Assembly (NCBI GenBank): GCA_032622095.1
Contig: CP136067.1
Span: 81,246,705-81,310,704, forward strand
Length of the DNA stretch: 64,000 bases
Origin: Siphonodentalium dalli
Taxonomy: Eukaryota; Mollusca; Scaphopoda; Gadilida; Siphonodentaliidae
Direction: 5' to 3'
The position numbers were made by a program, and so were the translations under genes. The notes below the pieces were generated by a model, which saw nothing but the letters and a program-made list of their open reading frames with translations, had not been told where the DNA came from and searched no databases. The stretch's first letter is position 1, and each line of letters opens with the position of its first letter. This document shows, in pieces, positions 1 through 64,000 of this stretch.

Positions 1-728
1 TTGCCACGACAACGCAACACAACCAGAGCGTGAACATAATAAGTTTGATAAGATGTATGACTGTATATAGTCGCACTAAAATTGTTCAGGTCACATTAGC
101 ACGAACTTTCTAGTACTTTGATTGCTTCTTCTGTGAAACAGCTATATTATACATGTATATACTTCAACAACACATTTCCCTATATTATCATTGTGGATAT
201 TCTTGTATATGAAAATTCTTAATTCGTGATAACTGTTACCTACTGAGAAACACAAGCCTTATTGATCTCGGTAGGGAGCTTTCAGCTACCGCGAATTAAG
301 AAACACCAAAATATATCGGTTTCTGGTATGAAAATGACGCTTTCCAAATTCAAATTCATGGTGTGATATACATATTACTCAATCAGACACGTTAGTCAAG
401 TATATCAGAATTATGAATGAGATCTCGTACTCTGCTATAAGATGAATATACAATTTTATTAATCAATAATTGTGTCATATAGGGGTAAACACATTTTTCT
501 TCAATGTGCGAAAAACCCGTTGTATAGAAATGTCTACTAAGTCAGCTGACTAAGTGACGGAAGTGACGAACTTCAGCTCTAAACGGATTTCCCCTCTCGG
601 ACAATAAAACGCGTTCAGAAGTTCCTTGTCAGTCTTTTACTGATATGGCAACAATAAAGAGCGTTTACCCATTTATGTGCAAAACGTATTTACATGTACT
701 ATTAATTAAACCTTGAGTGAATGCAGCC
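1..728. other. Stretch with no recognised gene
   Basis: I see no exon-like open segment bounded by splice sites here. The upstream exons of the + strand gene that begins to be visible at 2534 should lie in this stretch or before the window, but I could not place one. It carries one copy (656-664) of the 9-mer AAAGAGCGT that recurs through the window. Confidence 0.5.
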
Positions 729-2526
729 TTTTTAGCTCAACGTTTCTTTGTAAAGTTTGAGCTATTACCATGGCTTTGTCGTCCGTGTGTGCGTGTGTGC
801 GTAAGGCGTCGACAATACAGGCTACAGGTCGTACCTTTGATCGGATCATTATGAAATTTGTCATAGCTGTTGACATCAACATTTGTACCGGAATGATTTA
901 TTTTGGGGTCATTCGGAAAAAAATATGGCCGCCAGCGGCCATCTTAGATTTCAAAATTCAACCCATTAGCACGGGCTACTGGCCGTACTGTTCGTCTGAT
1001 CATCATGAAATTTGTCATGGATGTTAATATTGACATGTAGATGGGAACGAGTATTTTTGGGGTCATTCGGCCAAAAAACATGGCCGCCAGCTTGGATTTT
1101 ACTCTTTGTATGACTAAATCCTTTAGCACGGGCTACAGGCCGTACCTTTAGTCTGATCATCATGAAATTTGTCATGGCTGTTGAAATTGGAATGTAGATG
1201 GGAACGAGTCATTTTGAGGTCATTCGGACAAAAAACATGGCCGCAAGTGGCCATCTTTGTTTTCAAAATTCAATCCATTAGCACGGGCCACAGGTCGCAT
1301 TGTTCGTCTGATCATCATGAAATTTGTCATGGATTTTAATATTGACATGTAGATGGGAACGAGTAATTTTGTGGTCATTCGGCCCAAAAACATGGCCGCC
1401 AGCAGCCATCTTGGATTTTACTCTTTGTATGACTAAATCCTTTAGCACGGGCTACAGGTCGTACCTTTAGTCTGATCATCATACAATTTGTCATGGATGT
1501 TAAGAATGACATGTAGATTGGAACAAGTCATTTTGGGGTCATTCGGCCAAAAAACATGGCCGTCAGCAGCCGTCTTGGATTATACTCTGTGTATGACTAA
1601 ATCCTTTAGGACAGGCTACAGGTCGTACCTTTAGTCTGATCATCATAAAATTTGTCATGGCTTTTGAAATTGGAATGTAAATGGGAACGAGTCATTTTGG
1701 GGTCATTCGGGCAAAAAACATGGCCGCCAGTGGCCATCTTTGATTTCAAAATTCAATCCATTAGCACGGGCCACAGGTCGTACTGTTTATCTGATCATCA
1801 TGAAATTTGTCATGGATGTTAATATTGACATGTAGATGGGAAACGAGTCATTTTGGGGTCATTCGGCCCAAAAACATGGCCGCCAGCAGCCATCTTGAAA
1901 ATTTTACTCTTTGTATGACTAAATCCTTTAGCACGGGCCACAGGTCGTACATTTAGTCTGGTCATCATAAAATTTGTCAAGGATGTTAACAATGACATGT
2001 AGATGGGAACGAGTCATTTTGGGGTCATTCAGCCGAAAAACATGGCCGCCTGCAGCCACCTTGGATTTTACTCTTTGTATGACTAAATCCTTTAGCATGG
2101 GCTACAGGTCGTACCTTTAGTCTGATCATCATAAAATTTGTCATGGATGTTAATATTGACATGTAGATGGGAACGAGTCATTTTGGGGGTCATTCGGCCG
2201 AAAAACATGGCCGCCAGCAGCCATCTTGGATTTTACTCTTTGTATGACTAAATCCTTTAGCACGGGCTACAGGTCGTACCTTTGGTCTGATCATCATGAA
2301 ATTTGTCATCGATGTTAATAATAACATGTAGATGGGAACGAGTCAATTTGGGGTCATTTGGCCATAAAATATGGCCGCCAGCAGCCATCTTGGATTTTAC
2401 TCTGTGTGTGACTAAATTCTTTACTGCTCATTTTTACACTCCTTTTTAATCTCTCTATTCATTGCTCATCACAATTTTTTTTACTTCTTTACAAAGTTGA
2501 GCTACAGTGTCATTGACACTTTCATT
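729..2526 (+). mobile_element. Pearl/helentron-like tandem-repeat element, copy 1
   Basis: The element starts TTTTTAGCTCAACG and ends GAGCTACAGTGTCATTGACA followed by CTTTCATT. The subterminal pieces AGCTCAAC and (A)GTTGAGCT are inverted to each other, and the 3' end has a perfect small hairpin AGTGTCA-T-TGACACT. The same start and end recur at 7479-8563 and, inverted, at 48713-49440, and flanking sequence differs after the final CATT, which fixes the boundary. Between the ends lie about ten units of a repeat of about 162 bp (roughly 800-2400), each with blocks such as CATGGCCGCCAGC and GTAGATGGGAACGAGT. This architecture matches non-autonomous helentron-associated 'pearl' elements known from bivalves. 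The class assignment is inference; the repeat structure is seen directly. No coding capacity. Confidence 0.75.
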
Positions 2527-2533
2527 GTTGTAG

Positions 2534-4364
2534 GTTTTGTGTTGGCAATACAAGAGAAAGACAGCGTGGCTTTGAAGATCGTGAAACAACTTTATAGAGG
2601 GACTATAAAAAGAGGAGATGAATTGGAAAGGAAAGTTGAGCCGTATATGGTGAGTGTCCGTGACATAAGTGGCTGTACAACGTTTCTGGAAGATAATAGA
2701 CACCTTTAGCATTATGAACTATGTATGATCTAGTACTACTGATAAGAATTACGAATAAGTACCATACGTCACTAGAAATACTGTTCTTTCTACCTGTCGT
2801 CGTTTTTCCGTAGTTACGATTACGGTTCGTTTTTTTTTAAAAACAAAACCCACAAAAGAATCATATAATAATAAGTTGGAGATCGTTTCTCCGGTCCTCA
2901 GTGTGGAAGTTTAGTTGTGTCGTTAAATTGTAATCGTCATGAGGCCTTAATTTATATCTTTTAATGGCAATATTTTAGTGGCTTCTAAGAGATAAATATA
3001 ACGATCTACGTTTCTGTAATATCCCGCTATTTTATAGGCAAGCATATAATAAAATATAATATTACTCATTATAATATAGTGGCATACTTACATCGGAATT
3101 AGACTCTTCTGCTTTTCGAGGGACTTTATTATGCATCGGAAAGACTTATTCAAATAATAGAAGAAATACAATCTAGAAGAAGAAACAAAACGGACCCAGT
3201 GTTTTCTTCATAATAGAACAATACAGATGGTTAATCCTTGTTCTTTTCATGGTTTATATTTTGAACTAAAGAGCGTTTGAATTCTTTTTACTTCTGCGAA
3301 AATTTTTAAACCGTTGGGGAATTTCTTTAAATTTATAGAAAGTTCTTCAGAGTATATCTTCTGTGTATAGATAGGTATTTCTTGTATATATCGACATATC
3401 CTATCCCTCCTCCATAATATTCAATGGATGTCTCTTTACAGCTGGAAACTGAACATCTAATCAGTATGTGTCGGCGGTTTGGTGGCCTCAGTACAGAAAT
3501 CCAAGCATGTAAAGGTAATTGTCTCCCCAACTTTGACCAATATTTTCAACATTTGTATATTTCATACCTGATATATTTTCATAGCTGTAAGTTTAAATCC
3601 AAAATTGTAAATTTCATACCTGACATATTTTCATAGTTGGAAGTTTAAATCCAAAATTTAATTTTTTTTGCTTTTAGACCAATGAAAATCAGTTGGCAAA
3701 ATAATTTGAGGCACCAACCCAATGAGGGGGTGTGTGCAAATTCAATTTCTCAGTGGGACCGTGGGGGGGGGGGGGTGCAGTTGGTCGAAATTCGAATCTG
3801 AGCGCACCCCTAACGTAGATCATCGATCCACGGCCCAGAGTGCCTGTAATCGAATGGTCTCATCGATCAATTTCGAAGAAGTGCAAGTTATGCTGTTCTA
3901 TGGGTGGTAGATCCATTTTGGGCCACACTTGAAACCCGTGTTCAGACTGATACGCAGCCCGAGCAGTCTATATGGATCAAAGCCGATTCATATAATCATT
4001 ACAATATGAGCTAGGGAGGGAATTGTTGGTTCTAAACCAGACAAGGCGAACTTGACACATGTATGAGCTGATTGATCACGTACCAGAGTAGTGAAGATTC
4101 CATTGTTTTAACTGGAAATTAACAAGCCACGAAGTCACATCCTTCATAATATCCTTTCCAGGTAAACAATACGCTTGGAGGCGATATTCTGTTCCGGCTA
4201 TTCCTTTTTTGCGCAGATTCTCGTTACTGATCACACCGCCCACCCCAGCAACTTCGACAAAAGAACTGGATCTATCTGGTGATGACGAAGAGGACTGGCC
4301 AAGCGAAACGGAGCAATACCCATCAGAGCACCAAGATTCAGTATCATCAGCGGTGACATGGTGA
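2534..4364 (+). CDS. Unrecognised gene, last three coding exons (3' partial view)
   Basis: Three exons are supported: 2534-2649 (acceptor TTGTAG, donor GTGAGT), 3442-3514 (acceptor TTTACAG, donor GTAATT) and 4162-4364 (acceptor TTTCCAG, stop TGA at 4362-4364). Phases agree: exon A enters with two bases of a split codon and ends on a codon boundary, exon B starts in phase 0 and leaves one base, and exon C supplies the two bases that complete a Gly codon. The visible protein is about 129 residues. Exon A is charged and probably helical (QEKDSVALKIVKQLYRGTIK, then RGDELERKVEPYM). Exon B begins LETEHLISMCRRFGG. Exon C has a basic/hydrophobic stretch (AWRRYSVPAIPFLRRFSLL), a Pro/Thr linker and an acidic tail (SGDDEEDWPSETEQ) ending SSAVTW. 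I do not recognise the family. The N-terminal exons are not visible. A transposon ends 7 bp before exon A. Confidence 0.72.
3556..3659. repeat. Two-unit tandem duplication in intron
   Basis: A unit of about 52 bp containing TTTCATACCTGA and GTTTAAATCCAAAATT is present twice with few differences. It lies in the second visible intron of the + strand gene. Confidence 0.85.
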
Positions 4365-5087
4365 ATTCAAGTTTGGAGTTTGGGATGATACCCGGCAAGA
4401 TTTGAAAGGGTCATCGGCCCTCTCCTACAACCCACGTTTGAATGCCATGATTCCGCTGAAGAGCGTTTGTTGAGTTTGTGAGATTGATATATATGCTCAT
4501 GCACAGTAGGTTTTTGCCTGCTGTGCATGAGGTGGATGTCACCAAAGCAGGAAGCAAAGCCCCACCCCATTCCGAACCAGGAACGGTGGAGAAGACTTAC
4601 CTTGATTTCTCTGTGTGAGTTTTATGTGTTGATATGCATATATATTGTTTTGAGTTGTGAAAAGCTGTACATATTGTCCTATTTAGTGCTATTTATGAAT
4701 AGCTGCGTGAAAATTAGTTACGCGTCACTTAGTATCGGGCAACAGAATGACTGTGCCTCTTTACATTGATTTAGGCGGATTAATACTATTTCGAAAAGCC
4801 GCGCATGACACCAATACCAGACAATGCAAAATGATTGCGTTGTTCATTGAAGTTAAATTCTCGTCCAACTTCGTTGCAATAAGGAAAATAATAGACACAA
4901 AATAAAGAGGCAAATTGAGGGACTATATTTTCCATCGCCAGTCCCAGAGCGCACAATACTGTCGGATATGGTTGTAAAGCGTCTCAGCTCAGCTAACGCT
5001 GTAAATGTATGCATAGTGCAGCTTCTTTTAAGGATTTTGATTTGTTAAAAAGACCCAAAGCTCTAGTTTTTTTCATGTGATATACAA
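4365..5087 (+). other. Probable 3' UTR and downstream spacer
   Basis: The stretch follows the TGA of the + strand gene. The first good polyadenylation signal is AATAAA at 4901-4906, which would give a 3' UTR of about 550 bases. A hairpin with arms CTCATGCACAG(T/C)AGG lies at about 4495-4532. Nothing else was recognised. Confidence 0.4.
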
Positions 5088-5222
5088 GATCTTCAACTCG
5101 TGAGAGATTGTATGAAACGCGTCTGATAAATTTGATTCACAACTCATCTACGACTCGTGTGAAGCAAATTTATCATACTCGTTTCATAAAATCTTATATC
5201 CCAACATAACTCGTTGGAGATC
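5088..5222. repeat. Imperfect foldback (MITE-like)
   Basis: The two halves are inverted copies. The left arm starts GATCTTCAACTCGT and passes through GAAACGCGTCTGATAAATT; the right arm runs AATTTATCATACTCGTTTC to AACTCGTTGGAGATC. A related-looking foldback with ACAACTCGT ends lies at 44191-44306. Confidence 0.65.
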
Positions 5223-5419
5223 GTCTATGTCTCTTATATTATATCTTACTATATCTCTATGCGACGAATTTCCTGAACAGGTTGCCATATTCCTCATATT
5301 AGCAACGCAACATAACTGTATAATATTGTAGCAGCAACTCATATAAAATTACGGCAGTGATCCCGGTGGTTACATTAACTCATTGTGTATGTATATGTAT
5401 TTTAGTCTAATTCAATGCC

Positions 5420-7040
5420 ACAGTAGTGTGGTAATTGGGACGAAAAACTTACAATTGTATCATATTTTTTAATTGTGTGTAATAAGCATGCCAGAACGTT
5501 ATGCATGAGGGACAATAAACTTACAAAATGTACATAATGTCGGATAAATGTTTGTCTAAATGTACGATGTTCAATGAATGTCTTGCTTGAAATTTCAATT
5601 GTTTTCCCATTTGGATCCTTTGATATTATTGAAATATTCTTTTTTTCCTAACTACTAAACACCTCAAAATAGGTAAATTTCCCCCTGAAATATTGCATTG
5701 TATCTCGGTAATCCCGAGGCTGATTGTCTGGAAATTTTGCATGTATGACCAGTATTGATTTTAAATTATTGATTATGACAACATTGATGAATTGAGATAA
5801 TGTTTATTCACCCGAGTGCTTGCCAGCTTGATTGAGGAACAGTTATAGGGAGATAGTGTTCAGTTCAAAAGTCACAAAACCCAATAATTTCGTGATTTTT
5901 TTGACTCTTCCCATTCAATTTGATATTCATTCAAGTGTGTAGCCTATACATGTATCATTGGCTATACGATGTATTGGTCACGTATACGGGATTATCTTCA
6001 TCGCAATATAATTAGCATACATGAAGATATCCCGGAACATATCAGGCGGGAACTTACTTTTTGAGGTGTTTATATGTTATTCCACCATCCTATCACCTTG
6101 ACATTTTTGTTATCGAACAGTATCGCTGTACATATGCATCGTGTATTATTGTTGAGCTACGCATTCAAGTGGAAATGTTGAGGTATACTCATGTTGGGAC
6201 ATGCAACTTACAACACTGTACCATAAACTATCTCATTATTTTATACTGAATCGTGTATAACATAGAAGATGTGCACATCCTGAGAATATGCTCATCACCT
6301 GGGACATTTAACTTACAATTCTGTATAATATCTTATTAAATTTCGACTGAACCGTGTATACTGTGAATGTTATTAATATCTTGCTTCAGATGTAAACATT
6401 CTTAATTTTGGGGCACTAAACTTACAACGCTGTACATAAACAGTTTCTATTCAAATGTGTGAGTTCAAAACGTATGTATGATATCGAAATGTTGCTTTTA
6501 ATGAATAACTTTTTATTTTTTTATTTTATTGAGAAATATGTTCAGTGTGTCGCGTCACAGCAATTTAAGTTATTTCTTAATGAAGTAAAACATTTATTAC
6601 TTAATAATCTTCATTTAGCTCGACGTGCCTAATTGTTAAGGATGCGTCAAGGTTCTAGGCTAATATTTTGCGAGACATTTGTTTGCCTTTGTTTTCGTTT
6701 CTAGTATATGAAACATTGGGTAACAAGTTTCACATTAAAAGAATTTTTCGACACATTTATTTTTTATAAATTTTAATTGATTTTACATGGCACCAACAAC
6801 TACATGAATGATTATACAACAACAAACGTTTTTTTTTTTTGTAGTTATATCTCTAGATTATATGTCGCATGTGATCATCTAAATTATATTTTATTTCTAG
6901 TATGTTGCTTCAACTGGAGATCTAGAACCATGAAATACATTTTGTAAATACCAATATTTAAATGTTGGTATTGGCGACTCAAAATCTAAACTATAGTATT
7001 ACGATTGTGATATACAACTTACAAAACTGTATAAATCACT
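5420..7040 (+). repeat. Decayed spaced repeat with AACTTACAA core
   Basis: Six copies of a motif close to GGGACATNAACTTACAA followed by a CTGTATAA-like tail occur at about 5437, 5508, 6195, 6301, 6409 and 7004. Three consecutive copies are 106-108 bp apart and share further blocks (for example ACTGAACCGTGTATA), so this looks like an old tandem array of about 107 bp units. The rest of the interval shows no gene. Confidence 0.6.
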
Positions 7041-7478
7041 GTGTATATTAAATTTTGATATTCCTTTTTGATTTACCTAATTAAAACCCATAAATAGATT
7101 GACACGGGAATAAATGGCAAACATGAATGTGTATCTTGGCATTAGCCATATTTGATCCAAAAGATTCTAAAGTCGACTAACATGCAACTAATTACAAACA
7201 AACCACACACACGCACACACGTTCATAATGTAAATTATACAGAGTTATCGGGCTTTGTGCAAGTTTGAAATTTCCGATCGGAATAATTTTAACGATTGTA
7301 GGCAGTGTGTGGAAACAATTGATGATTACTCAGCTGATCACCCGAAGATAATGATCGAAGCTATAAGTTATCGGATCCAAATTCGGTTATTTTGTTATTC
7401 GTCTCGGACTGTATGAATATATGTCATCTGGGCTAGATGCGCTTCCGTCAATGTGTCTTGCCTTTATGTGACGTTGCA
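7041..7478. other. Spacer without recognised feature
   Basis: AT-rich sequence with a short CA-rich run near 7205. No exon or mobile element was recognised. Confidence 0.4.
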
Positions 7479-8563
7479 TTTTTTGCTCTACTTGACAAAG
7501 TCAAGTTTGAAGTATTTCCAAGGGTTGGCGTCCGTCGTCTGAGCGTGAGTCCGTCAACAATTTACTTCACCACACCTTTCAGGCCATATTCCTCATCCGA
7601 TCGTCACCAAACCTCATATGGATCCTCGAGGTGACCTCTAGACGGGAGCTTACCATTTTTTTCTTAAATCCGTTTAAAAAATTGGTCGGCACCGGCGGCC
7701 ATCTTAGGTTTCAAATTTGAATCTTGTCAGCACACCCTGCACCCTGCATTTATGGAAGAAATGTTTTGAAAAATGTACTGGCATGTTTAAGATCATCTCT
7801 AGATGGGAGCTATTGAATTTGAATGGATTTCGTTGAAAAACAAGGCAGGCGCACCCATCTTGGATTTTCCTCTTTGCATGACTAAATCCTTTGGCACACC
7901 CTACAGACCACATCACCCTTTCGATTGTTGTCAAACTTCATATGGGATCACTTCTACATGTAGATGCGAGCTATCGAATTTGAACGATTTCTGACGAAAA
8001 ACATGGGGGGCCGGCAGCCATCTTTGATTTCAAATTTGAATCCGTCGGCACATCCTGCCGCCCACATATATCGGGGAAATGTTTTTTTTAATTATTTTGG
8101 ATTTTACTATTTGCTTTACTAAATCCGTAGGCACACACACCGTGGTGACCGCGCGGGCACACCCCAACCAATCGTCACAAAACATGATATCGGTATTCAG
8201 GGTGACTTCTAGATGGGAGCTATCGATATCTTCTGAAATTCGTTAAAAAACATAGCCACGAGTAGCCATCTTGGATGTTGCTATTTGCGTGAGTAAATTC
8301 ACAACCAACAGGTCATATCGATGATTTATCCCATCGCCACCAAACCTTATATATATCTTCGATGTGACATCTAGATGGGAGCCATCGATTTCCCCCATAT
8401 TCGATAAAACATTGACTCCAGCGGCCATCTTGGATTTCGTTTGACCTTTGATGTTGTTTAGTTATTTAAACCTTGTTTGTTCATTCCTTATCGCTCCATA
8501 AACTGTAATGTATGATATTATCCCCTCCACAAGCTGAGCTACAGTGTCGTTGACACTTTCATT
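7479..8563 (+). mobile_element. Pearl/helentron-like tandem-repeat element, copy 2
   Basis: It begins TTTTTTGCTCTACTTGACAA, includes GGTTGGCGTCCGTCGTCTGA near the 5' end, and ends GAGCTACAGTGTCGTTGACA followed by CTTTCATT. The interior has diverged units of about 165 bp with GGCGGCCATCTTAGG-like and CTTCTAGATGGGAGCTATCG-like blocks. Units are much less alike than in copy 1, so this copy is older or belongs to another subfamily. Confidence 0.7.
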
Positions 8564-9184
8564 TTATATAATTATGCTGTTTCAGAGAATGAGATCGTTA
8601 AATGTGTTGCATATTGACTGTTGAGTAATCACTAACCAATTTCTCATGTTTATTGTGATCTGTAAATACTCCGATGTTTGAATGTTATGTTTCTCTACGA
8701 GTGTAAAATGACGAATAAATTATGTGTGTACAATTTGTGTTCCAAGTCTTTTTAATGTTACATGTGATGGTTGCCTCTTCAAACGACCGGGGCTACAACC
8801 GGGCTTCGACAGTGTTTTGCACACCAATATGTGGTAATTAAAGCTATGAAAAATCTTGTATTTCACTTCTCATTATCTTCATTATATATAGAATATGAGC
8901 AACTATTAAGAGACGATAAAACAATGGATTTTAATACATTTGAGAGGTTGAAAATATGTTTTTCTTTTCTTTTGGTCCCTTTCGGTACCGCTAGAATTAT
9001 TAATAATTTCATACAACACTCCCGTACCAAATAGTTCAATGTCTTGGCTCTGTGGGAGGAGGGTTCATTTTATTATAAATATTCCAACCCAATAAATACA
9101 AATGTTGATATCCAGTACGTTCCACTCAAGCAGGGGGCAATCAATTCGAATTAGGCCACATTGTTAAAAGATGTGTTGGTCCGC
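8564..9184. other. Spacer without recognised feature
   Basis: There is an open frame of 87 codons at 8771-9034, but it has no splice signals or recognisable protein similarity. I treat the stretch as non-coding. Confidence 0.4.
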
Positions 9185-9716
9185 TTTAAGCTGGCTATGA
9201 AACCATGACCCAGAATTAATCTCAGCCAATCAACATGGCATGACATGGAACATTCTGAAATATAATTTTTGTTATGGGTAGTTGCCTTTTTAATTGAAAA
9301 TAATCATTAAATTTCATGTATGAATCAAGAAAAATAAAGTATCCACTCATGATCTTCAGATAGGATATCATGGATATATGAACTGTAATTTTGAAAAATT
9401 CTGATTTACAGAAGTTCTTGGTATCGGAAAACAGTGATAATTCAAATATTTTTCATGCCATAAAAGTAAAGTAAATGAGGTTATAATCTACAATGAGTCG
9501 ATGGTTCTTAAAGACATATTATGGACTTTTTCGGGTGCGTGGAACTGATGAATTAGTATTCAAGCGCTACGTCAACTGTGTGAATATAGCATTCTACTAC
9601 CATCGCCGAAAATCTCAAAGAAATTGACTATACCACTCCATAGATATCAAATTTTACAAAGAAATTCCTGACAGATTTTGAGAAAATCAATTATGAAATA
9701 CCCTGAACCTTTCTGT
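9185..9716 (+). repeat. Dispersed repeat, copy A
   Basis: The segment is matched in inverse orientation by 43500-43925. Shared blocks include CATGATCTTCAGATA, ATCATGGATATATGAACTG and CAGATTTTGAGAAAATC in the same order. No terminal repeats or coding capacity were seen, so the class is unknown. Confidence 0.7.
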
Positions 9717-9804
9717 CGCCTGCTTATATCTGAACAACCCAGTGATTTCCGAGTAATATTATCCACCCATTGTTAGTGATATTGCATATTGAAACCTGTT
9801 ACTA

Positions 9805-12334
9805 GTCCAGGCACATTAGACATGGAAGTGGAAAAGTAAGGAAATAAATCGGGGAAAGCTGATTTTTTTATATTATTTTGGCCATAACATCGCGGACGCG
9901 TCACGAAAAGTCCCCTAAAATCCGATTTGAGCTTTCTGAGTTACATCATTTTTTCCATATAATTAAACAAAACAATATTTTTCACAATGATGGAAATAAT
10001 TGGATGTTGTAACAATTTTTCAGCCGAAACGTATACAAAAAGCACTCAATATTGTTCGATATACAATTCTCGAACCAACGACACCCATTCAAAGGGAAAT
10101 ATCGAATGAATTTCGCATATATAGATATGAAATAAAACACTGAGCCAAAATACTGACGATTTTGAAGACAAACTGATGTATTCGATGTCGGATTTCTCAG
10201 GCTTCTCAAAACATAGGCGCAAGCTATCTATTTTAAAAACTGCACAGACACCACCCCGTCGCTATAATAGGCAGAACTAGCGAGTACGCACATCATAAGT
10301 TGTCAAAACTTGTAAAAACATAACCCTACCCCCGAAACTGGTTGTCAACGATCTGGTCGTATTTTGATATTCTATTTTGTCTAAGCTAGTCATATGCATT
10401 ACTAAGTTATACCAGTATATGTGAAATATGAGTACGAGAGCGAATATAGTGACACGATCAGAATACTACAAACGCGGTCATGAAATGGCTGTCAAAATGG
10501 CCGCAACCACCAAGCTAAGCCGAAATGATGGCAACTTATTATATAACCACCTAGTAGGTAAAATACGTATTAACAATATACAAGTCTGTTGTTAAATATC
10601 TTTAAAGGTACACAGTTCATTAAAACAGGCCCATGTGGAGGAATTACGTCTTTAAAATTTCGGGTTTTCTGTTTACAGTCGGGGCCAAAAATAATAATTT
10701 CGGGCATGCAACATACGAAGTAATGTTTCGCCACACAGTGTATGGTAGTTTCGTTCGGCGTGATGATAAATTATTGAATGGAACGCAGAAACTTAAGTGC
10801 ATATCCTTGCGGTATAAATAGTAGTTACATTTCCGGATTGTTCATCACTGTACATGATAATAAACCACACACGTATGTTGCAATTCTTATTATATTGCAA
10901 AGAAACCGCCACCTCTTCAAAAGATTAGCACTGCATCACACCAGATCAAATAGACAGCACATCGTACATTTGATATACGACTAATTTTCGTGCTGCTTCC
11001 AAACCGGTCTCTTAGTAAACAATTTGTTCAACTTACTTCAGTCGGCAACTTACAACTGGAATATGCTATTACGCAATGTACAATATTAGTTTTCCGTATT
11101 TTGTTGTTTGAAAATATCTTGCCAAAACCACCCATGAACTTGTGCAAAATATCAGGTGATCATCGTTTAAAGCTGTTATTTCAGCGTTGAACATTGACTC
11201 AATGTTGCTAGTTATGGTTGTTAGTTCAGCAGATATGTGTAACATTAGGGAGAAGGGATACACACGGTAATGCGGTTGCAGAAAACATAGTACCCTTCGC
11301 GTATATGTGACCTTGGTGAATATAACCAAATATTATTTCCAGGTATAAAGACAGTCTCTGTCACAGAGTATGTGGGCAATTTTGGTCAAGTTTAGATTTT
11401 TTTAAAGAAAGTATATGGTACTCCTTTGTGTTTTGATAAATTGCTTTCATAGTATACCACCATGCATTCTTGTGATAACAGCGAAATATTCGTGTTTTAT
11501 TACTTATTCTTAGGCAAAAATTACTAATATTTTAAGACACGGAGGATATAATCTACACAATTCACCCATTACTCTATGAATATCTCTCATACTGCTCTAT
11601 AGCAGTGTATTTCGAAAGGTTTGATGGTGTATATATCAAAAGAAACGATGACCGGTCACATTAGTGATACTGCTATGAGCACATATATTTCGGCTTCTAT
11701 GAAAGGTCACAGAATCAATTCTTCGCTATTAAATTTCATTTTACAGTGTAGTGTACATATATATCACACGATTCAAGATAAATAGTGCAGAAAAATTTGC
11801 CTTATTCTCCCGTCTCTTTGCGGTCAAAAAGTCCAGATTTAACCATTTTATGAGACCTTGCTTTTCGCTATATCTCTCGCGATATATATTAGAGATAATT
11901 CGCACATACCCGATAAAATGTTTCTCTTATTCTCTGCAATCATTCTTCCTCACATATTTCGAGCGTGTTGTCACTCTTATGGGACTAGCTATTCAATTAT
12001 GCATAAAATGTAAATTTCATTCTATTTTGGCCATTTTGGCGGCCATTTTGGGACTTCAATTCAACTTATATGGTTCACGGCTAAGCATTGTTTGTATGTA
12101 TGTCAATGTATTATGAATTTGGAATTAATTGATCTACACATGACTGCATTCCCATATGGCCTGATGGAGATGCTTCAGAATTTGAACCATTCCGAAAAAT
12201 CAAGATATCTCAAAAAGCTCAACTCGGATTTTAGGGGACTTTTGCCACGTTGTTCATACACATGTTCTTATTGATCCCTGAAAAAATCAGTTTTCCCCGA
12301 TTTTTTACACTAGTGAAACCTTATGTGCCTGGAC
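9805..12334. mobile_element. 2.5 kb TIR element, non-coding
   Basis: The left end GTCCAGGCACAT is answered by ATGTGCCTGGAC at the right end, and both ends are flanked by TA. Inside the termini the inverted match continues with ATCGGGGAAA(G/A)CTGATTTTTT and AAAGTCCCCTAAAATCCGA, giving arms of about 130 bp with gaps. No transposase was recognised in the interior; the 121-codon frame at 11751-12116 resembles no known protein. The TA flanks fit a Tc1/mariner-like or related element, but that is inference. Confidence 0.7.
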
Positions 12335-12530
12335 TATACGCCATCATTGGATTGCGTATTTGTCGTCCCCCAAACTCTTCCAGCGTCGCTATCATTTTCG
12401 GTGCGCGAAATAATGCGTTTCTGATGGATAAACTTGCCCCTGTGAGATAAATTATTTCTGTCGACAAGAACGGAATGATAGACAAATTGAATGGATCCAC
12501 GGACCTCTTGCCTGAATTATATACTTTAAT

Positions 12531-12930
12531 TTAACCCTTTACCCAACAAACCGGCCAAAACCGGCCAAATAAAGCTTTAACAGCCTAAAATATCTTCGGT
12601 CTGTCTCAATAGAACCATACAAATATGGATATAATTGGAACCGGCTCCTTGACCACATTGTGATAGTTACAGTTATGCCCTGTGCCAATGCATTCTCTTA
12701 TATATGCGAGTCGACCATAGGTCGCCTCGCATATATAAGAGAATGCATTGGCCTAAAAAAAATATTTTTTTAACACTTTTTACCATTTTTTCTTACATTC
12801 TTTAACAATTTTATAATTTTTAATGTGTTAAGCCAACGCATTCTCTTATATATGCGAGGCGACCTATGGTCGACTCGCATATATAAGAGAATGCATTGGC
12901 ACAGGACCCTTCTGTTGGGTAAAGGGTTAA
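12531..12930. mobile_element. TTAA-flanked MITE (piggyBac-like), copy 1
   Basis: The element is exactly 400 bp, TTAACCCTTTACCCAACA to TGTTGGGTAAAGGGTTAA. A TTAA duplication plus termini starting CCC is typical of piggyBac-type elements. The interior holds two large hairpins with stems made of CCAATGCATTCTCTTATATA and GCGAG and their complements, separated by an AT-rich stretch. A copy of the same length lies at 60994-61393. It has no coding capacity and the autonomous partner is not in the window. Confidence 0.88.
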
Positions 12931-13078
12931 TCACAGATTTGTAGTCATGCGCTACATGTGAAAGAAAACACCACATGCAGTGACTGATAGGCTTGTCATT
13001 TGAGCTGCGTTGAACTCCAATTCCTTCAATTTCGTGTTTATTAGGTTATGTTATTGTGGTTGTTCGCAGAGTCTGACT

Positions 13079-13989
13079 TTAACCCTTTCACGACGGGAGC
13101 TGAACAGGTGCAGCATTAAAGATCCTGTACCAGTGATTTATCTTATATATACGAGTCTCCCATATGGAGTCTCGCATGTTTATATGGGAGTTTACTCCTC
13201 GCATGTTTAAAGATGGATTATCTCTTTAAATAACAAATTTTAAATGGTTTCGTGGGTATGAAATAATAGATATGAACTGAAGACCTATGTCCGGAAAAGC
13301 TTCTATCAATTAATATTGATTTTATTTCGAATATTAAATCGGGCCCATTTATGTTACTATTTTTAGAACCGACCATTCGGATGAGACCGTATTGCGATAT
13401 AGAGCACTGGGCTGTTCCTACGGCTACACAACGAATGTCAAATGTCACAGATTGGTTGTTTGTATTGTTTTGTTCCACAGATATAAGCGATAATGAGTAT
13501 AATTAACGTTTATTTGTGACAAAATTGCACAATATAATTTCTGGTCTCTGTTAACAGTAACCACCATTGTTCGTTAGCTGAACAAACACACATCTTTAGA
13601 CCAGAACATATTCGAAATAAAATTAATATTGATCGATAGAAGCATTTCCGGACAGGAGTCTTCGATTCAAATCTAATATTTTATACCCCGGTAACTATAT
13701 AATACATATTTACAAAGAGATAATCCACCTTTAAGAGAATACATTGGTCTTACAATATTTAACTTTACATTGTAAGCCAGTGGTTTATCTTATACATGCG
13801 AGTCACCCACCGGGAGCCTCGCATATATAAGATAATGCACTGGCTTACAATGTCAAGGTAAATATTGTACGGCCAATGTATTCTCTTAAACATGCGAGGC
13901 TCCATATGGGAGACTCGCATATATAAGAGCATGCATTGGAACAAACTTTTCAAAAAATTTCAACAAACTCCAGTTTCAGGAAGGGTTAA
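13079..13989. mobile_element. TTAA MITE interrupted by a second TTAA MITE
   Basis: It begins TTAACCCTTTCACGACGGGA and ends with GGAAGGGTTAA. The interior carries several hairpins of the TATATGCGAG type shared with the 400 bp family. Another element (13207-13734) has inserted at a TTAA inside it. Without that insert the element is about 380 bp. Confidence 0.8.
13207..13734. mobile_element. TTAA MITE of the AGGTGGATTATC family, nested copy
   Basis: The ends are TTAAAGATGGATTATCTC and GAGATAATCCACCTTTAA, with a further inner inverted match around CTTCTATCAATTAATATTGA. The target is duplicated as TTAA. The pre-insertion site can be read directly, because the host element holds an inverted uninterrupted copy of the same stem at about 13863-13895. 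A sister copy ends the window at 63455-63989. Confidence 0.88.
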
Positions 13990-14235
13990 CTGTTCACAGC
14001 GATGTAGCGATAGGTGAGGGCGGAAGACAATGAACACTTTATATATTCGTTCCTGAAATAACAAATATTTATAAAATTGAGACTGAAAAACAGATTGCGA
14101 CTTTTCTTATACTATTGTTGAATATTCAACAAATAGTTCAAAGTTTGGAAACCTTTTCTACCTCTGATAAAATAGGGATAATGATGTGATAACGACGCTG
14201 GGAGATTTTGGGGGACAAATATATACTCACATTAC

Positions 14236-14612
14236 TTAAGTGAACGTTCAGACAACTACGATACAATGGTAAGTGGAGGAACCGGGCCCGACGAGATCGT
14301 GGATAGTTTGTTCACACGATTGCGATATCGTCGTACATGATGATATCGTATAGGTTGTTTGTAAAGCTGACTGTGATTGACTACCCTGCGATAATTCCAG
14401 CCACGATTTTTACGCACACACGACTGCGATTACTTCGCAAGTGGAGGTATCCAACGATACGCCATGATTTCGAATCTAAAATCAAACAGTGCTTGATATT
14501 AGTTTTGACTTGCGATTCTGACGTGAGCATGCGCAGTCTAACCAACAGTTACTTCCTACGACGGAAATCCTTCCACTTACGATTGAATCGTGGTCGTCCG
14601 AACGTTCACTTA
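14236..14612. mobile_element. MITE with TIRs of about 43 bp
   Basis: The left arm starts TAAGTGAACGTTCAGACAAC and continues to GGTAAGTGGA. The right arm is its inverted copy, TCCACTTACG to GTCCGAACGTTCACTTA. The 122-codon frame at 14337-14705 lies across the element and is not a gene. Confidence 0.8.
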
Positions 14613-15089
14613 GAAATGGATGTTGATTTGATTGCGTTCCATGGAGTATGGATGCAAGTTGGTCTGACATTTTGTGTGGAACGCGAAAGGTTCGTGTGTG
14701 GGTGATGACTGATTGTTCATTCTTATAGATTTTTACCCGTTGATCGTATAATCGAGTTTATAGTGGGAACATTAAAGCTTGATAATTATACGAAATACCG
14801 GTATATATACAATGTATGCTCTGAAAAGTCCTACCGAAGACTGAGGGATATTTAATGTATCGATGTTTTGCACAACGGTGAAATAAACGCTCTTTATTCA
14901 TATCATATAAGGAAAAGACGAATATTATACCCTATTTATTGTTTCCAAGTATAAATTTCAAACCGACCAATCCCTCTACCGGTGTTATATTCAGATCAAA
15001 ATCCCAAATTCTTAACAACTAATTAAATAGTTTGTATAATATATATATGACACATCCACATGTGCTGGCTTGGTCTTCTTATTTTTATG

Positions 15090-15575
15090 TTAAAGGCCCA
15101 CTTAATTTTCAAACCCCCAGATCACACATATAAAATATATGCCATATTATATACCATTTGAAAGGGGAAGCTCTAACTAAAACATTATATTATCAACTTA
15201 TCCGGTGTAATAAACTGTGAACATGTTGTTTTTGTTGAGTTGCCATCGTTGTTTTATCATCTAGATTGCAGTAAAAATCATTATTATTTTCAATGCATGG
15301 GGAATAACACTATATATTAAAGATAGAGTTATTCCCCTTCCATTGAAAAAGTTTGAATTATGTTGCATTCTGGGAGCCAAAAGGGGGGGGGAGTCATTCT
15401 ATGATTTCAGCAGTTTTCTATTTATCTATGGGCATCTTCTGAGACACAGATGTTTCAAATGGTGATGAATTATAGTATTTTAATCATATTTTATGGCATA
15501 GATTGTTATTAAAACCGTATATCAAGTCACTATAAAAAACTAATCGGTGACTCGAAAATTAAGTGGGCCTTTTAA
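15090..15575. mobile_element. TTAA-flanked MITE, third family
   Basis: The left end TTAAAGGCCCACTTAATTTT and right end GAAAATTAAGTGGGCCT followed by TTTAA are inverted repeats with TTAA at both outer edges. The interior also shows a GGGGAATAAC / GTTATTCCCC hairpin at 15299-15340. No coding capacity. Confidence 0.82.
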
Positions 15576-15934
15576 TGAATTTTTCGTGCATTCAAAATAT
15601 TTCACAGACACGAGCGCTATAATACGACTACATGTAGTACATGCAATTGTTATACACACCGCAATCGACACATTAAAACGACATTATTATAATTATGAAT
15701 CTTCCCTCACAATTAATGGTTTCATAACACACATACCATAAATTATAGTGTATTGGTTTATTGAGCTCAAAGAATTGTAATTGATGTATATTAGAGTTGT
15801 CATAATCTGTTTTCTCTGTTCTCTAAAACTGTTGTTTTAGTCGTCAATCAATCGGTTTATGAAATAAATCGTGGAATCCAATTGTCGAAAATAGTGAAAG
15901 AAATAACACACCCAACGCATTCCCATTGTCCCCT

Positions 15935-16875
15935 TGTCCCCGGTGAATGCGTGCATATTTAACATATGGTATAGCCGACAGTGATCCTTCTGCTATCTTA
16001 GCAAACATTGTTAGTCTGGTCTTGGTGATTCTCTTTTCGATGCTATCTGTGTCGTATCTGCAGGATGTAACACTTCTTTGTATTCAAACTCATCCCCATT
16101 CAACACAGTATTCAAGGTGTTTTAGATCTTTTTTTGAAAAGCTAGCTGGTCTTTGAGTCCTCTAATAGGTCGTTATAAGTGGCAATCTTGTGCGAACAGT
16201 CTGACATTTGATCTGACGCAGTCTGGACGGTCGTTTATCATGCACAAGAAAAGCAACGGTCCTAGAATAAACCTTGTGGCACTCCGGATAGTATAGGCTG
16301 GTTGGGGGGGGGGGGCTCCATTCTACTGTCACCCACATCTCTCGTTTAGTCAGGAATGTTTGCAACTATTTATGAATGTTCACTGATATGCCATAGCTTT
16401 TTTAGCTTTGCCAGTAATTTGATGTCTGGTAAAGTATTAGAAGCTTCGGAAAAATCCAAGATTTTGGATGTCTGCTTGTGGCCTTGAAGTCATGATACGG
16501 TAGCAGGTCTGTTTTGCTGTTAGTGGATGTGTAGTACACGAGTATCCTTTGCCACTAACATGATTTAGTTCTGTTAATATCGTGTTCTCTTCCAGATGTG
16601 TTAGCAGGTTGGCATGCATGTATGGTGTGTTCCACGAGCTTGCAGTTTTCTGAAGTGAGGGACACCGGACGGCAGTTTTCGGGCAGATGTACATCGCCTT
16701 TTTTGAACATTGAAGCAATGGTCGCCTTTAGCCAGTCACTTGGTATATATCCTGTTGGTCTTGACCTCTGGAAAATTTATGTTAATCCTGGAGCTACTTC
16801 ATGAACCAAAGTTTTAAGTTCCACATTTGGCATTTGGTCGAAGCCGGCAGCTTTATTGTACACTAAATCCGGCCA
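15935..16875 (-). pseudogene. CR1/Jockey-like reverse transcriptase fragment, decayed
   Basis: Read on the - strand, the order of reverse transcriptase landmarks is: an AAGFDQMPNVELK-type finger region, IPSDWLKATIASMFKKGDVH, the LTHLEENTILTELNH block, a PDIKLLAKLKKLWHIS block, an ILGPLLFLCMIND-like block, and RLFAQDCHL where the active family members have the catalytic FADD box. A WGM-like segment followed by a CYILQI-like segment comes next, then a short C-terminal scrap. Reading frames shift many times and stops interrupt it. One catalytic Asp reads as Gln here, and the region after the palm is largely deleted. The family is a non-LTR retrotransposon; CR1/L2-like is my best guess. Confidence 0.82.
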
Positions 16876-16938
16876 TTTTTGGGACCATCTCCTTTTATAC
16901 TAAACAGAATATATGTAACTAATGAATGAATTTGAGCT

Positions 16939-17102
16939 ATGGATTAGTGCAAAATACACTCATTTATCGTATGAACAATACAAACAACATGGTAATTATA
17001 ATGAAAATGAATTTATGACTGGAGTCATAGATTCATTTTCATTATAATTACCATGTTGTTTCTATCGTTTATAGAGCACATGGGTGTTTTGCACTAATCC
17101 AT
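16939..17102. repeat. Long near-perfect hairpin
   Basis: Arms of about 75 bp start ATGGATTAGTGCAAAA and end TTTTGCACTAATCCAT. The inner stem of about 30 bp, built on CATGGTAATTATAATGAAAA, is perfect. It is probably a foldback/MITE. It lies next to the upstream (5') end of the retroelement fragment. Confidence 0.85.
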
Positions 17103-18339
17103 GGCGAATCGTCGCTAAACCACCCTTCCCGTTTATCTCCGTTAGATGTTTATTCTGGGGAATTTTGGGCTAAAATTTCTGGGGCGGCTTGGGGTAATAT
17201 TTGGTACATTTAATCGTAAATAGCAAATAGTGTATTTTCCGTGCAAAATAGTGGATGTTTTGTCAACAGTGCCGATATTTTCGTCATGGGTGACCATGTT
17301 CTGACTCACCTACAGCATTATATATCGTTTTCTCTGTCGTTCCATGCACCACTCATTATACTCATAACGTACTGGAAAACAACCATATTACTGGGGAAAC
17401 ATAAAACCAATAATACATACTCTCCATTTGTCCGGAATCTTTGGTTTAGTGCCGAGCTCTAAATTCCCGTCTCCACAAATTACTCAAAAACTCGGAGTGC
17501 CTCGTTGGTTGCTCGGAACGGCCTCTGATTGCTCGGAGCGGCCTTCGATTGATTCCCACGTGTGATAACAGGAAGACGGATGGATGCAAACAAACAGAAC
17601 TATATGCTAGTATTACGCCAAACGTATCAACATTTGTAGTTCTCAGCACAGATCAGGGGATAATGAAAACAACGGAGAAAACAAACCGGGCATATCAGTT
17701 TGAGAAATATAGGTATCCATTGCTCCGAACGATAGTATAATATGACGTGATGTGGTAGTCCGAAATAACGTGGGGTATTTCACCTATTCTACGAACATAA
17801 TTATAAGAGTAGAACATTCCTACCACGGTGAGATTTTGGCTTCGATATTTAGATTAACCACGTCTTTGGATGGTATCTCACGAATTTCTTAACAATGCCA
17901 AGATGCCTCATTATAGTTCCAAGGTCACTGGAATGGAAAAGAGGCAACAAACAAACTGAATTTCGTTGTTATTGACTAGAACATTATTCGACATATCGGG
18001 GGTGGATGGCCTTTTAATTGCTCCTTCTCTTCTACAATCTAACCCCAGCAAAAGCACTCCTAAAACTCAAAATAAGGACTCGGGTAATTGCTCTCTATGA
18101 TGACCTACATGGCAACATTTATATAGTGGAAAATAGTGTTGGATGCAGTGTTCTAAAATGGAGCGGGGTACTTGATAATGAAATGTGGTTCTAAAGCAGG
18201 CCTGACACAGAAATATAGAAAGCAGCCAACTAGATGGATTCTTCCATGCATTCAGTTATAAAAGCATAAATTGGAACGGTCTATTATTCATTTAGAGCGG
18301 TATTCAGGTAATAAAAGCAGACGACACTGGACATAACAA
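17103..18339. other. Spacer, no recognised gene
   Basis: A + strand open stretch at about 18016-18193 reads RVIALYDDLHGNIYIVE and looks mildly coding-like, but it has no convincing donor or partner exon. Nothing else was recognised. Confidence 0.35.
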
Positions 18340-18465
18340 ACAAGAGCACTTATGATTCATATTCATTGGTGGGAAATGTTCAACCGTTTGTTGAAATTAT
18401 ATCTGAATATTTCCTGAGAGAACTACTCGTCAATGAGTATATTTAGTATAGAAAGGGTTACACGT
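18340..18465 (-). repeat. Partial foldback of the AATGTTCA family
   Basis: It matches one end and the central palindrome of the elements at 24993-25266 and 48114-48246: GGGAAATGTTCA, TTGTTGAA, and CTCGTCAATGAGTAT followed by AAAGGGTTA. The left end is missing. Confidence 0.6.
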
Positions 18466-19197
18466 TAAGTCATATATTTAAGTTATTTAAGTAAAAGTTA
18501 CCACGTTTCAAGACTAAACTAATGAAATTGGGTCATTCAAACTATATGTATATCTCGATGTCCATCGTTGTTAATAGTAACACACCCTGCAAATCACACG
18601 TATGGGCAACGGAACCTAACTATCACCCATCCCCGAGCGACCTCCGGAACAAATGCACTTTAAAAACATCCTTCAAGATTTTATTCAGAAATGTTTCACG
18701 AGAGATGGATATACAATTTGCACATGGACGGATTTATTGCAACGATCTCAATGCATGTACCTCCACAGGGCTATACCAATTATTCACCAGATAAAGGACA
18801 AGTGTTCGATAAGTTCGTATGAAAGCATGTTTCAACAGAAAACTTTATCTGAATGTGAAATTTTTCAATTGGTTTACGTTAAATCTATACAGTGGAAAAT
18901 GTAAATAATCATCCGCATTTTGATTTACTTCCATATTCGCCCGAACGATGATCCATGAAAACATATTTCAAAATAGAGAACGCGTTTATTAGGACTGCAT
19001 GGGTCGCATGTTTTCAGAATGTGCTGACGCAGCCTGCTCTCACGAAAATCTGTACATTATCTGCTTATAATAGAACATGTTTTAGGTTGATATAATATGC
19101 TGAGAACCGCCTCATTTTGAGTCGATAATGTGCTGAAAACTTACAATGAGGCGATTCTAAGCAGTTATGTGCGCACAACTCACCACTTTTCAGGTGT
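18466..19197. other. Spacer with unassigned open frame
   Basis: A + frame at 18620-18903 reads through SPIPERPPEQMHFKNILQDF and on to VYVKSIQWKM without stops. I see no splice partner and no known domain, so it is not called a gene. Confidence 0.3.
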
Positions 19198-19580
19198 ACG
19201 CTCTTTAACATATGTTTTGATTATGGCCCGGGCCATAAAACGAAATAACTCCATCATCTGCTGTTTCGGAATAAAATAATCACAGTTTGTAAGAAATTCA
19301 CTTTATAGGTCGATTATGTGATTATTTGCGCGAGGATATGTTGGCTGACGAGTACACAGGGTTTGCTAAAATGTTGCTGACGGCGACATCTGTTCTTGTT
19401 GCGTAGCAGCAACGTATGGGATTAGAGACGACGGCGCTCAGGGATTATGTTTTAAAATAACTCATTTCTTGTCGATAATTCCCGATTATGTTTTTATTTT
19501 TTCATAAATGTCATTTCGAACGATATTTCAAAACCTGAGTACCCGTCAGCACATTTTAGCAAACCACGTGTTCCCTTCAA
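19198..19580. repeat. Dispersed repeat with internal inverted segment
   Basis: Positions 19198-19343 resemble 62472-62620; both hold ACGCTCTTT followed later by ATAGGTCGATTATGTG and GCGAGGATAT. Inside, GGGTTTGCTAAAATG at about 19360 is inverted at about 19548 (CATTTTAGCAAACC). Confidence 0.55.
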
Positions 19581-20817
19581 AACATGTATATATACCCTTC
19601 AGCAATTTTAGGTGAGGCTGACACATTTAGTTAACAGTTGAAAAGATATTTTCTAAGTGTGAATAGGGACAACAAAAGGAAAATTCGGCTTTTCTGGCTC
19701 AAGTAGCAATGATAACATCTGGTATTTACAGTAGAATTGAGAAACATTCATGTATACAGAAGGTAACGCAAATTAATTCTCTCATGAGTTTATAACAAAA
19801 ATATCACAAAGCTTATCTATTCTAATAAATAAATTACTCCAAGGAAAATTAATACAAACGATTACAAAATGTTTTTCTTTTGGGTGTAAAAAAGTTCAAA
19901 GATAAGGCTGTTATTGACGGGAAGACGGGATAACGATAAAAATAACGATAAAGAAACTAAATGTGATATGCTAGTAGTAATCATTAACCGACCCATCCTC
20001 GTCGGCTATTTATGTTGATATCAATATTGGAACGTCAGGTGGGGGATTATAGTTTGAACCGACCAACTGTAAGAGCGATCAATTTCGTTAGTCTCGTGTC
20101 AAAAAGCAGGACGTTATCCCAAGAACTACAAAGATTGAAGCAGTCTTTTAGAGTCTTTTTGAAAACGTCATCTTTAGCGACGAGATTGGGTGAAAAATTG
20201 TAAACATAACTGAAGAAAATTAAAAACACCCATAATCCAAAATATTTCCGTTTTTGGCCAATGTAGGGAGATTGCGCTTGAAGATCATGGCTTGTAACTT
20301 GTAGGCATTATTTTACCATTTTTGAAAGACGACCAACGCTGTCCGTGTTTCATTATGATTGGCAGATACATCAGTATATAGTTATAATAGAAACGACCAT
20401 TACAATTCAACTACTTCAACATCTACAAGGTATTCTGCAACCATACTCAACATTATGCTGCCAAATTGTTGTTAGAAATCAGTGTAACGAAATGTTTCCT
20501 AATTGAATATATTTGTTTCTGTTTTCTCATATAGTCATAGTTGCTATGATATGCTATCATTTCCCTTACAAGCTACACGCCACAATTTACAAGCTGAACC
20601 TCTCTATTGTGTTTCGTTATTTGCACGCATAATATAGCTCCACACTACAACCTCGTTGCTGAACAAGCCAGTGCCCAATACTATAAAACTTCTACATGTG
20701 TAATTTGTAAGACGATATACAATTTCGAGTACTATCATCGACAATAATACACGTCGCATGTGTGCTCTATACTGATGTGATTCTTATCAATTAGTAATAA
20801 TTTATCTTCCGATAATA
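19581..20817. other. Spacer, nothing recognised
   Basis: AT-rich DNA. The 60-63 codon frames near 20012-20229 overlap on opposite strands and show no coding signature. Confidence 0.4.
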
Positions 20818-20932
20818 TTAACCCTTCCATGACTGGAGCATTGCTAATATTTTTGCGAAATATTACTGAGATGTTCCTCTGCGCGCGCTGGCTAGAACAT
20901 GATTGAATTCATCAGAACCCAACGTGTAAATT

Positions 20933-21326
20933 TTAATCCTTTCGTGATAAGATCTCGGCTGATGCAGCATTAAATGTAATGTCTAAATTTTGCCAGTCAT
21001 AGTTTAACTCTTTCACGACGGGAGCTGCGCTGAAGCAGCATTAAATATCCTGTGCCAATGCATTCTGTTATATATGCAAGTCTCCCAAGTGTAGACTCGC
21101 ATATATAAGAGAAAATATTGGCCTAACAATGTTTAGCTTGACATATTCTCTTATATATGCGACGCTCCCTATTGGACACTCGCATATATAAGAGAATGCA
21201 CAGGCATAGGATCTTTAATGTTGTACCAGCGTAGCTCCCGTCACGAAAGAGTTAAACTATGATTTGCAAAATTGATTATTTACATGTAATGCTGCACCAG
21301 CCGAGCTCCTGTCACAAAAGGGTTAA
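20933..21326. mobile_element. Middle nested TTAA MITE
   Basis: The ends are TTAATCCTTTCGTGATAAGA and CTGTCACAAAAGGGTTAA, with inverted flanks GCTGATGCAGCATTAAATG / CATGTAATGCTGCACCAGC. The element has TTAA at both edges and is split by the innermost element. Confidence 0.8.
21004..21255. mobile_element. Innermost nested TTAA MITE
   Basis: The ends are TTAACTCTTTCACGACGGGA and CGTCACGAAAGAGTTAA, with TTAA at both edges. It contains two TATATGCGAG-type hairpins like the 400 bp family. The termini resemble those of 13079-13989 (TTTCACGACGGGAGCTG). Confidence 0.85.
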
Positions 21327-21480
21327 AAGTGGCACCTAGGGTTATACACCACTGACTTTCTTTAATACCGTCTTATAATTTACACGTTTGGTTTGATAAT
21401 ACCCTTCTGATGAATTCAATGCTGCTCTATCCAGCGCACGCTGCCGAGCATCTCAGTAATATCATCTTCTATGGTTCTAT

Positions 21481-22194
21481 CTGTTAGATGCGCATGTACA
21501 ACTTTACAATGCAAAATGTGATGGCATTTATAAAAAAAATACACTCAATGCTTGGTTGAATAATTGGCAGATTAACCCATTCTCATACAGAAATAATAAT
21601 CACACAACCAGTTTTGCTGTGTAGTCGTCAATAAATATCGCGTGTATTGCCTCTTGCAAGCGAAACAATGGGTATCTTACCCAATAAGAATGGGCGCATC
21701 CAATTCAATTGCAGAAAAAATCGAACATTTTGTATAATTTTTTTTCTGCATTGAAGATCAGTTCCAACGTTTTTGAAGCTTTCAGCCCGGAGTCGTCAGA
21801 TAGACGCTTATCATAACAACGTCATCGTTCACGAAACCACACAGACACTGTAGTAAACAAATTCTTCTTAATTTCGAATGAAATACGTTCCTTTCGTACG
21901 TTTGTAGTTTTTGTAGAATCAACTCCTTTGACCGTGTTTCCATGGAGAGAATTTGACGGGACCTTTTGGCTTCAGTTTATCCAAACCCGCCGTTGAACAC
22001 TGACCCCTGGAATAAGACAACATTGCAATCAGTATCATGCGTCGTTACAACAAGTGTACTTTCATTTCGATTAGTACTTAAATATCAATATCAATTTAAT
22101 GAGGAACAAGTCATTGTACTTATAGTCACAAAGTGATTGCAATAAGTTAATGCAATATCACACAAAATTTAAGACGGAAATAAACGTCATATTT
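21481..22194. other. Spacer, nothing recognised
   Basis: No exon, terminal repeat or tandem array was seen between the nested elements and the minisatellite. Confidence 0.4.
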
Positions 22195-24058
22195 TTATAT
22201 TTGTAGATCTTGATGTTATCACGACTGTTTATACATCTGTAGTGTTTCTGTCGTAATTACCTTTTATAACTTTATATATTTGTAGTGTATTTTCTGTCTT
22301 GATGTTGTAATGGCCGTTTATATATTTGTAGTGTTTCTGTCCTGATGTTATAATGACCATTTATATATTTGTAGTGTTCTGTCTCGTTATAATGACCGTT
22401 TATATATTCGTAGTGTTTCTGTCTTATGATAATGGCCGTTTATATATTTGTAGTGTTTCAGTTTTGATGTTATAATGGCAGTTTATATGTTTGTAGTGTT
22501 TCTGTATTGATGTTGCAATAGCCGTTTATATATTTGTAGTGTTTCTGTCCTGATGTTATAATGACCATTTATATATTTGTAGTGTTTCTGTCTTGTGATA
22601 ATGGCCGTTTATATATTTGTAGTGTTTCTGTTTTTATGTTATAATGACTGTTTATATATTTGTAGTGTTTCTTTTTTATGTTATAATGACTGTTTATATA
22701 TATATATTTAGTGTTTCTGTCTTGATGTTATAATGAGTTTATATATTCGTAGTGTTTCTGTCCTGATATTATTATGACCGTTTATATATTTGTAGTGTTC
22801 TGTTTTGATGTTATAATGACCGTTTATATATTTGACTCTTTGTGGATTTTTTGGCTTGATGTCATGACAGTTTATATATTTGTAGTATTTCTGTTTTGAT
22901 GCTATGACAGTTTATCGATTTGTAGTGTTTCTGTCCTGATGTTATTATGACCGTTTATATATTTGTAGTATTTCTGTTTTGATGTTATACTGACCGTTAA
23001 TACATTTGTAATGTTTCGGTTTTGATGTTATAATGACCGTTTATTTATTTGTAGTGTTTCTGTCGTGATTTTGCATGACCGTTTATATATCTGTATATTT
23101 TTTGTCGTGATGTTGCAATGACCGTTTATATATTTGTATTGTTTTTGTCTTGATGTTATAATGGCCGTTTTTATATTTCTAGTGTTTCTGTCTTGACCGT
23201 TTATATATGTGTAGTGTTGATGTCTTGTTGTTATAATGACCGTTAATATATTTGTAGTGTTTCTGTTTTGATGTTATAATGACCGTTTATATATTTGTAG
23301 TGTATCAGTTTTGATGTTATAATGACAGTTTATATATTTGCAGTGTTTCTGTGTTGTTGTTATACTGACCGTTTATATATTTGTAGTGTTTTTGTCCTAA
23401 TATTATAATGGCGATGACCGGTTATATATTTGTAGTGTTTCTGTATTGATGTTATAATGGCCGTTTATATATGTCTAGTGTTTCTGACTTGACCGTTTAT
23501 ATATGTGTAGTGTTTCTGTCGTGATTTTGCAATGACTGTTTATATATCTGTGTTTTTGTCTTATAATGTTATAATGGCCGTTTATATATTTGTAGTGTTT
23601 CTGTCATGTTATTATAATTACCGTTAATATAGTTGTAATGTTTCTGTTTTTATGTTATAATGACCGTTTATACATTTGTAGTGTTTGTCGTGATTTTGCA
23701 ATTACCGTGTATATATTTGTAGTGTTTTTGTCTTGTTATAATGACCGTTTATATATGTGTAGGGTTTCTGGTTTGGTGTTATAATGACCGTTTATATATG
23801 TGTAGGGTTTCTGGTTTGGTGTTATAATGACCGTGTATGTATTTGTAGTGGTTTTGTATTGGTGTTATAATGGCCGTTTAGATATTTGGAGTGTTTCTGT
23901 CGTGATGTTGCGATGACAGTTTATATATTTGTATTGTTGTTATAATGTAATGGCCGTTTATATATTTGTACTGTTTCTGTCGTGATGTTGCGATGACAGT
24001 TTATATATTTGTAGTGTTTCTGTATTGATGTTATAATGGCCGTTTATTTATTTGTATG
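22195..24058 (+). repeat. 43 bp minisatellite of about 43 units
   Basis: The unit is close to ATGACCGTTTATATATTTGT, then AGTGTTTCTGTCTTGATGTT and ATA. Units vary by substitution, by loss of the GATGTT part, or by fusion. The array covers about 1.86 kb and ends sharply at a non-repetitive sequence. No coding frame runs through it. Confidence 0.95.
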
Positions 24059-24633
24059 TCTCTATAAAGTCACCGGGAAGTCTTCTGAATTGTATAGATA
24101 TCAGATTTAGTTGGCTAGTCTATATGTGGTACTGATGGTTACTCCACTTATACAGTATATGTACTTAGAATATACTGTACTCTATCAGAATGTTATAATC
24201 TTGCATTTAAAAAAAAATCATATACTAAAACAAATAATTAGTAAACATAATTACTCCTTGGGAATCGATGAGGTTATTATGTTTACTAAATTTTAATAAA
24301 ATAATTAAATTAATGAAGTTAATCTAATAGCTATTATATATAGTTTCGATGGGTGGACGGATTACCAGTATTTAGTGTGGTGCTGTTAATCCTCTTGTGA
24401 TGTGCCCTTCTGGTGTAGCAACCCTACTATCATTTTATTGTTCTGTGATTGGTTTATTGTTTTATGATGAACCACAATAGAGATGCGGGTATAATTATTA
24501 ACTAACTGCTTTTCTACCTATATCAAAAGTCGGTCAAGCCGCGAGTGTTGAAATATAAGACTTAATGTTGCAGAAAATGGTACTATCCGGATTAGCGTTT
24601 GGCAAATTCTTACTTCTATGTGGAAACTAAACG
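24059..24633. other. Spacer, nothing recognised
   Basis: AT-rich single-copy-looking DNA between the minisatellite and the SINE. Confidence 0.4.
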
Positions 24634-24647
24634 CTGATAAATATATA

Positions 24648-24954
24648 GGGGACTCGGTGGCTCAATCGGCTAGGGGTACAACCCCAAGCCGTTTCGACCT
24701 CCAGCGCTGGCAATGAAGGTTCAAATCAACATGTTTCCATGATGGACTTTGTAACTCGAAATCATTATCTGGTGGAGTTGCCAGTTACCCTCCGATGGTC
24801 GGTGGTCTGCCGTATACATGGTCGACGAGTTTTCATCCATTGCAATCACTGTTAGATTAGCCGTAATTGTGCTGATTTCCTCCACCCCTAAAACGGGCAA
24901 TGTCGTGAAATGGCCTTAGTTGCTGAAAGGGGCATTAAACCTCAATCAATCAAT
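24648..24954 (+). mobile_element. tRNA-derived SINE with target-site duplication
   Basis: The head is tRNA-like: an A box TGGCTCAATCGG at 24658-24669 and a B box GGTTCAAATC at 24718-24727, spaced as in tRNA genes. A body follows that includes TTTCCTCCACCCCTAAAAC and TGGCCTTAGTTGCTGAAAGG, then a short (TCAA)n-type tail. It is flanked by CTGATAAATATATA (24634-24647) and CTGATAAATATCTA (24955-24968), a 14 bp duplication with one difference. It would be transcribed by RNA polymerase III and mobilised by a LINE partner; the partner is not identified. Confidence 0.88.
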
Positions 24955-24992
24955 CTGATAAATATCTATGTCATGGGTAAGTTTTTGTTAGG

Positions 24993-25266
24993 CTAACTCT
25001 TTATTTACAAAATACTCATTGGCGAGTAGTCATCCATAGGAAATGTTCAGATAATAAGTTCAACAATCGGCCATAGGTAGTTTGTTGAATTTATTACCTG
25101 ACATTTCCCACCAAAGAATGTGAATCCTTCTGTACTTTTTATTAGATTTTCGTCTGTCTGCCATCTGCCTTTATTACCTGAACATCCCTCCAAATGAACC
25201 ATAGACAATTCCAGTGTATACTTTTATAAATGAATGGGAGAATACATTTAGTAAAGAAAGGGTTAA
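24993..25266. mobile_element. TTAA-type MITE of the AATGTTCA family
   Basis: The left end is CTAACTCTTTATTTACAAAA (degenerate TTAA); the right end is CATTTAGTAAAGAAAGGGTTAA. The centre is a palindrome built on GGAAATGTTCAGATAATAAG with TTCAACA and its inverse. Related copies lie at 18340-18465 and 48114-48246. Confidence 0.75.
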
Positions 25267-26900
25267 AATAAATCGGCATATAAATATTTCATGCATATGT
25301 CGACCTATATTATTTCTTCTCCCAAGCTACGAAACCAGAGGTTAAACTAAAGTGTATCCAGAAGTGAAAATGAGCTTTCGTTCATTTTGGCATTTGGGAC
25401 AGTGCCAATTTAAGAGCTGTTACGTTGCCTTTTTGTTTGGGTTACCTTTGCTTTAGTTTCAAACGTGACGTATCATTACCTATATATATAATTGGATATA
25501 AACGTTGAGTCGCTCCTAAAATGACGATAAAATGTGTGTCGTGAAGGTGGTTTATACATATGTCCCTGAGGTTTATTGATGGCGGGGAAATACTTGTTAA
25601 ACAAATCACTTTTGTCGAAGACGTAACGTTCGAACCAATTACGCACATCAATGGAATTCCGGGGAGTTAGATCTAATTCTCAACCACGTGTCGAGATTAG
25701 ACGAAATTTCACGAGACTCAGGTCGATCCCCGTTGCCAATAGACAGGCTAAATAGGATGTGAGGTCACATGACCTTAATGTTTATTCCAGATCGCCGTTT
25801 AATTAGAGAACTCTCGTAACAGCGATGTGCAGAAATCACGAGAATAAACCTATGTTAGCATCTAAGAGGGAATGTCGATAAACACAGGTGGTATTACGGT
25901 TATCAGAGCACAGTGCTGTTGGCGAAGAAAAAACCCGGCTATTCTCTTTAGTGCAAACGGAAGATTTTATTTTTGGCGTGAACATTGGATTGGTGGGATA
26001 GAACATTGGTATAGGTATTGACTGGCTGATATTGCGATACCGATAGAGCAAGTGGCATCGACGCGGCACAAATGTCTGGTGTAAATTGCTATTCACCTGT
26101 CCAAATTATCACATGTAAGTGGACATATGGTATAGACGATTTGATTCCAGACACGTTCATTTCGACAATTTTCGGGATCCACCACCCCCGTTTTCGACTA
26201 TTTGAATAGTGTTTATGTGTACCCATACCATAGTATGGTACAGTGTCGACGTCCGGATTGACCACTCGTCGTTCGTCAGTCCGTCCGTCCGTCTAGCCGT
26301 CTGTCGACACTTTACGCATGGTGCGATAACTCAAACATTTTCTATCCAAACATAACCAAATTTTGCATATGAGTTTCTCTTCCCAAAATAGAGATCGAGT
26401 TCGAATATGGGTTTGATCCGAATTGTTTTCCAAAAATAAAATAATAATGCTTAGATTTTGGGGCATTCAATCGGTCATAACTCCGGACTGAGTTGGAGAT
26501 TGTCAACTCCGTGAAAAAAGACATCTTACATGTTTGCTGTGCTCATCAATTTGACACTAATTTCACATTATATAACTCAATTTGAAATTTTTAGTGGAAA
26601 TGCCTCCTTAAAAAAATTTAGATTGAATTCCTTGCTCAATTTAACCAAAACAAAAAACAAACAAACAAACAAACAAAAAATGACATGTATTAAACAAAAT
26701 TATATAAATAAATATATATATTTTTAATTTAATTTGGATTGAACTCCTTGCTCAATTTAAATTTCATGTTCTTCTATGTGATGAGGTTTATATCATTCTT
26801 GTTGATAACATCCAGGAAGAATTATCAGCGGTGCCGTGCTGATCAACCCTTCCTTAAATGTGTTGCTTCCTTTGGGGAGCATGGTATCCATTGGCATGGT
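25267..26900. other. Spacer with simple repeats
   Basis: It contains a GTCC-rich run at 26275-26292 next to a diverged dispersed repeat and an AAAC-rich run at about 26645-26680. A - strand open frame at 25836-26096 has no recognised domain, so no gene is called. Confidence 0.4.
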
Positions 26901-27116
26901 TTAACCATTTCATGACTGGAGCTGCGCTGGTGCAGCATTACAGATCTTGTGCCAGTGTAATTCTCTCATGCTAGTCTTACTATTTTACACATAAATTATA
27001 ATAATTTGTTTATATATATGCATATTTGTCTATAATATTACATAGCAGTATACTATATAATTCAACATAAAAAAACTCCAATCATAGTAATTTATTATCG
27101 CCAAGGGATGGGTTAA
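26901..27116. mobile_element. Decayed TTAA MITE
   Basis: The left end TTAACCATTTCATGACTGGA, then GCTGCGCTGGTGCAGCATTA, matches the 20.8-21.3 kb elements. The right end is GGGATGGGTTAA. The hairpin core is degraded. Confidence 0.6.
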
Positions 27117-27306
27117 ACATCTTCCGATCACGATCGGCCTCTCGTTACTACTTTTTACTCATTATGTTTGAAACACCACCACCCCCGAACTTTTAAAAGA
27201 ATATTCGCTAATACGTTAAAAAAGCAGATGATTTCGCTGGTTTGTAACTAATAGCAGAAACAACAAAATGTGTATGTAATGCTGAAAAGTTCGCCAGTCT
27301 CTTTTA

Positions 27307-27519
27307 CAGTAATGCCCAAAGTAATTGACCACTTAACCACATCAGAATTATGGGTAATTTTTCAGGATTTAGTCGGAAATATGGCTTGTTGCCATTCATC
27401 GGAAAGCTCTCGATGAGAGCTTTCAGATAAATGGCAACAAGCCATATTTCCGACTAAATCCTGAAAAATTACCCATAATTCTGCTGTGGTTAAGTGGTCA
27501 ATTACTTTGGGCATTACTG
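27307..27519. mobile_element. TA-flanked palindromic MITE, copy 1
   Basis: Almost the whole element is one inverted repeat with arms of about 100 bp: CAGTAATGCCCAAAGTAATT at the left, its complement at the right, with GATTTAGTCGGAAATATGGC in the stem. TA lies on each side, as in Tc1/mariner-type insertions. A shorter relative is at 57083-57229. Confidence 0.85.
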
Positions 27520-27561
27520 TAGGTGCTAACGGATTATATTAGCCCTTTGTCCAGTCTCTTT

Positions 27562-28060
27562 GAAAACCCGACGAAAATCCTAACGGATGTACGTCTCTAG
27601 ATTTGTGTGATTTTAAATTAGTTTCTGTATTGACGAGATTCCATCCATTTCACAGGCGAGTAGCGCAGACTACGCGCGATATCACTGGCTAATGGCATAA
27701 CTGATCACTTCACAGATTAGAGGTCAATGACATGTTGACAAATTTTCCACGCATTGTCAAACACAACTAATATTGGTAAACTTCATACAGGCGATATATC
27801 CATAATTCATTATACTCATCGCAATATAGGTGACATATCTTCGAGTTTTTATCAGTCAACGATATTCATGGCTGATTATTCTTTCGCACCTCGTTGTATT
27901 TATATACTACGATTCTCACAAACATTTACTGCAACAGGAATGCACTCCATATTTAGAAGCGGTTTATTACGTCATGTTGAGAATGCCGCGTTGCCGTAGA
28001 CATGAACTATAATCAACAAATCTAGAGACGTACATCCGTTAGGATTTTGGTCGGCTTTTT
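27562..28060. mobile_element. TIR element with 45 bp arms
   Basis: The left arm (27562-27606) contains AATCCTAACGGATGTACGTC; the right arm (28016-28060) is its inverted copy. It begins 43 bp after the palindromic MITE at 27307-27519. The open frames inside are not recognised. Confidence 0.8.
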
Positions 28061-29374
28061 AATGAGGCTGCCCTTTGCCATCCCATTTATCGTGCACCCC
28101 TGTTAGCCATTATGGTACTACTGTAGTATAATTATGTATATCAGTAATGCATGCATGCAGGGGTTGTGGAAAGCATGGTCTTTTACTATCTCCTGTATGG
28201 AAAAGTCATTGGTGACTTTCTCGATTTTGGCTAGTAGCAATCACAAATAGTGTATTCTATGACAATGTTCGATGTTGAAGCCAAACCATGCTACCGTGGG
28301 ACCACCTAAGTTATATATACATAGTTATTAATCCTTTATATTGATGTGTGTGTCTAATTCGATAACATATTTTTATGTAAAAGGCTTGAGTTAACAAAAA
28401 CTTGTTTCGCAGCTAATGGATCACCCACCACACCGGCCTACCTGTCTGTAAACAATTTATCCACCCCCTGACAAAACACAGAACCGTTCTTGAATGTTCT
28501 GTTTCCGTTCAAGAAGTGGATTCATAACTTGGTTCAGTCAGTGCTAAAGGTGACTTCAAAATGTATCAATCACTGGCACACATGTATATCACATGATTAT
28601 AAGTCAATGTAAATATGACCCCGATCTGGAAAATGTACACCGTTGCCATGGCAACCATTTTGGCGAAAACACCTGTTTTTTTGTGCCAAAATCTAGCCAT
28701 TTATTTTATGCATTGCTATTGCCTAGTAACCTCGCGGGGAAACTGTTCATTGTGCATATATTTGGATTGGACTTGCATCAGACCCAATTCAACACCGGAA
28801 TCTTGATTGGCGGTGATTAACGAGCGCTATACCGTTATGTTGTAAACAATTTGATGGCCCTTTCTAACCAAGGTTCATTAGTGGGATATCCCCGGTGTTG
28901 AGTGTTTTGCTTATCTCATAGTCTTTATGCGCTGATTGTTTCCATAACTTGGCGTGTGTTTACATAACACAGAGTACTAACTGGGCAATAACATGCAATT
29001 TTCGCGATAATTATGATTGACATAAGAACACAATTTGTCTATAATACCATATGCTTTTTGTTTATGGTGGTTTTAACGGACGTGACTATTTTGATAGCAA
29101 TACCCACCGCCAACGCTTACTGTATCCTTAATGATAATTCTTTGTCAGGGTTATTCATTTCTGAGTTCTACAAGCATTTTTACAAGCCGCGACAAACCCC
29201 TTAATCAACTCTCAGCGAAGATTTTTTGTTTTTTGTTTTGTTTTTACAAATGATAGGATACTAATAACGGAGATCGCTCCAACAATACATATTCTGACCG
29301 AGAACCAACACCATCAAGGTCAATCAAAAAAAGAAAAACCCATCGTTACTTCAAAAATACATTCAGAGAATCGA
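28061..29374. other. Spacer, no recognised gene
   Basis: Apart from the X-box-like palindrome at 28642, no exon or element was recognised. The frames at 28593-28820 overlap in two registers and look like chance. Confidence 0.4.
28642..28655. promoter_or_regulatory. Perfect X-box-like palindrome (RFX site)
   Basis: GTTGCCATGGCAAC is the fully symmetric form of the X-box bound by RFX factors, which control ciliary genes in animals. It lies inside the PDZ-flanking, gene-poor stretch with no known nearby promoter. A function is unproven. Confidence 0.4.
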
Positions 29375-29565
29375 ACCTTCGGTTTAATCGGTCTTCGGAG
29401 TATAACATCTTCGGAGTATTAGACCTTCGGACTATTGGTCCTTCTGAGTGTAATACCTTTGGACTGTTATTACTTCGGAATATCGGACCTTCGGAGTATT
29501 TAGTCTTCGGAATATAGGACCTTCTGATTATCGACCTTCGAACTATTGGGTCTTCGGAATAAAGC
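29375..29565. repeat. CTTCGGA-rich short tandem repeat
   Basis: About twelve imperfect units of 15-18 bp share the core (C)CTTCGGA followed by ATAT/CTATT-like sequence. On the - strand this array starts about 25 bases downstream of the donor of the second PDZ exon. Confidence 0.8.
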
Positions 29566-29589
29566 TTTACTAAGCTTAGAAATACTCAC

Positions 29590-32500
29590 TGCATAACTGT
29601 GAGTTGTAGGTTATTTACTGCACTTTTTATTAGCTGATGTGCCTGCATGTGTGTGAGATTCTGTGCATTTGTTCCTCCAATGGCCACGATTGCGTCCCCG
29701 TTGGTCAAATATTGGGCAGCTGGCGAACCTGACTCAATCTGAAATCAATAAAAAATTGTGATGTTACTTCAGTGTTTCAACAAATAAGTAACGTACAGTA
29801 ACGTATAATACGTAGCAACAAGCATGACGAATGACGAAATGTGCATTATAATAAATCAATATGAAAACCTCTTCTTTCCGTCCTGCAGACTGGCACACAG
29901 CCCAACTCTACGTGAACGTGATTCCTATTATAAAAGTCGTCATAGCCGAGTTGCACGATAGAGGCCTTGGACACCGACATCGCGGTCTGAAGAATATGGA
30001 GATGTCGCATGTTCCAACCAGGCGAACCAGGACATGGGCAAAAATCAGCTTCAAGTTCAAGGTTCATCTGAGTTATAATAGGGATATCACAATGTAAATG
30101 TGCCATTACGATGATACGATCGAAACATGACCATTTCCAACGTTCCATGCCCATGATAAATGGGGATTTGTTAAGGAATATGGAATCTTGATTTTCAAAT
30201 GTGTCAAACAGTGATTGAGCCAGCCCAGTCAGTAGGCCATGAGCACAAGTGTGTATAATATTGTTGTAAAGAGATAACTTCCAGTGGACATTCGTGCTTT
30301 CCTAGTCACCTGGTCCAATCTGAGGGATGATCGGTTGCTTGTATCAGACAGACTAATCTAATATAAGATAATCCATGTGTTGTGATCTGCCTGCCGTCTG
30401 GTCTGGTTGTAAGATATACATGAGATGTTTTATTGGGCCAATTTGTGACACCTTTTTACATTGAATCGGAGGAAACACAAAATTACAAAGTCTTAAAATT
30501 GGGATACGTTGGTAGTTTCGTGTACCAAAAGTATCAATTATGATGTTTTATCTAGCTTGTTTAGCAGGTAGACACACTTGGATACAGATAAAGTTTTTGT
30601 TATTTATATTTATGTTTTCGTTTTTGTTTTTGTTTAGAAATTTTGGAAATTGGAGATTCCATATCCCTTAAGAACTAGCCTAACCAAATTTTGGAGTCAA
30701 ATTAAAGGATTATGTTCACTTTTATTAGTAGTCACAGCAACAAATACATGGATGCAAAATATTAAGAGTATAATTCATGGTGGATTGTGTTAGAAATACT
30801 AAATGTGAAATTTATAGAGGTTTATAAAATCTATTTTTTCGAACACAATTTCAACAAACACAAGGTTCATATCTAAGAAAAAATATGGCAATGTGTACTG
30901 AACTCTGCGAATAATGATGAACAATAAAATAATATTCATATTTATCAAGCGTGCTTTGATAAAATTACTGAGAACCCATTGTTTACAAATGGTAGAGTAA
31001 CTTGCCTAACATTGCTGGTTTGGGGTGCAGTTTAGTGTTAATATATGCGAACAGTGGTGTTTTGTGAATCTCTTGAGAAAAAAAGAATTGTGTATTCCTC
31101 AATATGGGTATACCCTGCATCCTAGAAACTAGGTCACCAAATCAGGAGATAATATTATCATGGTTCAGCACATGCTCATCATAATCCCAGCTGGATTGAG
31201 TGAACAGTAACTTGACCCATCAAATTCAGCGTCCAAACATCATTACTGAGCAATCAAATCTACCATTTGTAAACAACTGTTTCAAGCCAAAAATCAAAAG
31301 AACACTCAAGAAATGTAAGTATATTTTGATTGTTCATCATTCTTCACAGTGTTCAGTACACATACCTATATTATTTTCTTTGATATGGACTTTGTGTTTG
31401 TTCAATTTCGGTTCGAAAAAATAGATTAAAAAAACTTCTACAAATTCCACATTTGGTTATTTCTAACATAATCCACCATGAATTATACTCTGAAAATGTT
31501 ACATCAATGGGTCTGGCTTTGATTTCTAATAAAAGTGAACATAATCCTTTATTTTGACTCCATCAAATGTGGGTTGAAAATGTGTTAGCAAAGTCATTAA
31601 CGCACATTACGAAACAATGGACACGTCATCTTTCGGAGAATACAGAGAAACAGAGAATGCAATCTCCATGCACACATATACTACAAATCAAATACAAAGA
31701 TTTCATCCTTTAATAACGTGTCACATTTATCAGGTGAAGGCCATTCTTCAGTTACCTTCACCTCTAGAATTCCACGGTGAACTCGCTCCCCGACTCTGGA
31801 ACACATTTAGCTCCCTGTTCCTTCAGGTGCCACACGCAGTGTCGAGACAATTAAGAGCAGCATTTGGCGATTACCAGATCTATAGAATTGAATGCAGTCT
31901 AAAAGGGAGAATTAGTTGGACAAAAACCTGGCTGACAACAGTCATCATCGTTGACAAAAATCACCCATTGGCCTTGCCAAGACGTGGCGTGATATCGTGA
32001 TGCTATTATTGAGTTATCTATTTTTGCTAATAAACAATCACAGCAACAAGGACATCACTGATTGATAAGGTATCGTTAGTACTGCGAGATGTTTGATAAA
32101 AAACCATACACGAAATAAAAACAAGAATTATCATGCATACCTGATATCTGATTGTGGTGTTAGCATTCATGCTTGTTTATGATTACAGACCTGCCACGCG
32201 AAAGCCCTTGTCTTACGATGAACGGATCCGACAATTGCAGAATGATTCATATTAAAGCCACATGGCGGTTTGCGCACCCAAATACTAATATTCGCGTCTG
32301 AATTTTTCCCGGTCGATCAATATCTGAACTACCTTTCTACGAGCTTTTTGTAACCCTAAAAGAAGCATTGGAGTAATGAAAATATAACTATGAACAGCCA
32401 CTTGCACGACACGGAACAGAAAAGAGCATTTATTCCTGATATGGTAGCAATGAAGAGCGATTGTTTGACTTCTGGCGAAAAAAAACGGCTGGAACGTGGA

Positions 32501-35500
32501 TGTGACTTTGGCAAGTGTTTTTCAGAGCATACGAATCCTGTATATCAATATTTCGTGTATTTATCGACCTATCGTATTCGTCCCTCCAAATTTCGCCGAC
32601 AAAATTTGAATGTCCGTTTAACAATTTTATTGACGGGAACTGTTCATAGAATTATTTCAACAAACGGCCTATGTATGTGGTCTACATGTATATAGAATAC
32701 ACACATAGTAGCCGAGAATACAAAATTTTCACCACGCGTGGAATTGTGGTTTTAACCACGAGCCTTTTGGTATTGAGAAAGTAAGAGTTGAGACCTTCAC
32801 CTAAAGTGAAGTGCATTATCAAGGAACAGATAATAACTAAGAAATATATTCCCCGCATTATGTTTTCGACTTTATAAGGTTCCATGTCAAAACTTCAAAC
32901 AGTTACCAGGTTTTGTACTGGTGGAATATGATACGGGCGTTAGCCCGAGCAGAGATTCATGTCGTGATCCCACGATGTAGATGCAGTTTGGTCTATTTGG
33001 GATTAATTGTCATTACTAGGCCATACCACGACCGTTTGTTTCACATGGAAACTACTCCACTGCACATAAAAACAACAGACCCCCGTCACGAAAACTAACT
33101 GACAAACATGCCCAGATACACGAATCCGACTAACCTCCCTGTCCATGCATCACATATCCGCGCTTATCGGAGGTTAGCATCAGGCCAGCGTTGTTGGACG
33201 GCTTAATTTGGTATAATACATAAATAATCAACTAATGTAGCTCGTACCCTGACCAACTCGTACCCTGCTGTTTTTCAGCAATCCATGGGGACAAAACGGT
33301 GGTATTTCAACTAAATAACGGACATACTATGATCAGGCACCAAGACTAAGACATATTACATCTTTAAAAAAAATTTAATCGCTTTAGTTAACTAAATAAC
33401 GGGCATTTTATAGCAGGGTACGAGTTGGTCAGGGCACGAGTTGACTCGCTCCCCTATAAATGAGGCACCACTTCGACTCCACGAAGCGAACACAAATCTC
33501 AGATAAAATTTCATTTACATCTAGCTCACCGATACGTGGCTGCGTGTAATATAAATGCAATGAATGGATGCGGGGAAGATTCTCTGCTCATATATAATCA
33601 GGTATTATACTAATGTACATGTAATTGGACGCGAACTACATGCACTTATTACATAAGGGTTACCCGGCACTACACATCGTTCATCTCTGTTGCGCGTCTC
33701 AGTATAGCTTACAAACAATGAGCTAATCGGGTATTGCATGAGAGTCACAGAGGCTGTTCTATATATAAAGAAGGGGAAGAAAATAGCTGGTATAAGAGAA
33801 TGAGACGAATGGGTTATTGATGGCTCGCATAGATGTTCGGTGCATCATGGATAACAGACTCTGACAAGCGGTATACAGTATACATATATATAGACCAGAC
33901 AAATGCAATTCTGTTATTCACTAATGAAAACACGATTCTAACTCTATTTTTAAAGCGACACACGCTACTCTAGTCTCAATATAAATCCAAAATGTTTTCC
34001 AGTCACGGTTCCTGATATCACAATAGTTCAACAAACCAGCAGATAGGTTCATATTGGACCTAAATATTCACATAGTTTCATATTGAACTTATTTGATTGT
34101 GAACTAAGCCCATTGTGGACTTATACCAGTGAAAACACATTGTAAAGAGCGTATATCTGGTAAGTATGTCCATGCACACAAAGCGTAATTAAGATTAAAA
34201 TAATGCCGATATGAGATTATTTGTGTTTCTGAACTAAGTTCAGTGTGAGCTTATTTTCAGGAAAACAGGCTGCATAAATACACTTATATCTGGATCCAGC
34301 ATTCCCTGGAGGAACTACAGATGGGCATGTCACAGGTGAGACCAATGTACACCCCCCCCCGTAATGAACTTTTTCTAAGTCGAAAAAGGGGGATAACTCT
34401 ACAAAAAAAGTCGGACAAGCCTCACAATCGCAGGTGCACAGTTTCCCATGGTACTAAATTTTCAAGAAAATTGATAAAACAAAATGTAGGAATAAAAGTT
34501 CGGACGTCCAGACGGATGGCTAGGCAGGCGGATGGACCGACAGACGGACGGCTAGACGGACGGACAAGCTGGTAACAGTATATACCCCTACAACTCGTTG
34601 CGGGGAGGGGGTATAAAAACATGTTGAAGATATAGAAAACCGTTTTCAACTTCCACAAAATGCTCTCTATTATACCTTATCAACAAAAAAATGAACAACG
34701 ATAACTTCAGAGGGATAGAACCCGAGGTGCTCAACCTCATGCGCAGACCATCTTTATTTTTACCACAAGGAAAGATCTGACAACGAACAAACTTTATTGT
34801 TAGATAGGGGTAGGAAAGAGTGTGTGTTTTCTTTGGGTGGGGGATAAATTCCATCACTCGATTAAGTCTGTTCGAGGCATATACAATCCTATACGAGTAT
34901 GTCAAGTGTTTTCTCGACCAATATATCGTGATGCTCGGAACGCGAAAAAAGCGAATAATTACTAAGTTTAATTTGAGGCTTAAAGCACATAGCGGTTTGC
35001 GCTCTAAAATAACCTGATAATATCAGGGGGGATTTTTTTTCCGAGCACGTATGCCGGAGTGGGTGGGTGGTCGATGGGACCAACAAACTATTTTTTTCCG
35101 CAACTCAAATGTTTTCCCTTCTTGCTTGTTCCCAAGTCTTTTTGACTGTTTTTGCAATGAGTTTGGCTTAAAACACCTTAGAATGTCAATATTAACATAA
35201 ATGAAAAAAATCATGATGATCAGACAAACAGTATAACCTGTAGCCCATGCTAATGGATTGAATTTTGAAATCCAAGATGGCCGCTGGCAGCGATGTTTTT
35301 TTTGGCCGAATGACCCCAAAATGACTAGTTCCTATTTACATGTCAATGTTAACATCCATGACAAATAGTATGCACATAAATTCATATACATTTTTTGGAC
35401 GCGGGGGGTGGGTGGGTCGCAACAAGGGTCGAAACGAAAAAATCAGCATACGTGCCTGAATTTTTTTTCCGACCCCCCCCCCCCCTGATAATATTCGCTT

Positions 35501-38500
35501 TTTAGTTTTTGCCGGTATCGAACTATAGGACGAATACTTGAACCACCTTTCTACGGGAGTTATATGTCACAGAAAGACGCATTGACGTCATAAACAATAC
35601 CACACTGAACGCGGTGTTTGTGTCCACAACAAACAACAGCCATGGGCACGACATGGGTCAATAAAGAGCGTTATTTATTATTATATTCTTGATATATTGT
35701 AGAAATAAAGAGCGTTATTTCACTTTTGTGCGAAAACTTGAAAACAGCAGAAAAAAATATTGTGACCATGCATGGCAAGTATTTTTCAGAGCATACGGAG
35801 CCGGTATATCAATATTTCGTGTTTGTCAACCTATATTATACCTCCTTCCAAATTACGTGGAGCAAATCTGGAAGTTCGAATGAGACATGTACGTTTATGT
35901 GCGCATTAATGTGTTGGCATTATATGATTTATATCGTCACACATCGTTGTTATATCAAACCTGGCGCCAATACTATAACAAAAATTATATAAGGTAAAAT
36001 GAAAGTCAGTGGTTTGTAACCATATAGGCTGGTTCTATTGATATTGTACGAAGCTAAAGTTTTACAAAATAAGAATCACATCACAAGAAAGCGCATGTGT
36101 CCTGCAGTATATTACTATAAAGTTTACTGTCTTGTAAATTACACGTGCAAAAGTTTATAGTATTGGTCCCAGATCCGCGATTGCCACGCTAAAAGGACAC
36201 GCCATGGTTTTCTTATTGGCCAACATGGGGTATTAAATATATTTTAGGATTTTTAATCAAACAAAATGTTTGAAATTATTATTATTATTATTATTATTAT
36301 TATTTATTATTATTAGATAAAATGCACGTAGACGCAGTACTCGACATGCGGATTAATTCGAAACAATTCGACGAATCTGTGTGGCCTTAGCGCACGTCAA
36401 TGGCTATGTATTTCTGCCGAAAATAAAGTTGTGTAAACAATGCATATATTACGGTCCCAACATGCATACTTGACATTATGAGAATGGAGGCATATGTTGG
36501 ATGAGTGGCAGGAACGGGTGTGTACCTCAATAGAAAGAAGTCTGTTTAGAACTCCGAGGTAATTATTATTATTCTGTCACGATGTTGAGCCACAAAAACA
36601 CCTATTTTATGTAGTCTCAAGTTTGTTCCAGTGTGGGTTTTAGAGTAGCTGTTTTATGGCTATCCATATAATAGACACCGGTTGTCGTTTTAGCTTTTTG
36701 GTCGATATATATCGGGTGGTGAGTTATTTTCATGTATTTGCCACACACACAGAAGGCAAACATTGCCAGGTATAACTTGATGTGCACATTATGTATAACA
36801 ACAGAGCATACTACTTGTATTTCAGACTAACTGCATTGTAATTCCATGGGACAGTTTCTGTCTTAATGAATATCGCTAATGGTTAATTAAGCTAACACTG
36901 ATTGTATTGATAGTTAATACATCCGACCACGTGAATTATTAAAGGGCGGGAATGACTCATATTACCGTTTCTATATGTGAACACATAATCGTTTAACGAC
37001 TGGCTGGTTTAGATAGTCTGCTGCATACGCAGATTTCCGTATACGTATGACCGATAGCTTGGCTTTGAGACGAACCGTTGCATACTCGTTGTTATACCAA
37101 GTCTTCTAGATAGACAGATTGATATGTTTATTAGCAAAGTACATATCAATCAGTAAACAAAACCGAGTGACAATTTATTAATGGTTATTATGATTGTTGT
37201 GTGTAATATATATATAATTATATATGTACTTTGCCTGGGATGGACATAGCCATGGGCCGGGCTGTCTTTCTGTCCCCCCCCCCCAGAACTATATTAATTA
37301 AAAAAATCTGACCTTGGCTGACAGGCACATGATTGTACTGCATGTATCATGTGAAATATTCATGTTGTGGGAATTTTTCACGGTGGAGTGAGCACTAATC
37401 TTTAATCCTCTGGGGCTTTTTTCTAATATAAATGATTGGTTGATTGTTTATTTGGCGAAATAGTGAAAATATATAATTATGTTTACATCAATTACATATA
37501 AGGATAGTATAACAGTATATCACCGGGGGGTGTCATAATATCGAGGAGTCTTCCTGTCAACCACTGGCGCATATGTGGTGACCAAGGCCTGATTATATTA
37601 TCAACGTATGACAACTGGAGGAATGTAACATTCTACTAACATCGATCGTACCACTCCATAGAAAACATCGTCAGAACTATTCGCACTTGTAAATATTTAC
37701 TACTCGAATCGGGACGCATCTATCTGCGATAAACTAACGAAAACTATTTCGCCATCGAGAGTCACTGCATTTAATTCATATATAAGAATGACGGTATGTG
37801 TTGTCAATTTGGATATACTATTTGTAAACAATTACTGCTTTGACAAGATTATTCTCCATTTCTATTTGATCACCATTCCGGAATGTTTCATATCACTATA
37901 AGTTATATCATTATTTGAGTTGCAGTTATCTGAGTTGATACCCTGTCTGAGACAGTTATAAACATAAATGCCACCCACGGTTATATGTGCAGGATGAGAT
38001 TCATTGTTATTTCAAGATATGGATCGGAAGAGAAGATAGGACTAGCGGTGTCGTTTTTCTGCGTTCAGAGATAATTGAGTACGGATTCGAGATTCAAATT
38101 TCATTTCGGAAGAGAAATATGGGTGAGAAGCTGTATTAAGTTTGATTTAATTAATGGTGATGCATATGTAGTCAGTGAGTACATTCCGAACAATATGGGT
38201 TATCGCAAGTCACTTGTTCTGGGTAAGAGCCAATGATTTTACTGGTTAGTTTTCGATTAAACTTTTACGAATCCCTTCCGATCGGAGTTCTTTTTTCTGA
38301 CCATCCAAAATTTAGGAAACTCAAACAAGGGTAATGATTCAAGGATTTTTATTCGAGCTATTGGTGTTTTAAATGTTTCTTTTTGGTGCCTATTACTACA
38401 GTTAAGATCAAACATGCTAATAAATACTCTGGGAATTTACCATTGTTTAATTCTAACATGAAAAGGGAAATATTGAGTTCGTGGATAACCCTCACTTTTA

Positions 38501-41500
38501 GAAATATTTTTTTTAAACAGGGGAACCGTGTAAGAGTTATATCTTTTATTAGACCCCCTTTTAACAAAGGAGTATAATAGAAGATATAACTCTCACACAG
38601 ATCCCCTGTTTAAAAAAATAAATCTAAAAGTGATAATACTGATTTGCACCCGTCCGTCCGTGCATGCGAACGGCTCCACGCACGTCCGTCCGATGTCTTT
38701 TCATGTCATAACTTGAACAGTAGTCATGCTCGGGTCACAGTGAAATTTGATATGAATGTTCACTACTATGAGAACATTCAATCGTGGTTTCCATCGTTTT
38801 GTTCGGATTTCCATTCTAGAGTTATTCATCTTTGTTTATCTGGAAATGTTGGCTTTTTGGTCCGTCCGATGAATGTTCAGGTCATGCTGTTCCAATCAAT
38901 GATAGTTCGGCAAAAGAAACTGAACTTGTAGAAGTCGTGGTCTGGCTGCAATGGAATATATTTTTCTGGATGGTGCCCTCTGTTTTCACTTGTCTGATGA
39001 ATTATGTACTTAGGCATCGTGATTGCTGTCTTTTCGTGCTTCGCTTTGTGGAACGTGAGAAGTCTTTTTAGGATGCAAGTATGATCGCTATACCGAGGAG
39101 GCAATGGCTCATAATTATAGGACGACCCTCACCTAACAGACGATGAGACAAAGGCGTTAAGTGAGCACTTGCCAGGAATAATAACAGCATCTGCTAATCT
39201 TTAGGGGAAGGTGACTATCATAGAAACTAGGGGCAAATTGCTAGATAGTATTCTGTGCGCACGGCGACCCGATGACGCGCCAAATAATGGATCTCTTTGA
39301 GGGTGGCTGCCACCGCACAAATATTAAAGGGTGTGTATGCGTTACAGATGAGTACCTGCGAACGACAAACGTAAACAAGATGATAACATTTGGCAATTGT
39401 CTTATCTACTTACCAGGCAAAATATTTAAGTGCTACCGTTAAGCACTTCAATAAGAATTTGTACCCTCAAATTGGCTGGCCGCATGCACCTATAACTACT
39501 AGATATATAGGTCCTCCGCTTGTCTTCTACCAATGGGTGATCAAAGTTGTCTTCTCTGCTTTATAGAATGGTAATAACAAACTTTAAATATGCAAAGAAG
39601 CACAACTGCTACATGTATATTATCTTGCAAAAATGTACCGATTTCGATAGAGTAATATAAGCCTGACCCTTAAAAGTGTATACAAGGTTATTTGAGTTAC
39701 ACATTTTTCTATTTCCGGCTTATATCCTTAATTTAATTATATCTGGCATTGACAGAAACGTATGCCCTTTTCTGTAATTTCTAGCCCTTGTATTATTTTT
39801 TCTTCTGAGCGCATGCAACGAATACGACCAGAGAACATCAAGGAGACCGTTCGGACATCGAAAACTTAAGCTCACTTATGGACTATTCCGGATGCCGGAC
39901 ACGCATAAGCCGAACGCCACCGAGATGATATTTCGGATGCTACACATATAATTACCTATGTTTTCATGCAATTATATTTGGAAAATTTGATGAGTGAGGT
40001 AGGTTTCTATTTATGTAGCTGATCTTGAAAATGGGTCTCAACCTCATCGAAGGAATTCAAGGTCCTTAAATTGGCAAGATGTGTCTGATTATCGAATTAA
40101 GTGTGGACATACATGGCCTTATTATTTGTGCGTCGTGTTCATTTACCGGTACTCTATAATAAAATTATTACTAACCATACAATTGCGTCTAGATTTATAA
40201 TGACTTTTTGGCTTGATATCTGGATTCCAGGAGAGGGTATCGTTAGTAGATGACCCTCATTCGTGACTGCGGAGGGTGATGTTGGTGAACTTCGGATTTC
40301 CAATTGCATCTATCCTACAGGACTAATCTAAATACCTATTTCACATTGACCTTGACAATGTCAAATGCAATATCTCTACTTTATTATATACTACATACAT
40401 GTATACACGATTCCATAACACTATACAATGATGTAATTCAGTACAGTGATTGTCAAGGAACCATCCATTGAGCAATATATAAGTAACACGACGCTCTGAT
40501 AATCGCACAGGATATGAGAGACTGATTGGCTAAGCCGTTATATATTTGATGTTGTTCGCCAGCATACCATTATGAGGTCAGTGACTGCTCACTATCGTCT
40601 AATGGATTGAATCAATATATAACTGATACTATCACAAGCTTTTTTTTTTATTAATACGAGCGATATATTATACCATACATTATTCACGTCATGTCTGTAA
40701 CCATTAGGTCTGGGAGCAGCGTGCATGTGCGAGCTTCCTGGGCCCTGTACTATAGATTTACAATAGCCGTGTTTGAACACGCGGACAGCGTTCGTCGGTA
40801 ATTTCACAGTCTTGTAAAGCTAGACTTGTGTTCTATAGTACTTGAGCAATTGTATTCATGTGAATTCCTTGCATTGGATATTGGAATTTAACAATAAGCG
40901 ATTACCCTTTTTCACACCATACATCGTTGTGAACTGACTTATATAATATTCTGGGAGAGCCATTCTGAAACTGGGATTCATTTCAGCAGGAAGCTGTGGT
41001 GAATGGGGTGTCCCGATGTTGCATCCTTTTGTTATTCTATAGTACTCGAATTGTCTAACTTGGGGAAAAACAAGAACTCGCTTGACGGGCTGATACATTA
41101 CCAACTTAGGGAGTTCCATAGTACAGAAATAACACACATCGGGTAGAACACGGTGTTAACATTACAAGTATACGAGGCTGAATTAGTGGTTGTCACCACA
41201 ATGAAACGCGTGCGAATGTCGATATGTCGGATTATCGCTTTGTGTATTGCGCACTCATGCATTAACCCTTTGTCGACGTGCGAAGTTTCACGGGGTCAAT
41301 AAAATCGTAGTCATATTGGGATGATGGGTTCAAATTACGCATGGGCGTAGATAGAAATATTTTGAGATGGGGTTCATAAACAGAGACACATTGGCTTTCA
41401 TAAATAAGGGTTTCCATATAAATTATGTTGTGACAGGGGCGATACTCACCAAATTACTCAACAATTGGGAATTTCAAGCAGGGACGTGTCGATGGGTGTT

Positions 41501-44500
41501 GTCGCATCACCATAATCTTCGTCCCAAAGTTCGTGATGATTGATTTATGGAGTTAAATGGCAATTAGTTGAGAAGTTTCGATCGGTTGGAATTGTTTGGT
41601 TGGGGATTTCTAACAGTTGGAAATCTTGAGTAACCATTGCAGATTTTCAACCGAATGGGGTGCAAATATAGTTTTCCGGACTCGGAAATAATATCTGGTT
41701 CAGAGAGGAGGTGCACTCGGGCAGCGGAGACATTATACGTGAATGTTACCGCGATTCCATGGTAGAAAATGGCACTGAATTGAAAATTAAGGCTGGATAA
41801 TAGGTTGTAATCATTACAATGGCTACATTTTCCAGCTAATGTAACTGCAAATTATACTTTATACCACTAGTATGATGTTTTCCTACATTCAGTGTAATTT
41901 TGGTTGTTAAATCTATGTTTCTCCTTAAACAAAATGTTACACAGACCCTTTGGAAAATATACTTGAAATATATATTTTCACCCTTTTAACTTGGAAATAT
42001 TTTTATCAGTCTATTATCTCCGGCAATTCAGTTTGTTTTCAATTATATTGTACATGTATCGAAATCGTACGTATACGACAACAAGTTAAAATTGCCCTGC
42101 TCAATCTGACAATATAATCACCATGTGTATGTTTTTCTGTCGATGGGGTTTATTTGTGATCACTCTATCCGGCTCTATCCCTTTGTGTTCGTACATACAT
42201 TGTTAAATATATTTGACCATGAACCATGTAAATACAAGGAAAGTCATGAAAAGCTATATATTGTCGTCTATGATGTAGGTCAATAAACATCTATCTCTTA
42301 TTAAGAGCGTTTTCGCTTATGATATTTTGTACTCGTGTTCAGCGTAAAATGTTGTAAGCGTTTGTGTATTTTCGCGATGCTTGTGCCATTGTGATTATGG
42401 TGCTCGCAAGTGGTTTTCATGTTCCCCATTGCCTATCATAACATTGACTTTATACATCCACTAAACCACTCGCCAACTGACTCAAATATATATATATATA
42501 TATCTAGGCATTACTATCCATTTATGTATGATATTAGAGTAAGTTCCCTTTACCCATTATCAAGCGTTCGCCTCCACGCGTACCAAAAGAAGATCCATAG
42601 TACTGGATTGTGTCTGTTCTTGTAAATGACGGGGAATCGCACACACTTGTAAATTACCGTATCCATAGTATTCGACAGTTTGTCCATGCACGTGTTCAAA
42701 CACGGCTATTGGAAATCTATAGTACAGCCCCAGATTAGATTCTACAATATGTACACTAGCTGAAACAGTTTCACTACCGCACAATTTGATCGTTAGTTTG
42801 ATTTATAAAAATGTTATTTTAATTTTATTTTCAATTAAATTTTTTGTTTAGATTGAACTCCTTACACAAATTAGTTTTCTTTTCTTTATTTTAATTAAAT
42901 TTAGTTCTTTTAATAAAAGTTTTGAAGAAAACAAAACTAACGCTGTTATAACATCCGCCGGTGTATCCCGAGTCACCACACCAAATCCAAAATGCACTTT
43001 CTGTAGATGTTCGAGTTTGATCACAAGTAGATAGCACAAATAGTAGTAATACTGATATAAATAAAACAAAATAAAGAGTATTATAAAGGTTCCGTCCTGC
43101 TGCACTGTTTGGAACCTAAATGCTTTAGTCCTCCTTGAATTATGACTAGAAAGAAATATATATCGATATGAAGATTTACACCCTGTTTCTGGGTCGATTT
43201 ACGCATAATAATTTCATGTCAGTTTAACCACGGGTGTGTTTGACACGGTACAAACAAAGGAATCCAAATGTCGAAATCGAGCCATCGCTTTTCAAGGCAA
43301 GCATATACGTTCGTAAAGGGCTTCCCCGTTCGTATATGTATTATGAAATGTATAAAACAGTCCAAGCAACAATGAAAATAGTACTTAACAAACTTTGCAT
43401 CATCAAGTCAATACTCTTGAGCAAGTAATACTACTTTTGAGTACAGGATCCGATCCTTATTCCATTCATTAAGGGTCAGATGCACGTTTTGCCAAAAAAT
43501 CCTGGTATTTCACAATGGATTTTCTCAAAATCTGTCCGAAATTTCTTTGTGAAATTTGGTACAAGTGATTATTGTGACACAATATTTAAGATTCATCGAA
43601 TTGGATATTATAGCCTCATTTACTTCACTCTTAAGGCATGAACAATATTTAAAATATCACTGTTTTCAGATACCAAGAACTTCTATAAAATGGATTTTTT
43701 TTCAAAAGTGCAGTTCATATATCCATGATATTATATCTGAAGATCATGAGAGGAGACTTAATTATTCTTGATTCGGGAAAGTTAATGGTAAAGGGCAACT
43801 ACCCATAAATAATTTTCTATATTTGAGAGTTTTCATGTCATAACTGTTGATCAATGAAAATTTGGGCTGAGATGAGTTCCGTGTCATGGGTTCATAACCA
43901 AGTTAATCTGACCACCATAGCTCTTAACACTTAGCGTGTATTTACGCTACGTACGCTAAATCGATGTCTGTGACTATTGTTCATTTATTTTGAACAAATA
44001 TTTCATTAAATTTACGCCATTAAAACGTCAAAGTGTCTTATTTATCTGGGACTATTTGTTTGCGCAGACAAACAACGCATAGTATACATGAAACGTCATG
44101 GCATGCATTATAGCAGCCGCTGTTAGTTTCACGTGCGATCTATTGATTTAAGCATGTTTGATGGAGGTTTTGGATCAAGTAATAAATATAATCTACAACT
44201 CGTCCCCAGTTTATAACGAAATTTATAAAACTCGTCCAGTAAATTACATGATGTAGGTCTGGACCCGTTTTGTATATTTCGCTATAAACTGGGACTCGTT
44301 GTAGATCCTCTATATATTGTATATGAATTATACACCTGAATATACAAGCTACATTAAATTTAAATGTACTTTTGGTAAGTTATAAAATATATCCTTTTGA
44401 TACATTGCAATATGTTTAAAGTATAAACTGAATGGCACTGATGGGAATTCAGTCTTATTTTAGTAAACGCTCAAGTTGAATATTGAGCTTTGAAATTGTG

Positions 44501-47500
44501 ATTAAATTAACTCGTTTGGATTGCTCGGTTCAAAAACCGTTTCGGATGAAATGGTAGAGCTATACGATTAATATAGCATATAGATACACGTCCAAAAACA
44601 AAGAATATTCTGAGTGCGATATAATGACACACTCATAACACCAATATGTGACATCACAATGGAGGATTCGTGACACATTGCATGTAATTAAAAATTATTG
44701 TAGTGGATTTGTGTTATTCAGGGATACGGCGCTGTCTTAAATTCATTGGGGAACATTCAGTGTGAACCGCGCAGTTCACACTGAATGTGCACCAACGACT
44801 ACAGTGCCGAATTCCCCAATAAAGAACACACCCACTACATTATTTTCTTATATTTATATCGGTTTTTGATGATTATTCCCATAAACAAGCTGAATGTATT
44901 CTTATTTATTTTCACAAAATCTGCCGAGCATTTGAGACTAGTCCACACAACACTTTAAGTCAGCCCAATATAAGATTTCCAAGCACTTAGCAACGATCAC
45001 GTGGTCGATATAAATAACTGGTTTCAAATTCAGCGGAACATTTAAAAGCACGTCCAATTATTCAGCTGACCGCTTCTAGTGATTAGATCAGATTATATCA
45101 ACAATTTGTGATGTCGTGTGTGTGTTACGGTCTGTGTTATTTGGATAATTATGATCGGGTGACCCAAATGGCAATTGATCAATCACCGAACAGGATTTAG
45201 TGTAACACAGACGGGTTATGTAAATATTTGCGAATATACAGCACCCCTGCGCCTTGAACGTAGTTATAAGTGTATCCTCAACAGAAATGCAGAAGAACTG
45301 TTTACAATCAGCGTATTTCATGAAATTCTGTGAACACACGGTATACGCCATATATACATTACACGCCTACCGATAAACGCATATATTTATCATGTTAACA
45401 ATACCCTAGTGTTCGGACACTTGCCAAAGTTGTCGATCGAGCGATAAAATTCTCAGAGAAGTCTGTTAACAACTTGTTAATAGATAAGAGTTATTTAAAG
45501 CTAAAATTTCTTAGTTTTTCGTTTATCTTTCCCCAAAGGAAATACCACTTGACGGAAACAGTTGCCGGTCATTTCAAGCAAATCCCCAATGTCACAACGA
45601 TACAATATTTGATACACTATTGCGGGGATTGTTTTCGCACCTGTGTCATTAATACAATCATGACCATGACGTCACTCCTGTGTTCATCGCGTTCAGTTTA
45701 GAGGATGATGGGTTGTTATTGTTATTTTACATACAACGATCCAGTATGTAATAACGGATGATCTCAATATACAATTCAATGAACAGTTATTTCACTGTGA
45801 ACATTTCATTTTATATGACTTTCATGTATAATACCATAATATCATCTATCAAGACAACGAGTTTCAATATCGCTTTGATAGCTACAGAAACATTTCAGAA
45901 AGGATATGCGTATAGAGATGGGTGGGGCGTCTTAAATGTACTTACATGTAAATTCTAGGTATGCTGTTTCGTGTACATTTTGTACTGATTTTTATTTCAG
46001 TCATTCAATTATAATTCTTCGCCAAATCCGGAATGTGCGCATAGATTATTCAGTACAACTGCCGAAAACTTCTGAGTATATTGGTTAACTCTTCGCAGAA
46101 GGAGCTCATTGTCGGTACGTCGAGTTCACCGACGGTTGGAAAAGCAATGGGTACTGCCTGTAATCCTGTATATTAAGTTGACAATGGGTGAAGAACTTCG
46201 GATGTCACGCCATGTGTGCAGCCAATACATGGGTCAGTGGATATGGCTGACCACATGGTACAACTCAGTTGGCTTAATCCAATTCGAATTATTCTATTCT
46301 GATCAGAGGTGACGCTTTGGACTCGGTCATATTTTAAGCCGGATATTAGATTCAATTTGTACTTTTATTACCAGCATCTCCACAATGTATTAACAAAGTG
46401 TCCGATTTATTCACAGAGTTTCACCATAAAATATTTTATATATTACAGACATTAAATACACGAATGTCTGATCACAGACATTTACATATGCACATGGGAA
46501 CAAGGTGCTAATTATTGTCTTGAAAATGTGTCTTTACAGTCTCAATTGACATATGTTATTAATCAAAGTGTTTTAGCTAGTGATATTGGTGACATGCATT
46601 ATGCACGTATATATAGCTCTCGTTGTATGGACTAGTTCATATACATGTATATGTGGCAATTTCATTATCACAATACCAGAATGGCAGCAGGTTTAAAACT
46701 CGATTGCCTGATTCATCTTATTTGTCGATATGGCAAATTAATTCGAACATCATGTTGCAAGTCATGTCATTCCATTGGAATTTATAACTGCTGGATAATT
46801 ATATGCAGTCTCCATCGTTGTTTGGTTGATTTGGTCACCACCTCCACCATGACATCCGACTTCCATTATAGGGTACCTATTCCTGTTCATCTTCCACGTC
46901 GCAGCCATCCAGTAATACGGGCTCGTGGAAGTTCTGCTGATTGTGAAGTTTGGTGGCATATTCTAGAGCCGATTGTGAGTTGATTACCAAATGGTGGGCT
47001 CCTTCACAGTCACACATGTCGTACGCTGATGTTCATTCGGATTTTGTGTTGTATATCCTGAACCAACCAGATATCATTGATTCGTATGTATTACCGATTG
47101 GAACTCTTGTATTTGCTTATTTGGTAAATCTTCCAACCATCCGGTAATGTTTACCTCATCTCGATTGAAGGTGCAATCATGTTTCTTTGGATCACAAGCG
47201 TGAAGTCTGAACGTTCTGTTGTTCTTCTCTCATGAAAGTAACTGACAACTGGTGGTGATCGAAGACGAAATGGTGCATTCTAGTCGCGACCACACCTATA
47301 TATGAGATCTGCAATGCACACCCTCCCCCAGAAACTCTCCCAAAATGTGAACTTGTCATCGAATCGGTACCAGAAACGATTTTGAACACACAGATGATTA
47401 TATCCGCACACACGACCTTGGTCGTGATAGGTCAGTTACATCTACTTGTACATGCATGTTCGTGATCTTAGATCTATCAGATTATATATGTTGTACATGT

Positions 47501-50500
47501 ACATGTACTTCACAGCCATTTCAGTTTTCGCCTTACAGCTGAATGACGCGGTATGGACAAATCAATAGTCGTGAGTCATATGGTGTGACTTCCCATATAT
47601 ATTATGTTTCAACTGGATGTCCTAATTCTAAATGTCGCTGAGTGCGACGTACATCTGGAACTGTTGATCTTTGAAGTTTCAAGATTCTTCCAAAACAATG
47701 AATGCCGATGGGCAAAGCTCAAACACCCTTTTCATTTTAATGAACTTTAATCACGGCCCTCTAAAGTCTACCATATCGCTGATTGCATTAACATATACTA
47801 TAGTCATTACTGCCCCGACCACTAACACTACCAGTTGGATTGTTTTACCCGTAGAATAGAATACTAAAGTAAATGTGCCAATTGACTCCAGACTCAGTTA
47901 CAGCTCAAAGGTGCATTCCATCTCACATTTCTCTCCTGCGTGGCTGATCTTGACGTATTGGGTCAGTGGCATTAATTAGCACACCGGCACCTGTTAGCCG
48001 CGACTGACTGATGATATTCGAATGTGGCATGTTGGTGAATGATAAAGTCATGTGCACAAAACACTTGTGGTATTCATATATATACCGATCAAGTTCATCT
48101 ACATGTTGGTAATTTAACCCTTTTCACCAAATACTCATGGAAGAGTAGTTAACTTGGCCAATGTTCAGATAGTAAGTTCAATAAAAAGGACACATGCCGT
48201 GTGTTGAAGTTATTATCTGAACATTTCCCAACAATGAATATGAATTAGTCTGCAGTTGTATTATATGTACCTGCAATGCCGTCAAGAAAACATAACGTTA
48301 CTAAAGGCAATTTTTCGTGGTCTTCGGTAAATCTGAATAATTTAAAACACGACAGTCATTATTTGCAGGGAGTATTTCATGCAGACCATACACTGGGCTG
48401 CATGTGTATTTAAATATAATTCAACTGTATGATTGCACGAATTATTGAAAAACAGCTATCTATGTTCTTGAATGTTCCATGCATATAAATATATATCGGT
48501 TATATTGATTCGCTGCCTCAGAAGGATGTTCATTGCTTCGACGTGTGCGAAAAAAAAATGCCATTTCTGATCGAAATGGTCACGTATCGATTGGAGTGGC
48601 ACATTCGGATGTAACTCAACTCAGAAATCGGATTGTGTGTGTAAAGCGCGCTCGTTGCATGCATGAATAAACACAAATAGAGACGATTGTGGCTATGCAT
48701 TGTACAAAAGATAATGAAAGTGTCAATGACACTGTAGCTCAACTTGGAAATGGGATCATGTCATATATTCCAGTCCATAGAGCGATAGGGAACTCGGACA
48801 GTTTATATGCTTAAGTAACTAGAGGTTACCCTGAAATACATAAACAGTTTTAGATTAATCGGATGAAAACTTTGACCGTAGTTGTTGTAAAACTAAAAGA
48901 AAAGGTAAAGTCCGAGACGGCTCCCATCCAGAGGTCACACCGAAGATCCATATGAAGTTTGTTGATGACCGGATGAGGGAGTTGACCTCTCGGGTGCGCC
49001 AAGGGATTCAGTCATACAAAGTGTCATGCATTTAGTCATGCAAAGAGTAAACTCCAAGATGGCTGCCGGCGGTCATGTTTTCTTTATCTAAAATCGTTCA
49101 AATGTTATAGCTCCTATCTAGAGGTGATCCAAAACATGCTTGTAAATTTTCAAAACAATTATTCAATAAATGCGGGTTGCAGGTGCGGCGATGGATTCAA
49201 CTTTGAAATGAAAGATGGCGGCCATGTTTTTTTTAACGAATTTCGAGAATAAAACGACGGTCACCCCGATGGTCCCTATATATGAAGTTCTGATGAGGCA
49301 GGTGGTCTGTAGGGTGGGCCGAAGAATTTAGTCATCAAAGAGTTGTTGTTGACGGACACACGCACACAAAGACGTCCCGACGGATGATGGACGCCAACCC
49401 ATGGCAATAGCTCAAACATGACGTCAAGTTGAGCTAAAAAGGAATATTTTGAAAAGTTTAATTTAGATTATTATTTTTTTTTTATCAAAAATCCAACTCA
49501 TGTATACAAACTTTGGTGGCGTCTAATGAATTACAATTTGTTTGGGAAGCGTCAGTTAGCGTGGGTAATATAATTCCAGAGAAGGACACATCCCCTTTCG
49601 GATGTAAGCCACTTTAATGGGGTTTGGTTTGTTTTGGGTTTATCGTCCTTTCAGCCACTAGGTCACCACGTTGTCAGTTTTATGAGTGGAGGGAACACCG
49701 AAAAGTTGGAAATCACTCCAGAAAACAGAAAGTACGCTCCCAGAAAGTAATTGACAAACTTGCCCATGTGCACCAATCATGTTACCGTCCGTTTGGTTTC
49801 AAATCAGCAACATTGATCACATTGAAGCAAATAGTTTCGCGACATCTCATAGCTTATAACTATAAAAAAAGTACTACAATGTGGAGTCATGAGCAGTCGT
49901 TCCAACTTGGTCTTGCCATTAGCCAAAGATACTTGCAAGTGTCTGGTATAGTGACCCATGTGCACACACACTCATTTCAGTGGAGACTTGGGTGGTCGGG
50001 TGTATATAATAATGATATGTCTCATGCGCCAGTTTGTGGGTATGTTTACTTTGATTGAAGTTTACTGCAAATTTGGCAATCTCCAAGTGGCCCATTATGA
50101 ATGTCTTAATTATAGATGTTGGAAAAGTTGGAAAGACAATCCGAAAAGATCAGGTCAAGGTGGGTGCAAACGAATGTTCTCAAAATTGAAATTTGAGGCT
50201 GCCATGCACCCAAGGGAGGGGCAATTGGAAATTCGAAGTTCACCTGCACTCAAACCGTGACAAACTTGGTATGTCACAACAAATATACATGCACGTTAGA
50301 ACTGTCTTATTATGTTATATTATAGCATTTATGTTTTATTATAGCAATCATGTAATCTATTAACTACATTAATTTTCTCTGTTGACTATCGTATTATTCT
50401 GGCCAAGCGGCAGTGGGAATTAATCTATATTTAAGAGGAGTTGGACATAACTAGACAAAAGGGTTTTGGATCTGTTGCTTTATATACCTCTTATATTTCG

Positions 50501-50659
50501 ACAGAACCGAATCGATTAGCCAGGCTGCGAGTACACATACACTGAGCCTACCTTTTTCACCGATAACTGCATTCTGAAGTCCCTGCCTCCCTGAAGTCGG
50601 AAGCCCCATGGCTGCGAGGTACTGCTCCTCTGCAAGGACACTACTGTAGGGGTCATCAT
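29590..50659 (-). CDS. ALP/Enigma/ZASP-type PDZ protein, first two coding exons
   Basis: Exon 1 is 50659 down to 50552 (start ATGATG, 36 codons, donor GTAGGC). Exon 2 is 29738 down to 29590 (acceptor GATTTCAG, donor GTGAGT, 149 bases, ending with two bases of a split codon). The junction is in phase 0. Exon 1 reads to QPWGFRLQGGRDFRMQLSVK; PWGF is the carboxylate-binding loop typical of ALP/Enigma family PDZ domains. Exon 2 supplies IESGSPAAQYLTNGDAIVAI and the helix LTHMQAHQLIKSA, then LQLTV. Together these form one full N-terminal PDZ domain, and the intron position matches PDLIM genes, where exon 1 ends just before the xxxGSxAA segment. Such proteins bind alpha-actinin at Z-discs and actin bundles. 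An in-frame TAA lies upstream of the ATG. Later exons (ZM motif, LIM domains) should lie on the - strand below 29590 but were not found. Intron 1 is 20.8 kb. Confidence 0.9.
29749..30681. other. Start of PDZ intron 1 side, no feature
   Basis: The stretch is intronic to the PDZ gene. The 102-codon - strand frame at 29846-30154 has no PDZ similarity and no donor in frame, so it is not an exon. Confidence 0.4.
30682..31575. mobile_element. Long-TIR (foldback) element of about 0.9 kb
   Basis: The left arm (about 30682-30985) and right arm (about 31255-31575) are inverted copies over most of their length: GGAGTCAAATTAAAGG / CCTTTATTTTGACTCC, AGTATAATTCATGGTGGATT and its complement, and GAATGATGAACAAT-like blocks. 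A further inner pair is TTGTTTACAAATGGTAGA / TCTACCATTTGTAAACAA. The middle is non-coding. Confidence 0.8.
31576..32252. other. Spacer with unassigned 127-codon frame
   Basis: A + frame at 31617-32000 starts with ATG and includes PRLWNTFSSLFLQVPHAVSR. It resembles no family I know and has no splice partner. An AATAAA lies about 30 bases after its stop. It may be chance. Confidence 0.3.
32253..32615 (+). repeat. Dispersed repeat, copy A of a direct pair
   Basis: Shared in order with 34978-35890: CGGTTTGCGC near the start, AACTACCTTTCTACG-like, TTTTTCAGAGCATACG, and TATATCAATATTTCGTGT near the end. Class unknown. Confidence 0.65.
32616..33240. other. Spacer, nothing recognised
   Basis: No exon or terminal repeat was identified. 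A fragment near 33080-33150 faintly resembles the dispersed repeat at 49615-49850. Confidence 0.35.
33241..33440. mobile_element. 200 bp MITE with 29 bp TIRs
   Basis: The left arm CTCGTACCCTGACCAACTCG then TACCCTGCT is matched at the right by its inverse with a single difference. Each arm itself contains CTCGTACCCTG twice. No coding capacity. Confidence 0.85.
33441..34347. other. Spacer with a partial tandem duplication
   Basis: Two diverged units (about 34100-34160 and 34232-34293) share GAACTAAG, AAAACA and ATATCTGG in order. No gene was seen. Confidence 0.4.
34348..34615 (+). mobile_element. Short element with C-rich/G-rich ends
   Basis: The left end TACACCCCCCCCCCGTAATG and right end GTTGCGGGGAGGGGGTATA are imperfect inverted repeats. 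The interior has a GACGGACGGACGG-type run. Elements of this layout are common in molluscan genomes; the class is uncertain. Confidence 0.6.
34978..35890 (+). repeat. Dispersed repeat, copy B, with an insertion
   Basis: The copy matches 32253-32615 on both sides of an insert (35016-35496). Its downstream half holds two AATAAAGAGCGTTATTT units 44 bp apart. Confidence 0.6.
35016..35496. mobile_element. TIR element carrying a pearl-like unit
   Basis: The left end (TATCAGGGGGG, a T-run, CCGAGCACGTATGCC) is inverted at the right (GCATACGTGCCTGAA, a T-run, a C-run, TGATAATA). Inside, 35200-35370 is one inverted unit of the 162 bp pearl repeat (ATCCAAGATGGCCGCTGGCA, GACCCCAAAATGACTAG). Its capture by a different TIR element is inference. 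Confidence 0.6.
36274..36316. repeat. (ATT)n microsatellite
   Basis: About fourteen ATT units with one interruption. Confidence 0.95.
36317..38492. other. Spacer, no recognised gene
   Basis: PDZ-gene intron 1 sequence. No exon or terminal repeat was found over about 2.2 kb; there is a small TA-rich run at 37208-37230 and a C-run at 37275. Confidence 0.4.
38493..38632. repeat. Hairpin of 140 bp
   Basis: Arms of about 60 bp: CACTTTTAGAAATATTTTTT with AAACAGGGGAACCGTGTAAG on the left, and the inverted CTCACACAGATCCCCTGTTT to TCTAAAAGTG on the right. MITE-like. Confidence 0.8.
38633..40740. other. Spacer, no recognised gene
   Basis: Begins with a GTCCGTCCG-type run at 38650-38692. The open frames at 38644-39071 overlap in several registers and have no recognised domain. 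Confidence 0.4.
40741..42731. mobile_element. 2 kb element with degenerate TIRs and CTATAGTAC motifs
   Basis: The left arm (CCTGTACTATAGATTTACAA, TAGCCGTGTTTGAACACG) is inverted at the right (CGTGTTCAAACACGGCTA, TTGGAAATCTATAGTACAG). CTATAGTAC or CCATAGTAC recurs at about 40748, 40832, 41037, 41116, 42595, 42663 and 42717. The interior has no recognised transposase. Confidence 0.6.
42732..43499. other. Spacer, nothing recognised
   Basis: AT-rich intron DNA with T-rich runs near 42820-42880. Confidence 0.4.
43500..43925 (-). repeat. Dispersed repeat, copy B (inverted)
   Basis: Inverse match to 9185-9716, sharing GATTTTCTCAAAATCTGTC, CAGTTCATATATCCATGAT and GAAGATCATGAGAGG in order. It lacks an inner stretch present in copy A. 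Confidence 0.7.
44191..44306. repeat. Foldback with ACAACTCGT ends
   Basis: The left arm ATCTACAACTCGTCCCCAGT, then TTATAACGAAATTTATAAAA, is matched at the right by its inverse ending GGACTCGTTGTAGAT. Possibly of one family with 5088-5222. Confidence 0.8.
44699..44839. repeat. 140 bp foldback with perfect central hairpin
   Basis: The outer ends TGTAGTGG and CCCACTACA are inverted. The centre CATTCAGTGTGAAC / GTTCACACTGAATG is a perfect 14 bp stem around CGCGCA. Confidence 0.8.
44840..46876. other. Spacer, no recognised gene
   Basis: PDZ-gene intron 1 DNA. Several 60-87 codon frames are present, none with a known domain or paired splice sites. Confidence 0.4.
46877..47420 (-). pseudogene. 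Decayed coding remnant, possibly kelch-like
   Basis: Three neighbouring open pieces on the - strand look coding but lie in different frames. They are a segment with NRFWYRFDDKFTFWESFWG, a segment HACDPKKHDCTFNRDEVNIT continuing GWLEDLPN, and a last segment with INSQSALEYATKLHNQQ ending DVEDEQE at a TAG (46877-46879). The GWLEDLP motif with upstream Cys residues is reminiscent of kelch beta-propeller proteins, which is a weak call. It lies inside intron 1 of the PDZ gene on the same strand and could be a dead retrocopy or transposon gene. Confidence 0.3.
47421..48113. other. Spacer, nothing recognised
   Basis: No exon or terminal repeat was identified. Confidence 0.4.
48114..48246 (+). mobile_element. 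Partial TTAA MITE of the AATGTTCA family
   Basis: Left end TTAACCCTTTTCACCAAATA, then CAATGTTCAGATAGTAAGTT and its inverse AGTTATTATCTGAACATTTC. The right terminus is not clear. Confidence 0.65.
48713..49440 (-). mobile_element. Pearl/helentron-like tandem-repeat element, copy 3
   Basis: Read on the - strand it begins TTTTTAGCTCAACTTGACGT, with GGTTGGCGTCCATCATCCG-like sequence, and ends GTTGAGCTACAGTGTCATTG followed by ACACTTTCATT. It has the same ends as 729-2526 and 7479-8563 and about three diverged internal units. A block AAGATGGCGGC lies at 49212. Confidence 0.75.
49600..50300 (+). other. Probable dispersed molluscan-type repeat
   Basis: The start GGTTTGGTTTGTTTTGGGTT then TATCGTCC, with the following TGAGTGGAGGGAACACC, resembles a dispersed repeat I associate with molluscan genomes. 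The 144-codon frame at 49624-50058 runs over it and is probably not a gene. Confidence 0.3.
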
Positions 50660-50687
50660 ATTGAGAGCGTCACAGGTAAATTAAATC

Positions 50688-50693
50688 CAGGTG
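50688..50693. promoter_or_regulatory. E-box near PDZ start codon
   Basis: CAGGTG lies 29 bases upstream of the PDZ start codon. A single E-box is weak evidence by itself; it is listed because of the MEF2-type site close by. Confidence 0.3.
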
Positions 50694-50792
50694 TGTTTAA
50701 AATAGTCCCGTCCCCTCCCCAATCAGAACAAACACGCGTCGCGTATGCACCTCTTGTCGAAATAAGACTATGGAATTATGAGAAGAACTTAT

Positions 50793-50802
50793 CTAAAAAT
50801 AG
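50793..50802. promoter_or_regulatory. Perfect MEF2-type site upstream of the PDZ gene
   Basis: CTAAAAATAG matches the MEF2 consensus YTA(A/T)4TAR exactly. It is 134 bp upstream of the start codon of a gene whose relatives are expressed in muscle. The same 10-mer (as CTATTTTTAG) also occurs inside the MITEs near 13364 and 63618, so chance is possible. Confidence 0.45.
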
Positions 50803-50934
50803 TTCTCCCATCTCTCACAACAGTCAGCCAGATATCATGATAGCGAAATGGGTTTCCTACGCAAGAGACTTGTTTACCTCGGAAGTAAGGAATGCAAGAA
50901 TCGCTGTATTATAATCGTTAACTCTCTACCCCCA

Positions 50935-51540
50935 ATTATTAGGTGTTCTATCGGCGCAGGTGCTAACATTCGGGGGTGGTAACGGGTCGTACGTGAGACG
51001 TTGTTCTTGGATGGTTTTGGATCTATATGACGGCGTGTTAATCATAGCAGACTGATGTAACTTATGAACGGGAATGTCTTGTTTATAATAATCTTCGATA
51101 ATGATTTTACGTCAATGCCAGCAGCGGTGGGTATACATATACCACGATGCTTTAACTTATAGTGGTGTGAGAACAAACACACAGAGGGTTAAACTGTCAC
51201 GGTTAATTTAATCTTCCAACTTATATATAACTGATGTCTATACATATTAGTAAGGAGGATAAGATTGTGCCATAAAACACAAACACTCTGGGTCCTACTA
51301 TTAGGTGTTCCATCGGGGCGGTTCTCACACCCGGAGTGTTAATTAACGGGTCGTACGTGATACGTTGTTCTTGGATAGTTTTGGATCTATATGACGAAAG
51401 ATAACCATACCAGACTGGCGTAATTGATGCACGGGGAATGTTTAGGAGGCTTCGATATATAGCGAGTTTACGCCAATGCCAGCGGTAGACAACGATGCTT
51501 AGATTTAGTTGTGAATGAACTACCAACCAGAGAGTTAAAG
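50935..51540. repeat. Tandem pair upstream of the PDZ gene
   Basis: Units of about 250 bp start near 50935 and 51296. Both contain TATTAGGTGTTC, GGGTCGTACGTGA, CGTTGTTCTTGGAT, TTTTGGATCTATATGACG and GCCAATGCCAGC-like blocks in order. A third partial start (CCTACTATTGGGTGGTCTAC) is at about 52940. Confidence 0.8.
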
Positions 51541-51580
51541 GTACTCAATCAGATTCGGTGGCCTCCATATCATCAGATTC

Positions 51581-51607
51581 CAACAACAACAACAACAACA
51601 ACAACAA
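51581..51607. repeat. (CAA)n microsatellite
   Basis: About nine CAA units. Confidence 0.95.
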
Positions 51608-52140
51608 TTTTTGAAATGCCGATTCAGTTATCAGATCGATTAATTGCCCAAAATAATGCTAATCACAGTCAACTATAGTATAAAATTGCCCAAAACCTTG
51701 TTATTTATCAATATTTTGTTCAACGAAATTTTGCCGGTTTGTCAAATATCTGACACAAAAAAGCCACTTGATTTTAGAGTTATCCATCATTATCCGCCAT
51801 TTGGTCCGATACCGACTTCTCGTCGACTGTTTACTGGGCCACTAAACATTATCGGTGGTGAAAAATAATAGACTTAAAAAATCTATTTCTGAACACTGAG
51901 CTTTGATGGATGGGTTCCTCGACTCGAATCAAATATTTTTTTACTCCGAAGCCAACAACATATTAATTTGCGAGCGTTAATTCCGATTAAGTATCTTTAA
52001 ATGGATACGGTTAAATTGAACTATTGAACATATGGCTCAGTAGAGTGTGGAGTCTACTTAATTTGTAAGGGTGGAAAAGATTGTTAGATAAATACACGAA
52101 CTATCGGTATGTATACAGGCTTATATACAGGCCCCTGCAC

Positions 52141-52806
52141 ATATATATATATATATATATACTTACTAGCAGGTGACCCGACTTCGTCCGGGCTTTGACC
52201 TTGAATTTACCATTTTGAAGGCCAAGGTCAGGTCGGGGTCACGATTTGACCCGTCGAAAACACTCCCCCAATAAAAATATCCCTAGGTATAAAATTTCGT
52301 CGAAATCCGTTAATTTTTTAATTTAATTTGAGTTAATTCTGCCTTTTTAATTCTGCCTTTAAATGATGGTACCCGTCCCGTGATCGTACCCGTCCCCAAA
52401 AGAGGTACGTTTGTGGGTACCCGTTTCAAGGTGAAGATCACATCGGGCGGAAAGCCCTAAGTACGTCACACAACACGCTCATGTCTGGATAAAGTCTTAC
52501 ACGCACACGCCCAGACCCAGACGTAAGAATCACATTACACACATACGCTCCTTATCGACGACACTGCGGATACGAACGCTCTTTAACTATCAACGCGATT
52601 AAACCCACCGTGCCAATGGCGGTAAGTTTTGTGACTGGGAGTGGAGAATGGGTGCTCTGGCGTTCTCAGAAGCGGTGCGATGACACTTCATCTGGGATTT
52701 TACCCTTAGATATGAAGTTTGGGCTCAATCCGTAGGGCAGTTTTCGAGTCCATCGCGAACACACACACACACACACACAGACAGATCTTCCAAAATATAT
52801 AATAGA
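52141..52806 (+). mobile_element. Dispersed element inserted in a TA microsatellite
   Basis: A (TA)n run is followed by ACTAGCAGGTGACCCGACTT and CGTCCGGG, and later by TATGAAGTTTGGGCTCAATC, GGCAGTTTTCGAGTCCATCG, a (CA)n run and GACAGATC, then TATATAATAGATC. Elements with a GACCCG start and an AAATCCGT-plus-CA-run end occur in many invertebrates. The class is not settled here. Confidence 0.5.
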
Positions 52807-53138
52807 TCAAAGTCATCACAATTTTCTAGTTATTTTAATATTTCGCATACAAGTATGATAACAACTTTTCATTTTTACCATGTCAGGATTTATTAACAAG
52901 AGACGCCCTTTATCGTTCCATGCCGAAGTAAACTGGGGGCCCTACTATTGGGTGGTCTACCATCGCAGGTGTGATATACATATATGCGTTAACGTATACC
53001 TTAGACGTTCTTCTTGAAGCGAATGAACTACTGTAAAGTTACATACATGTAAAACTATATAAGTTACAGTCAATCTATCAAACCAGTCATTTGGCCAAAT
53101 GACTAACATTTCTAGTCATTTGTCCAAGTGACCGTCAG

Positions 53139-53214
53139 TTATTTGGTGAATTGCCTAAATTTGCCAGTCCTTTTGCAGAAATGACTGAATTTTAGTGCCA
53201 GTCATTTGGCCATA
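53139..53214. repeat. Left copy of 76 bp target-site duplication
   Basis: Identical to 54667-54742 except for one base (TTATTTGG versus TTATTTGT). The two copies bracket the non-LTR element. Confidence 0.9.
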
Positions 53215-54666
53215 GGATAGGATAGGATAGGATAATTTTAGTTACAATATACACACATGGAAAGTACAATTACAAATAAATATAATATTGATAGACTATA
53301 CATGTATATTGCTAGGGGTGATATAGTCATGACTGACTGTCTTCCTATCACCCCTGGGTGTGGTGACAGATTATATGATGAAGATGGCCGAATTAATTTT
53401 ATTGTTTTTAGGTTACGTTTATCGTGTGCAGACTGGTTTTTTTGTATATATAGGCGTTGTTAGGGCGATGGTACGAAAAGTGGTTCATATGTATGGGCAC
53501 CTACTTGGTCGATATACTGAATGAATACTATGAATATTCATGTGTGAGTGGAACCGAGTAGGAATAATGTGAGTGAGGTTTTGGGAATGTTTTTTGTTTT
53601 TGTTATCAGAAAATTATATATCGTTTGTGCAATCAGGGCATCTTCGGTTTTTGCATCGCACGCTAGCTGGATAGGTATTAATAATATCCGTTTTCAAACG
53701 TTTTCGGAACACATGTCTTGATTGTTTAGAGGTATATTTACTTTCAAGGGAATTCCACATAAAGGGGAATGAATGGTATGGGAGAACTTTAGAAAAAGAG
53801 ATGGTCCTGAATTTTTTTTTGTACTATAGGATTAAGTTGTCGTCTATTTGGTTCCGCTCTCTTGTCATACATACCATAAAAAGACACTGGTAAGCGATCG
53901 TAGTACCAATCATGCATGAAAATGGATGCATGTAATTTATGTAAATCATTTATTTTTAAAATGTTTTCTTGTTTGAAAAGAGGATCGGTGTGACTTCTAT
54001 ATTTTTTGTTACATATAATTCTCATGGCTCGTTTTTGTAATAAATATAGTTTCTTCACTGCTGGCACATGTCCCCATATTTGGATGCCATAAACTAAGTG
54101 GCTTTGAATTAGGGCGAAGTATAATGTTTTGAGAGCCTTGCTCGGGAGAAAATGTTTAACTTTATTAATGCAATAAATTGCATGTGCCATTTTTGAGCAT
54201 ACAATAGAAATGTGTTTATTAAAGGTCAGGTTTTCATCTATATGGATACCTAAAAATTTGGCAGACGATTCGCTCCGCATGTTCCCTATCCGTAGAAGTT
54301 CGGCTCCATTGAGATATATTTTAATTGTATTCCATTTTTTGTCATTGTTTTGTGGATGCAAGAGCATATAATTGCTTTTGTTAGCATTGATGGCTAGTTT
54401 GTTGCAGCAACACCAGTCAGATAGATTTCTTAATTCGTTATTGACATAACTTTGGATTAACGCTTCATTTTGTCCACTGGCCATAAGGGTTGTATCGTCG
54501 GCATATGATAAGAGATCCATAGTAGTTGCATTTGACATATCGTTCACGTAGAGGAGAAAAATTATGGGCCCGAGTAAGGAGCCCTGAGGAACACCACATG
54601 ATGTTTTTAGGAGATTTGACTTGCTTCCATTGAATTCTACGTATTGTCGTCTCTCATTGAGATCGC
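53215..54666 (-). mobile_element. 5'-truncated non-LTR retrotransposon
   Basis: The 5' end is cut inside the reverse transcriptase. The 3' end, at low coordinates, has about 570 bp of untranslated sequence ending in a (TATCC)n tail (read on + as ATAGG repeats at 53212-53233). It is bracketed by the 76 bp duplication, so the whole insertion is defined. Confidence 0.9.
53789..54665 (-). pseudogene. Reverse transcriptase C-terminal part, open but truncated
   Basis: About 290 codons are open on the - strand. From the 5' break it reads DLNERRQYVEFNGS, SCGVPQGSLLGPIIFLLYVN, the catalytic LLSYADDTTLMASG, the FLGIHIDENLTFNKHI block, KTLYFALIQSHLVYGIQIWG and LLQKRAMRIICNKKYRSHT, ending HLFF and a stop. 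These are the palm and thumb of a Jockey/CR1-superfamily LINE. The N-terminal endonuclease and the RT fingers are missing because of 5' truncation, so it cannot be active. The frame has no stop, so the insertion is fairly young. It copies itself by target-primed reverse transcription when complete. Confidence 0.9.
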
Positions 54667-54742
54667 TTATTTGTTGAATTGCCTAAATTTGCCAGTCCTT
54701 TTGCAGAAATGACTGAATTTTAGTGCCAGTCATTTGGCCATA
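54667..54742. repeat. Right copy of 76 bp target-site duplication
   Basis: Pairs with 53139-53214. It belongs to the subterminal region of the surrounding integrase-type transposon. Confidence 0.9.
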
Positions 54743-54871
54743 TGCCTGTTTTGTGATAATTTAGGGATTAGAATATAAATTTTTTATGAAATGTTATTTA
54801 TTTAACATATAGTGTAACACAGAATACACAATGATATGTGGTAATTATTAAATACATCTCATTTACTTGAA

Positions 54872-55229
54872 CATTTCGTACTTAAGTGGCATCTACTGTT
54901 ACACAACGCATTTTTTATAGCAAAGACATCGCCTTTGTCTTGCATCTCTTAGGTCCATAGCAATTTCATGTTAGAAATCCCTGACCACCGTGCTGAGACT
55001 CAGTTTTGTTGATGTGGCGAAGAGACATACGGCTGCCTTCGTTTATGTCACATTCACTTAGCAGTTTATGTGGACACACATCAAATTGGTGACGGCTATA
55101 TTTCACTTTAAGCACAACAGAAGGGCAGCCGATCGTATATTGTCCGTTTCCCACACCCAATAGAACTCCTTTATCATTCGATCACGACCACCGTGGCCAG
55201 TGGCTATGTGAGAACGTTTGATAACATCA
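54872..55229 (-). pseudogene. KRBA2-like integrase remnant (core deleted)
   Basis: The - strand first gives an H2C2-type zinc-binding start, SHIATGHGGRDRMIKE. It then shifts frame into YSRHQFDVCPHKLL, SLRHINKTESQHGGQGF and a Cys-rich tail (CNCYG, KRCK, ALCNSRCHLSTK with frameshifts). This order, H2C2 then a C-terminal SLR...GGQGF block and a Cys-rich tail, matches the integrase-like proteins related to KRBA2/SCAND3. The DDE catalytic core that should lie between is absent. The assignment to an IS3EU-like group is a guess; the H2C2 and GGQGF motifs are seen. Confidence 0.65.
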
Positions 55230-55472
55230 ACGTCGCCTCGTATGAACGACGCCTTTATTGGAATATATGACATCTTCATAGGATGTTATTTGACTGTTTG
55301 CCTGCATGGAATCATAGTTCCTGGCTGTTTGCCTGGAATCATAATTCCACAGGCAATATGTCAAAGTCAGGACACTAAATTTCAGTCATTTGTCCGAAAT
55401 ACTTAACAATTTGGCATTTCACCAAATGAATGACGTTCACGATCATTTAGTCAAATGACTTGTTTGACTGTA

Positions 55473-57082
55473 TAACACAATAGAAACGATGTTTAGTTTG
55501 TTCAGTTGTGAGAGTATTTTTTTTAGATTATTTAATGGCAATGATATATATCTATACAATTTATACAAAGTTGACAAATGTATACATATTGAAATAGCAA
55601 TGTAAATAATTTTGGATGGAAAAGCGGTCGACATTAACATATCTCTGTGAGCTCACTATCTAGATGTATATAATCAAAACAAGATTTAACCAATAAAGTT
55701 TTAAGATGGTTAGTCGGTGGTATTAATATTAATAAATTTTATTATTAATACTGGTCAGCCTCTATAATTAAATATATCATTACCAGGGATAACACATAAA
55801 GAAGGTCAAAAAAATCCCTCTTAATTCCATAGTGGTCCCCAATACTTATGATAGGTTCAATTACGAAGACTGTCCAGTCTTAAAAGGATATGGCCAGTTG
55901 GAGATAATCAGAAACATATATTAGGTACACATATATATGTATCACATTACTATGAAAATGTGTGTGCTTTATAGGACAATACCGTGGTGTGATAATTCGG
56001 AATAGTGATTCACCAACGAAGAATTGTCCAATGACGCCAGCGTGGACCACGATGCGATTTATGATAAACACAATTTCCCAAATATTTTGTTGGCTTTGCT
56101 GTTTCCTGGATGTATTACCGAGAAAAAGCGTAATCGTTGTAAGCAGTTTACATAACTGCAAAGTGTGAGACATGAGTGTGCGATACAGACGATATCATAT
56201 AATGGCAAGCGCATTAATTTGTCGGGAATCAACATATTATAAGGAACGATTAACAACGATGACAAAGAGATGTCAGAGATGTGACTATATATTTAGAAAC
56301 ATGTGCGTAACTGGTCCCGCTATAATTGTATGGTGTTGGTGGGTCCTGTCAAGTTAACTATCGTGTTCGAATATAGTGGGACAAAGATATGCTAATATAA
56401 TGACACACAGTATCGACTCGTATACCATGCGTTATATAGCAACTACATGTATATGACCAGCTAGGTCAATGCCATGTTTAATTTTTTTATTTCACTTGAG
56501 TGTATGGTGATCGGGAGAGAAGTAGCATATAAGTGGCCCGCACTTGTTCTTCAATCCCGTTGCCGACTGTGTGTATTTATATGCATATATGGCGAATAAA
56601 TATGTTTAAACCAGCTAGGTCGACCAGACCGATAAAGTTCCCGTTGCATCTAGCCTCCATATAGTGGCGTTGATAGGATCAATGTCGCAATCTGCATCCG
56701 TATATATTGCAGTGCATGAACCTTTCGGCTAAAGACGCACTGGTCCATGTGCTACCACGACCGAGTAACTTTATAACCCTGCATGTGGTAACTCAAGTAG
56801 CTTTCTTTAACGTGCACACATCGAGGCGTGTACACATATCAGCCATTAATGTCCGCGCCCGACCGAACTGCGTATTGCAACCACGATAACATACCTGGAC
56901 AAATCATCACAAATGTTGTAATTGGGGAAGTCGGCATTTTGACTTCGGATCTTTATTCAGTGATCTCGAATGAGACTTTTCAGCCTGAAAAACTTGGTAT
57001 CTGACGTAGTTCCGATTTTATCAGAATACCCTGACCAGGTATAGCTATCCCCGGTCCGCTAGCACGAGAGATCAGTGTGCTA
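55473..57082. other. Spacer, no recognised gene
   Basis: No exon chain, terminal repeats or tandem array were identified. Frames of 60-97 codons overlap on both strands at 55880-56360 without known domains. Confidence 0.4.
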
Positions 57083-57229
57083 CAGTAATGCTCTAAGTAA
57101 TCGACTCCTTAAACACAGCAGAATTATGGGTAACTTTTCAGGATTTAGTCGGAAATATGGCTTGTTGCCATTCATCGGAAAGCTCTCCACGTGCTGTGTT
57201 TCGGAGTCGATTACTTAGGGGCATTACTG
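57083..57229. mobile_element. TA-flanked palindromic MITE, copy 2 (internally deleted)
   Basis: Starts CAGTAATGCTCTAAGTAATC and ends GATTACTTAGGGGCATTACTG, with TA on both sides. It shares AGAATTATGGGTAACTTTTC and GATTTAGTCGGAAATATGGC with 27307-27519 but lacks most of the second arm. Confidence 0.8.
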
Positions 57230-57649
57230 TACCTCTCACCTACCAACTTCAATGCATCGATCAGATTCGGAGCCAGCTATTAGCCGATGATCACATTCGT
57301 AGATGTTTATATTCTCACACAGAAATAGATTAGAACGAGCAAACGGAATAAAACGATTAGAACAGATTTCCACAGCTTATAGACGTCAAGTCAATGTCGC
57401 GGAAATGGAAAATTGATGTATCCTTGCTCGAATATTACTCCTATAACTGTAAGAACTATATTGGATGACCTATATGCGCTTCATATTCCGCATATCTCGC
57501 GACAAACAACGAGATTCGAAAAGCTAGCTCTACACGAATGTGATCGATGGCGAAATACTGGTTACAATGACAGTTTTGAAGAGTTGGCTGTGAAAGTAAG
57601 TGTTCGATGCTTTGTGTCAATGAACCCAAGCAAGGCGTTGTCTGGAACC
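57230..57649. other. Spacer beside the R2-like 3' end
   Basis: A + frame at 57413-57652 ends near GTAAGTG and looks mildly exon-like (RFEKLALHECDRWRNTGYND), but no partner exon was found. Confidence 0.3.
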
Positions 57650-58455
57650 TAAATATATTGGGACTTGGAAAGTGGTCTGGCTATACTTAGAGGATAAACA
57701 TGCGGTCTAATGTGATTTTGGGTCGTTTATCGGTGGTTGTATAATGCAGTTTACGGAATGTTCCCAGAAGTACTATCTTTTGAATTTCAGTCAAGTATAC
57801 GTTTCCTGGTATTTTCTCAACATTGTATTCCATCTTCGGTTTGATGAGTCCCAATGCCCCGATGACTATGGGCACAATAGTTGTCTTCATATCCCACATT
57901 TTCTTGACTTCATATTGGAGATATGTGTATTTTGACAGCTTTTCAGACTCCTTCACAATAACAATCTTTTCTGATGGGACAGTCATATCAAGTAAGTAAC
58001 TTGTCCTTATTATATCGGGCCGGTTCACCTTGTTTTCTTTATCAATGTACACTGGCATATCCCACAAAACGGTGACTCTGTCATTCTGAGATACAGTTTT
58101 TGGCTGATGGTTATTCCAATTTTGACATGTGTAAACGTTGTAATGTTTCAGTATAGTGCACATAACCAGCTGCCATGTTGTGTCTATGCATGTCCTCTGT
58201 TTTAGCCAGTGCTGGGCATCATTAAATCAGATGGTCGATAGTTTCTTCAATCTGGACACAAATCCTGCATTTGGAGTCGATTGGTTTGTGTAAAAATTAT
58301 ACTGTCAATTGTCTGCGCTTCGATGTACTCCAATTTCGACGGAGTGACATCGTTTGGATTTCTCATGCTTGTACACTAATTTCAAAAGACTGTCACTGGT
58401 CTGTTTCAGTAAAGTATCAAGGCCGATGGTGGATGTTTTGTAAGCGAATTCAAGT
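57650..58455 (-). pseudogene. R2-superfamily retrotransposon, C-terminal part with RLE domain
   Basis: On the - strand the order is: thumb end (FAYKTSTIGLDTLLKQTSD, LLKLVYKHEKSKRC), a CCHC zinc motif CRIC-x7-TIDHLI..CPALA (interrupted by two stops), and the frame at 58163-57687. That frame is the restriction-like endonuclease, with NRPDI, LLDMTVPS, EKLSKYTYLQYEVKK, then IVIGALG and a conserved IPGN-to-LLGT end. In active members this nuclease nicks the target for target-primed reverse transcription. The nuclease frame of 158 codons is open, while the zinc region carries stops and a frameshift. Confidence 0.85.
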
Positions 58456-59225
58456 CACAGGCCCCTGGGGAAAAATAATAGTATACCAATATATACTATA
58501 CCGGTGACAAGATTCTCAAGGTCCGATTGTTGGGAAATCACACCATATATCATATTCATCATAGATTCTCAAAATCGTTCATCTCAGTCACATTATAGTT
58601 CAAGGTGTCTTATTGGCAATGACATTTCCTTTCCTTTGATGTATAATTCGATAATATCAAACGAAGGGAAGTCGAGATAAAATCTACTGAAAATTTGGTT
58701 GTAAAATGCGTCGTCAGTGTCCCTGTCCGCCTATACTATCCTCAATAATTCTAAAAAAATTATCAACTCAGCCAAATGCTGCCCCAATGTATGTTATCGG
58801 GCATAACATTTCCTTTCATTTGACACATAACTTGACGGAGTGAATTGAACCGAAGTCGACATACCGAACGGGGAATTTGCAAGTTTGGAAATTGTGATCG
58901 TAATAATTGAATTGGTATCCGTGTATAATTATTATACTTACCGGACAAGGAAGCTGACGACCGCTTTTTGTCGGTAGGTTTCGCTAGTTTGCGATACGAT
59001 ATATCGACTTCCCTTCATTTGATACTATCAAGTTATACATCAAAAGAAAGGAAATTTCATGGCAAATAAGACACATATTAAAACTGAGATCAGCGATTTT
59101 GTGAATCTATGAGGAATATGATAGATGGTGTGTTTTTCCCAAAATCGGATTTGTGAACCCTGTCACTGGTATATTATATATTGGTATATCTGGTATTTTT
59201 CCCCAGGGGCCTGTGATTTAAGCTG
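58456..59225. mobile_element. 770 bp long-TIR element inside the retrotransposon
   Basis: The ends CACAGGCCCCTGGGGAAAAA and its inverse continue as inverted arms of about 225 bp (CAAAATCGTTCATCTCAGT-like, GACATTTCCTTTCCTTTGAT-like, GAAGGGAAGTCGA-like blocks). It is flanked by ATTCAAGT and ATTTAAGC, an imperfect 8 bp duplication (6 of 8). Removing it rejoins the RT thumb region. Confidence 0.82.
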
Positions 59226-59896
59226 GATGAGACTCCACCTCCGGAATATCTACGTAAGTATATTCGATCTATATCAGCTTTGGGATGATACGTTCTCCCA
59301 ACAGTAAATGTTACTCTTGTTTTAGAATCCAGCTTTCTTAGTTCAGTAACGGTCCAATTGATGATGTTAACGGTGTATGTTAAGACTGGAACTGCAATGG
59401 AATGCATGGCTTTTACTTTGCTGGCTGCATTAAGATCACTATCGATCAACAAATGCACTATATGCGATATGCAGTGCCTCTTTCGTAATTTTGTGTCCAA
59501 TGCCGTTCTTCGCACGAACACCTGAATTGTTCTATGCTTCCTCCTGATATAATTACCTTATGATAGTATCGGGACCTGATACTACACTGGTTGTTTTCAC
59601 TAATGTCCCTTCGCAAAACTTCTTAACAGTTTTGGCCATGCCTTCTAAAGCATCACAATTTTTAGCATACAGTTTCAAGTCATCCATATACACGTACAGC
59701 AGATGGTTGAATGTTGATCATCTATTACGAAACAATAGCCTGTGTTGTTCAAATGCTGGAATAAGACCCACGCAGAATAACAGAGGAGATAATGAATCTC
59801 TTTGGGAGATTCCTCTGTGGATATTCAATTCTCTAGACTGGATAGATCCATATAAGTGAGTCAATGACATCGATGTCTTCCATTTGGTCATGATAG
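59226..59896 (-). pseudogene. R2-superfamily RT, palm to thumb segment
   Basis: Reads TKWKTSMSLTH, IHRGISQRDSLSPLLFCVGL, the catalytic YMDDLKLYAKN, GMAKTVKKFCEGTLVKTTSV, then IPVLTYTVNIINWTV-like (here AVPVLTYTVNIINW), HPKADIDRIYLRRYSGGG. Family members normally have the box QGDSLSPLLFC; here the first residues read QRD. Several frameshifts and stops are present. The + strand frame at 59560-59859 is its shadow. Confidence 0.85.
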
Positions 59897-60488
59897 CAGG
59901 GTCCGCGCTGGACTGAAATTTACTTTTGCCAAATTATTTGCCAAATGAAATATTTTTTGCCATATTCTTTTTGAATTTGCCAAATTTTATCCCCGATAGT
60001 ATCATTTTCAGCAACATTGATTGGATGTTATGTATCGACACTCACGGTTTGATGACGTTTGGTATCAATACGAAAGTTCGTTAATAATTATACTCGCATC
60101 TCTATTATGGTTTACCATACAACAAAAACAAATCACCGAACAATAAAGTGGTAGAAGGATTGCTTCATCAAAAGGGCACACCACAAGAGGATTAGCGATG
60201 TAAACACAACCATCACACTAAATACGGGTAATCCCTCCACCCAATCGATATTAATGCTATCAGACTTAATGGAGGTGTTAACTTTTCCGAAACCAAGTAA
60301 AACACCACTAATATAATTCTATTGTATTCTCCTCAAATGAAAATGGTATTGAATGACCGATATTTTTCAACTTTATTGAGGAATTAATAAGTGACTTGCC
60401 AAAACGTTTGCCAAATGAAAATATTTTTTTGCCAAACGTGAATTATTTTTGTCATTGGCAAATTTGCCAAGTGGCAGCGCGAACCCTG
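59897..60488. mobile_element. hAT-like MITE with 8 bp TSD
   Basis: The ends CAGGGTCCGCGCTG and CAGCGCGAACCCTG are inverted repeats, flanked on both sides by a perfect CATGATAG duplication (59889-59896 and 60489-60496). Subterminal TTTGCCAAATG-type motifs repeat at both ends. CAGGG termini plus an 8 bp duplication are the hallmarks of hAT elements. It is 592 bp and non-coding, inserted in the RT. Confidence 0.92.
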
Positions 60489-60496
60489 CATGATAG

Positions 60497-60993
60497 TTTT
60501 AAGAAAGTTGATTATATTGGGGAGAGATTATGCATTTGCATGACTTCAATGATCCAGCTATGGGGTATACTGTCAATCCTTTGGTAGTATATCCAGATTA
60601 CTATCATGTTACGATTTATTTTCTTAGCATCTCAATAATCATCATGCATGCTGATCACAAGTTTGTATTTACATCCACATGACCCCCGTCTGCACCATTT
60701 CTGTTCATAAGGCCATATGTTATTGCGATCTAAGAAGAGCTACAATCGTTCTGACACTATGGATATAATCAGTTTTTATGTGGTGGTAAACGTATTATTG
60801 GTATTATCACGTTGCATCACTTTTAGTAAGAAGGTAAGTAACTTCACATATAAGCCAGTCAGGTGCCTTCTCTTGGGTGTCAATGAGATATGTGAACTCT
60901 CTCACTAAATCTTGGTTTGAATCACTCAATGATGTCAACCAAAAATTGGGCAACTTATCCTAACCTGGTGATTTCCAGCTCTGACACTTTTAA
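60497..60993 (-). pseudogene. R2-superfamily RT, finger segment
   Basis: Reads CQSWKSPG.DKLPNFWLTSL, DLVREFTYLIDTQEKAPDWL, TYLLTKSDAT, then with stops and frameshifts RRGSCGCKYKLVIS and IDSIPHSWIIEVMQMHNLS. These are the fingers and first palm motif of the same element. It ends upstream at the TTAA MITE (60994-61393). Confidence 0.8.
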
Positions 60994-61393
60994 TTAACCC
61001 TTTACCCAACAAACCGGCCAAAACCGGCCAAATAAAGCTTCAACAGCCTAAAATATCTTCGGTCTGTCTCAATAGAACCATACAAATATGGATATCATTG
61101 GAACCGTCTCCTTGACCACATTGTGATAGTTACAGTTATGCCCTGTGCCAATGCATTCTCTTATATATGCGAGTCGACCATAGGTCGTCTCGCATATATA
61201 AGAGAATGCATTGGCCTAAAAAAAATATTTTTTTAACACTTTTTACCATTTTTTCTTACATTCTTTAACAATTTTATAATTTTTAATGTGTTAAGCCAAT
61301 GCATTCTCTTATATATGCGAGGCGACCTATGGTCGACTCGCATATATAAGAGAATGCATTGGCACAGGGCCCTTCTGTTGGGTAAAGGGTTAA
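60994..61393. mobile_element. TTAA-flanked MITE (piggyBac-like), copy 2
   Basis: Same 400 bp length and same ends as 12531-12930, with about six differences by eye. It sits in the R2-like element at a TTAA. The - strand codons on both sides (HEVTVALN and KCQSWKSPG) are neighbours in related elements, which confirms the insertion. Confidence 0.92.
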
Positions 61394-61770
61394 GCGCTAC
61401 TGTTACTTCATGCATGTGGTGTTATAATGTCCCACTCTTGTACAGGTGTGTTTTCAATTTCAGTTCTATAATCAGCGATCCATTCTATACAGACGCTCCG
61501 TGTTTCTTCTATCCTCCAAGATATTACCACAGAATGTCTCCATTTCATCTTGTGACTGATGTTTTTCAACTATATTCTGTTGTATATCAAGCTCTCGACA
61601 CAATCTCTTTACGTCATGTCACATTAGCCAATTCTGTCGATACTGCTTAACTCTTTTATCGTATCTGCGGATTCATTTTGCTTGGCGTATTTGTTTTTGT
61701 TTTAGCGTTTCTATAGTTGTCACCATTTCATCTTCACTTCTTATTTTGTTACTTATTTTTTATACCAATT
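61394..61770 (-). pseudogene. R2-superfamily element, segment before the RT
   Basis: Reads KQKQIRQAK, IRRYDKRVKQYRQNWL, LCRELDIQQNIV and SQDEMETFCGNILEDRRN, a region that precedes the RT in this family. Stops interrupt it. The N-terminal zinc-finger part of a full element was not seen beyond about 61770, so it is 5'-truncated or too decayed. The + strand frame at 61288-61650 is its shadow. Confidence 0.75.
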
Positions 61771-62210
61771 TTTACAATGAAAATAAAATAGAATTAATTA
61801 TTCTGTAATCTAATGACCATGACATCAATAAAATGTGTGTTGCAGGGGTTCATTCAAAGTACATGAACAAGAGAGAATTTATAAGAAGTTAACAACATAA
61901 GATATGATCTGAAAGGGAATTGGACACACAGATAGACGATAATATAGTCTTCTTTTTGTTTGAATATCAGGTTTTACTTTCTGGAGTGTGGTTACATTTT
62001 AGGGGTTATTTGAACGAACTCGACATGCTCTAATAGTAATATATTTTACAGTTTACCTCTCATCACTTAATTTTGATTTATGGGGGGGGGGGGGAGGTTC
62101 TTATAGCCTGCCTATTATATTTCTCTAAAATTTCAATTTATAATTATAATAAGGTGAAACCAGCAGTAAATAATTATGATGAAATTGTAATTGCCCACGC
62201 ACTTTAAGGA
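61771..62210. other. Spacer, nothing recognised
   Basis: AT-rich, with a G-run at about 62083-62095. No gene or element was recognised. Confidence 0.4.
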
Positions 62211-62366
62211 TATTAAGTTAACTTTAGTAGTTTAAAATATTAAGTTAGCTTTAGTAGTTTAAAATATTAAGTTAAATTTAGTAGTTTAAAATATTAAGTT
62301 AGCTTTAGTAGTTTAAAATATTAAGTTAACTTTAGTAGTTTAAAATATTAAGTTAACTTTAGTAAT
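62211..62366. repeat. 27 bp tandem repeat, about 5.7 units
   Basis: The unit is AACTTTAGTAGTTTAAAATA then TTAAGTT; the units are nearly identical, with GCTTT or AATTT variants. Confidence 0.95.
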
Positions 62367-62471
62367 TTTGTCACAATAAATAAACAGTATTTATATCATT
62401 ATAAACATGTGTTAGCACAGTTAATCAACCTATTCTCACGACATTAAGCCAACTCACGACTTTTCATGTTT

Positions 62472-62620
62472 ACGCTCTTTAGCAGGTATTTTCACTGTGA
62501 AATAACTGGTAATAGTCAATATTTATTTATTATCTGCTTACCTCAGAGTCAAATAATCATATAATGTACCTATTTCACATAATAGGTCGATTATGTGCGT
62601 ATTTCCGCGAGGATATATTG
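62472..62620 (+). repeat. Dispersed repeat related to 19198-19343
   Basis: Shares ACGCTCTTTA at the start and ATAGGTCGATTATGTG then GCGAGGATAT at the end with the copy at 19 kb. Confidence 0.6.
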
Positions 62621-63454
62621 ATTGAATATATTAGCATAAACCATAACCCATTGATTGTACATTCCAGTACTTCTCTAGACTACTCTGAAACCCAATAAGT
62701 CTCTTCCTGTACTACCTTATCTCTGCAAACACTACAATATTTACTAATTTGGTTTATCTTTCATGTTTATATTCACTCAAATTCATACACAATTATTATT
62801 ATTATCTATAACCTGACGAAACTGGCTTATCCCATCTCGCGAAAAACCAGAAATACAATATACGATAATTAAATAATCATTGCTTGATGCAGAAATTTCT
62901 AATCACATAAACATAAAAATCGACGATGTAGAAGGACAATACAATACATGCACTAACAATCCCACCACAGGTATGAAATATAGACAAAACTAGATTTGAC
63001 GTGTCGTGTGTTGCTTGAACGCCTCATGCATGGTAGGGTAGACGGCAAGACTAGTTACTATGTCGATTTCACGTTATTTTTTTCTCGCCGGGTGGGGTGC
63101 TGCATGTAATGTTCTCGGAAATGACCAATATAAACACAATGCTTAATGTCGAATCCGCTCCATGGCAACATGATTGTTTGTATTATTTGCTATATCTCAC
63201 ATATTGTAATAGCTAATACATTAACAGGATCTCAAGTAATTTGACTACATGTACCGTGTTTTCTTCCTAATTTCATCTCCAAGTTGTTTAAACGGCCAAA
63301 TGTTATCACCATTTATTATCTAACATACCTCAAATGGACCACCCGGACCACCCGGTGTCCAAAACAGTAAGCTACAAAGGTCTATTGACAATCTAATTAT
63401 CATTAAATATGTTTCATTTTTTTTTCATTTTTGTCCTTCGTTTCTGTTAGATTG
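62621..63454. other. Spacer, nothing recognised
   Basis: No exon or element was identified before the terminal MITE. Confidence 0.4.
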
Positions 63455-63989
63455 TTAAAGGTGGATTATCTCTTTAAATAACAAATTTGAAATAGTTGCG
63501 TGGGTATAACATAATAGTTATGAATTGAAGACCCCTGTCTGGAAAGGCTTCTATCAATTAATATTGATTTTATTTGAATATTTTATTGATTAATTGGGAC
63601 ACCTTATTTGTCTATTTTTAGAACAGACCATTCGGCGATACCATATAGCGATAGAGAGCATTAGGTTGCTCCTATAGCTACGTACCAAACGACCAATGTC
63701 CCAGATTGATTGATTGTATTATTTATGGCATAGCTATAAACAATAATGAGTCTAATTTACGTTTATTTGTGACAAAATTACGCAATAAAATTTCTGGTCT
63801 CTGTTAACAGTAACCGCTATTGTTCGTTAGCTAAACAATCACACCTTTAATCCAGAAAATATATGAAATAAAATCAATATTAATATATAGATAGAAGCAT
63901 TTCCGGACAGGAGTCTTCGATTCATATCTAATATTTTATACCCCGGTAACTATATAATACATGTTTACAAAGAGATAATCCACCTTTAA
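63455..63989. mobile_element. TTAA MITE of the AGGTGGATTATC family, complete copy
   Basis: Ends TTAAAGGTGGATTATCTC and GAGATAATCCACCTTTAA, 535 bp. Inner inverted blocks include CTTCTATCAATTAATATTGA. The sequence follows 13207-13734 closely from end to end. Confidence 0.88.
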
Positions 63990-64000
63990 TTGTCACATAT

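Follow-up and report, generated by a model that had tools for sequence, protein, structure and literature searches.

The DNA analysed here, which we call the window, is a 64,000-nucleotide stretch, C7:81246705-81310704, from an assembly that comprises 9 contigs and 2.23 Gb and is probably that of an animal, to judge by its gene content. Its minus strand carries two short exons that together encode a PDZ domain. Exon 1 (50552-50659, minus, 108 nt; MMTPTVVSLQRSSTSQPWGFRLQGGRDFRMQLSVKK) holds the first part of the domain, including the PWGFRLQGG loop; it opens with ATG ATG and ends after a whole codon, in phase 0, at a GTAGGC donor. We infer that it contains the start codon and is the first coding exon. 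Exon 2 (29590-29738, minus, 149 nt; IESGSPAAQYLTNGDAIVAIGGTNAQNLTHMQAHQLIKSAVNNLQLTVM) holds the remaining part of the domain. It is preceded by TTTATTGATTTCAG, with TTTCAG as the acceptor, and its 3' end reads CA followed by a GTGAGT donor, which places the next intron in phase 2. The intron between the two exons (29739-50551, minus) is rich in repeats, has GT/AG ends, lies in phase 0 and measures 20,813 nt, in agreement with the 20.8 kb given in an earlier note on this DNA.

That note had also claimed that the two exons join in phase 0 as one PDZ domain with the PWGF loop, and this claim is borne out by the coordinates, the intron ends and Pfam. Joined, the exons encode 85 residues that match the Pfam PDZ model at 2.2e-17, with 2-81 of its 81 positions aligned, whereas exon 2 by itself reaches 5.9e-10 and exon 1 by itself has an E value of 0.11, under the cut-off. 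Neither exon is visible as a long ORF, as had been noticed before; the open frames around them span 54 and 52 aa. When the joined protein was searched against PDB for the PDLIM, LDB3 and Zasp relatives suggested for it, the top match was LDB3/ZASP (2e-19) and the best 16 of 60 rows were all PDLIM/LDB3. A Zasp PDZ is defined as a PDZ with an N-terminal PWGFRLxGG (PMC3591300), and the PWGFRLQGG of exon 1, the Pfam match and the PDB rows all agree with that definition. We scored splice sites with matrices and ranked them within the minus strand of the window: the exon 1 donor came 14th and the exon 2 donor 87th among 3612 GT, and the intron acceptor 76th among 3049 AG.

Exons standing 20.8 kb apart could in principle belong to different genes and join by chance, a case that the earlier note had raised itself. 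Taken separately to PDB, however, each half ranked ZASP/PDLIM chains first. Exon 1 found LDB3 at 1.4e-5, with PDLIM/LDB3 entries in the leading 16 of 19 rows; exon 2 found LDB3 at 8.5e-8, with the family in the best 7 of 60 rows and other PDZ proteins mixed in thereafter. The halves are also complementary parts of one domain and match in phase. A search of the 2.23 Gb genome (38 candidates scored) gave E<=0.001 at these two places only, and among the matches listed at E<=10 there was no other PDZ match on C7 within ~47 Mb and no further PDZ half nearby. Because the nearest other listed C7 match is ~47 Mb off, no alternative partner was found for either half, and we consider a chance junction of two genes extremely improbable.

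Intron position among Zasp-like PDZ genes

PDZ relatives elsewhere in the genome came from two match lists (36 and 45 rows) that include several half-domains. We fetched the exon neighbourhoods of eight Zasp-like loci and read their boundaries, which gave seven complete pairs, all on C5 (58.4, 110.03, 110.16, 116.4, 156.8, 182.29 and 182.35 Mb), and one lone exon 1 on C4. Exons 1 and 2 were paired by strand and proximity, and at C5:156.8 Mb exon 1 was trimmed without a confirmed start codon. The comparison took only matches resembling Zasp-type half-PDZ exons, setting aside the unsplit PDZ exons of a group on C9 and single matches on C1, C2, C5, C7, C8 and C9. The C9 group (C9:29609156-30254328) comprises 17 listed PDZ matches, 15 of them equal in score, with frames mostly of 112 aa; many lie ~9.75 kb apart, 11 on the plus and 6 on the minus strand, in an apparent tandem array with inverted ends.

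In all eight Zasp-like pairs, the window's included, the PDZ is cut at the same alignment position, behind the L-(S/T)-(V/I)-type strand that comes after PWGFRLQGG, and exon 2 is entered in phase 0 and left in phase 2. Exon 2 is 149 nt long in three of these pairs and 152 nt in five, so that the C5 paralogs resemble the window's gene in intron site, in both phases and in an exon 2 of 149-152 nt. In the window the intron falls after ...LSVKK and before IESGS, which aligns with LTISR/ITPGS of human LDB3. Human PDLIM genes have their PDZ split at the same place. The intron lengths of the seven paralogs are 8,815, 9,894, 14,678, 19,006, 24,117, 31,382 and 74,895 nt; the window's intron ranks fifth shortest among the eight, near the middle of the lengths seen in the family here. 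A PDZ split by a huge intron, which the earlier note had implied to be odd, is thus normal for the Zasp-like PDZ genes compared in this genome.

The window's joined PDZ is 33-48% identical to those of the seven paralogs, the nearest complete ones reaching 44-48%. The PDZs at 116.4 and 156.8 Mb are the least similar to it. In PDB the 116.4 Mb domain finds Shroom4 best and ZASP next, and the 58.4 Mb domain is clearly ZASP/PDLIM-like. Against human LDB3, the window's domain is the closest of the eight (49% identity, the others 35-46%). Since the paralogs are only 33-48% identical to the window's domain and yet share the intron site, we take them to be old and the intron to predate their separation. 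Judged from these alignments, it appears to be an old family intron that the window's gene inherited, and the split PDZ an ordinary gene layout.

SYNPO2 is the same protein as myopodin, which is counted among the bearers of a Zasp-like PDZ (PMC3591300). Passages of one paper describe the human SYNPO2 PDZ as "in part encoded by exon 1" and report that a transcript with exons 1 and 2, skipping 3 to 5, gives a complete PDZ, while another passage has exon 1 encode the PDZ (PMC10778272). A direct statement of the intron position in the PDLIM family was not found in the literature searched, which included te Velthuis et al. 2007 (PMC1781342) and PMC9751615.

Repeats of the intron and the window

The earlier note described the intron as filled with transposons, with at least ten inverted-repeat elements and a coding-like remnant. 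By self-comparison we count seven separate inverted-repeat spans in it, each up to 2.5 kb and fewer than the ten claimed, against a mean of 0.24 (range 0 to 2) in dinucleotide shuffles (n=50). A list of 16 pairs takes in several nested parts of a single element, as well as pairs that are probably due to chance. By the same count the first 20.8 kb of the window holds 8 spans and the last 20.8 kb holds 9, the last stretch overlapping the intron and sharing three of its 9 spans with it. With 8 and 9 spans in these end stretches, the intron's repeats are real but of background density, not concentrated there.

Two of the repeats were followed across the genome. A transposon-like element at 40745-42727 (1,983 bp, with 37-nt terminal inverted repeats) has copies dispersed genome-wide, on other contigs too, and the full or nearly full-length ones are 88-95% identical. 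A fold-back element at 30684-31572 (889 bp, arms of ~313 nt at 80%) has dispersed copies on other contigs, the full-length ones at 84-88% identity. Both copy numbers are lower bounds, since scoring covered 40 of 1171 candidates for the first element and 40 of 2311 for the second. Further inverted-repeat spans lie at 33241-33440, 38492-38633 (84% self-complementary), 44181-44318, 44692-44846 and 48154-48231, the last with related repeats at 18229-18460 and 24994-25252. The description of the intron therefore stands in that dispersed transposon-like repeats, of which two families were tested, are present, but not in any special density, which is ordinary for the window. The coding-like remnant was not recovered: none of 13 stop-to-stop ORFs of >=100 aa overlapping 29590-50659 reached the Pfam cut-off, and the ORF at 49618-50058 (plus) gave three weak Pfam matches, the best at E 0.036. 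The family intron has most likely lengthened here as dispersed repeats inserted into it, at a density that is ordinary for the genome.

Several other features of the window were observed. A 164-bp tandem array of ten copies stands near its left end; sites of this array and related pieces lie at 820-2423, 7479-8563, 35183-35372 and 48713-49442, those inside the intron being inverted. A 43-bp tandem repeat (22208-24063, 44 copies) coincides with the window's strongest strand asymmetry, with a GC skew of 0.316 and an AT skew of -0.365 over 22001-24000. Two repeat pairs, 12523-12930 with 60986-61393 (98% identical) and 13207-13734 with 63455-63989 (84% identical), are spaced ~48-50 kb apart with their order kept, and are copies of partly self-complementary elements. 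Upstream of exon 1 and outside the intron, a reverse transcriptase fragment, which we read as of the non-LTR type, lies at 53789-54682 (minus; Pfam RVT_1 8.2e-15). Besides exon 1 and this fragment, regular expressions found two PWGF-like, one ZM-like and two YxDD-like matches in the window; we regard these as chance, save for that at 59679-59690 (minus), possibly a second piece of reverse transcriptase. An Rfam scan of the window at the gathering threshold and a tRNA scan of the window were both empty.

The search for ZM and LIM exons

Having named an ALP/ZASP-type gene, the earlier note expected LIM exons to the left on the minus strand. We ran a half-LIM regular expression over the window, and used LIM sequences of PDLIM1 and PDLIM5 together with ZM strings as tblastn queries against the window and the 200 kb downstream of it (264 kb). 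Nothing convincing for a LIM or ZM exon emerged by tblastn in this range, and the LIM exons expected there were not recognised. Three kinds of candidate were rejected. The sole half-LIM match in the window (44753-44839, minus) is intronic, a chance match in the inverted repeat at 44692-44846, and is without the second C..C of the finger. Weak LIM matches by tblastn (best E 0.38 in 264 kb, with at most 15 stretches per query) were without the H..C..C..C pattern. A ZM-like string at 29385-29420, which begins 170 nt beyond exon 2 and scored E 3.6 and 6.9 over the 264 kb, falls inside a degenerate tandem repeat. This repeat, built on 16/32-bp CTTCGGA-based units, occupies 29393-29558, ~30 nt past the exon 2 donor, and creates a false ZM-like frame.

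Genome-wide, the LIM profile PF00412 gave 130 matches at E<=10 (150 of 235 candidates scored), and none among those listed lies on the minus strand of C7 between 59.0 Mb and the window's gene. An absent LIM match is not proof of an absent LIM, as LIM exons broken up by introns may escape such a search; even on C5, LIM1 scored weakly in its first half, at E 0.87 in one search and 2.38 in another. The clearest ALP/Enigma (PDLIM5-type) LIM exons form a cluster at C5:182.24 Mb, on another chromosome. The ZM-family profile PF15936 gave 7 genome matches at E<=10, six on C5 and one on C6; none was on C7 at this threshold, and a motif this short may go unnoticed. The profile did work elsewhere, serving as a positive control: it scored over the cut-off 3' of three C5 split-PDZ genes and more weakly 3' of a fourth, and in this these four paralogs differ from the window's gene.

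Exons past exon 2 were also sought among ORFs of >=130 aa in the 264 kb (25 listed), eight of which, outside the window, were put to Pfam. These comprised one GPCR, two retrotransposon pieces (one below the cut-off) and five ORFs for which Pfam gave nothing at E<=0.01; a PDB comparison of one of these five gave no meaningful match either. The only cellular gene recognised was that rhodopsin-family receptor (GPCR) gene, on the opposite strand 166 kb downstream. No exon after exon 2 was recognised among the long ORFs examined in the 264 kb, and our gene model is therefore incomplete.

Two other accounts of the locus were weighed. The gene could be a full ALP/Enigma gene whose ZM and LIM exons lie more than ~230 kb downstream or were missed as intron-split. 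Introns in this genome can reach 74.9 kb within a single PDZ, and a weak LIM half like that of C5 could escape a search that scored 150 of 235 candidates. We nonetheless find this account doubtful, given that the window and the next 200 kb are without a convincing LIM or ZM, that PF15936 is silent on C7 yet works behind the C5 genes, that no listed LIM match lies on C7 minus from 59.0 Mb to the window's gene and that a GPCR gene, though possibly a nested one, intervenes on the opposite strand. Alternatively, the locus could be an incomplete copy or the remnant of a dying gene, in which the PDZ exons are intact but no working gene lies behind them, in keeping with the missing downstream exon and with the mere 44-48% identity of the closest complete paralogs. 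Against this, an unconstrained copy so diverged is expected to have decayed, whereas both exons keep an open frame, good scores are seen at all three splice sites, the length of exon 2 and both phases agree with the paralogs, and the joined PDZ is, of the eight, the nearest to human LDB3. We judge such a fragment improbable.

Kinship, function and meaning

We conclude, with a probability of roughly 0.9, that a Zasp-type PDZ gene of a large animal genome begins its coding region with 50552-50659 and 29590-29738 as exons 1 and 2, separated by an old family intron expanded by repeats. Of the label ALP/ZASP-type, the part that holds is the PDZ, which is of Zasp/ALP type; for membership of ALP/Enigma, no LIM or ZM was recognised. 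An N-terminal Zasp-type PDZ, one mark of that family, is present, its N-terminal position depending on the start codon chosen for exon 1. A C-terminal LIM in the same gene, another mark, was not seen in the window, in the next 200 kb or in the C7 listing. On sequence grounds we file the gene as a putative Zasp-type PDZ gene, and since no LIM or ZM piece was recognised, the encoded protein is probably without LIM domains.

If this reading is right, exons 1 and 2 would be spliced together in the mRNA and the joined module would fold as a PDZ. By analogy with Zasp52, its PWGFRLxGG may bind alpha-actinin, and the protein would act as a cytoskeletal scaffold. Passages of two papers implicate PWGFRL(xGG) PDZ domains in alpha-actinin binding (PMC5081203, PMC3591300); according to parts of the former, the Zasp52 PDZ proper binds weakly and full strength requires a C-terminal extension (PMC5081203), of which no counterpart was identified for the window's gene. 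Fly Zasp proteins without LIM are described, in passages of PMC6910826, as limiting Z-disc growth because they can be recruited via their ZM motif and are unable to recruit. Of this scheme, the PDZ part alone appears to be supported for the window's gene.

The best sequence matches are ZASP/Cypher (LDB3) and the other ALP/Enigma PDLIM proteins, which share the N-terminal PDZ with PWGFRLQGG; these have ZM or LIM, whereas none was recognised for the window's gene. Drosophila Zasp66 and Zasp67 are given as LIM-less ALP/Enigma paralogs in passages of PMC3591300 and PMC6910826, and are called insect-specific in the latter. They and the window's gene are alike in having a Zasp-type PDZ, apparently no LIM, and a LIM-bearing paralog in the genome, but the fly proteins retain a ZM motif and none was recognised here. 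SYNPO2/myopodin and CHAP are described, in parts of PMC3591300 and PMC10778272, as having a Zasp-like PDZ without LIM or ZM, and resemble the window's gene, for which LIM and ZM were not recognised either; the SYNPO2 PDZ, too, is reported to have just a part of it in exon 1. The window's PDZ, in contrast, scores highest with LDB3 in PDB, in a comparison of the PDZ part alone. Tentatively, then, the gene might encode a Zasp-type PDZ protein without LIM or ZM, part of a lineage-specific expansion that arose apart from fly Zasp66/67, and possibly an alpha-actinin competitor limiting LIM-bearing Zasp assemblies. This expansion would take in no fewer than eight Zasp-like PDZ genes of the split kind, of which one chromosome carries seven.

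The exon pair is true and hard to see in raw sequence, and its biology is ordinary. The gene structure alone matters little, as the intron site is common to the family and the intron's length and repeat load are ordinary in this genome. The split PDZ does serve as an example of a domain that ORF-based annotation would miss, the longer of the open frames around its halves being 54 aa.

A by-product, the genome's set of Zasp-like PDZ genes, is of more interest than the intron. Two opposed Zasp-like PDZ genes (C5:109995954-110033852 minus and 110162621-110218669 plus) lie ~130 kb apart. The ZM-family match 3' of the plus-strand gene is over the cut-off and that of the minus-strand gene below it; no LIM near either was among the matches listed. 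At C5:182352728-182238822 (minus, 114 kb), an ALP-like unit stands directly upstream of an Enigma-like unit on the same strand, and LIM exons are present here, whereas none was recognised for the window's gene. The ALP-like unit has a PDZ, a ZM and one LIM1 in two pieces, the second of which reads into a stop; the tail of human PDLIM1 is as long as the tail of this LIM1. The Enigma-like unit has a PDZ, a ZM and three LIM pieces. Two genes in tandem, or a single gene that has an internal promoter, could account for the locus, and this head-to-tail arrangement is relevant to the question of how ALP and Enigma came to be separate subfamilies.
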